A stretch of DNA of 64,000 nt from Symmachiella dynata (GTDB lineage Bacteria; Planctomycetota; Planctomycetia; Planctomycetales; Planctomycetaceae). The stretch covers positions 1,045,001-1,109,000 of the forward strand of contig NZ_CP036276.1 of NCBI RefSeq assembly GCF_007747995.1. Reading direction: 5' to 3'. This document shows, piece by piece, positions 1 through 64,000 of the stretch (position 1 is the stretch's first letter; every line of letters begins with the position of its first letter). The notes below the pieces were generated by a model. It searched no databases and was not told where the DNA came from. It saw nothing but the letters and a program-made list of their open reading frames with translations. A program made the position numbers and the translations under genes.

Positions 1-1
1 T

Positions 2-244
2 TACCTATTGTTCTGCCCAGTTGCGGCCATACCTGCCGGGCTAGTCACGATGGGGCTTCATTCCATGATTGACCGACGGGTTCACGGACGAACTCGCATT
101 GTCGTCCGTTTCATCATGTTGACGTGCGGCATGGCGTTTAGTGTCATCTGGTCTTTAATGATCTATCGCAGCGACCCCGATGGGAAATATCCATCAGCGC
201 GCGATCGCCAAGTACCAGTCCGGCACTCAACGCCAGCACAATGA
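2..244 (+). CDS. C-terminal part of a possible membrane protein, cut by window start
   Basis: An open frame enters from the left edge and stops at 244. The visible 80 residues hold two hydrophobic stretches (around residues 1-18 and 34-54) separated by a basic loop, then a polar tail, which fits the end of a small integral membrane protein. No family is recognised. Its 3' end faces the minus-strand TPR gene ending at 274. It could be a chance frame, because no start or homology can be checked here. Confidence 0.35.
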   Translation, partial: YLLFCPVAAIPAGLVTMGLHSMIDRRVHGRTRIVVRFIMLTCGMAFSVIWSLMIYRSDPDGKYPSARDRQVPVRHSTPAQ

Positions 245-273
245 TGGTGGTTTTAAAAGAGGAGGGATCACCC

Positions 274-1269
274 CTAGGGCACCACATCCTTAAGCCCCGC
301 GCGGGCTTCGCCGGCGTAGGGGGTGTCGGCATAGCGGGTGGTGACTTCGCGTAACAGGGTTTGCCCCTGTTTGGTTTGGCCGGCTGCGATGAGGGCATGG
401 GCCGCTTCCAGGCAGGCGCGGGCGGCTAATTGGGTGTCGTGATCGTAGACCAGCGGGACCCACAAGAAGGCTTGGGCGGCGCGGAGGGGGTGTTGGGTCG
501 CCAGATAGCCGCGACCGAGTAAATAATAGGGGCCGGCGCGGAGCCCCTCGGGCATGCTTTCGATCTGGCCGGCCCAAGTCCGCAAATCGTTATCGGTCAC
601 TTGGCCTTGGCGAAGTTTCGTCCGCCAAGATTGGCCGCGGGCCAGACCCATAATTCGGCTGTCGGGGTGCGAACTGAGTTTTCTCAAGACCTGAGCGGCG
701 GAGTCCCCTTGCTGCGGGTCGTTGATTAGGAAACTGGCGCCGAGCAAACGTGCAGCGGCGCGGGGGCTTTCCATCCATTGCCGCGCCCGAATGATGTCGT
801 CGGGCGTCAATTCGCGGGCCGTCCACAATAAAGGCAGATGTTTGTAGTAAAATGTGTCGGGATCGCTTTCGACGATCGTCAAAAACTTGTCTCCGGCAGC
901 GCCGTAATTGCCCAGTTGCGTTAAGCATTGAACCTCAAGGGCCAGGATTTCGCGGCGGACCCAACGCCGCAACTCTTGGTCGAGCGCCAGGTCCAACCAA
1001 CGGAGTGCTTCGTCCCAACGCTTGGCCTGGAGTGCTTCCAGCCCGGCCTCGTGATTCGGCGAGCGGGTGTATTCGACCTTGGTGATTGTTCCCACATCGA
1101 AGGAGCGTTGTTTGCCGCTGGAGGCCATCTCGATTTCGATCGTTTGCCCGTTGTAGTCGACAATGCGGCCTGAAATCCCGATGGAGGCTCCGTTGGGTTG
1201 GCGGAAGACGACACGATCTTTCTCTTCACCCCGCGCTGCTGCAGCTACCAGCAAGATAGTGGCGATCAT
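274..1269 (-). CDS. Secreted TPR-like repeat protein
   Basis: The product is about 331 residues. The ATG at 1269 is chosen because it opens directly into a short signal-like segment (MIATILLVAAAARG); the longer frame would overlap the upstream vWA gene. After the signal comes a small beta-rich stretch (GISGRIVDYNGQTIEIEM) resembling the short beta modules found in planctomycete exported proteins. The remaining residues are helical pairs typical of tetratricopeptide repeats (for example ALRWLDLALDQ and AAQAFLWVPLVYD). It lies 73 bases downstream of the vWA membrane protein on the same strand, so the two are probably co-transcribed and act together at the envelope. The partner and exact role are unknown. 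Confidence 0.75.
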   Translation of the reverse strand: MIATILLVAAAARGEEKDRVVFRQPNGASIGISGRIVDYNGQTIEIEMASSGKQRSFDVGTITKVEYTRSPNHEAGLEALQAKRWDEALRWLDLALDQELRRWVRREILALEVQCLTQLGNYGAAGDKFLTIVESDPDTFYYKHLPLLWTARELTPDDIIRARQWMESPRAAARLLGASFLINDPQQGDSAAQVLRKLSSHPDSRIMGLARGQSWRTKLRQGQVTDNDLRTWAGQIESMPEGLRAGPYYLLGRGYLATQHPLRAAQAFLWVPLVYDHDTQLAARACLEAAHALIAAGQTKQGQTLLREVTTRYADTPYAGEARAGLKDVVP

Positions 1270-1342
1270 CAGGCCGACTTGTCGGAGTGGGCGGGACGCG
1301 CATGCGGTTTGAGTGCGGATATGGAGGGCAGGGCTCAATGGA

Positions 1343-2353
1343 TCACCGTTTGGACAAATTTTTGACGTCGAGATACCGATACGAGCCGCCATTTTTGCGA
1401 GCCAAATCGGCCAGGAAACTGGCTTCCAGTTCCGCATCTAGCTGTGGCCCGACGCCGAATTCAATGCAGTGAATCCGCGTGCGGCCATTGTTGAATTTGT
1501 TGATGCGGGCCATATCGCGATTGCTGATGCGGTCGCTTTGGTCGGCGTCAGTGAGGAAATAGATGACTTCGGGAGTCAGTCTGAGGGCCATCATCAACGC
1601 CGGCACATGATCCGTGCCGCCGGTCGGCCCTCGTTCGTCGACGAAATTATAGGCCAGACGTTTGTTGGTCTCATTGGCCCAATAAATATCATCACTCCGC
1701 CCGCGACGATGCCAGGGGTAAACCTCTTGGTTGTAATATATAATTTGGAATTGCTGCGTCGGCTCGAGTAATGAGATGCTGTTTTTGAGTTCTGCCTTGG
1801 CGTAGTGGATCGCATTGTGGCTTTGCATGCTGCCGGAGCAATCGATCACAAAGGCAAAGCGGGTCCCTTTGTCTTTGGTTCCGAAAAACTGCGTTTCGCC
1901 GCGGCCCGGTGGCAGGCCGCCCGCCGGAGGGGCGGGGCGGGCAGGGCGGATTGGTTCTGCGAGCGGCAGTTCCACATCAGCTATCGCCGGTCCCGGAGCG
2001 AAAACGTTATCGACAGGGAGGGGGGTATCGAGCAGGTTATCAACCAGTTCTTCCGGCGGAGTTTCGTCGACTTGTTCTTCGGTGAGCGAATCGTCGGCAT
2101 TGGATTGCTGGGTATTGTCCGATTCCTGCGGCTGTTCCTCGGGGTTGGCCGCCTCTTTGACAAAAATATCGACCACGCGTCCAGAATCATCCAGCCCCTC
2201 GGTGACGCCGGTATTTTGAAAAATCAGGGCGACGCCGACAAAGACAATCATGTGAAAGCCGAGCGACATTAGCCAACTGGGCAGAAAAAACGCCGGGAGC
2301 AGCCACTCAGGCCACCGCGAGCGAAATTGATTGTTGGGGCGTTTTTGGGACAT
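1343..2353 (-). CDS. Membrane-anchored von Willebrand factor A domain protein
   Basis: This 336-residue protein has a basic N-terminus, one transmembrane segment at about residues 18-46, and an acidic, proline-rich linker (about 55-150). A vWA domain follows from about 165 to the end. The metal-ion-dependent adhesion site is intact at D171-C-S-G-S175, with a later TGG-T-D loop. vWA domains bind protein partners through a divalent cation. The topology puts the vWA domain outside the cytoplasmic membrane. It leads a probable operon with the TPR protein downstream and is divergent from the secreted protein at 2689. Confidence 0.8.
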   Translation of the reverse strand: MSQKRPNNQFRSRWPEWLLPAFFLPSWLMSLGFHMIVFVGVALIFQNTGVTEGLDDSGRVVDIFVKEAANPEEQPQESDNTQQSNADDSLTEEQVDETPPEELVDNLLDTPLPVDNVFAPGPAIADVELPLAEPIRPARPAPPAGGLPPGRGETQFFGTKDKGTRFAFVIDCSGSMQSHNAIHYAKAELKNSISLLEPTQQFQIIYYNQEVYPWHRRGRSDDIYWANETNKRLAYNFVDERGPTGGTDHVPALMMALRLTPEVIYFLTDADQSDRISNRDMARINKFNNGRTRIHCIEFGVGPQLDAELEASFLADLARKNGGSYRYLDVKNLSKR

Positions 2354-2688
2354 AGGAGGCTCACAGACTTGGGCCGCTGGGAGGGGGGCTATCTTAAAAT
2401 ACGGCCGCTATGGGAGAGAGGAGGCGAAAAAATTCGCCTGTCTGTAAGTTTAGGCAAGGGGCTGGAATGGGTCAATATGTTCCTGTGCGGTGCGGGACAT
2501 GCTGGTTTAGCGGTTATTTGGTTGAAATCGGCTCTGATTCGCGGAACGTTGCGATGCATTTTGGCGTCGAAGCGCACATGGATTGTGTCGGGCAGGAGGG
2601 GCGGTTGTTTGTTTTGGCAAAAAGTCGCCGGTCCTACCCGGTAATTCAGCGGCAAGATGCCGATGGGCGACTTTCAGGAGTAATTGAT
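2354..2688. other. Intergenic region between divergent genes
   Basis: This stretch separates the minus-strand vWA gene from the plus-strand secreted protein. A plus-strand frame stays open through it in phase with the downstream gene, but it has no signal-like start and reads as low-complexity non-coding sequence. Promoters for both directions probably lie here. No clear hairpin or repeat was seen. Confidence 0.5.
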
Positions 2689-3234
2689 ATGCGACGCGTC
2701 TTTTTAACGGGTGGAACTGCGGCGGCGCTGGTTTTGTGCATTCACTCCCTCGCATTCGCGCTGGGGGGCAACTATCCGGAGGGGCCGCTTGCCGAGCAGC
2801 ACACGGATTGGCCGCCGGGGCTGTTCGAGTTGGCGAAATCCGAGGGCCGGGTTAACGGCTATTGGGTCAATTCGAATGATTTTTTCTTCTATCGCGGGGA
2901 CGCGGAGTCATTGGAGAAATTTTTAGCGGTCTACGGCAAGGTGGGGGATACCCCGCTGATGGTTGTCCTCCACGCGGGGGCCGTGCCGCTCACTGGTTCG
3001 CTGGGCAAACCAAAAACAATTCCCTTCGATTGGCAATTGAGCGTGACGCGACGCGGTTGGGGTGCTCCGTTGGATCCGCGTCGCCCCAAAGACGACCCGG
3101 GCTATGTGGCAACGATCCATATTTGGCTGAGCGACAAACTTCCGCTGGATCGACTGAAGATTCCCAAACACATTGACGTGTCGTCGGCGGGTGACATTCA
3201 AAAATTCATTGAGCGCCACAAATCCCGCGAGTAA
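2689..3234 (+). CDS. Small exported protein, unknown function
   Basis: The product is about 181 residues. The start is set at ATG 2689, which has an AGGAG at 2676-2680 eight bases upstream and is followed by a clear signal peptide (MRRVFLTGGTAAALVLCIHSLAFA). The mature part is about 155 residues of mixed alpha/beta character with an FFFYRGD segment and a conserved-looking HIWLSDKLPLDRLKIP strand. No enzyme motif is visible. It sits just upstream of the sigma factor gene (96 bases), so it might be part of that locus, but nothing proves it. Function unknown. Confidence 0.75.
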   Translation: MRRVFLTGGTAAALVLCIHSLAFALGGNYPEGPLAEQHTDWPPGLFELAKSEGRVNGYWVNSNDFFFYRGDAESLEKFLAVYGKVGDTPLMVVLHAGAVPLTGSLGKPKTIPFDWQLSVTRRGWGAPLDPRRPKDDPGYVATIHIWLSDKLPLDRLKIPKHIDVSSAGDIQKFIERHKSRE

Positions 3235-3330
3235 CGTGAGCGGGATGTCGTTGTGGGCTGATCGGAACGAATGATTTTACGGGAGACAGTTTCCCATGCA
3301 CTTTCCGTCGCGACCGGATCGACATGATTT

Positions 3331-3909
3331 ATGAATGAGCAGCAGGAATGGGCGATTGCTCAAGGATTGCGTGCCGGTGACCCGGAGGCCTGGCGGACGT
3401 TTTACGATACGTTCTGCGAGCGGGTCTGGCGGACAGCTGCGCGGCGGGTCGGGGCGAACTCGGCCGATGTGGCGGATGTCGTGCAGGAAACATTTCTGGC
3501 AGCGGCGCGTTCCGCGGGGCAATTTGATCCCGAGCGGGGCCCGCTCTGGGCTTGGCTGACCGGGATTTTGCGGAATCAAGTGGCGCTGCAATTTCGCAAA
3601 AAACAGCGACACCAACGGATTCGCGAATTGGGCGTTCCGTCCGGTCAGGATCGACACGAACAGCAACGTGCCGAATTGGCGGCGCTGGTTCGTGAGGCTT
3701 TGACCGAACTGAACGATGATTATGGCTCATTATTGACTGCAAAATATCTCGACGAGGAAACCGTCGAGGAGATTGCTGCCTCTGAGCAGACGACCACGAC
3801 GGCTGTCCGATCAAAACTGGCACGTGCTCGCCGCGCGTTTCGCGACGCTTATGATCAATTGACGACCGATTCTCCTGTGACGAACACGGGTCAAAACCAT
3901 GACAAGTGA
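3331..3909 (+). CDS. ECF-type RNA polymerase sigma factor
   Basis: This 192-residue protein has a sigma-70 region 2 at about residues 12-85 (FYDTFCERVWRTAARRVG, then DVADVVQETFLAAARS, the helix that binds core polymerase and the -10 element) and a region 4 helix-turn-helix at about 115-175 (EEIAASEQTTTTAVRSKLARARRAF). It directs RNA polymerase to a specific set of promoters. Its last 11 bases overlap the start of the giant gene at 3899, so the two are translationally coupled. The overlapping partner is therefore the likely controller of this sigma factor. There is no C-terminal extension. Confidence 0.92.
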   Translation: MNEQQEWAIAQGLRAGDPEAWRTFYDTFCERVWRTAARRVGANSADVADVVQETFLAAARSAGQFDPERGPLWAWLTGILRNQVALQFRKKQRHQRIRELGVPSGQDRHEQQRAELAALVREALTELNDDYGSLLTAKYLDEETVEEIAASEQTTTTAVRSKLARARRAFRDAYDQLTTDSPVTNTGQNHDK

Positions 3910-6900
3910 ATCCTTTTCCGACCAATCCGATCATGATGAAGAACGCATGATGGAGATGTTCCGCTCACTCGACGGCGGTGCGCTGCCGCCGGATCGACTG
4001 TTTCTCGACGAACTGCGGCAGCGGTCGACCGAGGAATTCGTGCGCCATGCCAAGCGCAGTTCCGCAGTTGCACCGGTTGCAAATCCGCCTTCGACTGCTC
4101 CCGTGGTGTGGAATGGACGGTGGGTGGTCGTTGCGGTCGCGGCCTTGGTGATTTGTGTGGGGTTCTTTTTCTCGCCACTGACGCAGGAACAACCGGCGTT
4201 GGCGTTTGGTGAGGTGTTGGCCAAAGTTGCCGCAGCGGACACGCTGCATCTGCAGTTGACCCGCGATGGAAAAACGGACGAAGTCTGGATTCGTCAGCCG
4301 GGGCAAATGCGGTGGCAGGAGGATCCGGCGCGGTATCGCATTGTACAGGGGTCGCGATTGTGGCGAATTGATGAAGAGGAAAACGTGGCGGCAGGTGAAG
4401 AATCAACCTATTTCGACGGCGTGGATTCGCACTTTGATGTGTTGCAGCTTTTGCAGATCGATTCGGCGGAGGGGCTGGCTGCGGAATTCGAGCGGCGGCC
4501 CAGCGGGCAGACGCGGCGGGATGGCAAGGATTGTTATGTCTATCAATTGCAGTTACCTGGGGAGGCCGGTGCTGCGAATGCAGATGTCAGTATTGAAGCA
4601 TTGGTTGAAATTAATACCAACGAACTGCGCTGGTTGGAAACCAAAGTCCGACGCGATGGCCGGTTTGTGCCGGCTGGAGAAATCCGTGTGTTGGCGCTGA
4701 ATCGTCCGATCGAGGATGAGAAATTCGTTGTCGGAACGCAGCTCACCGAGGATGGGCGGATCGGCAAGGTGTCTGACGTGCAGGGGCTGGTGACGATCAA
4801 ACCGGTGATGAATCGGCGTTGGACACCGGTCGGCGGGCCGATGTTGATCAAGCCGGGGGACTGGCTGCGGACTGACATCCGTGGGCCGAATGCGGCGGAA
4901 GTGAAATTGGAAGGGGGCGGTACGATTACGCTCGGTCCGGGGTCGCTGATCGAATTGATCAAACCGGGCGACGTCCGTTTGCTGCAAGGGGAGGCGCAGA
5001 TTGCTGCTGCGGAAAAACCGGTGACGTTGCGGGGACCGGGGGAACAGGTGATTCCGGTGGCCGAGACACAGTTTTTCCGCATCACGGATGAAAAACTAGC
5101 GATGGTCGCAGACAAGCCGCTGTGGCTGACGGGGTTTGAAGGGACGACGACCAACGAGGTCATGGGGTCGCTGATTGCCAACGTCGACGATCGGAACGTT
5201 TCGCTAACAATCGGTGCGCATCATGTCAAAATCGAAATTCGCGACCAAATTGCCCGCACGACTATCGAAGAATCTTTTGTGAATCACACCGGCGCGCAGT
5301 TGGAAGGGGTGTTTCATTTTCCGTTGCCGGCGGACGCCTCGATCTCCGGGTTTGGTATGTGGATCGGCGATGAACTGGTCGAAGCGGACATTGTTGAGAA
5401 ACAACGAGCGCGGGAAATCTATGAAACAATCCTCCGCGAAAAACGGGATCCGGGACTGTTGGAATGGACCGGCGGGAATATTTTTAAGGCCCGCGTATTT
5501 CCGATTTTACCGTATTCCGAAAAACGGATCAAAATCACGTATACGCAGGTGCTGCCGCTGCGGGGGCATCAGTACCGATACAGTTACGGCCTGCAAAGCG
5601 AAATGCTCAAGCAGACGCCGCTTCGTGAACTGTCGATTGACCTGAAAGTGCATTCGGCCATGCCGTTGGCCCAGGTGACCTGCCCGACGCATCCCACGCG
5701 GATCGAAGTGGCTGGGAATTCCGGGCATGTGGAATTCGCCGCACAGGATTATCGGCCGACGCGCGATTTTGAGGCGGTGATTGAAGTCGCCGATCAACAA
5801 GCTGACGTGGTGATGATTCCCCACCGGCGGGGTGAGGATGGATATTTTCTGATGCAGTTGATGCCACCCGCCGGAGAAGGCCGTTGGCAGCGCGATGTGT
5901 TGCCTAATGGCGACCCGTTGGATCTGTTGCTGATCACGGACACGTCCGGATCGATGGATCGTTCGCAGCGTGCGAAACAAACGGAGTTCGTTGCCACGCT
6001 TTTGGCATCGCTGTCACCGCAAGACCGGTTCAATCTGATCTGCAGCGACGTACAGTCGCATGCGGTCTTTAAGGAACCGGTCGCGGCCACTGAGGACAAC
6101 ACGGCTGTGGTTCGCCAGTTTATGGATGGCCGTGTTTCGTTGGGATGGACCGATCTGGATGCAGCGTTTTCCCAAGCGATGCAGCGTGTTCAACCGCAGA
6201 CACACGTGGTGTATCTCGGCGACGGGATCGTGAACACGACGACCGCCGATCCGATCGCGTTTGCCAATCGATTGAAGCGGATGTATGCCGATCAGGGGAC
6301 ATTCCATGCGGTGGCGACTGGGAACAGTTATGAATCCTCGGTGCTGCAAGCGATCGCCTCATTAGGCGGCGGGTCATGGCGAGCGGTCAGTGGCGAAAAG
6401 GGGCCGCGGGTGATTGCCACGGAATTACTACAAGAGATTTCTCAACCGGCGCTGCGCGATATTCAGATTCAGTTCCAAGGCCTGCAGGTCGCTGCTGTTT
6501 ATCCCGAGCAATTGCCGAACGTCCCGGCGGGGCGGCAACAAGTGATTCTTGGTCGGTATCTGCCCGAGGGGCGCGATCAAGTGGGTGAGGTGATTGTGAC
6601 TGGCAAGCTGAATGGCGAGACGGTTCGTTATCGCAGCCGCGTGACGTTGGCCGATGCGGAGTCGGGCAATTCGTTTATCCCGCGATTGTGGGCGCGAAGC
6701 CATTTGGATCATCTGTTGGCGCAGGGAGGTTCGCAGTCGATTCAAGACGAGATCATTGCGATGTCCGAAGAGTTCCACATCATGACACCGTATACGTCGC
6801 TCTTGGTGCTGGAAAGCGATGCGGATCGTGAGCGATTCAAGGTCGAGCGGCGTTTTCAGATGCGCGACGGCGAGCGGTTTTTTGCCAAAGGGCTGGAAGA

Positions 6901-9900
6901 CGCGAACTATGAACTCAAGCAAAAACAGATGCTGGCCGCCAAGGAGTGGCAAACGCAACTGCGGGCGGCTGTGCTACAAGAACTCTCGGCGATGGGGCGG
7001 ACGATTCCGGTGACGAGCCAAAGTGCAGCGGTGTCGACTCCGCGCTCGGGAGGCATGGCAGGTGTCGGGGGGAGACTGAGGGGGAATGGTCAATATGGTT
7101 CTTTCTTCGGCTTTAGGAAAGACACTTCCAGGTTTGGCATAGTCGGCAAAAAGAATTGGGGGCTCGGCTTCTCCGACGGCGACGGTATTTTTACCGACCG
7201 TTTCTCAGTCCTAGGTGACTTGCGACAGCAGGGCGAGACTTTGGACTTCAAAAAACGAGACTTCCCATCATCGTCCTATGAGTACGGCGGTGGGGAAAGC
7301 TCGCTTTCATACACCATCAACGGCGGGTTGGGGTTACCGAGCGCCGGTTGGACGAATCCTCGTATGCTGGATCTGGAGGTGGGGCTACAGTCTGTCGATG
7401 AGATAGAGCAAATGCAGCTCTGGGACGGCCCAGTGCTAGGAGAACAGATCGGGCGACGGTCCCGACGCCGTAGCAAATTGGAGGAGGCGAATCAGCCGTT
7501 TTTCGGCGGAACGCGATTGTCGTATGAGTTAGAATCAAGGATTGCCTACGGCAATCGTATAAGTAGTATCGGGTTTGCCGGTGTCCCTATCGTGAGTTCC
7601 TCCGTTGCGAACGTGCTAAACGACGTAGTGCCGCAGGTGCCGGGAGTGCCACAGCCGAGCAAACTACAACCGTCGCCCGAAAATTGGCCGGCTGCTGCTG
7701 TGGAATTGGCGGACAGTCTGCTTCGCACAGAACAATTGGCCGAGCTCAAGACCGGGTTGGAAATCACGCGGACGAGCGAATCTTTCGATCCGCGTTGGAA
7801 GAGGACCACGGTGCGGTCGGAACGGTTGGAATTGGTTTCGCCAGCGGCGTGGCTGATGCGCAATGAACAGGTGGGCAGCCAGACGTTCCTTCAATGGTGC
7901 GATGAAAAACAGCGGGGAATTCTTTCTGAAGCGTTTTTATTGGGACAGGTCCGCGACTCCGCAGCGGAGGATCTCAAACAACCGCCGCTGGATTTGGCGG
8001 ACTATTCGCTGCATTCGATTGCCGGTCGATATGCGTCCTACACAGCCACGTTGCTACCTGCAGGCGAAAACCGTGCCACGCTGGTGCTCCAACATCCTGA
8101 TGACGACGATCGCAAAATCACGTTTTCGATCGATACGCAGCGGCACGTGTTGTTGAAAATCATCCATGAGAACGATGGCGAAGCCAGCGAAACAACGTAC
8201 GGCGATTTTGTCGAAGTCGGCGGTCGTTGGTGGGCGCAGCAGATTGAATACAGCAATGCGGACGGCGAGCAGACGCGATTGATTCGCCAAACCATCACAG
8301 CCTTACAGCCCGAAGTCTTTGACCAGCGGATGCAGACGGCACTGGCGCTGCGGGAGCAAGCGCTCGTGTTCCCGCAGCCGCTGCCGACGGTGCATGCGGC
8401 CCGTCGAGCGATTGCCGGTGGTGAGGCTCAGTTCGAGCATTACGTGACCATGTTGTTGTATCACGCGGCCACGCAGCAGTGGGATCGCGTCTGGGAAGTG
8501 ATGCCCGGCTTGGAGCTGGCAGCGACGGGGAAACCGGGTATGCGTTGGGTGCGCGATCAAGTGCTCCGCATCAGTCGCCGAAATCACGAGTTGCAGCGCC
8601 GCATACTCGAGGAAGCGGCAGCAATTGCCAAGCAACCAGTTGCCGATGATCTCTTCCTGGCCGAATTTCTGGCGGGGCAGACATCCGGCATTTTGCAGAC
8701 AAACGAACAGTTGGAATTGCATGATGTTCTCAAACCGGTGTTCGACCGCCAACCGGACTCTGCGCAAGGGCCCAAGCGTTGGTTACAGCGACAAGCCAAT
8801 CTGCTGGAGAATAGCGGCCGGGTGCGCGAAGCTTTGGTGGGGTATCAAAAGTTGGCGGCAACGTATCCGCAGGACATGCACCTGCAAACACAATACGCCT
8901 ATAAGCTGGCGCAGCGTGGTCAATATGCGGCTGCTTATGACTGGCTCGACAAGGTGCTCGCGTCGCAACCGCTGTGGAACGAATACGAACTTACCTCGTT
9001 GTGGGAGACTTACGCGGGGTTCCTGAGCGCGCAGTCGCGGTATCCGAATCTGGTGGCCTACTTAGCTGAGTGGATCGCCGAGAATCCGACCCACCACAAC
9101 GCGTATGGCCATTACCTCCACGCTCTGATTTGGAACAACCAACTGGAGTCGGCCGAACAGTTGATGACCGATTGGTTTGCGTTGGCGAAACAGTCGCAAC
9201 CGCTCAGCGCTCCACAGATGTCACAATTAACCGCCGCCGTGCGACTGGCGATCGGGCGCGGCTATCGTTTACGGACGGATCGGCTGCTGGAGGAATGGGA
9301 ACAACCGCTGGTCAACGTGGTGCGGCAAAGTTTCCAGCGCGAACAATTTCGGGATCTGGCTAATGACATCATGGGCAGTTCAGCGTTCCAGCGCAGCGCA
9401 GCTAGCCGGGTGATTCGCACAGAACTCGCGGAACGACTTCCTGGATTGTTGGAAACGCTCAAACCTCGCGATATTCGCAACTATACCAACTGGCTGTCGG
9501 TCAATGACCCGGTGATCGAACAGGCAACATGGAATAAGATTGCCGAGATATTACGGAAGCGTTGGGATGCGGAGGAGAACGAGAATTCGCGACGTCTGTT
9601 GGGAGACCTTTTGCGGCAGATTTATTCACAGCATTTCGCCGTCCAGCCGCAACTGGAGTTTTTGCGGGCTCGATTGGCGCGGTCCAGCGACCGTTATCAT
9701 GATCAGCTGGTGTCCGCGCTGTTTCATTTACTGTTAGGGCAGCCTTGGTCGGCCGAGTCTGAAGACGAGTTGTGGTCGCTCGTTCCCAATACGGCTGAGC
9801 ATCAGGACGCGTCGCAACGGTTGTCGCTTCAAGTCCACCGGTTGCGGAACTTGATTGATGGCTTAACGCAAACGCGATTCGACGCCGAGTGGCGAAACGT

Positions 9901-12900
9901 TGAGCATCCCGAGAAATTGAAACGTGATGAGTATCGCGACCAACGTGAACAGGCGATGCAGCAGGCTCGCACGGCTGTCGCGGATCGTTTGGCGGTCGAA
10001 ATGGACAAGCAACAACCGCCACTGCGGGATTGGTACCAAGCGGAATTGGTGTATGCCAACGTTGTGCTCGATCGCAATCTGGATCAAGCCGCCGCGCAAT
10101 GCTGGCAGGTGCTGGGCGAAACGCCTCCTGTGGAAACCGAAGCGACGCGGTTGGCTGGAACAGCGGCGCTACGGGAACGGGCGTTGGCGACGTTGATGAA
10201 TCTTGCTGCCCGCAAAACCGCAACAGCAGCGGAACTTGCGCGGTTACTGGCTTACATTGATGCGGGCATTGCTGCTGGCGGAGAGTCGGCAGAAAAATGG
10301 CGGCACCAAAAATATCTGATGTTAGTCGCCTTGGACCGCGCCGACGAACTTGTGGCCGCATTGCGGGGCTGGATCGGGCAAAGTGAATTTGCCAACCAAT
10401 GGCGAGTTGTCCTGGCCCGGTTGCTGGCCGAGCGAGGCGAGATTGAAGCAGCGGTGAAGTTATTCGAGACTGTCGAACAGGACGAAGAGTTGGCACCCGC
10501 TGATTATCGGGGGCTGGCCGAGTGGTATATGGCGCTCGACCGCCGTGAGGATTACGAACGGGCGCTGCAGGAAGTTTATGCCGCGAGTGGAGAACATGAA
10601 CTGCAAAATTGGTTGAGGAATCAACGCCGGCAGCAAAGCAATAATGAACTGACCACGGAACTGGATCCGCAGGTTCTCTATGCATTGCGATCCTTGCTCG
10701 CCCGGGCGACACATCCGCAGAATCACCTCTCGCTGGTGCGGGAATTCTATCAACTCAACCATGACTTCCGCTTGTTGGAAAGCCTGGCGGGCGCGGTTGT
10801 GGGGCAGACACCGGAGCGGATCTATCCGTTCCTGCAAGGCATGTCGTCGGTGTTGGCGGAGATTCGCGACGAAGCGACCGCCGATGAGCTATTGGCCAAC
10901 ATAGCGACGGTTCGCAAGCAGGCAAAATCCGCAACCGATCAGCGGGCCTTGGATCTGCTTGAGGTGCTCGTCGAACGGCGAGCGGCGGAATTGCAAAACC
11001 AACCGGGCCCCCATGCCGCTGCTGCAATCGCGGCACTGAAGCGAGCTTTCAATCGTCCTTGGGAAGCGGGAGAGCAGCGACTGATGGCGGAGTTCTTAAA
11101 TTCGCTCGGCCAGATTTCGCAAACCGATTTAGCGCAGGAGCAAGTGCGTGAATTGCATGAACTCTACGAACATGCAACGCCCGGTAGCGAAGCGCGGTTG
11201 TACATCGGCCACCGCTTGGCGATAGCCTCGGCACGGTACGGCAAACTTGATAGGGCGGTTCGCTGGTTGCAGGTCGTGCTGAATGAATACGAACTGGGTA
11301 ACAAGGGCTTCGTGTTGCAGGATGTCCAAGGACCGATTTATTCGTGTTTGGATTATCTGGAAAGCCAACAGCACTTCGCTGCTGCGGAGGAACTTGTTGT
11401 CCATTGGATCAAACTCCTGGGTGACCAGACGCTTGAAGTCCGGTTGAACTCTGTCTATTTGAGTGCGTTGCAACAAGGCGGAGAGGTGTCGTTGGGGAGC
11501 GGCGCGGAGTTGTATCGCAATTTGCAGCAACGGTTGAAGCAGCAGTTGTCCGTTGCAGCCGACGCGCAGCGCTATGGATTGGTCTCGCTGTTATGTGACG
11601 TTTATCGAGCGGCCTACGATCAGCAGATTGCTACGATCAAGGAAGATCTCCAAGGCTTTGCGACGGGAGTCGTTCCTGATTTGCTCAAACATCAACAATC
11701 ACATTACGAAGGGATCATTCGCCGTGTTAATGAAACGTTGGATCATGTTGCCGGTCCGGAGAAGGCGCTTGAGTTTCTGGTGACGAGCATGGAAGCGGAA
11801 CCGGCTCGCTATCGTTATAGCCGCAACGACAGTTGGAACCACTTTGCGGGACGTATCAATGAACTGCGCAGGCGTATCGCAAACCTCGGCGCGATCAAGC
11901 TCCCGTTATTGGTCATTGTCACGCGTGAATTGCGTCGCGATCTGCTGTCGCAGCGATCGCGCAACCAAGCAATTTATCACAGTGGTTATCGGGAGTTTTG
12001 GCAGCAACAAACGGCTGCGTTTGCGGCGGTGGCCGAAGAGGTTCTCGCTGCTCATCGTGATTCGCCGGCCGTGATTACGTATGTCGCGAACTATTTCTAC
12101 AACGGTTTGCAGCAATACGACCGAGCAATTCAGATTTATTTCCAAGCGAACGATCGTGGACTGTTGGATGACGGTGGCCAATATGCGCTGGTGATCGCAC
12201 TGCAGGGGCGGCAGCGGTATGGCGAGTCGATCCCCGTATTGCGCGACCTCGTCGAGCGCGATGCGGGCAATCTCGAATATCGCGAGCGGCTGATGGAAGC
12301 GTACCACTACGCCGAGCGGCCTGAGGATCTGGTTGCCTTTGTCGATGAAACTGACGACTATCTCCACGAAGGCGACCGTTGGAACGAAGCTGCCATGGCG
12401 GCACTCGCGCGGGGTTGTTTGGTGGGGGATTTGAATGAACGGGCGATCGGTTATTTCAACGAAGCCATCGCCCTGCATCAGCGGACGCACCCGAATCGAG
12501 GAGTCGGCGACGGGGTTCTCTCGATTTACTATCAGGAAGTCTCCACAGCGCATGCCGAACTCGGGCAAACAGACAAATCGGTCGAGGCGGCTTGCGGCGC
12601 GATTGTTAGTTGGGGAATGCGACAGAACGAACGGCAGCAGGCCATCGACTCGTTGGTTAGCGTGCTCAGGGGAATTCCTGACCGCGATGCCTATGTCGCG
12701 AGGCTCGATGCCGAAACGGAAAAGACCGGCCAAGACCGGCCGATGGTTCGCCGCGCATTAGGGCAAGCCTATTTGCAACTCGGGCAGCCGCAGGCAGCAG
12801 CGACGCAATTGGAGTTGGCAGTCGAATTGCAACCGGCCGATATGCAGGCACAAACGCTACTGCTGGAGTCTTATGAAAAACTGCAGGATCAGCCGAAGAT

Positions 12901-13309
12901 CATCGCGCAACTACTGCGGATGACTGAATTGCAGCCGCGTGAGATTGACCTTTATCGCCGACTCGGCGCACAGCTCGCAGACGATCCCGCCCAGCAGGAG
13001 CGGGCCTATACGTCGATCGTTGAAGAGACGCCCAGTGAAAGCGAAGGGCATGTGATGCTGGCGGAAATTCGTCAATCGCAGAACAACTGGGAGGCGGCTA
13101 GCAAACATTGGGAGGCGGCCGCCGAGATTCGCAAATTGGAACCGACCGGCTTGTTGGGCTTGGCCAAAGCACAGGTCCATCAACGACAATGGCCGGCCGC
13201 GGAGAAGACATTGGAAAAACTTCGCAATACGAAATGGCCCCAGCGATTTGACAAGGTGAAAGCCCAGACGCGAGAATTGCAGCGGCAGGTGGATCAGCAC
13301 AACGAATAG
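3899..13309 (+). CDS. Giant membrane-anchored FecR/VIT/vWA/TPR protein, probable sigma-factor partner
   Basis: This is a 3136-residue protein starting inside the sigma gene. In order: an acidic cytoplasmic N-terminus (1-72) with room for sigma binding; one transmembrane helix (75-91); a LolA/RseB-like beta segment (about 100-285); a FecR-like domain (about 288-372); a VIT domain (about 420-570); and a vWA domain (about 672-850) with an intact metal site D681-T-S-G-S. Then come a glycine-rich spacer (about 1047-1254), a second LolA-like segment (about 1267-1484), and TPR-type helical repeats to the end (about 1490-3136). FecR domains relay envelope signals to ECF sigma factors; VIT plus vWA pairs mediate protein binding. 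I infer a membrane anti-sigma or sigma regulator that reads an extracytoplasmic signal. The single open frame shows no break. Confidence 0.88.
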   Translation: MTSESFSDQSDHDEERMMEMFRSLDGGALPPDRLFLDELRQRSTEEFVRHAKRSSAVAPVANPPSTAPVVWNGRWVVVAVAALVICVGFFFSPLTQEQPALAFGEVLAKVAAADTLHLQLTRDGKTDEVWIRQPGQMRWQEDPARYRIVQGSRLWRIDEEENVAAGEESTYFDGVDSHFDVLQLLQIDSAEGLAAEFERRPSGQTRRDGKDCYVYQLQLPGEAGAANADVSIEALVEINTNELRWLETKVRRDGRFVPAGEIRVLALNRPIEDEKFVVGTQLTEDGRIGKVSDVQGLVTIKPVMNRRWTPVGGPMLIKPGDWLRTDIRGPNAAEVKLEGGGTITLGPGSLIELIKPGDVRLLQGEAQIAAAEKPVTLRGPGEQVIPVAETQFFRITDEKLAMVADKPLWLTGFEGTTTNEVMGSLIANVDDRNVSLTIGAHHVKIEIRDQIARTTIEESFVNHTGAQLEGVFHFPLPADASISGFGMWIGDELVEADIVEKQRAREIYETILREKRDPGLLEWTGGNIFKARVFPILPYSEKRIKITYTQVLPLRGHQYRYSYGLQSEMLKQTPLRELSIDLKVHSAMPLAQVTCPTHPTRIEVAGNSGHVEFAAQDYRPTRDFEAVIEVADQQADVVMIPHRRGEDGYFLMQLMPPAGEGRWQRDVLPNGDPLDLLLITDTSGSMDRSQRAKQTEFVATLLASLSPQDRFNLICSDVQSHAVFKEPVAATEDNTAVVRQFMDGRVSLGWTDLDAAFSQAMQRVQPQTHVVYLGDGIVNTTTADPIAFANRLKRMYADQGTFHAVATGNSYESSVLQAIASLGGGSWRAVSGEKGPRVIATELLQEISQPALRDIQIQFQGLQVAAVYPEQLPNVPAGRQQVILGRYLPEGRDQVGEVIVTGKLNGETVRYRSRVTLADAESGNSFIPRLWARSHLDHLLAQGGSQSIQDEIIAMSEEFHIMTPYTSLLVLESDADRERFKVERRFQMRDGERFFAKGLEDANYELKQKQMLAAKEWQTQLRAAVLQELSAMGRTIPVTSQSAAVSTPRSGGMAGVGGRLRGNGQYGSFFGFRKDTSRFGIVGKKNWGLGFSDGDGIFTDRFSVLGDLRQQGETLDFKKRDFPSSSYEYGGGESSLSYTINGGLGLPSAGWTNPRMLDLEVGLQSVDEIEQMQLWDGPVLGEQIGRRSRRRSKLEEANQPFFGGTRLSYELESRIAYGNRISSIGFAGVPIVSSSVANVLNDVVPQVPGVPQPSKLQPSPENWPAAAVELADSLLRTEQLAELKTGLEITRTSESFDPRWKRTTVRSERLELVSPAAWLMRNEQVGSQTFLQWCDEKQRGILSEAFLLGQVRDSAAEDLKQPPLDLADYSLHSIAGRYASYTATLLPAGENRATLVLQHPDDDDRKITFSIDTQRHVLLKIIHENDGEASETTYGDFVEVGGRWWAQQIEYSNADGEQTRLIRQTITALQPEVFDQRMQTALALREQALVFPQPLPTVHAARRAIAGGEAQFEHYVTMLLYHAATQQWDRVWEVMPGLELAATGKPGMRWVRDQVLRISRRNHELQRRILEEAAAIAKQPVADDLFLAEFLAGQTSGILQTNEQLELHDVLKPVFDRQPDSAQGPKRWLQRQANLLENSGRVREALVGYQKLAATYPQDMHLQTQYAYKLAQRGQYAAAYDWLDKVLASQPLWNEYELTSLWETYAGFLSAQSRYPNLVAYLAEWIAENPTHHNAYGHYLHALIWNNQLESAEQLMTDWFALAKQSQPLSAPQMSQLTAAVRLAIGRGYRLRTDRLLEEWEQPLVNVVRQSFQREQFRDLANDIMGSSAFQRSAASRVIRTELAERLPGLLETLKPRDIRNYTNWLSVNDPVIEQATWNKIAEILRKRWDAEENENSRRLLGDLLRQIYSQHFAVQPQLEFLRARLARSSDRYHDQLVSALFHLLLGQPWSAESEDELWSLVPNTAEHQDASQRLSLQVHRLRNLIDGLTQTRFDAEWRNVEHPEKLKRDEYRDQREQAMQQARTAVADRLAVEMDKQQPPLRDWYQAELVYANVVLDRNLDQAAAQCWQVLGETPPVETEATRLAGTAALRERALATLMNLAARKTATAAELARLLAYIDAGIAAGGESAEKWRHQKYLMLVALDRADELVAALRGWIGQSEFANQWRVVLARLLAERGEIEAAVKLFETVEQDEELAPADYRGLAEWYMALDRREDYERALQEVYAASGEHELQNWLRNQRRQQSNNELTTELDPQVLYALRSLLARATHPQNHLSLVREFYQLNHDFRLLESLAGAVVGQTPERIYPFLQGMSSVLAEIRDEATADELLANIATVRKQAKSATDQRALDLLEVLVERRAAELQNQPGPHAAAAIAALKRAFNRPWEAGEQRLMAEFLNSLGQISQTDLAQEQVRELHELYEHATPGSEARLYIGHRLAIASARYGKLDRAVRWLQVVLNEYELGNKGFVLQDVQGPIYSCLDYLESQQHFAAAEELVVHWIKLLGDQTLEVRLNSVYLSALQQGGEVSLGSGAELYRNLQQRLKQQLSVAADAQRYGLVSLLCDVYRAAYDQQIATIKEDLQGFATGVVPDLLKHQQSHYEGIIRRVNETLDHVAGPEKALEFLVTSMEAEPARYRYSRNDSWNHFAGRINELRRRIANLGAIKLPLLVIVTRELRRDLLSQRSRNQAIYHSGYREFWQQQTAAFAAVAEEVLAAHRDSPAVITYVANYFYNGLQQYDRAIQIYFQANDRGLLDDGGQYALVIALQGRQRYGESIPVLRDLVERDAGNLEYRERLMEAYHYAERPEDLVAFVDETDDYLHEGDRWNEAAMAALARGCLVGDLNERAIGYFNEAIALHQRTHPNRGVGDGVLSIYYQEVSTAHAELGQTDKSVEAACGAIVSWGMRQNERQQAIDSLVSVLRGIPDRDAYVARLDAETEKTGQDRPMVRRALGQAYLQLGQPQAAATQLELAVELQPADMQAQTLLLESYEKLQDQPKIIAQLLRMTELQPREIDLYRRLGAQLADDPAQQERAYTSIVEETPSESEGHVMLAEIRQSQNNWEAASKHWEAAAEIRKLEPTGLLGLAKAQVHQRQWPAAEKTLEKLRNTKWPQRFDKVKAQTRELQRQVDQHNE

Positions 13310-13340
13310 TTTTGGTCGAAGATCGATCAAATCGTGTTAC

Positions 13341-13901
13341 TCAACACTCAATTTCCATCTCCGTCGATACCAAACAGGATTGTTCCAACAGCGCCTCTGC
13401 CTCGCGCGGCCGGCGGATTTCGATGCGTTGCAAATGGGCGTATTGTTCGTCGTTAAATAGCTTGCGATATTCACGACGTCGGCGACGATAATTCTTGGTC
13501 ATCCACCACAGAATCGAATCGCGGGAACAAAATGCCATGCGGGCGGTTTCGGAATTGTTCCCGTACAGTGTTTCGTGGCGAGAGATGCGGCGCAACGTGC
13601 GTTTTAACAAGCGGCCGAAAGTTACGGGATACGAATAGTTCAGCCAGACGACGGTTGTGGCGCGCGCCAGATAGATATCCCGCAGGCGCCCTTGGCTGTA
13701 GTTACCGTCAATGACCCATGCCTCGTCGGCGACAGCGGCGGTTACCGAATTACGGAATTCTTCGATGGGCTTGGGTTGCCAGTTGGGCAGCCAAAACAGT
13801 GCGTCCATCTCGATGTGCGGAACGTCCAGCCTCGCCGCCAATTTTCGTGCAAAGGTGGTTTTCCCAGAACCGCAAGAGCCGATGATCGATATTCGTTGCA
13901 C
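13341..13901 (-). CDS. P-loop NTPase, adenylate-kinase/FlaR-like
   Basis: The product is about 186 residues. A GTG start at 13901 is preferred: it has GAGG seven bases upstream and puts the P-loop at the usual N-terminal place (GSCGSGKTTF, residues 8-17). An in-frame TTG at 13931 would add ten residues. A hydrophobic VVWLNY strand and an arginine-rich RRIS...YRRRRREYRKL region match small nucleotide kinases of the FlaR/topology-modulation type, which phosphorylate small molecules. The substrate is not known. It is preceded on the same strand by the SirB1-like gene, ending 37 bases upstream. Confidence 0.8.
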   Translation of the reverse strand: MQRISIIGSCGSGKTTFARKLAARLDVPHIEMDALFWLPNWQPKPIEEFRNSVTAAVADEAWVIDGNYSQGRLRDIYLARATTVVWLNYSYPVTFGRLLKRTLRRISRHETLYGNNSETARMAFCSRDSILWWMTKNYRRRRREYRKLFNDEQYAHLQRIEIRRPREAEALLEQSCLVSTEMEIEC

Positions 13902-13937
13902 GTGGAAACCTCGGGCGCAATGCGGTTTCAAGAAACA

Positions 13938-14777
13938 TCAGTTCCAGCGCGTTACTTCCTGTCGTGCGATTGCGAGTTGTGCCGTCAGATGTTCGGTCTC
14001 TTCAGGCGGGCAGTTCTTCAAGCAGCATTGCAGCACGTCGATCGCTTGGCCGGGGCGATTTGCGCGGAGGGCGATCAGTCCCAGGTCGCGGCGTTGGTCG
14101 TACGCTCCAGGTTGTAACAAAACAAGCCGATGTTGCACCATCCACGCAGCAGGCCAGTTTTGGGTTTGTGAATGAATCGCCTTGAGGTTGTTGAGCATGC
14201 GAACAACGGTTTTTCGCGCGGAGGCCGGTTCCAACAAGACTTCACATTGTTCCGGGGGCAGGCCGGAGGCTTGGCTGGCGCGGTGTAATGTTTCTTCGAA
14301 GGACAGCACACAGCCGCCGCAAAACGCATCGACAAAGATCGGTCCGTCCACTGCTTCGTACCGCGTGAGAAAATGCGCGGGAGTGGAGACCCCGTGCAGG
14401 GTCAAACCGGCGCGACGGGCGACTGCCATATACAGCAAGGACAAACTGATCGGAATGCCCCGTTGCCGCTCGATCACACGATGCAGGTAGCTATTGTCGG
14501 GATCGCTGTAGGTTTCCGTATCGCCGGAAATTGCGTGCTGCACGGAAATGCAATCCGCAACAATTTTCAACGCGTCCCGATCGGACTTCGCAGCTGCGAC
14601 TTTCCCGGAGATCTGCTTGCCCGTCGTATCGATCCAACTGAGCGTTTCTTCGAAATCCAAATCGGGATAGGCGTCGCGTGCTAACTCTAGCGCCGCAACA
14701 GTGAGATCAACGTTGGACCGCCGTGTCAGCAACTTGGAAAATTCCGTGTCGCAACGATAGTCGGAATCAAACTCCAT
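13938..14777 (-). CDS. SirB1 family protein (transglutaminase-like fold plus TPR tail)
   Basis: This 279-residue protein carries the SirB1 core: DNSYLHRVIERQRGIPISLS, then a GLTLHGVSTPAHFL segment and FVDAFCGG, at about residues 92-160. These match the transglutaminase-like papain fold typical of the family. The C-terminal about 80 residues (LNNLKAIHSQTQNWPAAWMV, RRDLGLIALRANRPGQAIDVL) form TPR-like helices, also usual here. The biochemical role of SirB1 proteins is not settled. It is upstream of and probably co-transcribed with the P-loop NTPase. Confidence 0.85.
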   Translation of the reverse strand: MEFDSDYRCDTEFSKLLTRRSNVDLTVAALELARDAYPDLDFEETLSWIDTTGKQISGKVAAAKSDRDALKIVADCISVQHAISGDTETYSDPDNSYLHRVIERQRGIPISLSLLYMAVARRAGLTLHGVSTPAHFLTRYEAVDGPIFVDAFCGGCVLSFEETLHRASQASGLPPEQCEVLLEPASARKTVVRMLNNLKAIHSQTQNWPAAWMVQHRLVLLQPGAYDQRRDLGLIALRANRPGQAIDVLQCCLKNCPPEETEHLTAQLAIARQEVTRWN

Positions 14778-14932
14778 GAAGATTCATCCGGTGACAAGAA
14801 TTCTGTGGCCGCCGAGAATTCTATCGTGCGGCGCTGGGTTCGACAATTGCCTGCCAGCGGTCCAATTTTACGGAGCTGAGAGAATACGGCAAGTGCCGTT
14901 GTTGCCTGCCATGGCAAACGACAGCAGCTTCT

Positions 14933-15026
14933 CTACAATTCGTTTCAAAACCCTCTGATGCGTCACGTAGACGCTTTCAGGAAAGGTTCTCTGACAAGCA
15001 CAACCGGGTTTTGAAACTGGTTCTAG
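14933..15026. repeat. Dispersed about 95-bp palindrome-ended element, copy A
   Basis: This is a 94-base intergenic element beginning CTACAATTCGTTTCAAAA and ending TTTTGAAACTGGTTCTAG, so its two ends are imperfect inverted repeats. Aligned by eye with the reverse complement of the copy at 51542, it shares long blocks such as GCGTCACGTAGAC and the CAACCGGG end. It lies downstream of the lipoprotein gene that stops at 15031. No coding capacity is visible. It resembles a small non-autonomous mobile element or a conserved structured element. Confidence 0.75.
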
Positions 15027-15030
15027 GCAG

Positions 15031-15867
15031 TTATCGCCAAGTGGGGCGCGTTTGCTCAGTCCAGTTGTTGGATGTGGGCACCCCAGCCGGTGGCTGTTGC
15101 TGTTCAAATCCGCTGGGAATGACCGGTTGTTGGTCATCTTCGTCGACGTAGCCGGGAACCAATGGACCCTTGTCGGGGAACATTTGCGGCGAGGATTCTG
15201 TCGTCGGGCGCGGATCTGCTGCAATATTCGCCGTGTCGGGCGGAGTCACGCGGAATTGTCCGGTCGCATGGAACTCGCGTCCATCGGCCGTGGCCAAATC
15301 GGCGTGCAGTGTGACTTTCGAGGAGTGCGGCGGATTGTGGAGGGGGAGCTCCAGCATGATTCCGGAGCCGAAAAATCCTGAATGCCAGGCTTGTTGCACC
15401 TGGGCGGGTGAAAAATCGTAGGTGCCAATCTTTTGCTGATCTTCGGGCAGGGTCATATCGAATAGGTCGATGTGAATTCCGCCGGGAACTTTGAGTAATT
15501 CCCCGTCTTGGTCCTGCGGGATGAGCAACACGGTCATTGCGTCGTCTCCCGGTAAACCGTCCTTGTCCAAGCCGCCGGTCATGTATTTATGCAATTCGAT
15601 CCGCTCAACGCGAAAGAGAACCTGGGCCTGTTCCGCGAGAACTGCCGGTGGCTGGCCCTGTTGGGCAAGTTGAGTTCGCAGCGTATCGGTTTCTGCCTGA
15701 GCAGCGCGCATGTTGGCTTTGGCGGATGCGAGCTGGTGCTGTAATTGTGAGATCGCGTCTTCTTGATCTCGCAATTGGCTTTCCAGCACGTCGACATCAC
15801 CAGCGGCGCAGCCAGCCACCGTAATGGCTAGCAACAACGGCATCCATGTCCGCTTGAGCAAGTTCAT
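15031..15867 (-). CDS. Lipoprotein with coiled coil, unknown function
   Basis: The product is about 278 residues. ATG 15867 is preferred over an in-frame TTG two codons earlier. The N-terminus is a lipoprotein signal (hydrophobic segment LLLAITVAGC, lipobox cysteine at residue 20). Residues 25-65 form a heptad-patterned coiled coil (LESQLRDQEDAISQLQHQLA). A beta-rich domain follows (about 80-215) with LPLHNPPHSSKVTLHADL, then a proline/glutamine-rich disordered tail. It probably sits on the periplasmic face of a membrane. No enzyme motif is seen and the family is not recognised. Confidence 0.8.
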   Translation of the reverse strand: MNLLKRTWMPLLLAITVAGCAAGDVDVLESQLRDQEDAISQLQHQLASAKANMRAAQAETDTLRTQLAQQGQPPAVLAEQAQVLFRVERIELHKYMTGGLDKDGLPGDDAMTVLLIPQDQDGELLKVPGGIHIDLFDMTLPEDQQKIGTYDFSPAQVQQAWHSGFFGSGIMLELPLHNPPHSSKVTLHADLATADGREFHATGQFRVTPPDTANIAADPRPTTESSPQMFPDKGPLVPGYVDEDDQQPVIPSGFEQQQPPAGVPTSNNWTEQTRPTWR

Positions 15868-15911
15868 TAGCAAATCCGGGATCCTTCCCGATATTTTGAG
15901 ACGCGCGAAGT

Positions 15912-16508
15912 TTACGGCTGTATTGGCAGTGATTCCAGGACGTTGTCGATCAAGCCGTATTCCTTGGCTTCATTGGCCAGCATGAAGTTGTCGCGGTCCG
16001 TATCTTCTTCGATCTTTTCCAACGTTTGGCCAGTATGCTTAAGCAGGATCTCATTGAGCCGCTTCTTCATACGAATGACTTCTTTGGCGTGAATTTCCAG
16101 ATCGGTGGCGGTGCCTTCCATGCCGGCGAGCGGCTGGTGAATCATGATTCGTGCGTTGGGCAGGGCATTGCGTTTTCCTGCAGCACCGGCGGTGAGCAGC
16201 AATGCGCCCATGCTGGCGGCTTGGCCCAGACAGTACGTTGCGACGTCGCAATTGATGTATTGCATCGTGTCGTAGATGGCCATGCCGGCCGTCACCGATC
16301 CACCGGGCGAATTGATGTAGAGGTGAATGTCGGATTGATCGTCGTCGAATTGCAGAAACAGCAATTGGGCCACGATGTTGTTGGCGACGGCGTCGTTGAC
16401 CTGCGTGCCTAGAAAGATAATTCTGTCTTTAAGCAGGCGGCTGTAGATATCCATCGCCCGCTCTTCGCGGCCGCTCTTTTCGATCACATAGGGAACCAAG
16501 ACGGACAT
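15912..16508 (-). CDS. clpP: ATP-dependent Clp protease proteolytic subunit (first copy)
   Basis: This 198-residue serine peptidase forms the barrel of the Clp protease, which degrades proteins unfolded by an AAA+ partner such as ClpX. The catalytic triad is visible: serine in GQAASMGA, histidine in IMIHQP, and aspartate in [29 protein letters not shown] is the usual oligomer and substrate-strand region. Length is normal for ClpP. It lies downstream of the second clpP and tig on the same strand, a common arrangement for a proteostasis cluster. No clpX lies in the window. Confidence 0.96.
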
Positions 16509-16746
16509 GATATTTCTCGCTTTTTATGGCTTTTCCGTGAAACGCGCTCGATTGCAGCACGTCACGCTGGTTTTGAGATCGCAAAGTTTGTCGACGGGTA
16601 GCGGGTCCCGTCGAAGTCACCGGCAAATGGGTCGTGTCACTCTAGTTCAAACCGCCTGGCGGCGGCAAGCGGAATTCGTCCCCCGCAGCCGACATCATCC
16701 GCCTGAATCATCGTGGTGCTTGGTTATGAGACCCAGCGACTCACGA

Positions 16747-17373
16747 TCATTTTTTCTCTTCTTTTTCTTCGATCGCATGGCCGAGAACTTCGTCGACCAA
16801 ACCGTACTCCATCGCCTGGGGAGCCGTCAAATAACGATCCCGCTCGGTATCGCGTTCGATAATCTCAATCGGCTGCCCGGTGTGCGAGGCCAGAATTTCG
16901 TTGAGTACTGCGCGGGTGTCTAAGATGTCTTTGGCCTGAATCTCGATGTCCGAGACTTGGCCTCCCACTTCGCCGTAAGGCTGATGGATCATCATCTTGG
17001 AATGCGGCAGAGCAAACCGTTTGCCTTTGGTGCCGCCGGCCAGCACGATTGCGCCGCCGCTGGCAGCCAAGCCAACGCAGTAGGTTGCGATTTCACAATC
17101 CAAAAATTGCATTGTGTCATAAATGGCCATGGTGGCAGTCACAGAACCGCCGGGCGAGTTGATATAGAAGTGAATATCTTGATGCCGGTTTTCCGACTGC
17201 AGATACAACAGCTTCATGACCAGCAGATTCGCGCTACCGTCGTGGATCGGTCCGTCTAAGAACACGATCCGATTCTCCAACAGCAGGTCGCCGATTCCCA
17301 TTTGTCGCTGCCGGGTGTAATCCCGCGATGCGTTTTGAGAAGTGTAGCCTGCAACTGAAAAAGGGGTCGTCAT
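16747..17373 (-). CDS. clpP: ATP-dependent Clp protease proteolytic subunit (second copy)
   Basis: The product is about 208 residues. ATG 17373 is chosen because GAGGGG lies about eight bases upstream; an in-frame TTG at 17412 would add 13 residues. The triad is present: serine in GLAASGGAIV, histidine in MMIHQP, aspartate in ERDTERDR. The residue after the nucleophile region is glycine (AASGG) where the other copy and most ClpPs have methionine (AASMG). The C-terminus is a charged EEKEEKK tail. It shares the Clp fold with the neighbour at 15912, so a mixed ClpP1P2 barrel is plausible. Confidence 0.95.
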   Translation of the reverse strand: MTTPFSVAGYTSQNASRDYTRQRQMGIGDLLLENRIVFLDGPIHDGSANLLVMKLLYLQSENRHQDIHFYINSPGGSVTATMAIYDTMQFLDCEIATYCVGLAASGGAIVLAGGTKGKRFALPHSKMMIHQPYGEVGGQVSDIEIQAKDILDTRAVLNEILASHTGQPIEIIERDTERDRYLTAPQAMEYGLVDEVLGHAIEEKEEKK

Positions 17374-17475
17374 TGCTTTTCCCCTCAATGATGTGGGTAT
17401 GTTTTGAAACAAGTCCGTTTGTCGACAGTTTAGATGATGGCCGCCCGCCGCCCAATAGCGATGTGGGCGGTAGAA

Positions 17476-17571
17476 TCACAAATTGTTTCAAAAGCGGCAA
17501 GTCGTGTCCGCGACACGCAAGTTCGGTGCTTTTTGGATACAAGCGCCACCCGGTTTTGAAACGGATTTTCG
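17476..17571. repeat. Dispersed about 95-bp palindrome-ended element, copy D (degenerate)
   Basis: This 96-base element lies between tig and the second clpP, ending five bases from the tig stop codon. It begins TCACAAATTGTTTCAAAA and ends CGGTTTTGAAACGGATTTTC, in the same orientation as copy A. The ends and total length match the other copies, while the interior has diverged. A further GTTTTGAAAC at 17401 may be a remnant of another end. Confidence 0.6.
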
Positions 17572-17575
17572 CGGC

Positions 17576-19063
17576 TTATTCGTCGTCCGATTCCGCGTCG
17601 TCGTCCGTTGCCGATTCCTCCGAGGGTGTTCCGGCTCCGCAAACCGCGAAGTCGACCGCTTCAATATCGTTTTCACGGTCAGCTTCGGAGGGGATTTCGT
17701 TGAATTCAGCGGTAGAAAGCACGAATTCAATCGCCTTGCGCTCACGGATTTGAGCGGTCAGGTTTTCAATCATGCCCGATTTTTCGAGGCGGGCACGCAA
17801 CCGGCGGGGATTTTCTCCCTGCTGCATAGCCATCATGGCGATTTCCATATCGACATCGACCGGTTGGGTTTCGATTTCTTCTTTGACCGCAATGCGGTCG
17901 AGCACGAAATGCTCTTTCAAAGCTTGCCGCGTCGTCGTCACCGCGTTTTGCCGCAATTCGTTTTCGCGGGCGCGGATCTCCGACTGCGTAAAGCCGGCTT
18001 GCTGCATCTCCAGGATTTCACGCCGCAAGGCGTTGTCCACCTGACGCATGACGAGCGATTCGGGCAATTCCCAATTCGCCGACTCGGTGATTTTCTCCAG
18101 CACTTGCGTGCGGGCCGCTTGACGTTCGTCGAATTTGGCTTGCCGCTCCAACATTTCGCGAATTTGTTTTTGCAGGTCTTCTTCGGAATCGACTCCGATT
18201 GATCCCAAAAACTCTTTGTCGAGTTCCGGCAAATTTAACGTCTTGACCTCGTGGACTTTAATCGTGACTTGGACCGTCTCGCCGCGCAAATCGACATTGG
18301 CTGCTTCGGACGAAATGGTGACTTCCGCTTCGCGGGAATCATCGGCCGACACACCTTCCATCAGTTCGTCAAAACCTTCCAACTCGGCATCGTGAAACCC
18401 GAGTGTTGGTTTGAGTTGCACTGTCTGATGGTTGAACCGACCGAGCACTTCGTCCTTGTGGGTGAAGGAGAAAGAGGCTTCGACATATTGGCCTTTTTCG
18501 GCCGGTCCCTTGTGCGTTTCCAATTCGCCATGTTGCGAAAGGAATTGCAACTGGTAAGCCTCAACGTCTTCGTCGGTGATCTCGCGGACCGGTTTGTCGA
18601 TTTTGAGACCGTTGTATTCGGGAAGGTCGAACTCGGGACGAACTTCGACGTCGAATTCGTATTCGAAATCCCCTTCTTCGGGGACCTCAATGTTCTCGAT
18701 ATTCAAGTTGGGTTCGTTGATGGCATCGAGTTCGTGCTCTTCGGAGATTTGTTCCAAGCTCTCCATGAGCAATTTCTCGCGGACCTGATCGCCAAGTTCT
18801 TTGCGGAAACGCTTTTGGATCAAATCGCGGGGAACGCGACCCGGGCGGAAGCCGGGGACTTGCGCATTGCCGACCAATTCGCTGACAGCGGCGTCGTGCA
18901 CGTCGTCGATGTCCTTGCGAGGCACGATGACATGGACGTGTTTTTTGCAGGGGCCGATGTCTTTGATCTCGACCTTCAACTCCATTTTTGCGGGTGCGTC
19001 ATTTTCAGCGACGCCTGCATCTTCAGCGGTTTCGTCTGTGGTGGTCGCTTCGTTTTCGCTCAT
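17576..19063 (-). CDS. tig: Trigger factor, ribosome-associated chaperone and prolyl isomerase
   Basis: The product is about 495 residues. ATG 19063 is used because the frame further upstream runs through the tRNA-Gly gene. The ribosome-docking signature GFRPGRVP is at about residues 71-78 after a 26-residue acidic N-terminal extension. The central part (about 190-275, GQYVEASFSF...FDELMEGV) is the FKBP-type isomerase domain, and the helical C-terminal arms (about 280-450) form the substrate cradle. The protein ends in an acidic tail (EESATDDDAESDDE). It catches nascent chains at the ribosome exit tunnel. It is followed on the same strand by two clpP genes. Confidence 0.93.
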   Translation of the reverse strand: MSENEATTTDETAEDAGVAENDAPAKMELKVEIKDIGPCKKHVHVIVPRKDIDDVHDAAVSELVGNAQVPGFRPGRVPRDLIQKRFRKELGDQVREKLLMESLEQISEEHELDAINEPNLNIENIEVPEEGDFEYEFDVEVRPEFDLPEYNGLKIDKPVREITDEDVEAYQLQFLSQHGELETHKGPAEKGQYVEASFSFTHKDEVLGRFNHQTVQLKPTLGFHDAELEGFDELMEGVSADDSREAEVTISSEAANVDLRGETVQVTIKVHEVKTLNLPELDKEFLGSIGVDSEEDLQKQIREMLERQAKFDERQAARTQVLEKITESANWELPESLVMRQVDNALRREILEMQQAGFTQSEIRARENELRQNAVTTTRQALKEHFVLDRIAVKEEIETQPVDVDMEIAMMAMQQGENPRRLRARLEKSGMIENLTAQIRERKAIEFVLSTAEFNEIPSEADRENDIEAVDFAVCGAGTPSEESATDDDAESDDE

Positions 19064-19248
19064 AATCGGCAGGCCTATCGGCTCACAATTCATTTCTCTG
19101 TGAAAAAGTAGCAAGAACCGGCCGGGACATCGCCATGTCGGCGGCAAATCACGAAATCGGGACGCCAACCGTTTTTTTGGTCGGCCGCACGAAGTGAATG
19201 ACAGCAGCATTCGACGTGCGGCTGTTTTGCCGGGTGCCAATAAAAAAA

Positions 19249-19320
19249 AGCGGGTGATGGGGATCGAACCCACGACAACCACGTTGGCAACGTGGTGCTC
19301 TACCACTGAGCTACACCCGC
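19249..19320 (-). tRNA. tRNA-Gly (anticodon GCC)
   Basis: Read on the minus strand, the sequence starts GCGGGTGTAGCTCAGTGG, has the D-arm AGCTCAGTGGTAGAGC, an anticodon stem CCACG/CGTGG around loop TTGCCAA, a T-arm with GGTTCGATCC, and a 3' acceptor strand CACCCGC pairing with GCGGGTG, followed by discriminator T. The anticodon GCC reads GGC and GGT glycine codons. CCA is not encoded. It sits between tig and the sufS 3' region. Confidence 0.97.
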
Positions 19321-19801
19321 AGTACTCGGCGTTATAACAAAGCTTAGGCCGTCGACTCAAGTCAACGGACCCATTCCAGCGCTCACAATTTTGAAAAACT
19401 TCCATCTGGAGGGAATGAACCCCGCAAGTGGACAGTTTTTTAGCCGATTTTGGCGGAAAGCAACCGCGCCCAGAACAGCGGCACCCAACACCCACCGCCG
19501 CGTTCCTTCGCTTTAGCCTCGAATCACCAGCCCGCAAGGGGTCGGATTCTCGGGGTGTGCGGAGGTGGGTGCTGGCCCGCTATCGAGGTCATTTCACACT
19601 GGTACCAAATGCGAATTACCTGTCTGGACAAATCCTACATTTTAGACCCCAAAGAACAAGTAGGGAAATCACTCCTTTTTAAGAGATAAATTTCCCGAAA
19701 TTGCTCGGTGGACCAGCAAAACCCTACTATTCCTTCGGCGAGCGGCATGAACGCATCAACGATGCTGCATTTCATGCGGATGTCAGCCAGCTTCGTTGTG
19801 A
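19321..19801. other. Intergenic region with a strong potential RNA fold
   Basis: This stretch between tRNA-Gly and the 3' end of sufS has no convincing gene. It contains a long-range inverted pair, CACCCACC at 19489-19496 with GGTGGGTG at 19564-19571, extended by CCGC/GCGG. Inside is a hairpin GAATC/GATTC (19521-19525, 19545-19549) capped by CCC-GCAA-GGG, a GNRA-type tetraloop. This may be a structured RNA, but no known family is recognised. Confidence 0.4.
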
Positions 19802-21055
19802 TTAAGCCAGCCGAAAGACTTTTCGCGCATAGAGTATCGCTTCAGCCAGAGCGTCGACCTCTTCCAGCGTGTTATAAAACGCAAAGCTGGCCCGTGATGT
19901 CGAGGAGACCTGCAGCCAATCGTGCAGCGGCATCGTGCAATGGTGTCCGACGCGGATTTCGACCCCTTTGCGATCCAGCAATTCCCCCATATCGTGGGAA
20001 TGCAGACCTTCAACGGCGAAGCTGACAATCGACCCTTTATGCTCCGGAGCTGGGCCGAAAATTCTCAGGCCGGGGATTTCTGCCAAGCGTTCCTGCGCGC
20101 GGACCGTCAATTGGTGCTCCTGAGCGGCAATTGCTTCAAATCCCAAATCGGTGACATAGTCGATTGCAGTTCCCAAGGCGATGGCCTGTGCGATTGGCAG
20201 TGTGCCCGCCTCGAATTTCGCCGGCAAATCCGCCGGTTCAAAGCGGTCTTCGTAGACATAGCGAATCATATTCCCGCCACCCAGAAATGGGTCCATGGCG
20301 TTCAGCAAGGCTGCTTTGCCGTACAGAACACCGATTCCGGTGGGGCCGTAAATTTTGTGTCCCGAAAAGGCGAGAAAATCGATGTCGCTTGCCTGCACAT
20401 CGACCGGCTGGTGGGGGACGCTTTGCGCACCATCGACCAGGATCACCGCTCCCACAGCATGAGCGCGGCGGGCCAATTCGTCGATAGGATTGATCGTCCC
20501 CAGCACATTCGACATTCCTGTGACGGCGACGAGCTTTGTTTTTTCCGTGAGAACTTCGTCCAGTCGCGTCAGATCCAACCGGCCATCGGGCGTCAGCGGT
20601 AGGTACCGCAGCGTTGCTCCGGTGGCGGCCGCAGCTTGTTGCCAAGGGACCAAGTTGGCGTGGTGTTCCATCAGGTTGACGAGGATTTCATCGCCGGCGG
20701 AGAGAAATTTGCGAGCCCAGCCGTGCGCAACCAGATTGATGGCAGCGGTCGTTCCGGCAGTAAAAATGACCTCTTCGACCGCGGCGGTGTTGAGCAGGTT
20801 TTGTACGGTTTCGCGGGCGTTTTCGAGTTCGGTTGTCACTTGATCGCCGAGTGTGTGGACGCCGCGGTGCACGTTGGCGTTGTAGTTTTCGTAGCACTCG
20901 GTGACCTTATCGATCACGCATTGCGGTTTCTGGGTGGTGGCGCCGTTGTCGAGATAGATCAGCGGCCGCCCTTCAGCGAGCGGCTTGCCCAGAATGGGAA
21001 AGTCGTTGCGGACGGCTGAGACATCGAGCGTTGGTTGCAATGCGGATTTTGTCAT
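19802..21055 (-). CDS. sufS: Cysteine desulfurase SufS
   Basis: This 417-residue PLP enzyme takes sulfur from L-cysteine, giving alanine and a persulfide used for Fe-S cluster assembly. The PLP lysine is K234 in FSGHKIYGPTG; H131-H132 (MEHHANLVPW) stacks on the cofactor; and the persulfide cysteine is C373 in RVGHHCTMPLH. Length and motifs match group II (SufS/CsdA) desulfurases. The sufU scaffold gene lies 41 bases downstream of... the opposite side: sufU ends at 21097 and is therefore transcribed first, with sufS next. The pairing supports a SUF-type pathway in the cytoplasm. Confidence 0.96.
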   Translation of the reverse strand: MTKSALQPTLDVSAVRNDFPILGKPLAEGRPLIYLDNGATTQKPQCVIDKVTECYENYNANVHRGVHTLGDQVTTELENARETVQNLLNTAAVEEVIFTAGTTAAINLVAHGWARKFLSAGDEILVNLMEHHANLVPWQQAAAATGATLRYLPLTPDGRLDLTRLDEVLTEKTKLVAVTGMSNVLGTINPIDELARRAHAVGAVILVDGAQSVPHQPVDVQASDIDFLAFSGHKIYGPTGIGVLYGKAALLNAMDPFLGGGNMIRYVYEDRFEPADLPAKFEAGTLPIAQAIALGTAIDYVTDLGFEAIAAQEHQLTVRAQERLAEIPGLRIFGPAPEHKGSIVSFAVEGLHSHDMGELLDRKGVEIRVGHHCTMPLHDWLQVSSTSRASFAFYNTLEEVDALAEAILYARKVFRLA

Positions 21056-21096
21056 CGTGCTATTTTACTTTTTGTACGACGGTGAGGCGTTGCGGA

Positions 21097-21489
21097 TCAA
21101 TTCTCCGCCGGAGTGCCATCGAGTGAATAGACCATCGTTTTGAGGACCTTAAAACCAAGCAGGCCGCACTTTTGGCGGGTGGCGGTCAACTGGACTTTGA
21201 GTAGGTCCAACATTTGTTGCGCATCGAAATCCCGCAATTCCTCGAGAGTTTTGCCCTCGATTTCTTCGACCAGCATCGATGCGGCCGCCTGACTAATCGC
21301 GCAGCCGTGCCCCTCGAACCATGCCTCTTGGACTTTGCCCGAATCATCGACTTTGAGGGCGAGTTGGATTTCGTCGCCACAAATCGGATTTTTGTCCCGG
21401 TGCATGCACGTGGGATTCTCGAGCGGACCTTTGTGGTACGGGGACTCGAAGTGGTCAAGAATATGTTCTTGGTAAAGATCGTCGCTCAC
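21097..21489 (-). CDS. sufU: Fe-S assembly protein SufU (NifU/IscU-like, zinc type)
   Basis: This 130-residue protein has the ligand set C37-x-D39 (ICGDE), C63 (GHGCAISQ) and C108 (RQKCGLL). In SufU these bind zinc and accept sulfur from SufS; in IscU they hold the nascent cluster. The GHGCAIS segment and the direct pairing with sufS favour SufU. It is the promoter-proximal gene of a two-gene minus-strand operon, with sufS starting 41 bases downstream. No sufBCD is present in the window. Confidence 0.93.
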   Translation of the reverse strand: MSDDLYQEHILDHFESPYHKGPLENPTCMHRDKNPICGDEIQLALKVDDSGKVQEAWFEGHGCAISQAAASMLVEEIEGKTLEELRDFDAQQMLDLLKVQLTATRQKCGLLGFKVLKTMVYSLDGTPAEN

Positions 21490-21539
21490 GTCGCGACACC
21501 TGTTACTTTCATTAAGAGAAATTGTCGAAGCCAGAGTAG

Positions 21540-21557
21540 GGTGCGTCGTGACGCACC
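21540..21557. repeat. 18-bp palindrome, copy 1
   Basis: GGTGCGTCGTGACGCACC has 8-bp perfect arms and a two-base centre. A near-identical copy follows at 21726. Confidence 0.7.
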
Positions 21558-21600
21558 GTACGGGGTTGTTTGGTTATGTGATGACTGTCCGGTGTTGTCT

Positions 21601-21633
21601 CCCTCTCCCTCTGGGAGAGGGCCGGGGTGAGGG
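21601..21633. repeat. REP-like hairpin repeat, copy 1
   Basis: CCCTCTCCC and GGGAGAGGG form a 9-bp stem with a TCT loop, followed by CCGGGGTGAGGG. The same 33-35 base unit occurs at 27129 and 47309, always intergenic. Confidence 0.8.
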
Positions 21634-21725
21634 TTTTCGCATAAATTGCGATTCCCCACCGTAATCAGACGAGACTTACGTTAAGTCGTAGTGCATTGGG
21701 TTTAATATCCGTCCTGCAGAGATAA

Positions 21726-21743
21726 GGTGCGTCATGACGCACC
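21726..21743. repeat. 18-bp palindrome, copy 2
   Basis: GGTGCGTCATGACGCACC is a perfect 18-bp palindrome and differs from the copy at 21540 only at the centre. Confidence 0.7.
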
Positions 21744-21814
21744 CCACGTTCGGCGGCGCTATGTTTTTTGCATTTTAGGCCCATCGCTGTGCCAAGCCAA
21801 GTCGCGGGGCTGTT

Positions 21815-23698
21815 TTAAGCTTTACGGATGAAGTGCGAGGCGTAGCTGCGGACCTGTTGGCCGTTCAGAACGTGGACGAGTCGTAATTGCTGGACAGTTG
21901 ACTGACTGAAACGGCCCAGTGGAACATGCACCAGCCGTTTGCGGAATTTTTTTGCCAACCGCCGCCACCCGGGACCGGGCGGCAGGGAACTCAGCAGGGC
22001 GATGTGCCGCTCATTGCTGTGTAGACACGCGGCCGCCACGAGGCGTTCTTCCAAGGTTTCTGTGAAGTCCAGACGGGGGTCCATCCAGATGTCGGGGACC
22101 GGTCGCGGCGGAAACAGGAACATCGCCCCGCCGTACGTCGCCATGCCGATACCCGGTCCGACCATCTCCTTGTGGTAGTCGGTCGCGAACAGTGCCAGCG
22201 TTGATTCGTCGTGATGCTCGGCCATCCAGGTCACCCGCCAGGGATAATCACGCGGATCGGCGGGAGAATCGAACAACATCACCACGCAATCCAAGCCGCC
22301 GCGACTGGGAGGGATGACTTTGACGTATAAATCACCCGTGTGCCAGTTTCGCAGGGTCTCGCGGATGTCTAGGCCATCCATAATGCTGCAGTTGAATTTT
22401 TCACTGCGGGCCAAGTCCGCACCGATGATGGCGTTGGCCTGATCTTTGACGTGCGTGCGGAAGTTTTCGATCGCCACATCTTCGGGCGGCCAGCTACATT
22501 GACGGTAGGGATCCCACCGATATTCCCAACGCTCTTGTTCGGCCTTGTCCGGCCGACGCTGCAGTTCACAGGTGCGCCACGACACGGGAGAACCGGGGAG
22601 GCGGCTTTTCAGTCCCACGATATCGCCGTCGGGTAAACGTGCGCGGCCGATGCTGAGCGGAATCGTTTCAAAGGGGAGATTGTCTTGGTATGGATAATCG
22701 CGAGCCGTCTCGGCGACGTGCATGGCGAATTGATCGCCGGCGAATTGCTGGGCGGCGATCACCAGTGTGTACAAATCGGGCGTGAGCCGCCGTTCGACAA
22801 GCGAGAGGTTGCGCACGTATTTCAAGTATTGCGCAAACAGATGCGGCGTAAGGGGGCGCGCGCGGTTGCCGAATTCCTTGCGATATTTTTTGCGCGAGAC
22901 GAGCAACAATTCTTTGACGCCGTCGATCGATAGGTTTTCGTCGTCATCCAATTCGGCGCGGGCTCGTTCATACAACCCGGTAATGAACGGCAATTCGCCC
23001 AGCATAAACGCCAACGTTTTGGGGTCCGCTTGATAGCTATCGGTGTCGAACACCTCATCATCTTCGGGCGGGTTTTCCGGCGGCTGGGTATAGGCTTCGC
23101 GGATCCAGGGCCAATCGACGAGTGAACAAATCAGCAGGATCGAATCGAAGCGGCGTTCCAATTCGCGCAGTCGGGCTCCCATGGCGGCAATGCGGTCGCA
23201 GACTTGATCCTGCCGTGGACGAGGAATCGCCGGCAAAATTCCGGCGGCGAATTTCTCCAGCGGCACCTGTTTGAGCGCATAAGGATCGGGCAGCACGGTG
23301 CTTGTTTCGACGAACTCCTCGGTCTCCAGATCAATAAACGCGCGATGCATGTGCTCCTGAATGGCGATCCTCAGCCCGGCGATCACGCCTTGGCAGGGAT
23401 CGATCGGCACATAACTGGCTTGCGGGTCGTCAGGATCGGAGGCGGTGTCGTCGGCATCGGGCGTCCACTGGGTCCCATACCCGGGCAAGCTTTCTCGCTG
23501 CATCACCAACGAGACTGTCGGCAGGTATTCAATCGCCGCTTCGACATCGCATTGAAATGATGGCGGAAGCGGAACCGCGAGGCAATCAAATTGTTCCGAC
23601 AACATCACCCGTCGCACTTCTAGGGCGCAATCTCCGCTGCCGTGAATGATCGGCAGGACGCGGATTTTGGGGCTGATGCGGAGGAAGTCGCTGGGCAC
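21815..23698 (-). CDS. Large protein of unknown function, partner of a MoxR-like ATPase
   Basis: The product is about 627 residues if GTG 23698 is the start. The open frame continues upstream to 24052, but that part translates the heptamer array and overlaps the ATPase gene, so it is probably not coding. The N-terminus has a beta strand and turn, IRVLPIIHGSGDCALEVRR, then DCLAVPLPPSFQ. A helical middle follows, and a C-terminal half contains FATDYHKEMVGPGIGMATYGG and LHSNERHIALLSSLPPGPGW. There are no signal peptide or membrane helices. I do not recognise the family. Position directly after a MoxR-like ATPase suggests it is the ATPase's substrate or adaptor. Confidence 0.7.
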   Translation of the reverse strand: MPSDFLRISPKIRVLPIIHGSGDCALEVRRVMLSEQFDCLAVPLPPSFQCDVEAAIEYLPTVSLVMQRESLPGYGTQWTPDADDTASDPDDPQASYVPIDPCQGVIAGLRIAIQEHMHRAFIDLETEEFVETSTVLPDPYALKQVPLEKFAAGILPAIPRPRQDQVCDRIAAMGARLRELERRFDSILLICSLVDWPWIREAYTQPPENPPEDDEVFDTDSYQADPKTLAFMLGELPFITGLYERARAELDDDENLSIDGVKELLLVSRKKYRKEFGNRARPLTPHLFAQYLKYVRNLSLVERRLTPDLYTLVIAAQQFAGDQFAMHVAETARDYPYQDNLPFETIPLSIGRARLPDGDIVGLKSRLPGSPVSWRTCELQRRPDKAEQERWEYRWDPYRQCSWPPEDVAIENFRTHVKDQANAIIGADLARSEKFNCSIMDGLDIRETLRNWHTGDLYVKVIPPSRGGLDCVVMLFDSPADPRDYPWRVTWMAEHHDESTLALFATDYHKEMVGPGIGMATYGGAMFLFPPRPVPDIWMDPRLDFTETLEERLVAAACLHSNERHIALLSSLPPGPGWRRLAKKFRKRLVHVPLGRFSQSTVQQLRLVHVLNGQQVRSYASHFIRKA

Positions 23699-23712
23699 GG
23701 GGGGGATAGGCC

Positions 23713-23845
<133 letters not shown>

Positions 23846-23885
23846 GTCGGGTTGTGTGCTTGCTGCATCTCTGTCGACGGGCGAC

Positions 23886-24854
23886 TTATGTGTCGTCGTC
23901 GTCATCATCAAACTCATCGTCGTCCTGGTAGTCGGGGTGCAGGGGGTCGCCGGGGTTGAAGAAGAAATCGCCCAGGCCCATGGGGACGTTGGTGCCGCCC
24001 AAGGTTTGCGACTTGCGGTCGGCCAACGATTGCAGGTCGAGCGCCTCTTCACCCAGGCAGCGTTCCAGCGACTCGCGCCAGGCGGCGTCTTTGCTCAGGG
24101 GATGATCGGAATCCTGCGACAGTCGCTTGACGGCATACCGCAGTAAATTGATGCCGTCGCGGGTCGAGAAATCGAGTTTTAGCTCGTGCGCCTGTTGCAG
24201 AAATTCGACCGTGAGGTTGAGCATCTCTTCTTCGGCGAACGGCAGGTGGTACTTGAGGATCGCCAATTCGTCTTCGCGGCTGGGAAACGACAGTCCGAGC
24301 GTCGGTTGCAGGCGGCTGAGGATGTAGTCGGGGATTTCGAAGGTCGACTCGTCGTCGTTCATCGTCACCGCACAGCGGAAGTCCTTGTGGGCGTGGATCG
24401 TGATGCCTGCCACGATCGATTCGACGTAGCGACGATGATCCAGCAGCGGAGCCAAACTGGCCCACGACTTTTCGTTCATCCGGTTGCCTTCGTCGAGAAT
24501 GCAGATGCCGCCGCGAATCATGGCGGTCACCAGCGGCGAGGCGTGATAGGCGATTTTTCCGCTTTCAGCCAGTACGGGGGTGACCAGCAGGTCCTCGGGG
24601 CGGGTGTCGGCCGTGCATTGGTAGATGTACAGGTCCTGCTTGCGGACCCGCGCGCCGGACATACCCAGCGTGGTCTTGCCGATACCGGGCGTGCCGACCA
24701 ACCGGGGTGTGAGCGCCAAATCGGCGTCATCGACCACTAGCCAGCAGGCCAGTAGCTGTTTGAGGATTTCTTCCTGTCCGATCCAATGTCCGTCCGACTC
24801 ATCAGGACGGCCGAGTTGGAGCGTCGTTCCGTCGATTTCAGTGGATACAATCAT
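23886..24854 (-). CDS. MoxR-like AAA+ ATPase
   Basis: This 322-residue ATPase has Walker [10 protein letters not shown] (K60), Walker B ICILDEGN (D121, E122), a sensor-like TMNDDES segment, and an arginine in ILSRLQP. MoxR-type ATPases remodel or activate partner proteins, often ones encoded next door. The C-terminus is a strongly acidic tail ([12 protein letters not shown]). It is upstream of the unknown 627-residue protein on the same strand, separated by the heptamer array. No vWA protein, the usual MoxR partner, follows immediately. Confidence 0.87.
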
Positions 24855-25030
24855 GCGGTTTTTGTGGCGATATTATGGAGTAAGCGAGGAATAATTTTCA
24901 AAAAAGCGGGGTGGCCGTTATTATACCAGCCCACCGGCGCAGGGGACAGAGGCGGCGTCAACGCAAGCGGCGATCGGTTCGGGGTTAAACTGCCTGGAAT
25001 CTCACCGCGGATCATTTTACGAGTACTTTC

Positions 25031-25780
25031 ATGAGCAAGCAGACACCGATTCCGACAAGCCCCAAAGACGTTGTTGAGGACCGGGTCTTGTTATCCGGAC
25101 CCCGGTCGCGGACGGATGAATTCTTTCGGGTATTGCGGATCGTGCGCGAATTCATCCGCGGGTTTCGCGCCTTGCACTTTCTGGGACCCTGCGTGACCGT
25201 ATTTGGTTCGGCCCGATTTGAACCGGGACATCGTTATTACGAACTCGCCCGCGAAATCGGCCGCGGCATCAGCAAGCTGGGCTTTGTGACGATCACCGGC
25301 GGCGGACCGGGCATCATGGAGGCCGCCAATCGCGGAGCGCACGAAGCGGGCGGGCAGAGTATCGGTTGCAACATCGTACTCCCGGAAGAACAAGAGCCGA
25401 ATCCTTACGTCGATAAGACGGTCACCTTTAGGTACTTCTTTGTCCGCAAGGTGATGCTGGTCAAGTATTCGCAGGCATTTGTGATCATGCCGGGCGGCTT
25501 CGGCACGATGGACGAAGCCTTCGAGGCGGGGACGCTGATTCAAACGGCAAAAATTCACGACTTCCCCGTGATTTTCGTGGGAGTCGAATACTGGGACCGG
25601 CTGTTTCGGTTTCTGCGCGAGGATATGGTGAGTGAGGGGACGATCAACGAAAACGAATACAGCCTGTTCACGTTGACCGATTCGGTCGAGGAGGTCATGG
25701 AAATCCTTGAAGCTTGCCCCTCAACGCAGATCTCTACACCCCCTCAAAAACAACCAACCCGCAGTTGGGAGTTGGCCTAA
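25031..25780 (+). CDS. LOG family protein (TIGR00730-type Rossmann fold)
   Basis: This 249-residue protein carries the LOG family signatures GGGPGIMEAAN (90-100) and PGGFGTMDE (154-162). In characterised members these bind the nucleotide and act as a cytokinin riboside 5'-monophosphate phosphoribohydrolase; related ones cleave other nucleotide 5'-monophosphates at the N-glycosidic bond. A 50-residue N-terminal extension with a basic stretch precedes the core. It stands alone and is divergent from the MoxR-like gene. The exact substrate here is unknown. Confidence 0.88.
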   Translation: MSKQTPIPTSPKDVVEDRVLLSGPRSRTDEFFRVLRIVREFIRGFRALHFLGPCVTVFGSARFEPGHRYYELAREIGRGISKLGFVTITGGGPGIMEAANRGAHEAGGQSIGCNIVLPEEQEPNPYVDKTVTFRYFFVRKVMLVKYSQAFVIMPGGFGTMDEAFEAGTLIQTAKIHDFPVIFVGVEYWDRLFRFLREDMVSEGTINENEYSLFTLTDSVEEVMEILEACPSTQISTPPQKQPTRSWELA

Positions 25781-25889
25781 TCCGACTCCGCTACTGGAAT
25801 TCGTCGAAATGCCGAGAACATCCCATCACCCATCAAGAGACGGCACCCAAGATTAGAACCTCCCGAATGCCGAATGTAGCACTGTCGTT

Positions 25890-27074
25890 CTAAGCGGCGC
25901 CATAAACTCCGTTTGCCGCTGCCACGCCGGCACCGGGGGTGATGGAAATGCCTTGATCGGTCAAGCAGCGTTCCAGCGCCGCTAATAACAACAGGACATT
26001 GCGATTGCTGCTAGCTGCACCCATCAGGCCGATCCGCCAGGTCTTGCCTGCCATTGGGCCGAGGCCGCCGCCAATTTCGATGCCGAATTCGCCCAGCAGT
26101 TGTTTGCGGACGGCGGCGTCATCGACTCCAGCGGGAATCACCACAGCATTGAGTTGCGGTAGCCGGTGGTCGGCGGGGACGGCGTATTGAATGCCCAGCG
26201 CCTCCAATCCGGCGCAGAGGGCCAGGTGATTTTGGCGATGCCGGTCGAAGCGGTTTTCTAATCCTTCTTCCAGCACCAACCTGAGGGCTTCGTGCAGGGC
26301 GTAGTTCATGTTGATCGGAGCGGTGTGATGGTAGGCACGTTTGCCTCCCCAATAATTGCGGACCATCGACATGTCGAGGTACCAACTGGCGACTTTGGTT
26401 TTGCGGGCGTCCATCACCTCTAATGCAGCTGCACTAAAACTCACCGGCGCCAGGCCGGGTGGGCAGCTGAGGCATTTTTGTGTGCCGCTATAAACGGCAT
26501 CGACGTTCCAAGCATCAATCTCGACCGGGACGCCTCCCAGGGAGGTCACCGTGTCGAGCAATAGCAACGCGCCGGCGTCATGCACGACGCGGCTGATCTC
26601 TTCAATCGGTTGCAGCGCGCCGGTGGAGGTTTCCGCATGAATCAAGCCGACGACTTTGGGTTTCACACGGGCGACGACTTCGGCGATCTCGTCAGCGTCG
26701 AAGACTTCGCCGAAGGGGCGTTCGATGGTGGTGACCTCGGCTCCGGCGCGGGCAGCGACGTCGGCCATCCGGGTGCCGAACACGCCGTTGACCCCCACGA
26801 CCATGCGATCACCCGGTTCGATGAGGTTCACCACGCAGGTTTCCATCCCCGCACTGCCGGTCCCGCTGACGGCGAGTGTCAGTTCGTTCTTCGTGCGAAA
26901 CACCTCGCGCAACATCGATTGCATCTCATCCATGACACCCAGGAAGTAGGGATCGAGATGTCCCACAATCGGCGCGCTCAAAGCGGCCAGCACACGGGAA
27001 TCAACATCACTGGGACCCGGACCCATCAAAATGCGCTGCGGGGCGGTCGTTGTGGTGGATTGAACAGCAGCCAT
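25890..27074 (-). CDS. PLP-dependent alanine-glyoxylate/serine-type aminotransferase
   Basis: This 394-residue fold-type I PLP enzyme has GPGPSDVD at the N-terminus, the cofactor aspartate in [11 protein letters not shown] (D174), and the PLP lysine K200 in [13 protein letters not shown]. These match the class V family of alanine-glyoxylate and serine-glyoxylate aminotransferases, which move an amino group between alanine or serine and glyoxylate. It probably works in glyoxylate or glycine/serine metabolism in the cytoplasm. The precise donor cannot be assigned from sequence. It appears monocistronic. Confidence 0.9.
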
Positions 27075-27128
27075 GGAAAAGTCCTCAAGGAAAACGTCGT
27101 CAAAAAGGTCGCCACAGAAAATATTACC

Positions 27129-27161
27129 CCCTCTCCCTCTCGGAGAGGGCCGGGGTGAGGG
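27129..27161. repeat. REP-like hairpin repeat, copy 2
   Basis: This is the same unit as at 21601, with loop TCT and one changed base (CGGAGAGGG). It lies just upstream of the aminotransferase start. Confidence 0.8.
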
Positions 27162-27236
27162 CCGTCGCGCAATGCAACGCCCCCTATCCTAACCAGCTGC
27201 TGCAAAGAAACGAAATGTGCGTCGCAAAATCTCCGC

Positions 27237-27830
27237 TCACTCACCCGGCGGGGATTCCTGAATCAATTTGCTGATCTGCCGGAACGTCTCGCTGCCTGAG
27301 GCTTCGCACCACTCGAACATGGCTGACTCAGCGGTGAGGATGACAGCTCCGGAGGCTTCCATCCGCCGCAGGGCGATTTGCCAGTCCATTTTTTTGCGGC
27401 TGGCGACAGCATCGGCGGCGACGTAGACCTGATATCCGCCGGCCAGCAGGTCGAGTACCGTTTGCAGGACACAGACATGTGCTTCCATGCCGATCACCAG
27501 CACTTTGTAGCGGCCGTCGGTCTGGTCGGCAGCAGCTCCCCAGTTGAGAACTTCGCCGCAACTGAAACGGAGTTTGTCCGCAGGGGAATCGAGCAACTGC
27601 GCCAGTTCCGGCACAGTGCCCCCCAGGCCTTTGGGGTATTGCTCGGTGGCGTGGACGGGAATCTCAAACAACCGCGCTGCCCGGATCAGCCGCGAACATT
27701 CAAAGATCAACCGGTCGGCAACGGGGATGGCCGGGATCAGTTTTTCCTGGACGTCCACAACCAGCAAGCGGCATTGCGCGTGTGAGAGTAACTCGTTACT
27801 GCGGAGATAGGGATCTTGTGGGCTATTCAT
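27237..27830 (-). CDS. Isochorismatase-family cysteine hydrolase
   Basis: This 197-residue protein has the family's catalytic triad: D26 (VVDVQEK), K86 (ADKLRFS) and C120 (EAHVCVLQTVLDL), with the nonproline cis-peptide region just before the cysteine. Members hydrolyse amides or the vinyl ether of isochorismate; this version resembles nicotinamidase-like or uncharacterised YcaC-type hydrolases. No chorismate-pathway genes are nearby, so the isochorismate substrate itself is unlikely. It is divergent from the gene at 27982. Confidence 0.88.
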   Translation of the reverse strand: MNSPQDPYLRSNELLSHAQCRLLVVDVQEKLIPAIPVADRLIFECSRLIRAARLFEIPVHATEQYPKGLGGTVPELAQLLDSPADKLRFSCGEVLNWGAAADQTDGRYKVLVIGMEAHVCVLQTVLDLLAGGYQVYVAADAVASRKKMDWQIALRRMEASGAVILTAESAMFEWCEASGSETFRQISKLIQESPPGE

Positions 27831-27981
27831 GCCCGGATGCTACGGTCGCCCGCCGGCGCCTGTCAAGGATCGCACAGCGTCGGAAAACGTTGCGTGGGAT
27901 GAAGGCGCCGCGTACACTGGATGGAGAATCTTTGCGGCGATGATTTTCCCATGCACCGGTACACAGGTGGAGAATGGACGA

Positions 27982-29109
27982 ATGTGCTTGCGCGGCTTGT
28001 CCTGTATTGCCGGTCTGTTGTTATGGGGCGCAGCCACGAACTGCCACGCAGCAGAACCGTTGCCGGACAGCGACCGCGGCATCCGGCTCTCTCCCGCCCA
28101 ATGGCAGCAGTTGGATGGTGTTGTCGATCGCGGATTGGAGTATCTCTCCGCGCACCAACAGCCGGACGGATCGTTCGAGGCTCCGTCCGTGGGGCAGCCG
28201 GCGATCACAAGTTTTTGCGTGATGGCGTTTTTGTCGCGGGGACATATTCCAGGGCAGGGGCCTTACGGCGAGCAACTCAACCGAGCCATTGAATACGTGC
28301 TCGCGTCGCAACAACCCAACGGCTTGTTATGCCGATTGCGGGCGGGTGGTGATGAATGGAAGATGTTTGGCGGGTATCACCATCCGATTGCCGGATTGAT
28401 GTTGGGTGAGGTCTACGGCATGACCGGCTCGCCACAGCACGCGCGAATTCGCACGGCCATTGAAAAGGCATTGCTGTTTTCCCGGCGCGAACAAACCAAA
28501 CCGCGCCCCTATCCACAGGAGAAAGGGGGATGGCGTTACCTCAGTCGCAGTGCGCTCGATGCGGATCTGTCCATCACCGCTTGGCAGTTGATGTTTTTAA
28601 GGTCGGCCAAGAACGCGGAATTCGACATTCCGGAATCACACATCGACGAAGCGGTCAGATTTGTGCGGCGTTGTTATGATCCCCAGCGCGGTAGCTTTTC
28701 CTATGGACTGCGGGGCCGGCAGCGGAGTTTTTTCAGTCGCTCCATGGCCGGAGCGGGGATCTTGTCGCTGTCGTTGGCGGGTGAGCATCAGACCGACATC
28801 GCACGGAAGACCGCGCGGTTCATTCTGGATCATCCGTTTGACCGATTCAATCGCGGCGGACTCACCGCCGAAGACCGGTATTATTACGGGGCCTATTATT
28901 GCAGCCAGGCGATGTATCAACTGGGGGGGGAGAATTGGCGGAAGTTTTATCCCGACTTATTGCAGACATTCGCTGACAATCAGCGCGACAATGGCGCGTT
29001 TGACCGCGAAGCCAACCAGGATGGTCCGTTGGGATTTTGTTATTCCACATCGTTTGCCATCCTGGCGTTGACACCACCCTATCAGCTGTTGCCGATTTAT
29101 CAGCGTTAA
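27982..29109 (+). CDS. Exported prenyltransferase/squalene-oxidocyclase-fold repeat protein
   Basis: The product is about 375 residues. ATG 27982 is chosen because it opens into a signal peptide (CLRGLSCIAGLLLWGAATNCHA). The mature protein is built of alpha-alpha repeats of the terpene cyclase/protein prenyltransferase toroid: QPDGSFEAPSVGQPAITSFCVMAFLS, QPNGLLC, GWRYLSRSALDADLSITAWQLMFL, GSFSYGL and YYGAYYCSQAMYQLGG. Such exported toroids are frequent in planctomycetes and are usually not cyclases, since they lack the catalytic DxDD motif; no DxDD is visible here. It is probably extracytoplasmic. Its role is unknown. Confidence 0.82.
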   Translation: MCLRGLSCIAGLLLWGAATNCHAAEPLPDSDRGIRLSPAQWQQLDGVVDRGLEYLSAHQQPDGSFEAPSVGQPAITSFCVMAFLSRGHIPGQGPYGEQLNRAIEYVLASQQPNGLLCRLRAGGDEWKMFGGYHHPIAGLMLGEVYGMTGSPQHARIRTAIEKALLFSRREQTKPRPYPQEKGGWRYLSRSALDADLSITAWQLMFLRSAKNAEFDIPESHIDEAVRFVRRCYDPQRGSFSYGLRGRQRSFFSRSMAGAGILSLSLAGEHQTDIARKTARFILDHPFDRFNRGGLTAEDRYYYGAYYCSQAMYQLGGENWRKFYPDLLQTFADNQRDNGAFDREANQDGPLGFCYSTSFAILALTPPYQLLPIYQR

Positions 29110-29261
29110 AGCCGCAGGCGGTTGCGTCACCGGGATCGTGTGGTCCGTGCGTTAGTCTTGATGCGCGAAACGGATTTTCGCATGGTGGCGTTCCCAAATG
29201 GAATTTGGGAACGAGTTAATCGGAGCTTGGAACGAGTTGCTCGTGGGGTGACTTTCTATTC

Positions 29262-32186
29262 TTAGGGGCGTTCGCTGATCCTTGTCCGGCCGGTGGGATT
29301 ATCGGCGGGGAAATTGGGACCCGCTTCGTTGCCTTCGGCGGGGATTTCTAGCGGGGCGTTTTTCTTAGTCTCCATCGAGACATCCTCAACCGGCGGGCTC
29401 AACGGCGGCAGGTTGTCGAACAATCCCGGGTGCTTCGACAGCCGTTCGATTTTTTCACTGAGTTCGTCGCCCAGTTCAATCGATTCGTCAAAATCGACCG
29501 GCGCAGGGGCCTGGATGTCGATGGGAATCGAATTGTCCGGCGGTGCAATGAAGGAGGGGCGGGCAGCCTTGCGCTCTTGATAGACGGAATCGTCCCAGAC
29601 ACCCGCTTCGTCAATGAACATGGTGCCCATGTCGCGGTTGACTTGCAGTCGGCTGGTTTCGTAGCTGACCCAACTGCCAATCAAACTGTCTTGGGCGCGA
29701 AGGATGGCGTTTAATGAATTCAACAAGTTCAAACCAATGTCGCTCGAACGCGACTGGCCAGCTTGTGCCGGGGCAGTGGTGGCGTCGACCGCTTGGTCGT
29801 ACTGAATCGCGGCGGAGCGGACTGCCTGGCGGGTTAGCCCAAAAGCCGTTCGATTCGCAGCCAAATCACGCCAATCACTGCGGATTTCGAATTTCACAGT
29901 GTCTTCGAACTGCATATAGGCCCGCCGTGCGCGTTGATATTCGATCAAGGACGCGCGATAAAAGTTCCGTTCTTGGATTTGTACGACGGGAGCGGTGAAG
30001 GCCAGTCCGGCGCGGAAGCTGCTGTTACGGCCACGGAAATCGAGCGGATTGTCATTCCCCTCAAACAAGGATCGGGTCGCCACATCGCCTTCGACAACGA
30101 CATCCAGGACCGCTTCCAGACGGTTAGCGGCGACTTCTAATCTTCGCCGTGCGTCCATCACAAACGCGCGTTCGTTTTTGAGGTCCAGGCGCTCTTGCAT
30201 TCCCAAGCGGACCGCATCCTCCATCGAGAGGTCAAACGGTGCTAATTCGATCAACTCCACACGGATGTCGATTTGGACGACCGACAAACCTTGGACAATG
30301 GTGAGCAACTTTTCGCGTCGTTCATTGACGTCCTCGTAAAGTTGGCTGCGATATTCCTGTGTCACCTCACCGGCGTCGAGCTTCTTCAGGTATTGCTGAA
30401 GCTGGTTGGCCGTTGCGTTGAGGTCGACCACGAGTGATTCAAAAATCCGACGGTCACGTGCGACGTCTCGTGTCAATCGTTCCCGGTCGATCTCTTCGGT
30501 CATCGTTTCCATACGGCGGTCCCAAACCGCCTCTAGGCGATTGAAGTCAGCCAATACGGTCTCCACGCCATCGGCACGGATCAATTCCTGGACGACCAGC
30601 AACTGGCGAATGCCTAACAGAAGGTCCTCCACCGGGGGATCCTCCTCGTCGATTAGCCCCCATTGATTCAAGTAATCTTCAAGTTCGTCTTGGAGAGACG
30701 TCAGCCGCGGATCGATGAGTTGAAATTGTGTCAGCAGCGATTCATCGATCGAGACCACCGAATCGGTCGGTATACCCATTTGGATTTTATAAGTGTCCAA
30801 TCGATTTTGGTACGTAGCGAGGTTGCGTGCGAGCGTGCTTTTTGCCTCAGCCAATTCCGTTTCCAACTGGGCGACGTCCAACGGCGTGACCTCTCCATTG
30901 GTTCGCTGGAAGAGGTCGCGGATTACAAGTTGATACGCAGGATCATCACTCAAGCTTAAGAGGATATCGCGATCTTCTTCAGACATCGTTTCTAGCCAAA
31001 ACAGGTTCTTGGTCGTCTCGTCATATCGGATTCGATCCGCCACAGAATCGGGAAATTCAATCCCGTCAGGTAGTTGTTCCAACGGTTCTCCCGGGTTACT
31101 GGGGCGTTCCGCGGAAACAGCTCTTAGCCGGCGAATCTGGACCTCCAGTTGGCGGATGTTGGTTTCTTGGTTGAAGATCCCTTGCCGTAAACCGATCAAT
31201 TGCAGATACCCGCCGGCGCCGCTGACGATGTCCACAAAAAAGGTTTTGCGGAATCTCGCAAAATCGCGCATGGCATACAATGCGTCGCGTTCCGATTGCG
31301 TCAGGCTTTCCAATGCCACTTTGCGCCCGCCACCCAACAGCAGCGGTTGTACCAAGTTGAACGACAGGGCGCTGGCCGTGTCCGATTTGTTGTCGCCGCT
31401 GAACAGCCACAGTGTGTTATTGGCCAATTCGATCGCCCATTGCCCACCACTGGGGAGCAATTTGCTGATGCCGATGCGGTTGTCCCAAGCCAATGATGTG
31501 TCGCCGTCACCCAAGGCGACGTATCCGACATCACTGGTCGGCTTGTTGCCGCCGATGCCCAGAAACTGCACGTCGTAGCGAAAACGTTGGAACGTCAATT
31601 CCAAGGCGGTGAGATACAGTTGTTCCAGTTGGAATTGAAAATCGCGGCTGTTGATATAGGTCAGCTCGATCGCATCTCCCATCGTCATGTTTTCGATGAC
31701 CGGGACCGGCGGTGAGAATTGGTCTTCGAACGAATAGCCGATTTCATAACCACAGGCGGCCGCTTCCGGCGAGACGCCAAAGTTTTCCAACCATTGCGGG
31801 TTTTCGACCGTCATCGTTTGACCAAATTCGTGCCAACCTTGGTATCCCAACATACCGTGCACCCATTCCATGTATTCAAACGCGGCTGGATCGTCGGGAG
31901 GCAACGGCGGTTTGTCAGGATCGTACGGATCGTAAAACCGGCTGCGTGGATCGGGTTCTAAGTTGGTGCGCGGAATCCACCATTCTTCGTTGGTCATTTT
32001 CTCAGCCAAGACGCGATAGGTTTCGCGATCCGCATGCTGCCGCCAAAAACTGCGCGAACATCCCGGGAGCAAAGTGAGTGCGCAGAGCAGAAACAACAGG
32101 GCCGGGTAGCGACGGTGCAGCGCCGCACTGACCGATGTTTCAGGCGAAGGCACAAGGCTTTGTTGGGGCATTAGGTTTAAATTCAT
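29262..32186 (-). CDS. Oversized TolC-like outer membrane lipoprotein
   Basis: The product is about 974 residues. ATG 32186 is preferred because longer forms would overlap the marR gene. A lipoprotein signal ends in ALTLLPGC (C43). Residues from about 180 alternate amphipathic helices and strands as in TolC/OprM exit ducts (MGDAIELTYINSRDFQFQLEQLYLTALELTFQ, later YRASLIEYQRARRAYMQFED...WRDLAANRTAFGLTRQAV). A long coiled-coil insertion (about 400-680) makes it about twice normal size. It probably forms the outer channel of an efflux or secretion system, controlled by the MarR regulator upstream. No inner-membrane pump gene is adjacent. Confidence 0.82.
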   Translation of the reverse strand: MNLNLMPQQSLVPSPETSVSAALHRRYPALLFLLCALTLLPGCSRSFWRQHADRETYRVLAEKMTNEEWWIPRTNLEPDPRSRFYDPYDPDKPPLPPDDPAAFEYMEWVHGMLGYQGWHEFGQTMTVENPQWLENFGVSPEAAACGYEIGYSFEDQFSPPVPVIENMTMGDAIELTYINSRDFQFQLEQLYLTALELTFQRFRYDVQFLGIGGNKPTSDVGYVALGDGDTSLAWDNRIGISKLLPSGGQWAIELANNTLWLFSGDNKSDTASALSFNLVQPLLLGGGRKVALESLTQSERDALYAMRDFARFRKTFFVDIVSGAGGYLQLIGLRQGIFNQETNIRQLEVQIRRLRAVSAERPSNPGEPLEQLPDGIEFPDSVADRIRYDETTKNLFWLETMSEEDRDILLSLSDDPAYQLVIRDLFQRTNGEVTPLDVAQLETELAEAKSTLARNLATYQNRLDTYKIQMGIPTDSVVSIDESLLTQFQLIDPRLTSLQDELEDYLNQWGLIDEEDPPVEDLLLGIRQLLVVQELIRADGVETVLADFNRLEAVWDRRMETMTEEIDRERLTRDVARDRRIFESLVVDLNATANQLQQYLKKLDAGEVTQEYRSQLYEDVNERREKLLTIVQGLSVVQIDIRVELIELAPFDLSMEDAVRLGMQERLDLKNERAFVMDARRRLEVAANRLEAVLDVVVEGDVATRSLFEGNDNPLDFRGRNSSFRAGLAFTAPVVQIQERNFYRASLIEYQRARRAYMQFEDTVKFEIRSDWRDLAANRTAFGLTRQAVRSAAIQYDQAVDATTAPAQAGQSRSSDIGLNLLNSLNAILRAQDSLIGSWVSYETSRLQVNRDMGTMFIDEAGVWDDSVYQERKAARPSFIAPPDNSIPIDIQAPAPVDFDESIELGDELSEKIERLSKHPGLFDNLPPLSPPVEDVSMETKKNAPLEIPAEGNEAGPNFPADNPTGRTRISERP

Positions 32187-32212
32187 GGCAAACAGCTTTG
32201 CATTTCTGGCGG

Positions 32213-32800
32213 CTAAGACAGTGGCGATGCGAGCTTTGAGCGGGTGGATTCTAGACTGTTCATTGTCGATTCGTTGTGGCAGGGACTCCCGCCGGCGGAA
32301 TCGAGAACGCCGTGGAGTTGTCTGAGTTGATCGGTCAGGTTCCGGCATTGGGACAGCGGCCAGTCGGCCAGCAAGTCGCCGGCGGAGCGATGGTAAACGT
32401 CGCGTGCCTGATTCAACCGCGCTGCCCCTTTTTCTGTGAGGCGAATCAGGCTTTTGCGGCGATCGGATTGTGACCGGCGGCGTTCGACCAATCCGTCGGT
32501 CACCATGCGATCCAGCAGGGTGCTGATGTTCGATTCGGAGTTGCGCAACTGTCGGGCCAATTCTTTTTGAGAACAGCCGTCAGCGTCCGCCTCTTCAATG
32601 GCTTGCAACACGGCGAAACGGGCGTCGTTGAGTCGGCATTTGGCAAAGTCCGTCGTCAACTGCGTTCGCCAGGCTTCGGCGAGTTGCAGGACAGTCATCA
32701 TCAGTTCGCTGGACGTGCCGGGAGACGACACGGACGGCAAGTCACTAGTGTCTTTGTCAGAGGGGCCTGAAATGGGCCTGGGTAAGGTCTGTTGATCCAT
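32213..32800 (-). CDS. MarR family transcriptional regulator
   Basis: This 195-residue protein has a MarR winged helix at about residues 50-120: LNDARFAVLQAIEEADADGCSQKELARQLRNSESNISTLLDRMV, then the wing LVERRRSQSDRRKSLIRLTEKG. MarR proteins are dimeric repressors that often release DNA on binding phenolic or lipophilic ligands. It is encoded 26 bases upstream of the TolC-like gene on the same strand, so it likely regulates that operon. Two palindromes lie just upstream of its start, suggesting autoregulation. Confidence 0.92.
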   Translation of the reverse strand: MDQQTLPRPISGPSDKDTSDLPSVSSPGTSSELMMTVLQLAEAWRTQLTTDFAKCRLNDARFAVLQAIEEADADGCSQKELARQLRNSESNISTLLDRMVTDGLVERRRSQSDRRKSLIRLTEKGAARLNQARDVYHRSAGDLLADWPLSQCRNLTDQLRQLHGVLDSAGGSPCHNESTMNSLESTRSKLASPLS

Positions 32801-32804
32801 CGCG

Positions 32805-32816
32805 AAACGATCGTTT
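32805..32816. promoter_or_regulatory. Palindrome upstream of marR, candidate operator
   Basis: AAACGATCGTTT is a perfect 12-bp palindrome only four bases upstream of the marR start codon, a position where a bound repressor would block transcription or translation of its own operon. Confidence 0.4.
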
Positions 32817-32861
32817 TGAGACAGCAGGAACGGATTTCGTTAGCTATCAAATCTTTCGGTT

Positions 32862-32874
32862 ACGAATCGTTCGT
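32862..32874. promoter_or_regulatory. Inverted repeat upstream of marR, candidate operator
   Basis: ACGAA and TTCGT flank a 3-base centre, 62 bases upstream of the marR start. It shares the CGAA/TTCG core with the nearer palindrome region. Confidence 0.35.
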
Positions 32875-33184
32875 GACTCAACCTTTTTTTCGGAAGAATC
32901 GTTACAATTTACGCATTCCCGGCAACCGGTAATCGGTGGACGGGGCACAAATCGGCGATTGAGAGACCAATAAGCGTTGCTCAGAAGGTTCCAGCCCCGC
33001 TATGCTGGGCTGCCAGTCTCCTGGGGCGACAACAACTTCGCGGTTTCCGGCCTCAGTGGTTTGGGGTATAATTACCTGTTGCGCCGCGCAGCGACGAATC
33101 ACGACCAGCTGTGATTTCGAGATGGGCGTACAGTTCCTATGCACGTTTCCTGTAGCAGCCCGAGTTTCCTATAGCTAACAATCG

Positions 33185-34195
33185 ATGAATAACTCACTCA
33201 GTCCATTCGGTTGGAAATTCAGCATCGGCACGTGGTTTTCGGTCCGCGTGTACGTGAGCGTGTTATTCCCGCTGGCGATTTTCTATTTCTTGTGGCTCTT
33301 CGGGCCTGCCATGGGGGGCATGCTTTCGGGCCTGCTGTTCGTGAGCGTGCTGTTGCATGAGTTCGGGCACATTTTTGGGGCGCGAATCACCGGGGGGTTT
33401 GGGGACGAGATCTTGATCTGGCCCTTGGGCGGGCTGGCTCAGTTGTCCCCAGCCAACAATACCCGCGGCAAATTGATCGCAACGGCAGCCGGTCCGGCGG
33501 TCAACTTGGCGATTTGTTTACTGTTGGCGCCGTTTGTCTACCACTCGCCCTATTTGAGTAACGCGTTCATGCCTTTGGTGGCGCCGATCTCGCGGGAGAC
33601 TTTCGAAGCTGCAAATATGCTCGACAATGTTGTGTTGTTGGGCTTTCACATGAACTTTGCTTTGTTGATGCTCAACCTGCTGCCCGCTTGTCCGTTGGAT
33701 GGGGGGCAAATGTTGCGGACGACGCTCATGGCCAGCATGGGCAATTCGCGCGGGATGGATTGGTCGGTTAAGGTCGGCTTCGCGGTCGCGCTGTTGGTGC
33801 TTCTGGTCGCCATAATTAACAACCACGTCTTGGTGATGAGTCTCGCGTTCTTGTTCTTTTTCACGGCGTATTTGGATATGCAGCGGATGAAGATGGGCGA
33901 GTATTTTGAAGACTCGTTTATGGGTTACGATTTCTCGCAAGGCTATACCAGTCTGGAGCGGACCGAAGAGGCGACGCCGCAACGCCAACCGGGATTGATT
34001 GCCCGTTGGCGCAATAAACGCGCCACTGAAAAACGGCGACGCCTTGAAATCGAGGCCCGCGAAAACGAACTGAAGGTCGACGCCATTCTCGCCAAGCTGC
34101 ACGACAAGGGGATGGAGTCGCTCACCGAAGCCGAAAAACGGCAATTGAAACGCGCCAGTTCCCGCTACAAGGACAAGGACCAAAGCCCAGGTTAG
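33185..34195 (+). CDS. Site-2 protease family zinc metalloprotease
   Basis: This 336-residue integral membrane protease has the zinc motif HEFGH (58-62) in a transmembrane helix and the second metal site in LDGG (171-174, aspartate D172). It has about five hydrophobic segments in the first 235 residues, then a basic, helical cytoplasmic tail (RWRNKRATEKRRRLEIEAREN). Site-2 proteases cut substrates inside the membrane, often anti-sigma factors or their fragments. It could process one of the two anti-sigma-like proteins in this window, though nothing here proves that. The Kelch gene overlaps its end by four bases on the other strand. Confidence 0.92.
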   Translation: MNNSLSPFGWKFSIGTWFSVRVYVSVLFPLAIFYFLWLFGPAMGGMLSGLLFVSVLLHEFGHIFGARITGGFGDEILIWPLGGLAQLSPANNTRGKLIATAAGPAVNLAICLLLAPFVYHSPYLSNAFMPLVAPISRETFEAANMLDNVVLLGFHMNFALLMLNLLPACPLDGGQMLRTTLMASMGNSRGMDWSVKVGFAVALLVLLVAIINNHVLVMSLAFLFFFTAYLDMQRMKMGEYFEDSFMGYDFSQGYTSLERTEEATPQRQPGLIARWRNKRATEKRRRLEIEARENELKVDAILAKLHDKGMESLTEAEKRQLKRASSRYKDKDQSPG

Positions 34196-35109
34196 GCCGG
34201 GGCGAGTTCAACAACATCGACCTGCCGAAACCGTCCCGTATCCATATTCGCTCCGCCGACAATCAGCAACCGGTCATCGCCCACTGGCAGCATGCGGTGG
34301 AAAAATCGCGAAGTGGGGAGTTGCTGAACGGTGCTCCAACTGTTGGTTCCCAAGTCCATGCGTTGAAGGTGTCCCTGGACGGTACTGACATACAGCGAAC
34401 CGCCCACGGCGCATGCAGCTGCGCCGAAACCCTCGTCGGCCGCACCGTCGAGCGCGGGGCCGGTGGACCATGTTTGTGTCGCCGGATCAAACACGTCAAC
34501 CGCACCAGTGGGACCGCCACGGTTTTGCATGCCGCCGATCACATACAGCTTGCCGTCAAAAGCAGCGGTTGCCAGCGCGCGACGCTCGAAGGGGGGGGTG
34601 GGAAGTTCTCGCCAAACAAAAGTGTCCGCGGTCAAATCAGCCACTAAGGCCGTGGTTTGCCAAGAGGATTCTTCCTCACCAGCCAGCGTCCAACCGCCGA
34701 CGACGTATAGTTGATCTCCCACAACAATCGCGTCGTGCGACGACCGCGGTGTGGGCAAGGCAGGCAACGCTTCCCATTGACCGGCAGCGAGGTCGAATCG
34801 GGCGCAATCCGTGACCGACCAAAGATCGTTCGGTTCGCCTTGTTGATTCCGTGCAGCAAATCCGCCAATGCGGTACAGCTGGCTGGCATGCGACACCAGC
34901 GCCAGGCCTTGCAACCGCGGTCCGGTCGGTAACTCTTCCCAGACGCCCGGTTGATCCAACGCGATGCGGCGTAATTGGTTGGATTGTCCGGCTTGATAAT
35001 ACTCGTGAGCGCGGCCGCAATGCCCGCCGTAGAGATAGGCTGCGCCGTCGCAGACGGTTGCGCCGAAACTGGTAATGCCTTCTGGGAGCTCCGGATAGTG
35101 AAGAGTCAC
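34192..35109 (-). CDS. Kelch repeat beta-propeller protein
   Basis: This 305-residue protein has at least five Kelch blades, each with a paired-glycine strand: AYLYGGHC, LYRIGGFA, LYVVGGWT, LYVIGGMQ and LLIVGGAN, with the following W-x-x-L-P turns (WEELPTGP, WEALPALP, WRELPTPP). Kelch propellers bind proteins or carbohydrates. No signal peptide is seen, so it is probably cytoplasmic. It converges with the site-2 protease gene, overlapping four bases. No neighbour suggests a partner. Confidence 0.92.
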   Translation of the reverse strand: MTLHYPELPEGITSFGATVCDGAAYLYGGHCGRAHEYYQAGQSNQLRRIALDQPGVWEELPTGPRLQGLALVSHASQLYRIGGFAARNQQGEPNDLWSVTDCARFDLAAGQWEALPALPTPRSSHDAIVVGDQLYVVGGWTLAGEEESSWQTTALVADLTADTFVWRELPTPPFERRALATAAFDGKLYVIGGMQNRGGPTGAVDVFDPATQTWSTGPALDGAADEGFGAAACAVGGSLYVSTVQGHLQRMDLGTNSWSTVQQLPTSRFFHRMLPVGDDRLLIVGGANMDTGRFRQVDVVELAPA

Positions 35110-35658
35110 GAGTTGACTTGCCTCGATATTATGAGTTGTAGGGCGGATTTTTCGTTATCTTCGTATTTCTCGGCTCGAACCGCAATGTGGCTGTTACCGA
35201 ATCTGGGTTTTGTGTGGTAGCCTCGAAAGTTGCGCCTATGATATGAAATTCAACCCAGCGCAGCGGAGCCGCAACCCAAACGTCGATTTTTATTGAGCCA
35301 CAGATTAAACACGGATTGAACACAGATAAGCTGGCGTGAAACCGCAATATCCCAAACCGACGGCTTGCCGTCGTGCACGGCGCCCCTTGTCAAGCAGAGT
35401 GACTCCATGCTCTGCAACGTAATAGACTCGACCAGATCGTTCAGCATTGATTTTTGAAATGGCCGCTGTGCGGCTGAATATCAATGAGCTTCGCTGTACG
35501 AAAATCTGCGCAAGATACAAGACTTTGACGCGTTAATAACACAAATGACTTCTAAAACCAGTTTCAAAAACCCAATTGTTCTTGTTCCGACAACTTGCAG
35601 GTGAGTGGCAGCGGAGCACGCCGGAGGGTTTTGAAACGACTTGTAGTGTGTGGGACTG
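35110..35658. other. Intergenic region with element copy B
   Basis: No gene is supported. The central 300 bases have weak coding signal on any strand and no clear hairpin; they could be decayed sequence. The right end holds repeat copy B (35552-35646), which ends 12 bases before the glycosyltransferase start and may carry its promoter region. Confidence 0.5.
35552..35646. repeat. Dispersed about 95-bp palindrome-ended element, copy B
   Basis: This 95-base element runs from CTAAAACCAGTTTCAAAA to GGGTTTTGAAACGACTTGTAG (last 20 bases matching copy C except for one or two positions). It is in the same orientation as copy C and opposite to copies A and D. It directly precedes the glycosyltransferase gene. 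Confidence 0.7.
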
Positions 35659-36393
35659 ATGACCGACGACCGGCTTTTAATTTCATTGTGCACGTATAAC
35701 GAGCGCGAAAACCTTGCGGATCTCATTACCGAGATTCACGAGCACGCGCCGCAAGCCGACGTGGTCGTGGTGGATGACAACTCGCCCGATGGGACAGGGG
35801 ATTTGGCTGACGAACTTGCTGCGGCAGATTCCCGCATTCATGTCGAGCATCGCGCCGGGAAACTGGGGCTCGGTTCGGCAACGTTGGCGGCGTTTGAGTT
35901 TGCGATGGCTGCCGACTACACCTATCTGCTGAACATGGACGCCGATTTCAGCCATCACCCTCGGTATATTCCCGAACTGCTGAACTGCATGCCGCAGGCG
36001 GATGTGACGATTGGATCGCGGTACGTCTCAGGCGGGGACATTGTCGGCTGGGGATTCAAACGGCACTTTATGAGCCGCGGCGTGAATCTGTATGCGCGAT
36101 TGTTGCTGGGATTGAGCACCAGCGACAATAGCGGCGCGTTTCGCTGTTATCGCGTGGCGAAGTTGCGGGAGTTGGATTTCAGCGCGATTCGCGCGACTGG
36201 CTACGCATTTCAGGAAGAGATTCTCTATCGTCTCCGCCGGATCGGTTGCCGGTTTGTGGAGACCCCGGTCGTCTTTGAGGATCGCCGTTATGGAAGTTCG
36301 AAAATCAACATGGGCGAAGCCTTCGCCGCAGTGGGTGTGATTTTCCTGTTAGCGATCGACCGGCTGCGCGGCGTGCCGGTTACCCGTGCTTAG
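35659..36393 (+). CDS. GT2 polyprenol-phosphate mannosyltransferase-like glycosyltransferase
   Basis: The product is about 244 residues from ATG 35659; an in-frame GTG lies three codons earlier. It shows the GT2 core: LISLCTYNERENL, VVVDDNSPDGTGD, NMDADFSHHP (the D-x-D metal and sugar-nucleotide site), and SGAFRCYR...TGYAFQEEI. These match polyprenol monophosphomannose synthases, which move mannose (or another sugar) from a nucleotide sugar to a polyprenol phosphate. A hydrophobic stretch near the C-terminus (AVGVIFLLAID) may associate with the membrane. It overlaps the EboE-like gene by four bases, convergent. Confidence 0.9.
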   Translation: MTDDRLLISLCTYNERENLADLITEIHEHAPQADVVVVDDNSPDGTGDLADELAAADSRIHVEHRAGKLGLGSATLAAFEFAMAADYTYLLNMDADFSHHPRYIPELLNCMPQADVTIGSRYVSGGDIVGWGFKRHFMSRGVNLYARLLLGLSTSDNSGAFRCYRVAKLRELDFSAIRATGYAFQEEILYRLRRIGCRFVETPVVFEDRRYGSSKINMGEAFAAVGVIFLLAIDRLRGVPVTRA

Positions 36394-37574
36394 GAAACCG
36401 CTTGAATCAACTCTCGTGTGCCGACCAGTTCGCGGACGAGACCGTCGATGAGCCGATTCGGGGTCCGCGGTTGTTGCGCCATGTCGGGTAAGACTTCCCA
36501 GGTGTAGGTTTCGACTTCCAGATGCGGCGCGTAATCGAGTTGGCTGACAGCAGCGAGGGCCTGTCGGAGTTCGTCGCGGGTGGTCTTGAGCGGACCCAAC
36601 ATCTCGGCATCGACCGGGACATGAAAATGGACCCGCCATTGCTGGGCTGCCAGAAAATCGGGCGCTGGTTCGAGTGCTAACTCTCTGTTCAGGTCGATGT
36701 GATGCAGCACCTGCCCGGACGAAGTCAGTGCCATGGTCTGATGCAAGTACCGTGGTTCCACATACGCAGCTAACGCGCGGCGGCCCTCTTCGTTTTCCGC
36801 AGGTGCGTCGAGTTGGATGGCACAGGAAATGTGCAGCTTGTTGATGCGGATGCCTGCTTTGTCGAGAGCTTGAATCGAGCAGGGAATGTCTTCAAACTCG
36901 ACCGCCTGATGGCAGACATCATAACAGAGTCCCAGATGCTGCCGGGCGGCTTCGCCGATGAGAGTCGTATCGGCACGATCCCACAGGCGTTGGAAAAATT
37001 CGACCGCTTCGGCGGTGGTTTCCACCAAGCAAAATGGTTCCGGCTCAATGGCCAGTCGAACGATTTTTCCGGTCCGCTCGTACAACAGGTCCATCTGTCG
37101 GGCGAATTCCAACAATTGGTCCAGGCATTCGTCCAAGAAGGTCTCGGGGTGCTGAAATCCCTTGAAGCCGAGCGGAACCGTGGAAATACTTCCGGCAACG
37201 CCATTAGGCAAAAGTTTCGCCAAGACATCGGCGCAAGCCACCGTGTATTCCAAACGCTCGGGTTGTGACCAATCGGGGAGATACACATTTTCCTTGACGC
37301 GTTCGCTATGGAAATCGCCAAAGGGAAAGGCGTTGAGCGAATGGCAGGTCAGTCCGCGATTTTGCATCCCCTCGACAAACTGCTGCACTGCACCGTCGGT
37401 GGCGTTCAATTCTTGGATCACCGGTTGAGCCAGCCAAAGTCCGGCGGCGAGTGGGTGTTGGAATTGGTCTCGCACGTGGCAGGTGATTTCGTCCAGCCCT
37501 TGATTGACTTCCGCAATCGAGCGGCCGATATGGACGTTTGTGCAATAACTAAGCGGTAACTGAGAGATCGTCAT
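36390..37574 (-). CDS. eboE: EboE-like TIM-barrel protein
   Basis: This 394-residue protein opens LPLSYCTNVHIGRSIAEVNQGL and contains HSLNAFPFG, RLAIEPEPFCLVETT, LGLCYDVCHQAVEFED and WRVHFHVPVDAEML, a xylose-isomerase-like TIM barrel with acidic and histidine residues at strand ends that could bind a metal. This matches EboE of the ebo cluster, whose genes have been linked to metabolite transport across the cell envelope. No other ebo gene is adjacent, so its role here may differ. A sugar-phosphate isomerase-like activity is possible. Confidence 0.8.
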   Translation of the reverse strand: MTISQLPLSYCTNVHIGRSIAEVNQGLDEITCHVRDQFQHPLAAGLWLAQPVIQELNATDGAVQQFVEGMQNRGLTCHSLNAFPFGDFHSERVKENVYLPDWSQPERLEYTVACADVLAKLLPNGVAGSISTVPLGFKGFQHPETFLDECLDQLLEFARQMDLLYERTGKIVRLAIEPEPFCLVETTAEAVEFFQRLWDRADTTLIGEAARQHLGLCYDVCHQAVEFEDIPCSIQALDKAGIRINKLHISCAIQLDAPAENEEGRRALAAYVEPRYLHQTMALTSSGQVLHHIDLNRELALEPAPDFLAAQQWRVHFHVPVDAEMLGPLKTTRDELRQALAAVSQLDYAPHLEVETYTWEVLPDMAQQPRTPNRLIDGLVRELVGTRELIQAVS

Positions 37575-37970
37575 GACGGAGTGAAATCTAAGGCGGGATC
37601 GCCGGGATGTTTGGGGGCGGAGCAGGGCGGTTGCGTCCGGCGGTGGCTGTTGATCCTATCGTAACCGCTTGCCGAAGCGAACGCCATCGTGATAATAGAG
37701 GCAGTAGCAAGGACATTTGACGGAAATGCTTGGTGATATTGGGTTTTCTATCGATTGTCTACCAGCTTGATATTCAAAATCGTTGGCCGCGATTAGGCGG
37801 TCGGCAGATCGAATGTTACAATGAGCGTCACCCGACTTCGCGGGAGAGGGGCGGTGGTTTTTGTGTGAATTTTGCAGAAACCTTTTGGGGTATGCGGGGT
37901 TTATTAGTGCACGGGTGTGGATTTCAGGTGTCTGGAGACACATCCTCGATCAGAGCGAAATGAACGACCG
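37575..37970. other. Divergent intergenic region
   Basis: It lies between the EboE-like gene and the second sigma factor gene. Promoters in both directions probably occur here. I see no hairpin, repeat or small gene that I can support. Confidence 0.45.
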
Positions 37971-38609
37971 TTGAGTAACGCAACGAAAACGAAATCGAAA
38001 GCCGGCGAAAATTCGGCGATTCGCGATCCTGACGTGCGGCTGATGCTGCGGGTCAAGGGAGGGGATGAAGCTGCGTTTACGGAGTTGGTCGCAAATTATC
38101 AGTCGCGGCTGGTGAGTGTCTTCTACAACATGTTGGGAAATCGGGAGACGGCCGAAGATTTGGCACAGGAGTGTTTTTTGCGGATCTATCAAGCGCGCAA
38201 TGGGTACGAACCGACGGCGAAATTTTCGACGTGGCTGTACCGGATCGCCAACAATTTGGCGAGTAACACGCGTCGTAGTTTTAGCCGCCGCAAAGAAGTC
38301 TCACTGAGTGCAAACAATTCGGGATCGATGGAGTCGACGCCGCGCGAACAGATGGTTCCGGACAAATCGGCGTTGATGCCCACGCGGCAAGTCGATAGCC
38401 GCGAGTCCTGTGATGTCGTTCGCAGCGCCCTGGCCACCTTGGGCGAACGGCAACGTTTGGCGGTCCTGCTGCATAAATTCGAAGAGATGAGTTACGCCGA
38501 TATCGGTGAAGCCATGGATTTAAGCCCCGCGGCAGTGAAGTCGCTTTTGTCGCGAGCGCGGGACAATCTTCGTGAATCACTGGCAGCGCATGTGCGGCCA
38601 ATCAGTTGA
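37971..38609 (+). CDS. ECF-type RNA polymerase sigma factor (second)
   Basis: The product is about 212 residues from TTG 37971; an upstream in-frame GTG at 37917 is an alternative and the true start is uncertain. Region 2 is at about 25-95 (VRLMLRVKGGDEAAFTELVANYQ, NRETAEDLAQECFLRIYQAR). A variable linker rich in S/N precedes region 4 at about 150-205 (LAVLLHKFEEMSYADIGEAMDLSPAAVKSLLSRARDNLRESL). It is followed by an anti-sigma-like gene 143 bases downstream, the usual arrangement. It differs from the sigma factor at 3331 in partner type. Confidence 0.9.
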   Translation: MSNATKTKSKAGENSAIRDPDVRLMLRVKGGDEAAFTELVANYQSRLVSVFYNMLGNRETAEDLAQECFLRIYQARNGYEPTAKFSTWLYRIANNLASNTRRSFSRRKEVSLSANNSGSMESTPREQMVPDKSALMPTRQVDSRESCDVVRSALATLGERQRLAVLLHKFEEMSYADIGEAMDLSPAAVKSLLSRARDNLRESLAAHVRPIS

Positions 38610-38752
38610 GAGGTCGGACATGTTAAAACGACGGTGTCATTCTATACCACAGCATTCAAAAAACAGAGCGTAAGACGAACTAAAACAACCAATACGCATT
38701 GCGGCAATACGCCGTGCATCGAAAAACGAGGAGGCCCGTCGCGGCCGGATTG

Positions 38753-39289
38753 ATGGGAAAAGCCACCCGATTAACTGTTGAGCAACGCGCCAATTTGGTC
38801 GCCTATTTGGACGGCGAATTGGACGAAGCCGAAACGCGCTCGATCGAAGAGACGCTCGCGGGCAGTCCCGCTGCGCGGCGCGACATCGAGATGCTATCGC
38901 GCGCCTGGGACCTGCTGGACCATCTGCCCCGCGTTGATCCCGGTGAAGAATTCACACAACGGACCGTTTCACGTCTACGCGCCGTGGAGGTCGACAAAGC
39001 ACAAACCTCGGCACAATGGCGCATCTGGCTGCGGCGGGGATTGGTCTCGGCGATTTGGCTGGGAGTTCTCACAGTCGCTGTGGTCGGCGGCGTCTATGCC
39101 GCTGTGTATACCATTCCCAGTGAAGGCCAACGCAAGATTCAAGATTTTCCCGTTGTGGAACAACTGGATCAATACGAAGCGGTTGGCAGTTTGGAATTCC
39201 TCGAAGAACTGAAAAAAAACCATCTGTTCGATGAGGGGAACAATGGCGATGCTTCTGATTCCGAAAACGCGGCAACGGGTGCAAGATGA
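38753..39289 (+). CDS. Probable anti-sigma factor, single-pass membrane protein
   Basis: The product is about 178 residues from ATG 38753. The N-terminal 100 residues are cytoplasmic and contain LVAYLDGELDEAETRSIEETL, a feature of anti-sigma N-terminal domains, but the classic zinc H-x3-C-x2-C set is absent. One transmembrane helix lies at about 104-127. The extracytoplasmic tail is about 50 acidic residues. It lies 143 bases after the sigma gene and overlaps the next gene by four bases (ATGA). I infer it holds the sigma factor at the membrane until a signal frees it. Confidence 0.82.
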   Translation: MGKATRLTVEQRANLVAYLDGELDEAETRSIEETLAGSPAARRDIEMLSRAWDLLDHLPRVDPGEEFTQRTVSRLRAVEVDKAQTSAQWRIWLRRGLVSAIWLGVLTVAVVGGVYAAVYTIPSEGQRKIQDFPVVEQLDQYEAVGSLEFLEELKKNHLFDEGNNGDASDSENAATGAR

Positions 39290-40398
39290 ATCGTAAAGTA
39301 ATCGTGCTGGTCGGGATCGTGGCGTTCGGTTTGGTGGGCTTGGCAGCTTATCAAGCCGCAGCAGCGATCGTTCGCTCCGACCGCGAGGCAATCCTCTCGG
39401 TGGATCGCATGTCGCAGTTGACATCGACTCAGCATGGCCGGCTGGAGAAGGACTTTCAGTCGTTTTACCGGAAACCAGCGGAGGAACAACAAAAGCTACG
39501 GGAGATGCACGCCTATCTGCAGCAACGTGGCAAAGCGGAGCGTCTCAAGCAGATTAGCCAAAACTACTATGCGTGGTATTCCGAAGTCGGATCCCGCCGG
39601 CGGATCGAACTGCGCGAGCAAACCAATGTGCAGGACAAGTTGGCATTGGTTCTCGCTATCCAAAAAACAATGGAAGAGGAACAGCAGGCCAACGGCGAGA
39701 ACTCCTGGGGTAGAGAAGGTCGTGGTCGCCGCAGACGACTTTCTTCTCAGGACCTAGCAAACGTCATGGGGTTGGTCGAGATCAAGCTCCGCGAAGAGGA
39801 CCCCGCCGCATCTGAGCAGTTGGATGAAATTGAGGATTCGGTCGGTTACCGGCGTTATTATTCTGTGATGTCGATTCTGCTCAAAGCGTCCGGAGACAAC
39901 GCTCGTGGTCCGGACATGAAATCGCGCAAGCGTCTATGGGATTTTTTTGAAGACGAGCGGTTTTTAGAGGTGATCACCAATCGCGGCATTCGCAGAATGT
40001 TAGAAAAAAGAGGCGACAGTAAACGGTCCGCACCACGGCCGAGTTTAATATTGATATTGGGTGACAGTTTGCGCGAGGCTTACCATGAAGAAATCAAACA
40101 GGACTTGCCGGACGAGAAGGAACTGATGGAGTATTTTGTTCAGCTGTCCGACGTCGAGCAAGGAAAATTGATCTGGTATTCAACCGACGATTTTATGCGG
40201 CACCTCAGTCGCAAGTTTGTGCATGAGCACGAAGATCGGTACCCGAGGGACCCAACGGAACTGTTCCGGTCCCGCGGACCGCGCGATCGGGGCCGTCGTG
40301 GAGGTCCGAATGGCGCGCCTGGCCGATCCAAGGAACGTCGCCCGCCCCTTCCAGGGGCTCGCCGCCCGCCAGCAGACGGGCCGCGTGATCGAAATTGA
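39286..40398 (+). CDS. Signal-anchored coiled-coil protein, third member of sigma/anti-sigma operon
   Basis: This 370-residue protein starts inside the anti-sigma stop codon (ATGA overlap), so the two are translationally coupled. It has an N-terminal signal anchor (VIVLVGIVAFGLVGLAAYQAA). The rest is mostly helical and charged, with PAEEQQKLREMHAYLQQRGKAERLKQ and a second helical domain around 190-320. The tail is a basic, arginine/proline/glycine-rich low-complexity stretch. No enzyme motif is recognised. Coupling to the anti-sigma suggests it senses or transmits the signal, or is exported to the periplasm under the same control. Confidence 0.75.
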   Translation: MNRKVIVLVGIVAFGLVGLAAYQAAAAIVRSDREAILSVDRMSQLTSTQHGRLEKDFQSFYRKPAEEQQKLREMHAYLQQRGKAERLKQISQNYYAWYSEVGSRRRIELREQTNVQDKLALVLAIQKTMEEEQQANGENSWGREGRGRRRRLSSQDLANVMGLVEIKLREEDPAASEQLDEIEDSVGYRRYYSVMSILLKASGDNARGPDMKSRKRLWDFFEDERFLEVITNRGIRRMLEKRGDSKRSAPRPSLILILGDSLREAYHEEIKQDLPDEKELMEYFVQLSDVEQGKLIWYSTDDFMRHLSRKFVHEHEDRYPRDPTELFRSRGPRDRGRRGGPNGAPGRSKERRPPLPGARRPPADGPRDRN

Positions 40399-40937
40399 TT
40401 CGCGGTCTGCAATCCGCCAAGTGATCGCCCGTGGTGACTATTCACCCTTCCGCTTGTTCGGAAAATTCCCGACGTAATGCCGGCGCAATACTGACGAGCA
40501 TTTCGGGTTCAAACACCTTTTGTGTCAGGCTTTGGGAGTGGTCGTCCTGATTGTCGCTGCCACGCCTGGCTGTACTCAGACACCATCCGGGCGGGGCACG
40601 GTTGACAGAACGCAGTGCAGTTCGCCAGAATCCCGAACAGCTGAAGGATCTCAGCGATGACCGGTCCGTGCGGAGTATTCATTGCCGCACGAGGAATCGA
40701 AAACTGACGGACGCGTTCACGTCAGCGGACGGCTTTTGCCTGCAAGAGTTTGTGCACTGCTCGTAGCAGTCACGAATCCGCAGAGCATTCTCGGGAAGTC
40801 CCCCAGTCGCCATCGGTGAGTCTACTCCCGCTGAACTGCGCTACCCGCGCAACATTGCCGTACCGTCGAGGTCCGTCAAGGAACGACATCTTTTGGTTTT
40901 TTGTGAACGACCGCATTTTATGGAGGATTGCATTCTG
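40399..40937. other. Intergenic region, nothing clear
   Basis: No coding frame in this stretch looks real. GC content is similar to the neighbours. I see no convincing repeat or terminator hairpin. The last 40 bases carry the GGAGG ribosome binding site for the gene at 40938. Confidence 0.45.
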
Positions 40938-41765
40938 ATGATTCACACTCTCACTCGTCTGGTTACCGTTACGGCCGTCTTGGCCGGCTGCTGTTTCACT
41001 GTTGCTCCGCAACAAGCTGTTGCTGAGGAACCACTGGTTTGGCATGACGACTACTTCACCGCCTACCGTGAAGCAGAACAGCAACACAAGCAGCTGTTTA
41101 TTTTCTTTCGCGACGAACAAGATAGCGAAGCCGCCGACAGCTATGAGCTGACCGTGCTCACCGACGAAACGCTGCAAAAGCCGTTGCGTGAAATGGTGTT
41201 GGCTGTGATTCCGGTCGACTACTCCATCCACGAAACCCAAGAGCGGTTGATGGATTACGAAGCTTTTCAGCACCAACAAAATCGGCAGGGAATCGCCATC
41301 GTGGACTTAGTCGAATCCGGCAGTCCGTTACACAGCAAGGTGGTCTCGGCGCACCCCTTTACACGGGGTCGGCATCTGACTGCCTCGTCGACAAAAACGG
41401 TGTTGGAGCTCCCACGGGGGACGATCACGCAGCGGTCATTGATTTATGCCGCCCGCATCAACCCCTACAAGCCGGCCGGCGCGCAAGGTGAAGCAACGCC
41501 TGATTTGCTGAATTTCTCGCACAAACATTGCGGCACGATGTGCAGTTGGAATTCGATGCACCATTCGTCATTCGGCGGCATGGAGATTGTCGCCAATAAC
41601 GGCGAGAGCGCGACAATCGTCGACACGGCCAAGTCGTTCATCCGTATGTGGCAAGGCTCCCCGCCGCACTGGAGCATTCTCACCGGCCGTCACGCGAAGT
41701 TCGGCATGGACATGAAACGCGCCCCCAGCGGCCATTGGTACGCGACGGGTGTGTTTACGAATTAG
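40938..41765 (+). CDS. Exported protein with thioredoxin-like and CAP-like parts
   Basis: The product is about 275 residues from ATG 40938, with GGAGG (40921-40925) upstream; an in-frame ATG at 40920 is possible. A signal peptide ends near the QAVAEE segment. The first mature part (HDDYFTAYREAEQQHKQLFI, FRDEQDSEAADSYEL) resembles a thioredoxin-like fold without a CxxC pair. The C-terminal part (FGGMEIVANNG, FIRMWQGSPPHWSILTG, SGHWYATGVF) resembles the end of a CAP/SCP domain, which usually reads W-x-x-SPGH...IL. I infer an extracytoplasmic protein; the substrate is unknown. It is followed by a strong hairpin. Confidence 0.7.
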   Translation: MIHTLTRLVTVTAVLAGCCFTVAPQQAVAEEPLVWHDDYFTAYREAEQQHKQLFIFFRDEQDSEAADSYELTVLTDETLQKPLREMVLAVIPVDYSIHETQERLMDYEAFQHQQNRQGIAIVDLVESGSPLHSKVVSAHPFTRGRHLTASSTKTVLELPRGTITQRSLIYAARINPYKPAGAQGEATPDLLNFSHKHCGTMCSWNSMHHSSFGGMEIVANNGESATIVDTAKSFIRMWQGSPPHWSILTGRHAKFGMDMKRAPSGHWYATGVFTN

Positions 41766-41790
41766 TCGTAAGCTTAGGCAGAAAAATACA

Positions 41791-41825
41791 AACCCGCACG
41801 GGCGCAACAGGCGCTCGTGCGGGTT
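41791..41825 (+). terminator. Strong hairpin after the thioredoxin/CAP-like gene
   Basis: AACCCGCACG at 41791-41800 pairs perfectly with CGTGCGGGTT at 41816-41825 across a 15-base loop. There is no following T-tract, so it may be a stabilising 3' end or a terminator that works without one. Confidence 0.65.
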
Positions 41826-42030
41826 AGCTTGTTGGCGGCGAATATGGTCTAACTGAAAGGGAACCTTCATCCCTTGGTAGAAAATTTCGGCTGGCGGACT
41901 CGGTGTAACTCTGCGAAGACAATCGATTCTCCACATCAACGATTGATCCGACGACGGTTTCACCGTTAGGATGGTGGCTTCACCGTGTTGACATAGCATC
42001 CGCAAGGCCTCGTAAGGAATCCCCCCGCGC

Positions 42031-42986
<956 letters not shown>

Positions 42987-42990
<4 letters not shown>

Positions 42991-44297
42991 CGCCCCGCCG
43001 ACTGATGATGTGGCTGTTTGTTGCTGCGGGAATTCCGTTGGTCGCCGGGGTGTTCATTCCCTTCATCGGTCCTGTCGGCGCGGTGCTGAGTTTATTGATC
43101 ATCGCGGTGGCTATCGCCGATTTAGCAATTTCTCCCACGCCAACACTGGTTGACGTCCAACGTGAAGTGGGGGATGTCATGAGTATCGGTGCGCGGAACG
43201 CCGTTAAAATCTGGTTCACAAACCGCAACGGCGGACCGATCACGATTGAGTTCGACGACGAACCTCCCGCTCCTTGTGACACTGAAGGTCTGCCGTTTGA
43301 AATCGAATTGCCCCCCGGCCGCGCGCGGTATCGCGTCTATCACACGCGGCCGCACCATCGTGGGACTAATCGATTCGGCAAGGTCTACCTCCGCTCGCGC
43401 AGCAATTTGTTGTTGTGGTCTTTGCACCACGAGTTGGAGATCGATTCGGCCGTCCGCATTTATCCCGACATCCAAGCCGTGCACGCCATGGAGTTGCTCG
43501 CGCGGCGAAACCGCGTTTCGGAATTAGGGCTGCGCATGTCCCGTTTGATGGGACGGGGCAGCGAATTCGAGCGACTCCGCGAATTTCGCCGCGAAGACGA
43601 ATACCGGCAAATCGATTGGAAAGCGACGGCCAAGCATCAGAAGTTAATCAGCCGCGAATACACTATCGAACGCAATCAGAACATTTTGATTCTGCTCGAT
43701 GCGGGACGCTCGATGTGTAACGAGGTCGACGGCATTACGCATTTGGATCGCGGATTGAATGCGGCGATTATTCTTAGTTATATCGCGCTGCGACAAGGGG
43801 ACTATGTGGGGCTGATGGCGTTTTCGAACAAGATCGACCGCTTCGTCCGTCCCATGCGTGGCGCCGGTTCGGTGCAAACATTGATTCGCAGCGTCTACGA
43901 TCTCGAGCCACAATACGAGGCGTCGGATTACGATTTGATGGTCGAGGAAGTGCGACGACGGTTTCGCAAGCGGTCGCTGGTGATTCTGATTTCACACGCC
44001 CTGGACGAATTGCACCTCACGACCATCAGCACGCACATGCGACAACTCCGCGCGCCGCATCTGGTGCTGGGGGCTTTTTTGCGAAACGTCCCGCTGCACG
44101 AACGGCTGAACACCGTGCCGGAAACCGACGTCGAAGCCTTCCAAGTCGCCGCCGCTGCCGAAATGGTCTCAGCCCAAACGACACAAATCGCTGAACTGCA
44201 AGAACATGGCCAATACGCGGTCGATTCCCTACCGGAAGACCTCTCAGCCGATTTGATCAGCCAGTACCTGGAGATCAAAGCGCGGCATTTGTTGTGA
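42987..44297 (+). CDS. DUF58 domain protein, MoxR partner
   Basis: This 436-residue protein starts with two hydrophobic helices (about 6-48), then a periplasmic-facing beta region, and the DUF58 core with FRREDEYRQIDWKATAKHQKLISREYTIERNQN at about 200-235. The following ILILLDAGRSMCNEV is a degenerate vWA-like fold; its metal site is D-A-G-R-S rather than the canonical D-x-S-x-S. DUF58 proteins are the usual client or adaptor of MoxR ATPases. It is co-transcribed with the MoxR gene. The pair probably works at the inner membrane. Confidence 0.93.
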
Positions 44298-44400
44298 GGG
44301 GGGGAAATCGGCCGATGGTTGGTCGTTAGTCGTAATGTGTTATATGGTATGTGGTTGCGTTGGAACTTAGGGTTGGGGTTCATTTTAACTTCGCCACCGT

Positions 44401-44440
44401 AATTAAAATATTGTGGCATTTATTTTAATTGTCGTATAAT
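44401..44440 (+). promoter_or_regulatory. fic promoter with overlapping palindromic operator
   Basis: AATTAAAATA (44401-44410) and TATTTTAATT (44421-44430) are perfect 10-bp inverted arms with a 10-base centre. The centre contains TTGTGG (44411-44416), a -35-like hexamer, and TATAAT (44435-44440) follows 18 bases later, a consensus -10. The arms therefore cover the promoter, as expected for a repressor site. The stretch is notably AT-rich compared with the rest of the window. Confidence 0.6.
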
Positions 44441-44487
44441 TGTTAAAATTCCCGGCCCAAAATTTAAAGTGACTGAAAACCGCCAAT

Positions 44488-45657
44488 TTGGACATTACCG
44501 TTTTGGACGCTAAGCAATTCTCTAAGAAATCACCGGGGCGTGTTGTTCGGGTCACCACGACCTGGGGGGGCGACCATGCGTTTATCCCTGACCCTCTCCC
44601 TCCAAATTGGGAGTTTCCCGCAGCGCTTTGGCCGTTGTTGTCTGACGTCAAACAGCAAATTGGAATTCTCGAAGGACTCGGCCGAAATCTTCCCAATCCC
44701 GGCATCTTGTTAAGGCCCATTTCCGATCGTGAAGCCATTCGCTCTTCGCGGCTGGAAGGGACGTTTGCTTCCCCGAAGGAATTGGTGCTCTTTGAGCTGC
44801 AGCCACGGGAGTCAAAATCTGAGGATGACCCAGCAAACCACCAACGCGAAGTTTTCAATTATAGAAAGGCTCTGGATCACGGCACAAACAGCGAATTGCC
44901 GATTTCCTTGCGGCTTATGCGGGAGCTTCATCAGATTCTGCTGACGGGTGTCCGTGGCCGGGATCGAGCACCGGGAGAATTTCGTCGCATCCAAGTGGGG
45001 ATTGGAGGCGGTCGTTTCATTCCGCCTCCGGCCGAACAAGTGACACCCTGTCTTGGCCTATTGGAATCCTACATACATACCGAGTCGACTTCTTTTGATC
45101 CGCTCGTCGAATGTTTTCTCGCCCATTACCAATTTGAAACAATTCACCCGTTCATCGATGGAAACGGCCGCGTGGGACGATTGCTGCTGGCCATTATGAT
45201 GCAGCAAAATTGTAAGCTTTCGATGCCTTGGTTGTACTTGAGTGAGTTTTTTGAGCAGCACCGGGACGAGTACATGAGTTGTCTGTTCAATATTTCCGTC
45301 AAGGGAAGTTGGACGGAGTGGATCGAGTATTGTCTGCGGGGGACGCTCTGGCAAACACAGGAAACGATACGTAGATGCGAAAACTTAAGGGCCATTCGTG
45401 AGGAATATTTGAAACGCATCACAAGCGGTGGGGGATCAGCGCGATTGGTGCAGATCGTAGAAGACATTTTTATCTCACCGTTTATTCGTGTCGTCGATCT
45501 ACCAGAGCGACTGGGAGTTTCCTATCCAACCGCTGGAACAGATCTTCAACGTTTGGTCGATGCGGGAATTCTTGAAGAGCTACCCAATGAACGTCCCAAA
45601 TTGTACTACGCACCTGAAGTGTTCAGGATCAGTTACGATACTCTTGACGGCGACTGA
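44488..45657 (+). CDS. Fic family protein (AMPylase/adenylyltransferase) with winged helix
   Basis: This 389-residue protein starts at TTG 44488; a later TTG at 44500 is possible, so the start is uncertain. The Fic motif HPFIDGNGR is at 220-228, with catalytic H220. Fic enzymes transfer AMP or a related group to proteins. The inhibitory helix motif S-x3-E-G appears as SSRLEG (86-91), so the enzyme may be auto-inhibited. A C-terminal winged helix (about 325-385, VVDLPERLGVSYPTAGTDLQRLVDAGIL) suggests DNA binding and control of its own promoter at 44401. Its upstream AT-rich stretch could mean recent acquisition. Confidence 0.88.
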   Translation: MDITVLDAKQFSKKSPGRVVRVTTTWGGDHAFIPDPLPPNWEFPAALWPLLSDVKQQIGILEGLGRNLPNPGILLRPISDREAIRSSRLEGTFASPKELVLFELQPRESKSEDDPANHQREVFNYRKALDHGTNSELPISLRLMRELHQILLTGVRGRDRAPGEFRRIQVGIGGGRFIPPPAEQVTPCLGLLESYIHTESTSFDPLVECFLAHYQFETIHPFIDGNGRVGRLLLAIMMQQNCKLSMPWLYLSEFFEQHRDEYMSCLFNISVKGSWTEWIEYCLRGTLWQTQETIRRCENLRAIREEYLKRITSGGGSARLVQIVEDIFISPFIRVVDLPERLGVSYPTAGTDLQRLVDAGILEELPNERPKLYYAPEVFRISYDTLDGD

Positions 45658-45686
45658 TGCGTCCATCCAATAAAAAGGAAACCCCC

Positions 45687-47285
45687 ATGCCTAACCCCGT
45701 CTCACGTCGCTCATTCCTCCAGCAATCGGCTGTGACCACTGGTGCGTTGGCGGCGGTGGGGGAGTTGTCGGCGGCTGATCAGAAACCGTCGCGGCGGCCG
45801 AATGTGCTGTTTATCATGACGGATCAACAGCGCTACGATTGTGTTGCTGCCAACGGCAACGGCATTATCAAAACGCCGCATCTGGATGCTCTGGCAGCTC
45901 AGTCGGCGAATTTTTCCCGTGCGTTTGTGCAAGCCCCGGTTTGTGTTCCCGCGCGGGCTTCGTTTTTTACTGGCCGTTATGCGCATGCCCATCGCAATCG
46001 CGTGAACTACACACCGATCGATCGCCGTACTGTTCTGCTGCCGGCGCGGCTGCGCGAAGCGGGGTTTCAAACGGCGCTGATCGGTAAGCTGCATCTGTTT
46101 TATTACCACCCACCGTCGTCCGAAAATGCACAAAAAACCGGCTTTGATATCGTGGAACTGCACGACGGGACGCACCGCACGGATCGTTGGTCGGACTATG
46201 CCCGTTGGCGGAACAAACACGATCCGCGCCGCGATGTCTATTATCGTGAACTCGCCAAGGACGTTCCTGACTTAGCCGCCAACCTGAAACCGGGCACCAA
46301 TCCCTATCGCTCGGCCATTGACGAACAATACACCGACACGACCTGGACCGGTGACCGCACACGGGCGGCATTGCGGCAAATGGCGAAAGTAGAGCAACCG
46401 TTCTTTTTGTATTCCTCTTTTTGGAAGCCGCACTCTCCCTTCGAAGTGCCGGTTCCGTTTGACAGCCTGTATAACGACGTCGATTTTGAATTGCCCCGGC
46501 CAGAATCGTTGGAAACTATCGAGCAACTGCCGTTGCCGCTGCAAAAACTGATTCTACGCGGCAACAAACCTCCGTATGACATGGACCGCGCGACGTTGAA
46601 TTGGATTTATCGCAGCTATTACGCATCGATTACACACATCGACCGCGAGGTAGGACGGATTTTGCAGACGTTAAAAGAGACCGGGCAGGCGGAGAACACG
46701 ATCGTCGTTTTCGCCTCGGATCATGGCGACCAATTGCTCGAACATGGCTTGATGGGCAAGAACGTCTTTTTCGAGGCCTCGGTCCGCGTGCCCTTGATGT
46801 TGCGTCTACCGGGACGCATTCAGCCGGGGCAATACGACGAGTTGGTGGAAACTATCGATGTGCTTCCCACGCTCATGGAATTGTGCGGCTTGCCGATTCC
46901 CGAAGATTGCCACGGACGTAGTCTCTCGCCGTTAATCGCCGACACAACGGGGGATTATGCGCCGCGAGATGCGGTGCATAGCGAGAACATTATTCCTGAA
47001 GTAATCACCGGCGGAAGCATGGATTTCGAGTTCGTGCCGGGGCAGGGGATCAAAGGTATCCGCCATCCCGACGCCAAGATGGTCCGCACCGACCGCTGGA
47101 AGTACAACTACTATCCCGAAGGGTTCGCTGAATTGTATGATCTGAAAAACGACCCGCACGAACAACACAACCTCGCCAACGACCCGGCCCGCGCAGCAAC
47201 CGTCGCGGAACTCAAGGGCCGCATTCTCGATTGGTTGATCACCGCGACCGAAACCGATCAGATCGCGAAAAAGTGGATGGTCTAA
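45687..47285 (+). CDS. Tat-exported formylglycine sulfatase
   Basis: The product is about 532 residues from ATG 45687, with GGAA upstream; an in-frame ATG at 45657 overlaps the fic stop. The twin-arginine signal is SRRSFLQQS. The sulfatase signature C-x-P-x-R is CVPAR (86-90), where C86 becomes formylglycine, the catalytic nucleophile. The calcium site includes D46 (IMTDQQ) and the later SDHGDQL region. It cleaves a sulfate ester, probably from a polysaccharide, outside the membrane. No maturase or glycan-degradation cluster is adjacent. Multiple sulfatases are typical of planctomycetes. Confidence 0.93.
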   Translation: MPNPVSRRSFLQQSAVTTGALAAVGELSAADQKPSRRPNVLFIMTDQQRYDCVAANGNGIIKTPHLDALAAQSANFSRAFVQAPVCVPARASFFTGRYAHAHRNRVNYTPIDRRTVLLPARLREAGFQTALIGKLHLFYYHPPSSENAQKTGFDIVELHDGTHRTDRWSDYARWRNKHDPRRDVYYRELAKDVPDLAANLKPGTNPYRSAIDEQYTDTTWTGDRTRAALRQMAKVEQPFFLYSSFWKPHSPFEVPVPFDSLYNDVDFELPRPESLETIEQLPLPLQKLILRGNKPPYDMDRATLNWIYRSYYASITHIDREVGRILQTLKETGQAENTIVVFASDHGDQLLEHGLMGKNVFFEASVRVPLMLRLPGRIQPGQYDELVETIDVLPTLMELCGLPIPEDCHGRSLSPLIADTTGDYAPRDAVHSENIIPEVITGGSMDFEFVPGQGIKGIRHPDAKMVRTDRWKYNYYPEGFAELYDLKNDPHEQHNLANDPARAATVAELKGRILDWLITATETDQIAKKWMV

Positions 47286-47308
47286 TTTTCCCGCCGCGCA
47301 CAACTCCC

Positions 47309-47343
47309 CCCTCTCCCTCTGGGAGAGGGGCCGGGGGTGAGGG
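47309..47343. repeat. REP-like hairpin repeat, copy 3
   Basis: This is the same hairpin as at 21601 and 27129 with one extra G in each of two runs. It lies between the sulfatase and the transporter gene. Confidence 0.8.
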
Positions 47344-47433
47344 CCGCCCACCAGATGATGTTCCCGAAGTTTCAAGCAAAACCGGCAAGTCAAAGCTCGC
47401 CCTACAATTCCAACAACAGGACCGAAAACCGCC

Positions 47434-48279
47434 GTGCCGTTTGATGTCTTCCTGCAAGTCCTGTTGGCTGCTGTGTTTCATGCTGCTTGGAATTTTGGCG
47501 CGCGGCGTGTCTCGGGCAATGTGGGTGTGATATGGTTTGGGCAGTTCGTTGGGAGTTTGATTTGCCTGCCGTTTGCGATCGCGCGAATGTCCGCGGAGAC
47601 GTCTCTGCTCGATTTAGCGTGGATTTGCCTCCCGACCGGGATCCTGCATGCGGTCTATTTTTGGATGCTGGCACAGGCCTACCGGCATGGCGACATTTCA
47701 TTGGTCTATCCCATTGCGCGAGGGACCGGCGTTGCGGGGACAGCCGTATTGGCCTTTTTTTTGCTGGGTGAACAATTATCGCTGACCGGGTTTTCCGGAA
47801 TTCTCACTATCTGTGCGGGGATTCTGCTATTGGGACTTTCCGGGAAAAACGTGCAGGCTAATAATCGCGGAATCGTGATGGCGCTCTGCACCGGCGCCGC
47901 CATTGCCGGGTATTCCCTTGTCGACAAACGGGCGGTGGGACAAATCAATCCCGTGGTGTATGGCGTGGGGCTGTGGTTAATTTCCGCGGTGCTGTTCGCC
48001 CCGGCTGCTTTGTGGAAATATCCCAACGAAGTTCGCGACGCGCTGAAGAACAAAAAACGCTACATCCTGCTGGTCGGCAGCGGATCGGTCGGTACCTATT
48101 TAGTGATCTTGTTCGCCTTTCAACGAGCCAATGTCAGCTATGTGGCCGCCGTGCGGGAGTTCGCTGTGGTCATTGGAGCAGCGCTGGGTTTTATCGTTTT
48201 GAAGGAACGCTTCACCGCCGCCAAGGCGTGGGGGATTGCTGCGATCGTGTTGGGTTTGGTGTTGGTCAAAGCGGCTTGA
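47434..48279 (+). CDS. EamA/DMT family membrane transporter
   Basis: This 281-residue protein starts at GTG 47434. It has about ten hydrophobic segments in two repeated halves, each of the EamA type: FHAAWNFGAR ... VYPIARGTGVAGTAVLAFFLLGEQLSLTGFSGILTICAGILLLG, and in the second half FAFQRANVSYVAAVREFAVVIGAALGFIVLKERFTAAKAWGIAAIVLGLVLV. Family members export or import small metabolites. The substrate is unknown. It follows the sulfatase 149 bases downstream, with a REP hairpin between, so co-transcription is uncertain. Confidence 0.9.
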   Translation: MPFDVFLQVLLAAVFHAAWNFGARRVSGNVGVIWFGQFVGSLICLPFAIARMSAETSLLDLAWICLPTGILHAVYFWMLAQAYRHGDISLVYPIARGTGVAGTAVLAFFLLGEQLSLTGFSGILTICAGILLLGLSGKNVQANNRGIVMALCTGAAIAGYSLVDKRAVGQINPVVYGVGLWLISAVLFAPAALWKYPNEVRDALKNKKRYILLVGSGSVGTYLVILFAFQRANVSYVAAVREFAVVIGAALGFIVLKERFTAAKAWGIAAIVLGLVLVKAA

Positions 48280-48642
48280 TGATCTTGTCGGTGGGCGTTG
48301 CATGAGCGGTCATTCTTTCAAAAACAAGCCAAAAACGACTCTGTGTACTTGGTTTAAGGAAATTGGGAAAACTGCGTAATATTTCTGGAATTCCCATTGG
48401 GGCCTTGGTATGTTGGAAAGGACCGCCAAATTTGCGTCGTCGACGCAAGGGTCAATGGGCGGTTGCAGTTCGACAGTATTCACTGTCAAAAAATGGTACT
48501 CACCCGTGAATTCAGAGTGGACCCGATACTGATGATTGTTGATCATCAGTGTGGTAAAGCGAAAGACTCACTTGGCTGATACCTGCACGCGTCTCGGTAG
48601 AATTCCAGCGAAGATACTCTTTTAAAACCAGGAAACATACAG
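48280..48642. other. Intergenic region upstream of the large secreted metalloprotease
   Basis: No gene is supported here. An inverted repeat with 9-bp perfect arms (ACTGATGAT and ATCATCAGT, loop TGTTG) lies at 48528-48550, about 90 bases before the metalloprotease start, and may be an operator or a 5' UTR hairpin. The rest shows nothing clear. Confidence 0.5.
48528..48550 (+). promoter_or_regulatory. Inverted repeat upstream of the secreted metalloprotease
   Basis: ACTGATGAT, five-base loop TGTTG, ATCATCAGT. The perfect 9-bp stem stands in an otherwise plain leader. Role is not known. Confidence 0.4.
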
Positions 48643-51537
48643 ATGTCGCTTTGGTCCTTACTCTCTACGTCCTGGGTGCGTTCACAACGTTTTGTGGGTC
48701 AAGATTCGCGTACTGCCAAGCAGCAGCGCAGTCGGCAAAAATTCAGCACGAGCCGCGGGCAGATACGGCTGGGGTTGGAAACGCTGGAAGACCGCACGCT
48801 GTTGAGTGCGAGTCTGATTGATTCTGATGACGTTATTATTCAGTCGACGACGTACGGCGATTTTAGGACCACGTACGAAGAGATCTCAATTGATACCTTC
48901 GCTGTGGCGAATCCACTGGCAACCACCATTATCGTGCAAGCGCCCGGCGGTGTGACATTTAATTTGATCTCCGATCCCGGCATGGACCAGCGTGCAATCG
49001 ATGGATTTGTGGATGCAGCGCTGCTGTGGTCACAAATCTTCACCGATGACGTGACGATCAACCTGGATATCGGCTTCTCCGTGTTAGCCCCAAACGTTCT
49101 TGGCCAAGCAAGCTCATCATCAATTTCCACGAGCTACTCGGACTTTTACATGGCGCTCGACGGCGATCGTACGACCCTAGAGGACGACGCAGCTGTCGCT
49201 TCCCTCTCAACGGGCAGCACCTTTGACATGTTGCTCAATCATGTCAGCAACTCGCCAGAAACGGATCTGGCTACTCCGTTCGTTGACGACGACGGCGACG
49301 CAAATAACTCGACGATTGACATCAATACCGCAACCGCCAAAGCGATCGGCCTCCTTGCTGCCAACGATTCCGCTGTCGATGCGTCTATTACTTTCAGCTC
49401 GGAATTCAGTTGGGATTTCGATCAACGTGACGGAATTAACTCGAATCAACTCGACTTTGTGGGGGTGGCCGCACACGAAATTGGCCATGCTTTAGGGTTT
49501 GTGAGCGGCGTCGATGCTTTGGACTATAACCCTGATGATTTCATGGATGACGAATTCATTTATGTCGCGCCATTGGATCTATTTCGATATTCGACAGAAA
49601 GTGCAGCTGAGGGAAGCGGAATTATTGACTGGACGGCCGACACACGATTCAAGTATTTTTCTCTCGACAACGGACAGACGAGCCTAGCGTTGTTTTCTAC
49701 TGGCACTTTTCTTGGCGACGGCTGGCAGGCGAGCCATTGGAAGGACGATCTTGGAATCGGGATCATGGATCCGACAGCGGAACCTCCCGGCGGATTGATG
49801 ACGATTTCAGACTTGGATATCTTGGCTTTTGATGTCATCGGATGGAACATCAATAAACCGCCCGCGCTGACTTCCATTGCCACGCTCCCTGGTGGAGTCG
49901 AAGATACCCCGCTGACGATCACGTATGATGACTTGTTCGCAGCCTCGGATGCTTCGGATCCTGAAGGCGATCCCATTTCGTTTTTCATCGACTCGGTCGC
50001 ATTCGGCGGAACACTCACTAAAAACGGTTCTTTGGCCATTCCCGGCACCACGCTTTCTGCTGGTGAGTCGCTGGAATGGACACCTCCGGCGAATGCGAAT
50101 GGTGATGCACTTCTCGCGTTTACTGTTCGCGCACAAGACCTTCAGTTAGCAGTCTCAACACCGTCGATTGCCGTGCGCGTTGATGTGGCCGCTGTGAATG
50201 ACGCTCCCGTCGCCGATATCGGCGACGATTATGTGTTAGGGGATCGGGCCATGATCCAGCTTGACGCTAGTGGAAGTTCTGACGTCGAGCAGTCCGCCGG
50301 CTCTTTGACCTATTTGTGGGACTTTGATAACGACGGCCAATACGATGATGCAGTCGGTGTGCGTCCAGACTTTAGTGCCGCGTACTTAAACGGGAATAGC
50401 AATGCTGTGGTGCGGGTAAAGGTCGTTGACAATGAAGGCGCTTACGATACCGATGTCGTGCGAGTGTATGGAGAGGACACCGCGGTGCTGCGGATTCGCG
50501 GCGACTACGACGGAGTGGTCGGACAGCGACGTGTGATTTCGCTGAAACTCTACGGTCCGACCGTCACGGATCAGCAATATACTTATACGGTCGATTGGGG
50601 TGACGGCAGCAAACAGCGGGTTGTGACCGGCATCTCTGGATTGTCGATCAGTAAAATCTACAACAAGACCGGGACATACACGATCACCGCGACGGCTGTG
50701 AGCAACGAGACCGGATTGAATACGTCCTACGCTCGCAACATCCGAATTGGCACGGTGCAACAGCAAGGGGACGATTTTGCCGTGACCGGGACCAACGCCC
50801 GGGACGAATTCCGCGTGGTGACTCTCGCCGGGACCGATCGTGTGGAGATCTTCCGCAACCGGATTTCGTTGGGCGTGCACACGGTCCCTGGCACGATCTA
50901 TGCCATTGGCATGGGAGGCGATGATTGGTTCCGTGGCGATCGTGGGACCTATGACGTCTACTTCGACGGCGGCAGCGGCAACAACGTCTCTTACACCTAT
51001 TATGGCGACGACACGATCCTCGGTCGTGATGGCAATGATCGCGTTTATGACTACGGTGGAGACAACCAAGTCTCAGTCGGCAACGGGAATAACTTTGTTA
51101 AAACCAATGTTGGTGACGATTACGTGATGACCGGATACGGCGACGATCGAATCATCGACTTCGGCGGCAATAATGAGATCTATGCCGGCGATGGCGACAA
51201 TGCCATCGATACCCGCAAAGGGAATGATCTGATCGTTACCGGGTCGGGCCAGGATGAGGTCAATGACCTCGGTGGCAACAACTATATTGAAGTTGGTAAC
51301 GGAAGTAACGTGGTCTCTGCGGGCATTGGTAGCGACACGATTCTGGGTGGTGATCAAGACGATAGCTTCCGCGACGACGGTGGTTTGAATTACATCTTCA
51401 CGTTTGCCGGGAACGATTTTATCGTTGCTTTCGGTACGAGCTATGTGAACTCCGGACTGGGGAGCGATTTTGTGTTCGCCAGCAACGTGCTGGACGATGA
51501 AGACGACCTGTTCGACTTGTTGGCCAGAGCCCGCTAA
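48643..51537 (+). CDS. Large exported metalloprotease with PKD and RTX-like repeats
   Basis: This 964-residue surface or secreted protein carries the planctomycete N-terminal motif LETLEDRTLLS (45-55), thought to serve in export or sorting. A metzincin-type zinc site HEIGHALGF lies at 278-286 (H278, E279, H282). A cadherin/PKD-like part follows (about 400-640), and the C-terminal 220 residues are glycine/aspartate-rich RTX-like repeats (GNDRVYDYGGDNQVSVGNGNNFV and similar), which bind calcium and fold outside the cell. I infer a calcium-stabilised extracellular protease. Export is probably through a dedicated planctomycete route, since no conventional signal peptide is clear. Confidence 0.87.
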   Translation: MSLWSLLSTSWVRSQRFVGQDSRTAKQQRSRQKFSTSRGQIRLGLETLEDRTLLSASLIDSDDVIIQSTTYGDFRTTYEEISIDTFAVANPLATTIIVQAPGGVTFNLISDPGMDQRAIDGFVDAALLWSQIFTDDVTINLDIGFSVLAPNVLGQASSSSISTSYSDFYMALDGDRTTLEDDAAVASLSTGSTFDMLLNHVSNSPETDLATPFVDDDGDANNSTIDINTATAKAIGLLAANDSAVDASITFSSEFSWDFDQRDGINSNQLDFVGVAAHEIGHALGFVSGVDALDYNPDDFMDDEFIYVAPLDLFRYSTESAAEGSGIIDWTADTRFKYFSLDNGQTSLALFSTGTFLGDGWQASHWKDDLGIGIMDPTAEPPGGLMTISDLDILAFDVIGWNINKPPALTSIATLPGGVEDTPLTITYDDLFAASDASDPEGDPISFFIDSVAFGGTLTKNGSLAIPGTTLSAGESLEWTPPANANGDALLAFTVRAQDLQLAVSTPSIAVRVDVAAVNDAPVADIGDDYVLGDRAMIQLDASGSSDVEQSAGSLTYLWDFDNDGQYDDAVGVRPDFSAAYLNGNSNAVVRVKVVDNEGAYDTDVVRVYGEDTAVLRIRGDYDGVVGQRRVISLKLYGPTVTDQQYTYTVDWGDGSKQRVVTGISGLSISKIYNKTGTYTITATAVSNETGLNTSYARNIRIGTVQQQGDDFAVTGTNARDEFRVVTLAGTDRVEIFRNRISLGVHTVPGTIYAIGMGGDDWFRGDRGTYDVYFDGGSGNNVSYTYYGDDTILGRDGNDRVYDYGGDNQVSVGNGNNFVKTNVGDDYVMTGYGDDRIIDFGGNNEIYAGDGDNAIDTRKGNDLIVTGSGQDEVNDLGGNNYIEVGNGSNVVSAGIGSDTILGGDQDDSFRDDGGLNYIFTFAGNDFIVAFGTSYVNSGLGSDFVFASNVLDDEDDLFDLLARAR

Positions 51538-51541
51538 TGGG

Positions 51542-51636
51542 CTAGAACCCGTTTCAAACCCCGGTTGCGCCTGTTCAGGAATCTATCAGGCAAGTGTCTA
51601 CGTGACGCGTCAGAGGGTTTTTGAAACTACTTGTAG
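51542..51636. repeat. Dispersed about 95-bp palindrome-ended element, copy C
   Basis: This 95-base element runs from CTAGAACCCGTTTCAAAC to TTTTTGAAACTACTTGTAG, just after the metalloprotease stop. Its reverse complement aligns with copy A over most of its length, including GCGTCACGTAGAC. Intergenic, no coding capacity. Confidence 0.75.
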
Positions 51637-51703
51637 AACCCGCTAACCGGCGGGCCGTCACAGAATCGTGAGCGGCCGCCGGTCTGGGGGGATCGGTCGC
51701 TCG

Positions 51704-53464
51704 TCATGGGACAAGCGTATCATCGTTGATGTGCTTGGCAAAGATGTCCCGTTGCACGGTCTTGTTGTCCCCGTGGAAGTACGAACTGTGAGCGCAGGCC
51801 CAATTCAATAGTGGCGGCCAGCAGCCGACGGCGTTGAGATTCAGGTACTCGGAATCGACCTCAAAGGGGATGTTTTTTAATGGCCCCCCCACGATGTCGT
51901 TTTTGGCATCCAAGTTGATCCACTGTTCCACGCAACGCGGCTTCTTGCCGTCTTCCGCTTGTTCAATCAGACGTCGCCGCACCGCGCCGATCGACAGCGC
52001 GCTGCCGACGGTGAACAGGTTGTGCACCGCATACTTCGGGATGCGATCGTTCTCTGCCAAGAGATGCAGCGCTTCATAGGCAATCACCGTGCCCCAACTG
52101 TGGCTGATGATTTCCAGGCGATGCCCTTTTTGAATCAACGGCTCGACCACCTCGGTGAAGCTATCGATGACTTGCTGGCGGATATTGCTGATCAACAGGT
52201 ACTTCATGAAATCGTCGATGCAGTCGATGCCGGGAATCCCCAGCACGGCCCGCGTGCCGCCTGAGTTCGGCGAGTAGCCATCCTCTGCGCCCGGAGCTTC
52301 ATCCATCGCTGCGCGGACCGCCCGATCGTGCAGGGTGTCGGTGATCATTTTCTTGACGTCGCTTTCGTCCTGCGACGAGATAAAACCTCGCGCTGCCGGT
52401 GTGACAATGTCGCTCCACAACACTTCGTGGCGATTGTCCGCGGGGATATCCGGTGTATAGGGTCGCATCGCCCGCCACCAACCGTTGGAATAGCCCGCTT
52501 TGTGTTCGCAGATGCCGTGCACATAGACGACATGCGTTCTGCCCGTCTCAAGACGACGACCGGCAGGGGCGACGAAGGCGGGCTGCGTCGAGAACAGCCC
52601 CCAATTTGCCAAATCGCCAGCGCATTCCAACTGCGGATCTTGATCGCGAATTTGATAACTGGGAATCAATGCTGCCGCTGACCGATGCCAGTTCGTATAG
52701 GATTGCCCGGCCCCATGTGCCTCTAGCGATTGAAACAGAGCATAGGTCAGCGCCCCGTGATAGTCGCCATCGATAAAAGCATCGTTAGATAGCTGATTGT
52801 CCCGGCAACCGGTGATTAGGATTCCGCACTGTTCCTCGACACTGCGACCGAAATGCCGGACGTTCAAATTCCGATAGGAGGTCATTGTGACTGAGTCGGC
52901 CGAGAACCCGTCTTCGATTGTGATTCCTCCCACGGCTCGAAATCGGATGTCGGGCGGAGGGAGCAACCGTTTTTTTGTCGCAGGGATCTTTGGCCCAAAC
53001 TCCTTCGTGCCGGTCCCGGAATGGCAGCAGTCCAGAATGATCGTCAGGTTCACGCCGTCGGGGACCATACGGATGATGTTTCCCAGGTCGTCGTCGAGCA
53101 GTGGATTGTCCCAGTCGTGGTCGAACGGGACTAGACATTCATCGACATGATCCAGCTCGTCGCCGTTGCGGTCGGGGACCTGCGTCCCGTGCCCGGAGTA
53201 ATGAAAGACCAAGACGTCCCCCGCCCGCGCACCATCGACCAGCCACTCCAGACGTTTCAAAATTGCCGCTTTGGTCGCCCGCTGGTCCACCAGCAACCGC
53301 ATGTCCGGGCCGGGGGTGAATCCAAAATGAGTGATCAGCATATTTCCCATCATCAGCGCATCGTTCACGCAGCCCTTGAGCGGCGCGGTGGGATATTGAT
53401 TAATACCCACCAGCAGTGCACGTTTTCGAGGTCCGCGTTGTTGTGTCGTCATTGATCGAGTCAT
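51704..53464 (-). CDS. Metacaspase-like peptidase fused to an alpha/beta hydrolase
   Basis: This 586-residue protein starts at ATG 53464 with AAAGG upstream. The N-terminal half is a peptidase C14 (caspase-like) domain: RALLVGINQYP, catalytic H92 in FHYSGHGTQ, and D-C-C-H-S-G (145-150) with the likely nucleophile C147. The C-terminal half (about 310-586) has THVVYVHGICEHKAGYSNGWW (oxyanion region), a nucleophile elbow SHSWG near 450, and FHGD late, matching an alpha/beta hydrolase or lipase. Metacaspases cut after arginine or lysine and may be calcium-activated. I infer a proteolysis-gated lipase or esterase. A coiled-coil membrane protein lies just upstream. Confidence 0.87.
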   Translation of the reverse strand: MTRSMTTQQRGPRKRALLVGINQYPTAPLKGCVNDALMMGNMLITHFGFTPGPDMRLLVDQRATKAAILKRLEWLVDGARAGDVLVFHYSGHGTQVPDRNGDELDHVDECLVPFDHDWDNPLLDDDLGNIIRMVPDGVNLTIILDCCHSGTGTKEFGPKIPATKKRLLPPPDIRFRAVGGITIEDGFSADSVTMTSYRNLNVRHFGRSVEEQCGILITGCRDNQLSNDAFIDGDYHGALTYALFQSLEAHGAGQSYTNWHRSAAALIPSYQIRDQDPQLECAGDLANWGLFSTQPAFVAPAGRRLETGRTHVVYVHGICEHKAGYSNGWWRAMRPYTPDIPADNRHEVLWSDIVTPAARGFISSQDESDVKKMITDTLHDRAVRAAMDEAPGAEDGYSPNSGGTRAVLGIPGIDCIDDFMKYLLISNIRQQVIDSFTEVVEPLIQKGHRLEIISHSWGTVIAYEALHLLAENDRIPKYAVHNLFTVGSALSIGAVRRRLIEQAEDGKKPRCVEQWINLDAKNDIVGGPLKNIPFEVDSEYLNLNAVGCWPPLLNWACAHSSYFHGDNKTVQRDIFAKHINDDTLVP

Positions 53465-53547
53465 TTGAGCTACCTTTTCATTTAGGAGTGTCGTGAGATC
53501 GGTTGAAGTTTTTTCATCCCCATGGCTCTTTATTGACCGCGTTTCCC

Positions 53548-54012
53548 TTACTTGTCCGCTTCTTGCTGCACTGGCTCTCTCAGCGCTCGTAATTCACTCA
53601 GCAGCGGTTTCAATTTTCTATCAAGTTGTTTCGCCGTCACCCCTTTCTCTTGAATTGATTGAATCGCGGCCTTCAGTTCTTCAATCTGCTTCAACATCTT
53701 GGCCGTATCTTCGTTCGTCTTGGGGGAAGCAGCGGTCGTTGGTTTTCGCACTTCGCATTTGAATGACTTCAATTCTTTGTCGAAATGTTGCGCCGTCAGC
53801 TTGCCGGTGGCATTGGCTTGGATGGACTTTTCCATTTCGTTGAGCTTGTCTAACAGCTTGTCCGTATCACCGGTGGTGCCAAAATGGATGTAAGGTGCTA
53901 TGACCGAGGCGATCAGCAAAATCAAAAGCACGATTGCAGCGATTCCCAACCACATATTGATTTTGAATAGCTTCTGCAGTTGTTGTTGGGGGTCCTGAGG
54001 ATCGGTGGGCAT
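53548..54012 (-). CDS. Single-pass membrane protein with coiled coil
   Basis: The product is about 154 residues from ATG 54012, with GGAGG six bases upstream. One transmembrane helix lies at about 21-42 (WLGIAAIVLLILLIASVIAPYI). The following 110 residues have a strong coiled-coil character (LLDKLNEMEKSIQANATGKL, EDTAKMLKQIEELKAAIQSIQE). No enzyme motif is seen. It is 83 bases upstream of the metacaspase-hydrolase gene on the same strand, so they probably form a unit, with this protein anchoring or regulating the enzyme at the membrane. Confidence 0.8.
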   Translation of the reverse strand: MPTDPQDPQQQLQKLFKINMWLGIAAIVLLILLIASVIAPYIHFGTTGDTDKLLDKLNEMEKSIQANATGKLTAQHFDKELKSFKCEVRKPTTAASPKTNEDTAKMLKQIEELKAAIQSIQEKGVTAKQLDRKLKPLLSELRALREPVQQEADK

Positions 54013-54400
54013 CGGTAACCTCCGATTGGCATGTTTGAGAAATTGATAACCTTCGGTGAGTGATTTCTTGGCGAATGGATTTTGCACAGGGAGCATTTCC
54101 TGAAATGGGGCCTGATCTGACGAGCCGCAGTGCACAATCACGCTAGCAATCCCGAGTGCCAACAAGCTGGCACACCTGTTTTGGGATTGGCGAATTTTTC
54201 GAAATCCCCCGAAACCCCATAATTTCCTATTCGGAAGAGCGAATGGCTTGGTGAAACGCGGGGGAGAGACTGTTGGAAACTCCGGTCGCGGCAGTCGCGA
54301 TTCACCAATATCCGGCGTTGTCATCCAGCCAGCCTGTCTTAGAATGTAAGACCTGTTGGCCGGATGGTTTTGACCCCATTCAGAGAGTGAGGAACTTGCG
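54013..54400. other. Divergent intergenic region, includes duplicated leader
   Basis: It lies between the coiled-coil protein and the ffh-like gene. From about 54299 it carries a stretch, TTCACCAATATCCGGCGTTG and on, that recurs at 55831 upstream of the true ffh. This shared leader is part of the ffh tandem duplication. No gene is supported. Confidence 0.6.
54299..54346 (+). repeat. Duplicated ffh leader segment, copy 1
   Basis: TTCACCAATATCCGGCGTTG continues to TCATCCAGCCAG and AGAATG. It matches 55829-55875 closely, with one small change in the middle. This fixes the left edge of the duplicated unit to about this point. Confidence 0.85.
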
Positions 54401-55801
54401 ATGCTAGAAAGTCTCACCCAAAGCTTGGCCGACGCACTCAAACCATTACGGTGGCAATCCAGGTTTACACAGAAAGACATTGCCGATCGTCTCGAAGCTG
54501 TTCGGCTGGCATTGCTCAAGGAAGACGTCGCCGATGAGGTCGCCCGGATACTCACCGACCGCATTATTGATGCGACCATTTGCCGCCAAGTGCGCAAGTC
54601 GATGGATCCCTGGCAACAACTCCTCAGAGTGATTTATGAGGAGCTGTTCAAAATGATGGGACAGATCGGCATGCAGGGGGTAGACGCTCAGTCGCTCAAC
54701 CTCCGTGCGGACGGCGAGCTCTCCATCCTGTTGTTGTGTGGCCAGCCGGGAAGTGGCACAACAACGACCTGTGGGAAACTGGCGCTCAAATTGAAGAACA
54801 ACGGATACCGTCTGATGTTGGTGGCAGCTGACTTGCAGAACCCGGCCGGTGTCGAACGGATGAAGGCCATCGGCAGCCAACTGGACGTGCCGGTTTATTG
54901 TGAGGCTTCTAGAAACGACACGGTATTTGATGTTTGCTACAAGGCTCGAAGAGCGGCGCGTGTGGCTGGCAACGTCGATGTCTTGATACTGGATACTTCC
55001 GGCCGGCAACACATGGATAGCAAATGGATCTCAAATTTCACTAGAACAAAACGCCATATGCGTCCTCGGCAGGTGCTCTATGTCTGCGATGCGACGACAA
55101 GTCAAGCAGGAGTGGACACTGCGAAAATCATTCATGACTATCATAAGCTCGACGGCGTGATCCTCACCAAAATGGACGTCGATGCCCACGGTGGGGCGCT
55201 ACTCAGCATGAAACATATGACCGGTATGCCGATCAAATTTTTAGGGGTCGGTGAGCAGTTGGACCAGTTCCAAGAGTTTGATCCTCACCGTATAGCAAAA
55301 CGGATGTTGGGAATCGTAGAGAAGCCGTCGGCGGCAGGGGAGACAATGCGTGATGGGAAATTCACGCTCGATACCTTCCTCTCCACGATGAAGCAGATGA
55401 AAAAGCGAGGCCCGATGGAGGAGGTCATGAAGATGATTCCCGGTATGGGGGCTGCGGTCGAAGCGATCGGCGACATGAACCCCGACGACGACATGAAGCA
55501 GATCGAAGGAATCATTCAGTCGATGACGCCGCACGAACGGAGCAACCCGGACGTGATCGATATCAGTCGTCGTCGTCGGATTGCGAAAGGTTCTGGTGTT
55601 GACCCGGCGGACGTCAATAAACTGCTCAAAGACTTTGGCGGCATGCAGGGGATGATGTCCAAGATGGCCGGGATGTCGATTCGCGAGCGGATGTGGGAGG
55701 TCAAGGAGTTGGGGGAGTACAGACTGTTCAATCCGGATCCGCCAGACGAGATTGAGCCTGAGTTTGATGACGATGTTGAAAACGAAAAGGACGATGAGTG
55801 A
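54401..55801 (+). CDS. Ffh-like SRP GTPase paralogue with defective P-loop
   Basis: This 466-residue protein is a tandem copy of Ffh. It retains the N-domain, G-domain and M-domain order. The G1 P-loop reads GQPGSGTTTT, so the catalytic lysine is threonine at 120; the true Ffh has [11 protein letters not shown]2 reads DLQNPA (usual QRPA), G3 DTSGRQ (usual DTAGR), G4 TKMD (usual TKLD). The M-domain (about 318-430) is nearly identical in DNA to its neighbour. Its tail is short and acidic rather than basic. I infer it binds SRP RNA or signal sequences but does not hydrolyse GTP normally, so it may be a decoy, regulator or decaying copy. Confidence 0.9.
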   Translation: MLESLTQSLADALKPLRWQSRFTQKDIADRLEAVRLALLKEDVADEVARILTDRIIDATICRQVRKSMDPWQQLLRVIYEELFKMMGQIGMQGVDAQSLNLRADGELSILLLCGQPGSGTTTTCGKLALKLKNNGYRLMLVAADLQNPAGVERMKAIGSQLDVPVYCEASRNDTVFDVCYKARRAARVAGNVDVLILDTSGRQHMDSKWISNFTRTKRHMRPRQVLYVCDATTSQAGVDTAKIIHDYHKLDGVILTKMDVDAHGGALLSMKHMTGMPIKFLGVGEQLDQFQEFDPHRIAKRMLGIVEKPSAAGETMRDGKFTLDTFLSTMKQMKKRGPMEEVMKMIPGMGAAVEAIGDMNPDDDMKQIEGIIQSMTPHERSNPDVIDISRRRRIAKGSGVDPADVNKLLKDFGGMQGMMSKMAGMSIRERMWEVKELGEYRLFNPDPPDEIEPEFDDDVENEKDDE

Positions 55802-55828
55802 GCGAATCCCCCGTTGTCAGTTGCCATA

Positions 55829-55875
55829 ATTCACCAATATCCGGCGTTGTCATCCAGCCAGCGCCTTCCTAGAAT
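55829..55875 (+). repeat. Duplicated ffh leader segment, copy 2
   Basis: This is a copy of the 54299 segment, lying between the ffh-like gene and the true ffh. It supports a head-to-tail duplication of about 1.5 kb. Confidence 0.85.
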
Positions 55876-56040
55876 GGACGACTTGGTCATTCGCCTGGAT
55901 TCGTTGCGGCGGCAGCGGTACGGGTGTTCACCTCTTGCTGGTCGCCCGGGCTGGTTCATGTCTGATTTCGCTGCCCCCGAGCCTTACCCTGTGGGGAAGC
56001 GGCGATCGTTTTTTGCCTATAGGGAAATGTGGGATTTGCG

Positions 56041-57531
56041 ATGTTTGAGAGTATCACTCAGGGTTTGACCGGCGCTCTGGATGCGTTGCGCGGCCAAACG
56101 AAACTCACCGAGAAAAACATCGCGGATAGTCTCGGGCAAGTTCGGCAAGCTTTGCTCGAAGCGGATGTTGCCTACGACGTCGCCAAAAGTTTCACCGACC
56201 GCGTTACGGAAAATGCGATCGGTCGAAAAGTGCTCAACTCGATCAATCCCGGGCAACAGCTGGTCGGCGTGGTCTATGAAGAGTTGATCCACCTGATGGG
56301 GCCGGTTGATCATTCTTTGCATCTGGCGGGCAAAGACGAAGTCACGGTCATCATGCTCTGCGGCTTGCAGGGGAGCGGTAAGACGACCACCTGCGGTAAG
56401 TTGTCCCGCATTTTGATGAACAGCGGCCGTCGCCCGATGATGGTGGCGGCCGACTTGCAGCGTCCGGCGGCGATTGAACAGCTCAAAACCCTGGGCGGCC
56501 AACTTGATGTGCCGGTGCACTTTGAGGATCCGCAAGGCAACTCGGCGGTCAACGTCTGTCGTAACGGGCTGAAAGCGGCCAAGGCGGCGGGGAATATCGA
56601 CACGTTGATCCTGGATACCGCCGGCCGGTTGCATATCGACGACGACTTGATGAAAGAGCTGGAGCAGATCGATAACCGGCTGCATCCCAAGCAAGTGCTG
56701 TTTGTCTGCGATGCGATGACTGGACAGGACGCGGTCAATTCCGCCAAGGCCTTTAACGAGGCGTTAGAACTGGACGGTGTGATTCTCACCAAGCTCGACG
56801 GCGACGCACGCGGTGGAGCGGCTTTGAGCGTCAAGCATGTGACCGGGGTTCCCATTAAGTATGTCGGGGTTGGCGAGCAACTCGATAAACTGCAGGAATT
56901 TCATCCCGACCGCATGGCAGAGCGGATTCTGGGGATGGGGGACATGCGGTCGCTGGTCGAAGAGGCTCAGGCCAAATTTGATCAGGAGGAGATGGAGGCG
57001 GCCGAGGAGAAGATGCGTGAGGGGAAATTCACGCTCGATACCTTCCTCTCCACGATGAAGCAGATGAAAAAGCTGGGCCCGATGGGGGAAGTCATGAAAA
57101 TGATTCCCGGCATGGGGGGCGCAGTCGAAGCGATGGGCGACATGAATCCCGACGACGATATGAAGCAGATCGAAGGGATCATTCAGTCGATGACGCCGCA
57201 CGAACGGAGCAACCCGGACGTGATCGACATCAGCCGTCGACGGCGGATTGCGAAAGGCTCTGGTGTTGACCCGGCGGACGTCAATAAACTGCTCAAAGAC
57301 TTTGGCGGCATGCAGGGGATGATGTCCAAGATGGCCGGGATGTCGATTCGCGAGCGGATGCGGGCGGTCAAAGAGCTGGGTGAGGGGGGCCTGATGAATC
57401 CCGGAGCTCAGATTCACCAGACCAAGCAGCGCAGCAAACGGGGACCGCAGGACAAACGCAAAATCCAGCAATTGAAGAAGAAGCAGCGCAAAAACGCCAA
57501 ACAGCAGAAAAAAAGGAATCGCAAGCGGTAA
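56041..57531 (+). CDS. ffh: Signal recognition particle protein Ffh
   Basis: This 496-residue protein, from ATG 56041, binds signal sequences and SRP RNA and delivers ribosomes to FtsY at the membrane. The N-domain is helical (1-90). The G-domain has intact G1 [11 protein letters not shown]2 DLQRPA, G3 DTAGRLH, and G4 TKLD. The M-domain (about 325-440) includes [30 protein letters not shown], which contacts SRP RNA, and a basic C-terminal tail. The upstream neighbour is its diverged paralogue. Downstream rpsP, trmD and rplS form the usual ribosome-biogenesis group. No SRP RNA was recognised in the window. Confidence 0.97.
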
Positions 57532-57534
57532 ATT

Positions 57535-57622
57535 GGGCGAGAACCGGATCTGTGCGTTGGCGAGAAGTGGACTGAAAAGGGTCTGAGGCGGCGCATTTGA
57601 CGAAAATTGCGGTTCTCGGCCC
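57535..57622 (+). other. Long-stem inverted repeat between ffh and rpsP
   Basis: GGGCGAGAACCG (57535-57546) pairs with CGGTTCTCGGCCC (57610-57622) with a single bulged G, across about 63 bases. It starts four bases after the ffh stop. It might end ffh transcription or be an rpsP leader structure. Confidence 0.45.
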
Positions 57623-57797
57623 CTGATGGGTTGCTGTTTCGCGCGGAATTCGTTGAAATTAGCGTTTCCCCGTGGAGACGGTCCGTAAGAACAGATATCA
57701 ACGCGCCCCCGTTAAGATTTCGCGTTGCGAATGACGACAGCGGTGGCTCCATATAACATACGTTTCAGCAGAAATATCAGAGTCTAAGGAGAAGTGC

Positions 57798-58205
57798 GTG
57801 GCAGTTCGTATTCGGATGAAGCGATTGGGACGGCGACACCGCCCGTTTTATCGCATCTGTGTGATCGACCAACGGAAACAGCGTAACGGTAAGTCCATCG
57901 AGGACATCGGGACCTACGATCCCATGATTCGCGACAAGTCGCAGCGGGTTTCGCTGAACATGGAGCGGGTCGACTACTGGGTGTCGGTCGGTGCACAACC
58001 CTCGGAAAACGTGCAGGCCTTGATTAAGAAGGTCAAATTGAACAAATTCGGAGCTGTGAAGACTCCGCCGCCATTGACGGCTCCCAAGCCGCTGCCCGAA
58101 CCGGAACCGGAAGTCGCCGCTGAAGCGGAATCGACTGAAGCAGCTGCCGAAGGTGCTGAGGAAGCTCCGGCAGAAGCAGCAGCCGAAGAAACAGCCGCCG
58201 AGTAA
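57798..58205 (+). CDS. rpsP: 30S ribosomal protein S16 with long acidic C-terminal tail
   Basis: This 135-residue protein starts at GTG 57798, with AAGGAG at 57786-57791. The first about 85 residues are standard S16 (MAVRIRMKRLGRRHRPFYRICVID..., GTYDP, ERVDYWVSVGAQPSENVQALIK), which binds 16S rRNA in the 30S subunit. The last about 50 residues are rich in alanine, glutamate and proline, and are probably disordered. Such tails are seen in some S16 orthologues. It leads the rpsP-trmD-rplS group. Confidence 0.96.
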   Translation: MAVRIRMKRLGRRHRPFYRICVIDQRKQRNGKSIEDIGTYDPMIRDKSQRVSLNMERVDYWVSVGAQPSENVQALIKKVKLNKFGAVKTPPPLTAPKPLPEPEPEVAAEAESTEAAAEGAEEAPAEAAAEETAAE

Positions 58206-58281
58206 ATCGCGCGGGGGTGGCTGCCGTGGAATTCAAGCAGTGGTATTCGAACAGTTGAACATCGAACAGTGATTACCTGAT

Positions 58282-58962
58282 ATGCGGTTCGATATTCTGA
58301 CGTTGTTTCCCGGTCTGTTTGAGAGCTATTTGCAGCAGAGTCTGCTGAAAAAGGCGATCGACGCGGGGTTGGTGGACATCCAGCGGTGGAACATCCGAGA
58401 TTGGGCAACGGGTGTTCACAAGTCGGTGGATGACAAGCCGTACGGCGGCGGACCGGGGATGTTGATTACCTGCGAGCCGACGTTTGATTGCGTCGAAGCG
58501 GTGCAAAAAGCAGCTCCCCAACCGGGGCGGCTGATCATGCTCAGTCCGCAAGGACGGCAGTTGGATCAACAATTGGTATCAGAGTTAGCGGAAGAAGAAC
58601 GGTTGCTGTTGTTGTGCGGCCGGTATGAAGGATTTGACGACAGGATTCGGGAAGGTTTGCAGCCGTTGGAAGTCTCAGCGGGAGATTTCATCTGTAACGG
58701 CGGCGAAGTCCCGGCCATGTTGGTGATCGACGCGGTGATTCGTCTGGTCCCCGATGTGCTCGGTGACGAGACCAGCAGCAAATACGATTCGTTTTCCGAT
58801 TCGGCCCGTCTGGAGTATCCGCAATACACCAGGCCGCGCGAGTTTCGGGGGATGAAAGTTCCCGATGTGTTGTTGAGCGGCAATCACCAAGAGATCGCCC
58901 GTTGGCGCGAACAAGAGAGTCTCAAACGGACTCAAGAACGTCGCAGTGATTTGTTGGACTGA
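58282..58962 (+). CDS. trmD: tRNA (guanine-N1)-methyltransferase TrmD
   Basis: This 226-residue SPOUT enzyme uses S-adenosylmethionine to methylate N1 of G37 in tRNAs, preventing frameshifts. The SAM-binding knot is visible: LIMLSPQGRQLDQ, LLLLCGRYEGFDDRI and GDFICNGGEVPAMLVIDA. The C-terminal domain (about 160-226) with SFSDS...EYPQYTRPREFRG binds tRNA. It follows rpsP directly (76 bases) and precedes rplS; rimM, often between rpsP and trmD, is absent. Confidence 0.97.
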   Translation: MRFDILTLFPGLFESYLQQSLLKKAIDAGLVDIQRWNIRDWATGVHKSVDDKPYGGGPGMLITCEPTFDCVEAVQKAAPQPGRLIMLSPQGRQLDQQLVSELAEEERLLLLCGRYEGFDDRIREGLQPLEVSAGDFICNGGEVPAMLVIDAVIRLVPDVLGDETSSKYDSFSDSARLEYPQYTRPREFRGMKVPDVLLSGNHQEIARWREQESLKRTQERRSDLLD

Positions 58963-59073
58963 GCTGCGAACTAACGAAACGGCAAACTAACTAAATAGAC
59001 CGTGGACCTGTGGCCAAAACAGACTGGTCTGCGGCATTCGATAAGCGAAACGTTAAAACTAAGGGATCGAGTC

Positions 59074-59433
59074 ATGGATCAATTGCTCAAAGCCGTTGAA
59101 GAATCTAGCTTGCGTGAAGAACCGCTGGAATTTGAAATCGGCGACACCGTGGACGTGCATACGCGGATCCTCGAAGGGGATAAGGAGCGGATTCAAATTT
59201 TCAACGGTGTGGTGATCGCCCGTCGTGGTGGCGGGACGCGGGAAACCTTTACGGTTCGCCGCATTGTCGCTGGTGAAGGGGTCGAACGGACCTTCCCAGT
59301 GCATTCGCCGAAAATCGCCAAGTTGGACGTCCTGCGTCACGGACGCACCCGCCGCGCCAAGCTGTACTACCTCCGCGACCGTGTGGGTAAGGCGACGCGT
59401 TTGGCCGAACGTCGTCCCAAGAAAAAGCAATAA
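59074..59433 (+). CDS. rplS: 50S ribosomal protein L19
   Basis: This 119-residue protein starts at ATG 59074 after a GGGATCG region. It has the L19 core: [45 protein letters not shown]...[11 protein letters not shown] and the basic [21 protein letters not shown] tail. L19 lies at the 30S-50S interface of the large subunit. It follows trmD by 111 bases; the group is probably transcribed together. Confidence 0.97.
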
Positions 59434-59455
59434 ATCGTTGTTGCAGTTGGGCGTC

Positions 59456-59520
59456 ACTGGCGGCTTGTCCGCCAGTATCGAAGATCGAACGCGCATTCAC
59501 TGCTGGACAAGCCAGCAGTG
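59456..59520. repeat. Pair of hairpins after rplS
   Basis: Two consecutive hairpins lie here: ACTGGCGG/CCGCCAGT (loop CTTGT, 59456-59476) and CACTGCTGG/CCAGCAGTG (loop ACAAG, 59498-59520). They follow the rplS stop and precede yraN. They resemble paired REP-type or terminator hairpins. Confidence 0.65.
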
Positions 59521-59591
59521 GCACCCGAGCCGGTGAACCGCCGCGTAATCACGTAAACTGTTAGAACCCTCGAGCACGCTGGGGGATCGGT

Positions 59592-59987
59592 ATGCGAGGC
59601 TGGTGGGCCAGAGCATTCGGAAATCGAGGCGAGCGGCGCGCCGCCCGATATCTACGCGGCCTGGGCTATACGATCATCGCCCGGCAACACACCAATCGCT
59701 ACGGCGAAGTCGACCTCATTGCTCGTGACGGAGACTGTCTGGTTTTCGTCGAAGTGAAGACCCGCAAGAGCACCGCCGCCGGCCATCCCGCCGAAGCGGT
59801 CGATCGCACCAAGCAAGGCCAGTTGACGCGCGTCGCCTTGGCGTATCTCAAACAGCACGGCTTGTTAAATGCTCGCTCGCGGTTTGACGTGATCGCCATC
59901 ATCTGGCCCGAAGCAGGCCGCACCCCGGAGTTGCAGCACTTCCAAAATGCGTTTCCACCGGTGGGGACGGGGCAGATGTTTTCTTAA
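59592..59987 (+). CDS. YraN family (UPF0102) endonuclease-like protein
   Basis: This 131-residue protein has the family pattern: GNRGERRAARYLRGLGYTIIARQHTN, then GEVDLIARDGDCLVFVEVKTRKS, which carries the D-x(n)-E-x-K nuclease-like motif. YraN proteins share the restriction-endonuclease fold; their physiological role is not settled. Its position after rplS matches its frequent linkage to ribosome biogenesis genes. It overlaps by four bases the convergent gene at 59984. Confidence 0.93.
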   Translation: MRGWWARAFGNRGERRAARYLRGLGYTIIARQHTNRYGEVDLIARDGDCLVFVEVKTRKSTAAGHPAEAVDRTKQGQLTRVALAYLKQHGLLNARSRFDVIAIIWPEAGRTPELQHFQNAFPPVGTGQMFS

Positions 59988-60280
59988 GCTCTGGCGCTAG
60001 TTTGATTTTGAACCGGAGTGCAGAGGAGATAGATCCCCCGTGCCCAAAAAAAGCAGAGCAGCAGGAAGCCGCTCCAGAGAAAGAGCGGCGTACCAAACAG
60101 CAGGGGGGCAATGCCGAACCGCGAACCGATGGCGGTAACTATGTTTAAAACAAAGATCACGTTTAGAATTACTTTTGCTGGCCCGGACGTAGGTACAGAC
60201 CATAGCTTCCGCTGCATTGCCAGCATGAAGAAAAAGAACGGTACGCTGATCAACCAGGCTGCTGCAAAGAAGTGAGCCAT
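59984..60280 (-). CDS. Small membrane protein, unknown
   Basis: This 98-residue protein starts at ATG 60280 with GGAG near the start. It has three hydrophobic segments: FFAAAWLISVPFFFFMLAM, ILNVIFVLNIVTAIGSRFG, and TPLFLWSGFLLLCFFWARGIYLL. No family is recognised. The codon pattern is consistent with a real gene, but I cannot assign a role. Overlap with yraN is only four bases. Confidence 0.6.
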   Translation of the reverse strand: MAHFFAAAWLISVPFFFFMLAMQRKLWSVPTSGPAKVILNVIFVLNIVTAIGSRFGIAPLLFGTPLFLWSGFLLLCFFWARGIYLLCTPVQNQTSARA

Positions 60281-60543
60281 TTCTCCAGTTCCTGTTGCAT
60301 GAAAATCGTTGTCTTGCCGAACGCCGCTGGCTTGATTCTCGCTGTTTTGGAGGAGATTGGCAAGTAGATTTTAGACCAGCGTTGGAAGAGTCTCTGGGGT
60401 GTGCCGTTAGTCAGAAGACGCTGCAATTCGGCGTTCGTGGAATGTGGTGACGGCTTTATTGCATGAAGGGCGTGAATTGCGGCTTCTTGCCGGCTGCGCC
60501 GGCCCCGATTGTGGGGCAATCGCGGCTACCCGGGAAATTTAAT

Positions 60544-61719
60544 TCATTCGCCGGCGCAGAAACGGTAGTAGATCTCGGCGGCTTGCCGCAGTTCCTCAAT
60601 GTCGATCCACTCCGACTCGGTGTGGGCTTGGTTGATCGAACCGGGGCCGCAGACGATGGAGGGGACGCCGGAGGCGGCGATGCGTGAGGCGTTTGTGCCG
60701 TAGGCGACGCCGACTTTTTTGTGCGGGCCGGCGACTGCTGCGACAGACTCCAGCATGCGGTCGGCCAATTTGCTATTGTGCTCATCCGACAGCGAGATAC
60801 CAGTGATCCAAGGAGGCAGCATTTCGAAGTCGACGTCGATATTTTTGCGGAGAAACGCCTCCGTTTCGGCAATCACCGCGAAACCGTCCTCACCGGGAAT
60901 CACGCGGCGGTCGATTTCGATTTCGCAACGATCCGGGACGGTGTTCACACTCAGTCCTCCCTCGATACGGCCCACGCTAATGGTCGCCGGTCCGCAGAGG
61001 GGGTGTGCCGGAATGGTCTCCTTGAGATGTGCGACAAATTTTTGCAAGCCGGACAGGACTTGGCTCATTTTGTAGATAGCGTTCACGCCATCGTCAGGAC
61101 GCGAGCTATGACAGGCGCGTCCGGTCGTTCGCAATTTCCAACGGGTCGCCCCGCGATGGGCCACAACCACGTCTAGGTCAGTTGGTTCGGCAACCACAGC
61201 GACGTCGGGAGCTATCTTCAGAGAGGCAATTCCCCGCCCTGGTTCGGACCACAGTTTGACGAGATCTTTGACGCCGAGTGCTTCGGCTTCTTCTTCGCAG
61301 GAACAGGACATCACGACATTCGCAGCCCCTGCCGGACGCTGGGTGACCAATCGTGCGAAAGCAGCAAGCATAGCGGCCATGCCCCCTTTGACATCGCAGG
61401 CGCCGCGGCCAAAGAGTTTGCCCTCTTGAATGGCCGGTTCAAAGGGCGGAATGGTCATGCCATCGACCGGCACGGTGTCTTGATGGGCATCCAATAAAAT
61501 CGTGGGGCGATCGGGGCCGGCATCATAGCGGGCCAACACGTTAAATCGTCCCGGCAGGACCTCGACTTTTTCGGTCGCCACGCCGAGTGTGGCAAACCAA
61601 TCTTCCAAGAAAGCCGTCATGCGGGCTTCGCCAAACTCAGGCCCGGAAACGTCGCGGCCCATGGGATTGACGCTGGGGATTGCTATGAGCGTTTCTAGTA
61701 ACTCAACGGGGTCGTGCAC
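60544..61719 (-). CDS. M20 family metallopeptidase (ArgE/DapE-like deacylase)
   Basis: This 391-residue dizinc hydrolase has the first metal site LLDAHQDTVPVDG (H79, D81), GRGACDVKGG with a bridging aspartate, and the catalytic glutamate pair EEEAEALG. Later, HRGATRWKL and CGPGSINQAHTESEW (third-metal histidine) match the ArgE/DapE/ACY1 group, which remove acyl groups from acetyl-ornithine, succinyl-diaminopimelate, or similar amino acids. The exact substrate is unknown. No arginine or lysine pathway genes are nearby. Confidence 0.9.
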   Translation of the reverse strand: MHDPVELLETLIAIPSVNPMGRDVSGPEFGEARMTAFLEDWFATLGVATEKVEVLPGRFNVLARYDAGPDRPTILLDAHQDTVPVDGMTIPPFEPAIQEGKLFGRGACDVKGGMAAMLAAFARLVTQRPAGAANVVMSCSCEEEAEALGVKDLVKLWSEPGRGIASLKIAPDVAVVAEPTDLDVVVAHRGATRWKLRTTGRACHSSRPDDGVNAIYKMSQVLSGLQKFVAHLKETIPAHPLCGPATISVGRIEGGLSVNTVPDRCEIEIDRRVIPGEDGFAVIAETEAFLRKNIDVDFEMLPPWITGISLSDEHNSKLADRMLESVAAVAGPHKKVGVAYGTNASRIAASGVPSIVCGPGSINQAHTESEWIDIEELRQAAEIYYRFCAGE

Positions 61720-61864
61720 GGGAAAGCTCCACGCGTTTGGGCTTGAGGCTTGAGGGGACAGGCGTGAGGGTTGGCCGATTCAGGCTGAAGGGAAGGGGGC
61801 GAATCCATAACACATTGCGGTTCGCTGTTTTCTGGCCACTGGCCACTCGCCTCCGGCCACTCTT

Positions 61865-62101
61865 TCAATAGTGTGGAGGCCGTTCCTGAACAGGATCGCG
61901 TTTTTCAGGTTCTTCGCCTAATTTGTCAACTTTCGATCCGAGGCGGTCCAGGCTTTTGGTGAGCGCATCGATTTCGCGCTGTTGCTCCAGCACGACCGAA
62001 TTGACCTTTTGAAAGTCCGCCTGCATGTGCATCACCAGGATTTCTAATTCGGTGACGCGGTTGGCAAGAGTTGGGTCTGCAGCAGGTGTGGGGTCCGACA
62101 T
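61865..62101 (-). CDS. slyX: SlyX family protein
   Basis: This 78-residue protein has a heptad coiled coil (NRVTELEILVMHMQADFQKVNSVVLEQQREIDALTKSLDRLGSKVDKL) and ends in the family's PPHY motif. SlyX proteins are small cytoplasmic coiled-coil proteins; in enterobacteria slyX lies next to slyD. The precise role is unknown. It is 80 bases upstream of the EEP-family gene's end on the same strand order, so co-transcription is possible. Confidence 0.85.
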   Translation of the reverse strand: MSDPTPAADPTLANRVTELEILVMHMQADFQKVNSVVLEQQREIDALTKSLDRLGSKVDKLGEEPEKRDPVQERPPHY

Positions 62102-62180
62102 GGTCGCTTAGGCTCAGGTAGGTGCAATACGAAACAATCCGTACCCTATTCATAACGGTTTTGTCGGCGAAATTCATCCG

Positions 62181-63173
62181 TCATTCCGCAAATCGCAAGG
62201 TGGCGGACACCGCGCGATGATCGGACAGGTCCCCCGCGAGCACTTCATAGGCGACGAAAGTCGCATTGGAGGGGATCAATATCCAGTCGATGACTTGTGT
62301 GGGATTGGTCGAGGAATAGGTCATATCGCTCGGGGTGGGGGCCGCGCGAGGTCGCCATTGAAACAGCCCAGACTCTTGGAGAATCGCCATCGCGTTTTCG
62401 CCGTCGGCGGTAGTTCTAGCGTCCGGAAAACCGGGTGGTGTGGAATTCAAATCACCGGCGACGATTAACGGGACTTCCGATGACTTTGCGACGTCGACAA
62501 TCGCTTTCGCTCCCCGGACACGATTGACTTCGCGGCGATGCTCCAGGTGAACTGCCAGGACCCGCACGCGCTGTTGATCGGGGAGTTGCAGCGTGGCGAC
62601 GACACCCCGTTTGCGACCGACGAGCCAGTCTTCCCAGTCGGCATGCGGCGGCAGGTCGACGACCTGGGCGTCGATGATCGGATACTTGCTTAAGATCGCG
62701 TTGCCGAATTTCCAACTGCCGTACAGAAAACGGAAATCGAGATTACGCTGTTCGACGCGATAAGCAAACCCGGCCTCGGCGGCGATGGCGGCGGCTTGGT
62801 TTTGGTGTCCACTCCAAGTGGAGTCGAAGTCGACTTCGTTGAGCACCACGACATCGGCGTCGGTCCCAGCTAGGAATTGGGCGATCTGCTCAATGCGATT
62901 CCTTTTGGCCGTGTTGGTCCCTTGCCAGTTGTCATCAATCGCGCCGCGACCGTGGGCGATGTTGTATGTGACGATGCGAAGCAACCCAGGCAGGGTATCA
63001 GTCGCTGCGGCGCGTTCGCTCTCCCCATAAACACGGACACGGCGACCGGGGCTGCGGATGCGGCTGACGATGTACGGTCCGACTACCAACAATGCGATGC
63101 AGCCGACAACGACGAAGAGTCGTCGTCGTGTTCGCAACGGCCGCTGATTCTCAGCAGGTGGCGTATCGGACAT
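62181..63173 (-). CDS. Membrane-anchored endonuclease/exonuclease/phosphatase family protein
   Basis: This 330-residue protein has a basic N-terminus and one transmembrane segment (about 19-37), then an EEP-superfamily (DNase I-like) domain: LRIVTYNIAHGRG, VVLNEVDFDSTWSG (catalytic E), ILSKYPI, LAVHLEHR, PLIVAGDLNSTP (catalytic D and N), and DLSDHRAVSATL (catalytic H). Members cleave phosphodiester bonds in nucleic acids or phospholipids, or remove phosphates. The extracytoplasmic location suggests a surface nuclease or phosphodiesterase. SlyX follows on the same strand. Confidence 0.9.
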   Translation of the reverse strand: MSDTPPAENQRPLRTRRRLFVVVGCIALLVVGPYIVSRIRSPGRRVRVYGESERAAATDTLPGLLRIVTYNIAHGRGAIDDNWQGTNTAKRNRIEQIAQFLAGTDADVVVLNEVDFDSTWSGHQNQAAAIAAEAGFAYRVEQRNLDFRFLYGSWKFGNAILSKYPIIDAQVVDLPPHADWEDWLVGRKRGVVATLQLPDQQRVRVLAVHLEHRREVNRVRGAKAIVDVAKSSEVPLIVAGDLNSTPPGFPDARTTADGENAMAILQESGLFQWRPRAAPTPSDMTYSSTNPTQVIDWILIPSNATFVAYEVLAGDLSDHRAVSATLRFAE

Positions 63174-63203
63174 GCGACTGGTGGCATCGGAGAAGCGGGG
63201 CGA

Positions 63204-63530
63204 TTATCCCGCGCAGTTGGAGTCGTTCTGCCCGTTGCGAATCTCCTTGAGCTGTGTCGGGAACAGACGATACAGGTACCAGAACGAGATGACGACTGCA
63301 ATCAGCATTGCCAGCAAGGGCTTGGACATATGGAATAAGAAATTCCCGGTCCACAGTCCGAGCATCAACGTTCCCAGGAAGAGGGTGACGCGGACCCAGT
63401 CGTCGACCCATTCGTAGCGATCGGCGAGGGTGATCTCATATCCGCAATAGGGGCAAGATTTTGTCGAAAACTGGACCATCCCACCACACCCGGGACAGCC
63501 ATGCGAACGCGAGACGGACGATTTTGCCAT
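63204..63530 (-). CDS. Zinc-ribbon membrane protein, unknown
   Basis: The product is about 108 residues from ATG 63530 with GGAGG nine bases upstream; the longer open frame begins in the toxin region and is not credible. Two C-x-x-C pairs (CPGC and CPYC) form a zinc ribbon at about 11-33. Two hydrophobic segments follow (VTLFLGTLMLGLWTGNFLF and LLAMLIAVVISFWYLY). No enzyme motif is seen. The EEP gene starts 30 bases downstream on the same strand, so they may form an operon. Confidence 0.8.
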   Translation of the reverse strand: MAKSSVSRSHGCPGCGGMVQFSTKSCPYCGYEITLADRYEWVDDWVRVTLFLGTLMLGLWTGNFLFHMSKPLLAMLIAVVISFWYLYRLFPTQLKEIRNGQNDSNCAG

Positions 63531-63609
63531 GAATTGGTACCTCCAAAAAAAGCATAGCTTGGGGTTGGAGGGGGGGCAAATTATTTGGGGCACGTGAGGG
63601 TGAGGGAAC

Positions 63610-63909
63610 TCAAAAGAACTCGTGAATATCGCGTGCTCCATGCAATACACGCACGATTTCAACGGCGTAGCGACCCGCCGATAGCGGTCGATAATAAATC
63701 ACGAAATTCCCGACAGGAAAACTGCGCAGTCCTGACAACAATTCCTCACGCGACTCACCAATGAGTGGCTGCCGCACCAACATTTGAAATCGCGTGTCAA
63801 ATTTGTGGATGACATTTGATGCGGCTGTAGGATTGTCGGCGGCAATAAAATCCCAGATTTGGTCCAGGTCGGACTGTGCCAGTGGCGAAAGGCGATATCA
63901 CCGGCTCAT
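63610..63909 (-). pseudogene. ParE-type toxin gene with in-frame TGA at codon 4
   Basis: From the expected ATG at 63907-63909 the frame reads M-S-R, then TGA (63898-63900), then YRLSPLAQSDLDQIWDFIAA, LIGESREELLSGLRSF, FVIYYRP and VEIVRVLHGARDI, which is a full ParE/RelE-superfamily toxin. The antitoxin upstream ends in ATGA overlapping this start, as in normal toxin-antitoxin pairs. The rest of the frame is open to the stop at 63610. No ATG, GTG or TTG occurs between the TGA and a mid-gene ATG, so it is probably inactive unless the TGA is read through. Confidence 0.7.
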
Positions 63910-64000
63910 GGCACGTTTTTCTTGGCGGCAAGACGTTCCAAACCTCGGCGTTGGATGTCATCGAAGAACTTGCGATGCTCGGCTGCGTCGTTGATTGAAA
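63906..64000 (-). CDS. Partial antitoxin, runs off window end
   Basis: The visible C-terminus is SINDAAEHRKFFDDIQRRGL, followed by ERLAAKKNVP and a stop overlapping the toxin ATG by four bases. The length seen is about 30 residues; the start lies beyond 64000. The arrangement identifies it as the antitoxin of the adjacent ParE-like toxin. The family cannot be named from this fragment. Confidence 0.6.
   Translation of the reverse strand, partial: SINDAAEHRKFFDDIQRRGLERLAAKKNVP

What the first reader, a model, noticed from the sequence alone, without database searches (positions are those of the whole stretch)
3331..13309. Sigma factor translationally coupled to a 3136-residue FecR/VIT/vWA/TPR membrane protein
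The sigma gene and the giant gene overlap by 11 bases. The giant has a short cytoplasmic head, one membrane helix, then LolA-like, FecR, VIT and vWA domains and well over 1500 residues of TPR-like repeats. FecR domains are known partners of ECF sigma factors, but a single-chain combination with VIT, vWA and this length is unusual. It suggests a surface-sensing, multi-protein platform directly regulating transcription.
Basis: partly seen in the sequence, partly recalled or inferred. Interest (0 to 1): 0.75.

Follow-up and report, generated by a model that had tools for sequence, protein, structure and literature searches.

The report
Sigma factor tethered by giant sensor
In a planctomycete, a small transcription switch protein is encoded back-to-back with a 3136-residue membrane protein whose short inside tip probably holds the switch off while its huge outside part senses something, and relatives show that the switch gene follows that tip and not the rest of the giant.

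Summary
A 192-aa ECF sigma gene (3331-3909) overlaps by 11 nt a 3136-aa gene (3899-13309) encoding a 40-residue head, one membrane helix, a LolA/RseB-like fold, a FecR-like domain, an inter-alpha-trypsin-inhibitor-type VIT+vWA module and a long C-terminal half with scattered TPR hits. Pfam FecR itself does not match the window protein.
The weight lies in the comparison. Of 90 loci on a tree (window included), 63 have a head and an intact sigma gene, 2 a head and a sigma remnant, 25 neither, none a sigma gene without a head. One more head-bearing locus, cut by a contig end, has no sigma (L072). A FecR-type head comes with sigma factors unlike the window's (7 of 7). A related 2060-2400-aa family has a third head plus sigma (7 of 8). 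In one genus the N-terminal module exists with sigma but without VIT/vWA/TPR (3 of 3).
So the N-terminal module is probably the sigma regulator and the body an interchangeable sensor: a membrane-tethered anti-sigma factor with a very large exodomain. Binding, polarity and signal are not shown; AlphaFold gave no proof of docking. New variant of a known kind.

The parts
3331..3909 (+). ECF sigma factor gene, 192 aa (r2 and r4 regions)
   Evidence: NCBIfam sigma70-ECF 79.1 bits over cut-off 42.9, below the cut-off of TIGR02989 (73.4 of 124.55 bits)
3899..3909 (+). 11-nt overlap of the two genes, suggesting translational coupling
   Evidence: in 42 of 54 relatives an in-frame ATG before the head overlaps the sigma stop (26) or lies within 50 nt of it (16); the ATG nearest the stop was taken, which favours closeness
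3899..13309 (+). giant membrane protein, 3136 aa
3938..4054 (+). cytoplasmic head (residues about 14-52): two predicted helices around a conserved PD linker; unnamed domain, presumed anti-sigma domain
   Evidence: alignment A8; no convincing Pfam or PDB match; helices in models of orthologue L110; sigma tracks it
4121..4174 (+). single membrane helix (residues about 75-92)
   Evidence: hydrophobic stretch seen in the sequence; helix at the matching place in the L110 models; no dedicated TM or topology predictor was run
4205..4738 (+). LolA/RseB-like domain (residues about 103-280; limits carried over by eye from the L110 model)
   Evidence: Foldseek: LolA 9azz TMt 0.55-0.60, RseB 2v43, MucB 6in9, E about 1e-5 to 1e-6; no Pfam match
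4742..5191 (+). FecR-like beta domain (residues about 282-431), present in headed and headless relatives
   Evidence: alignment A2 of 48; FecR profile matches 6 of 48, best E 0.0014; MtxA 4z29 E 0.0011; 5ix9 TMt 0.77-0.78 over 68 columns, assigned to this domain by inference
5216..5542 (+). VIT domain (residues 440-548)
   Evidence: Pfam E 5.3e-29; mean identity to the window residue 83-95% in 25-residue blocks at 451-550 over 35 relatives
5921..6376 (+). vWA domain (residues 675-826) with MIDAS-type motif DTSGS (motif name recalled)
   Evidence: DxSxS found in 82 of 83 loci, the miss being L101, whose frame is cut by a contig start
5228..6910 (+). whole VIT-vWA-tail block, collinear with inter-alpha-trypsin inhibitor heavy chain H4 (9c4f_I) residues 41-634
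   Evidence: phmmer E 2.6e-22
8111..8293 (+). possible second LolA-like stretch after the vWA
   Evidence: Pfam LolA_like E 0.14, below cut-off; weak
8813..8986 (+). TPR stretch (residues 1639-1696)
   Evidence: TPR_19
12737..13180 (+). C-terminal TPR stretches (residues about 2947-3094)
   Evidence: TPR_2, TPR_14 and consensus TPR structures

Best explanation
A two-gene transmembrane signalling unit. The head of the giant (about 40 cytoplasmic residues) binds the ECF sigma factor made from the overlapping gene just before it and keeps it at the membrane and inactive (inferred). The chain crosses the membrane once (from sequence). Outside it carries a LolA/RseB-like domain and a FecR-like domain, which form the sensing and cleavage-control part (inferred), then an inter-alpha-trypsin-inhibitor-type VIT-vWA module and a long partly TPR region that binds an unknown envelope or surface ligand (inferred). 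Ligand binding, loss of binding or envelope damage alters the outer part; the sigma factor is then freed by regulated proteolysis (site-2 protease as for RseA and FecR) or by a conformational change (inferred). Shown: gene order, overlap, domains as listed, and that sigma presence and sigma type follow the head and not the body. Not shown: binding, inhibition rather than activation, signal, target genes.
For: Head-sigma linkage: of 79 distinct loci with enough upstream DNA, head A with intact sigma 55, with sigma remnant 2 (L123, L127), without sigma 1 (L072); head B with sigma 5; headless without sigma 14; two broken loci apart (L070, L071). Second set: 3 head A plus sigma A (L168 by eye), 2 head B plus sigma B, 11 headless without sigma, 0 discordant among these 16. 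On a tree of 99 core sequences the 90 scorable rows read 63/2/0/25, Fisher p 3e-20 uncorrected for kinship (the states of the 16 new rows were entered by hand); 4 supported independent head changes go with sigma in nearly all of 200 random pairings. Head type matches sigma type: head B with TIGR02989 sigma over cut-off (4 of 4 tested) and canonical FecR (4 of 4 tested). Double dissociation: 837-876-aa proteins with head, membrane helix, LolA-like and FecR-like parts (the last three judged by eye) and sigma A, without VIT, in 3 of 3 loci of one genus; no similarity to the window giant downstream in the 2 checked. Third head type plus sigma in 7 of 8 loci of a related family, FecR in 4 of 4 tested. 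LolA/RseB/MucB fold just outside the membrane. M50 site-2-protease-like matches in the same genome, which most genomes have (14 of 14 controls).
Against: No direct evidence of binding. AlphaFold of a read-through sigma-plus-head chain gave head helices at pLDDT 88-92, but the same head without sigma gave 80-95, so the model does not show docking; pTM of the joined model was only 0.46; no PAE or coordinates were available. The head has no convincing match in Pfam or PDB sequences, CnrY included. The mirror-tree signal for sigma and head given the core (partial 0.45) is matched in kind by sigma and the FecR-like domain (0.36), so it is not specific. Only 4 independent changes are well supported (sign test p 0.125). 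The 10-bit head cut-off was set after seeing the scores, and the profiles were built from part of the loci that they score. L072 has a head and no sigma nearby. L159, a headless relative of the other family, has a sigma gene about 560 nt before its frame.
Confidence: 0.76

Rival explanations
1. The giant is a positive regulator: as in E. coli FecR, the cytoplasmic head is needed to activate the sigma factor rather than only to inhibit it.
For: FecR-type heads occur in the same architecture. PMC7406223 (passages) says the 59 N-terminal residues of FecR are essential for ECF activity; the abstract of PMC8144685 says the cleaved cytoplasmic FecR fragment takes part in transcription with FecI.
Against: The window head is a different, unnamed domain. 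The review PMC8103513 (section 7 part 1 read) describes membrane-anchored anti-sigma factors, inhibitors, as the regulators of 74% of ECFs with a known mechanism.
Confidence: 0.15
2. The pair is only co-transcribed: the sigma factor controls the giant gene (and others) but the head does something else, for example export targeting or membrane insertion.
For: Overlapping genes are common in bacteria (general knowledge); no binding evidence exists.
Against: Sigma stays with the head when the VIT/vWA/TPR body is gone and is absent when the head is gone; head type switches together with sigma type.
Confidence: 0.08
3. The VIT/vWA/TPR body is an ordinary exported adhesin or scaffold, and in headed forms the sigma link only reports the protein's own export or assembly state, with no external ligand. 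(A version of the best explanation, not exclusive of it.)
For: Headless forms without sigma are common in the wider phylum; the VIT core is the most conserved part.
Against: No test here separates self-monitoring from ligand sensing.
Confidence: 0.3

Closest known systems
FecI/FecR ECF systems and the FecR pairs with TIGR02989 sigma factors
   Same: ECF sigma gene followed by a membrane protein with a FecR domain outside; the window's genome has one protein over the FecR cut-off, with an ECF-like ORF (by eye) before it (L154).
   Different: Window sigma is below the TIGR02989 cut-off, the head is not FecR-type, the FecR profile does not match, and VIT, vWA, LolA-like and TPR parts are added.
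RseA/RseB and MucA/MucB
   Same: LolA-like fold just outside the membrane next to a sigma-binding tail; in MucB/RseB this fold is the presumed lipid-binding part (PMC7400510, passages).
   Different: Here the LolA-like fold is in the same chain as the head, followed by over 2800 further residues.
Class II anti-sigma factors (CnrY, NepR)
   Same: Short sigma-binding segment (PMC7406223 treats anti-sigma domains under 50 residues as possible class II; two helices without zinc motif is recalled); the modelled sigma resembles CnrH of the CnrH-CnrY complex (TMt 0.57), but equally SigW of SigW-RsiW (0.59).
   Different: No sequence similarity found; binding mode untested.
Inter-alpha-trypsin inhibitor heavy chains and bacterial VIT-vWA proteins (TIGR03788)
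   Same: VIT, vWA with DxSxS motif and following tail collinear with ITIH4. Inter-alpha-trypsin inhibitor genes are already on record for Planctomycetes (one sentence in PMC6906331, passages).
   Different: TIGR03788 score 226.2 against a cut-off of 551.65; the two other VIT proteins of this genome have no sigma upstream.

Membership tests
FecR-type anti-sigma factors | FecR domain PF04773 in the part outside the membrane | tested here: not met
   no match whole or in the segment; relatives of the domain match weakly in 6 of 48; profile-profile probability 2%
FecR-type anti-sigma factors | FecR-type class I head | tested here: not met
   no Pfam match of the head; head B profile scores -3.1 bits on the window protein, away from the head
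FecR-type anti-sigma factors | adjacent ECF sigma gene | tested here: met
Class II anti-sigma factors (CnrY/NepR) | short head with two helices and no Hx3Cx2C zinc motif | tested here: met
   sequence and models of orthologue L110
Class II anti-sigma factors (CnrY/NepR) | head wraps the outside of the sigma factor | not testable with these tools
   no coordinates or PAE returned; head confidence similar without sigma
Class II anti-sigma factors (CnrY/NepR) | sequence homology to CnrY or NepR | tested here: not met
   profile A8 against PDB chains: neither is among the 13 hits at E up to 10
LolA/RseB fold | LolA-like half barrel | tested here: met
   Foldseek on two models of orthologue L110, not of the window protein itself
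ITIH-type VIT-vWA module | VIT, vWA with DxSxS motif, collinear tail | tested here: met
TIGR03788 marine sortase targets | score over the curated cut-off | tested here: not met
   226.2 against 551.65
Functional anti-sigma factor | binds and inhibits the cognate sigma factor | not testable with these tools
   needs a binding and reporter assay

The most novel reading that the evidence does not exclude
The VIT-vWA-TPR giants of Planctomycetota and, by record title, Verrucomicrobia, Kiritimatiellae and Lentisphaerae are a large family of exported, ITIH-like scaffolds that have been plugged into transcription several times over by acquiring different anti-sigma heads with their own ECF sigma factors. 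The window's head is a new class of anti-sigma domain, and its LolA/RseB-like domain in cis makes one chain do the work of RseA plus RseB plus a surface sensor, so that the state of a giant surface assembly is read out directly by RNA polymerase.
Probability: 0.4. Interest if true: 0.78.

Novelty: new variant of a known kind. Interest (0 to 1): 0.64.

Why it matters
Planctomycetes are known for many ECF sigma factors and for very large proteins of unknown role (general knowledge). This links the two: it gives a testable unnamed sigma-binding candidate domain, a cis-fused RseB-like fold, and a natural swap experiment in which regulator heads and giant bodies were exchanged. It predicts what to look for in a giant VIT/vWA protein: a head means a sigma partner, a signal peptide instead means none.

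Tried and rejected
FecR by Pfam, by segment scan and by profile-profile comparison: not established for the window protein. Promoter conservation upstream of the sigma gene: compared in the window and two relatives only, no convincing motif. Neighbouring genes as part of the system: of three upstream neighbours two match only in L034, L035 and L074 (the last two are one record) and one only in L034; three downstream neighbours match nowhere in the loci searched, many of which end before that place. AlphaFold as proof of docking: rejected after the control without sigma. Alignments A4 and A5 were discarded because MAFFT put heads onto sigma. Mirror-tree coevolution: positive but not specific. 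A first count of the vWA motif, 56 of 83, used too narrow a pattern; 82 of 83 with DxSxS. Literature: ten searches, seen as listings with titles and starts of abstracts, showed no paper on this sigma-giant pair; the main ECF reclassification paper and two planctomycete papers that I tried are not held, so an existing ECF group number cannot be excluded.
Full report
OBSERVATION. The window holds two overlapping + strand ORFs, 3331-3909 (192 aa) and 3899-13309 (3136 aa), sharing 11 bases. The first is an ECF sigma factor (Pfam r2 and r4; NCBIfam sigma70-ECF over cut-off). The second has VIT (E 5.3e-29), vWA (E 8.2e-9) and scattered TPR matches. Its residues 444-1004 align with residues 41-634 of inter-alpha-trypsin inhibitor heavy chain H4, 9c4f_I (E 2.6e-22). 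FecR is not matched by Pfam in the whole protein (E up to 1) or in the segment alone (E up to 10).

DOMAINS. Residues about 14-52 form a head with two predicted helices and a conserved PD linker (alignment A8 of 34 heads). Pfam gives five stray families, one member each, of 34 scanned (best E 0.046); the best PDB chain has E 0.076; in the own genome the profile finds this gene at E 8.6e-18 and next 0.024. A hydrophobic helix follows at about 75-92; no topology predictor was run. I modelled an orthologue (L110) in which sigma and giant are in frame, reading the one stop between them as glycine, with 56 rows (mean pLDDT 84.5, pTM 0.46). The part after the membrane helix folds as LolA: LolA 9azz (TMt 0.55-0.60), MucB 6in9 and RseB 2v43/2v42 (E about 1e-5), and this repeats in a second model without sigma. 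RseB and MucB are two-domain proteins and their whole-chain TM-scores are low (0.33-0.39). The next domain is FecR-like only in a weak sense: 6 of 48 relatives reach Pfam FecR at E up to 1, best 0.0014; profile-profile comparison with four canonical FecR sequences gave 2% probability; MtxA 4z29 at E 0.0011; a 68-column match to the cell-surface anchoring domain 5ix9 at TMt 0.77-0.78, which I place here because 5ix9 also appears in the profile search of this domain (E 0.15).

DOES SIGMA FOLLOW THE GIANT? In the window's taxonomic family 165 of 170 genomes have some match to residues 1-1000, but most of those listed are shorter VIT/vWA proteins of about 25-33% identity. I fetched 40 stretches around the strongest matches; 36 have a sigma gene beside the giant. 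One scan of a genome collection with a family-specific segment (residues 860-1020) confirmed 146 matches, of which the best 80 were returned; it sees only relatives with one of two exact peptides. By record title they come from Planctomycetota, Verrucomicrobia, Kiritimatiellae, Lentisphaerae and a few oddly named bins. With the window that is 121 entries: 6 had no VIT in the frame, 28 were duplicates and 8 began too close to a contig end, leaving 79. Head A with an intact sigma gene: 55, at least 18 of which were not used to build the head profile. Head A with a sigma remnant: 2 (L123 keeps an N-terminal piece, L127 a C-terminal piece). Head A without sigma: 1 (L072, its giant cut by a contig end). 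Head B with a sigma gene: 5. Headless, no sigma: 14, most starting with a signal-peptide-like sequence by eye (no predictor was run). Two loci are broken (L070, decayed giant with a sigma fragment; L071). The head cut-off of 10 bits was set after seeing the scores; the weakest accepted heads (L076, L088, L093, L130) score 11-15 bits.

HEAD TYPE AND SIGMA TYPE. Head B is a FecR-type head followed by a membrane helix and a canonical FecR domain (PF04773 over cut-off in 4 of 4 tested), then the same FecR-like, VIT and vWA core. Its sigma factors pass the TIGR02989 cut-off in 4 of 4 tested, whereas the window's sigma scores 73.4 against 124.55. A second set came from a phylum-wide search: 33 of 393 genomes carry this family, counting matches of at least 150 bits, with a gap down to 97 bits (my count of the rows). 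26 of the 33 lie outside the window's taxonomic family; I fetched 25 of these. Three were contig ends (L171, L172, L182), three repeat earlier loci by their N-terminal text (L170, L175, L176), three had no head and no sigma but an unresolved start (L180, L181, L191), and the other 16 were 3 head A with sigma A (one, L168, assigned by eye at 4.9 bits), 2 head B with sigma B, and 11 headless without sigma. On a quick tree of 99 core sequences the 90 scorable rows give 63 head+sigma+, 2 head+sigma- (the remnants), 0 headless sigma+ and 25 headless sigma- (Fisher p 3e-20, not corrected for kinship; states of the 16 new rows entered by hand; rows with short cores, L072 among them, not included). 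The head state changes 7 times and the sigma state 8 times at least on that tree; 4 independent pairs lie on supported branches and go the same way in nearly all of 200 random pairings, sign test p 0.125. In an earlier tree of 83 rows L117 and L119 are headless inside the head-A part and also lack sigma.

DOUBLE DISSOCIATION. Searching 150 genomes of the order with the head profile gave 41 matches in 39 genomes. Three are in frames of 837-876 aa, all in one genus; the others lie in giant frames or fragments of them, one being a 79-aa contig-end frame that I did not check. The three proteins have the head, then by eye a membrane helix, a LolA-like and a FecR-like part, and end there; each has a sigma A gene (224-229 bits) whose stop overlaps the giant-type ATG before the head by 11 bases as in the window (my arithmetic), and no VIT match worth the name. 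The two with downstream DNA fetched show no similarity to the window giant there. So head without body keeps sigma, and body without head has none. A related family of 2060-2400-aa VIT-vWA proteins (about 30% identity) shows a third head, a membrane helix (by eye) and its own ECF sigma gene in 7 of 8 loci examined; Pfam sigma r2 and FecR are over cut-off in the 4 tested. The eighth, L159, is headless with a sigma gene about 560 nt before its frame.

MECHANISM. From this I infer that the N-terminal module is the sigma regulator and that the VIT-vWA-TPR body is a sensor or scaffold attached to it. The LolA-like fold right outside the membrane recalls RseB/MucB, whose LolA-like part is the presumed lipid-binding part and which protect RseA/MucA from cleavage (PMC7400510, passages). 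FecR is cut by the site-2 protease RseP (PMC8144685, abstract and outline), and the own genome has 9 M50 matches, as all 14 control genomes have some, so release by proteolysis is a reasonable guess and no more. Binding itself is not shown: the head helices were confident with sigma (block means 88, 92, 92, 90) but also without it (83, 80, 95, 89). Distances of sigma and head correlate beyond the core (partial 0.45 over 51 pairs, 0 of 1000 permutations reach it), but so do sigma and the FecR-like domain (0.36, 0 of 1000).

KNOWN OR NEW. Membrane-anchored anti-sigma factors are the commonest known ECF regulators, and class I, II and III heads are described (PMC8103513, section 7 part 1 read; PMC7406223, passages). 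A short two-helix head without zinc motif works like class II on paper, but no homology to CnrY or NepR was found, so I do not file it there. Inter-alpha-trypsin inhibitor genes were already reported in Planctomycetes (a sentence in PMC6906331, passages). My literature searches, seen as listings, showed no paper on this pair, but key ECF classification papers were not available. I therefore call it a new variant of a known kind.

Noticed in passing
window 1346-2353 (-) and 277-1437 (-): Divergent neighbours: a vWA protein with an N-terminal hydrophobic stretch and a protein with a TPR match, found beside the pair only in L034 and L035/L074 among the loci searched.
   Followed up: partly
window 33332-33796 (+): A site-2-protease-like (M50) match lies 20 kb from the pair in the same window.
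   Followed up: no
L123 7730-7885 and L127 7753-7938: Decayed sigma remnants, one N-terminal and one C-terminal, beside head-bearing giants in two close relatives that share a DUF6242-like upstream gene.
   Followed up: partly
L155-L158, L160-L162: A separate 2060-2400-aa VIT-vWA family with a third head type, canonical FecR (4 of 4 tested) and its own ECF sigma.
   Followed up: partly
L224-L226: Short relatives that stop after the FecR-like domain, with a low-complexity G/A/Q-rich linker between the LolA-like and FecR-like parts.
   Followed up: partly
window 13941-14777, 15915-16508 and 17579-19537 (-): Downstream neighbours are a transglutaminase-core2/TPR protein, ClpP and trigger factor, on the opposite strand.
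   Followed up: no
L154: The genome's only match over the Pfam FecR cut-off is a 523-aa protein with an ECF-like ORF upstream; its C-terminal part looks LamG-like (both judged by eye, names recalled).
   Followed up: no
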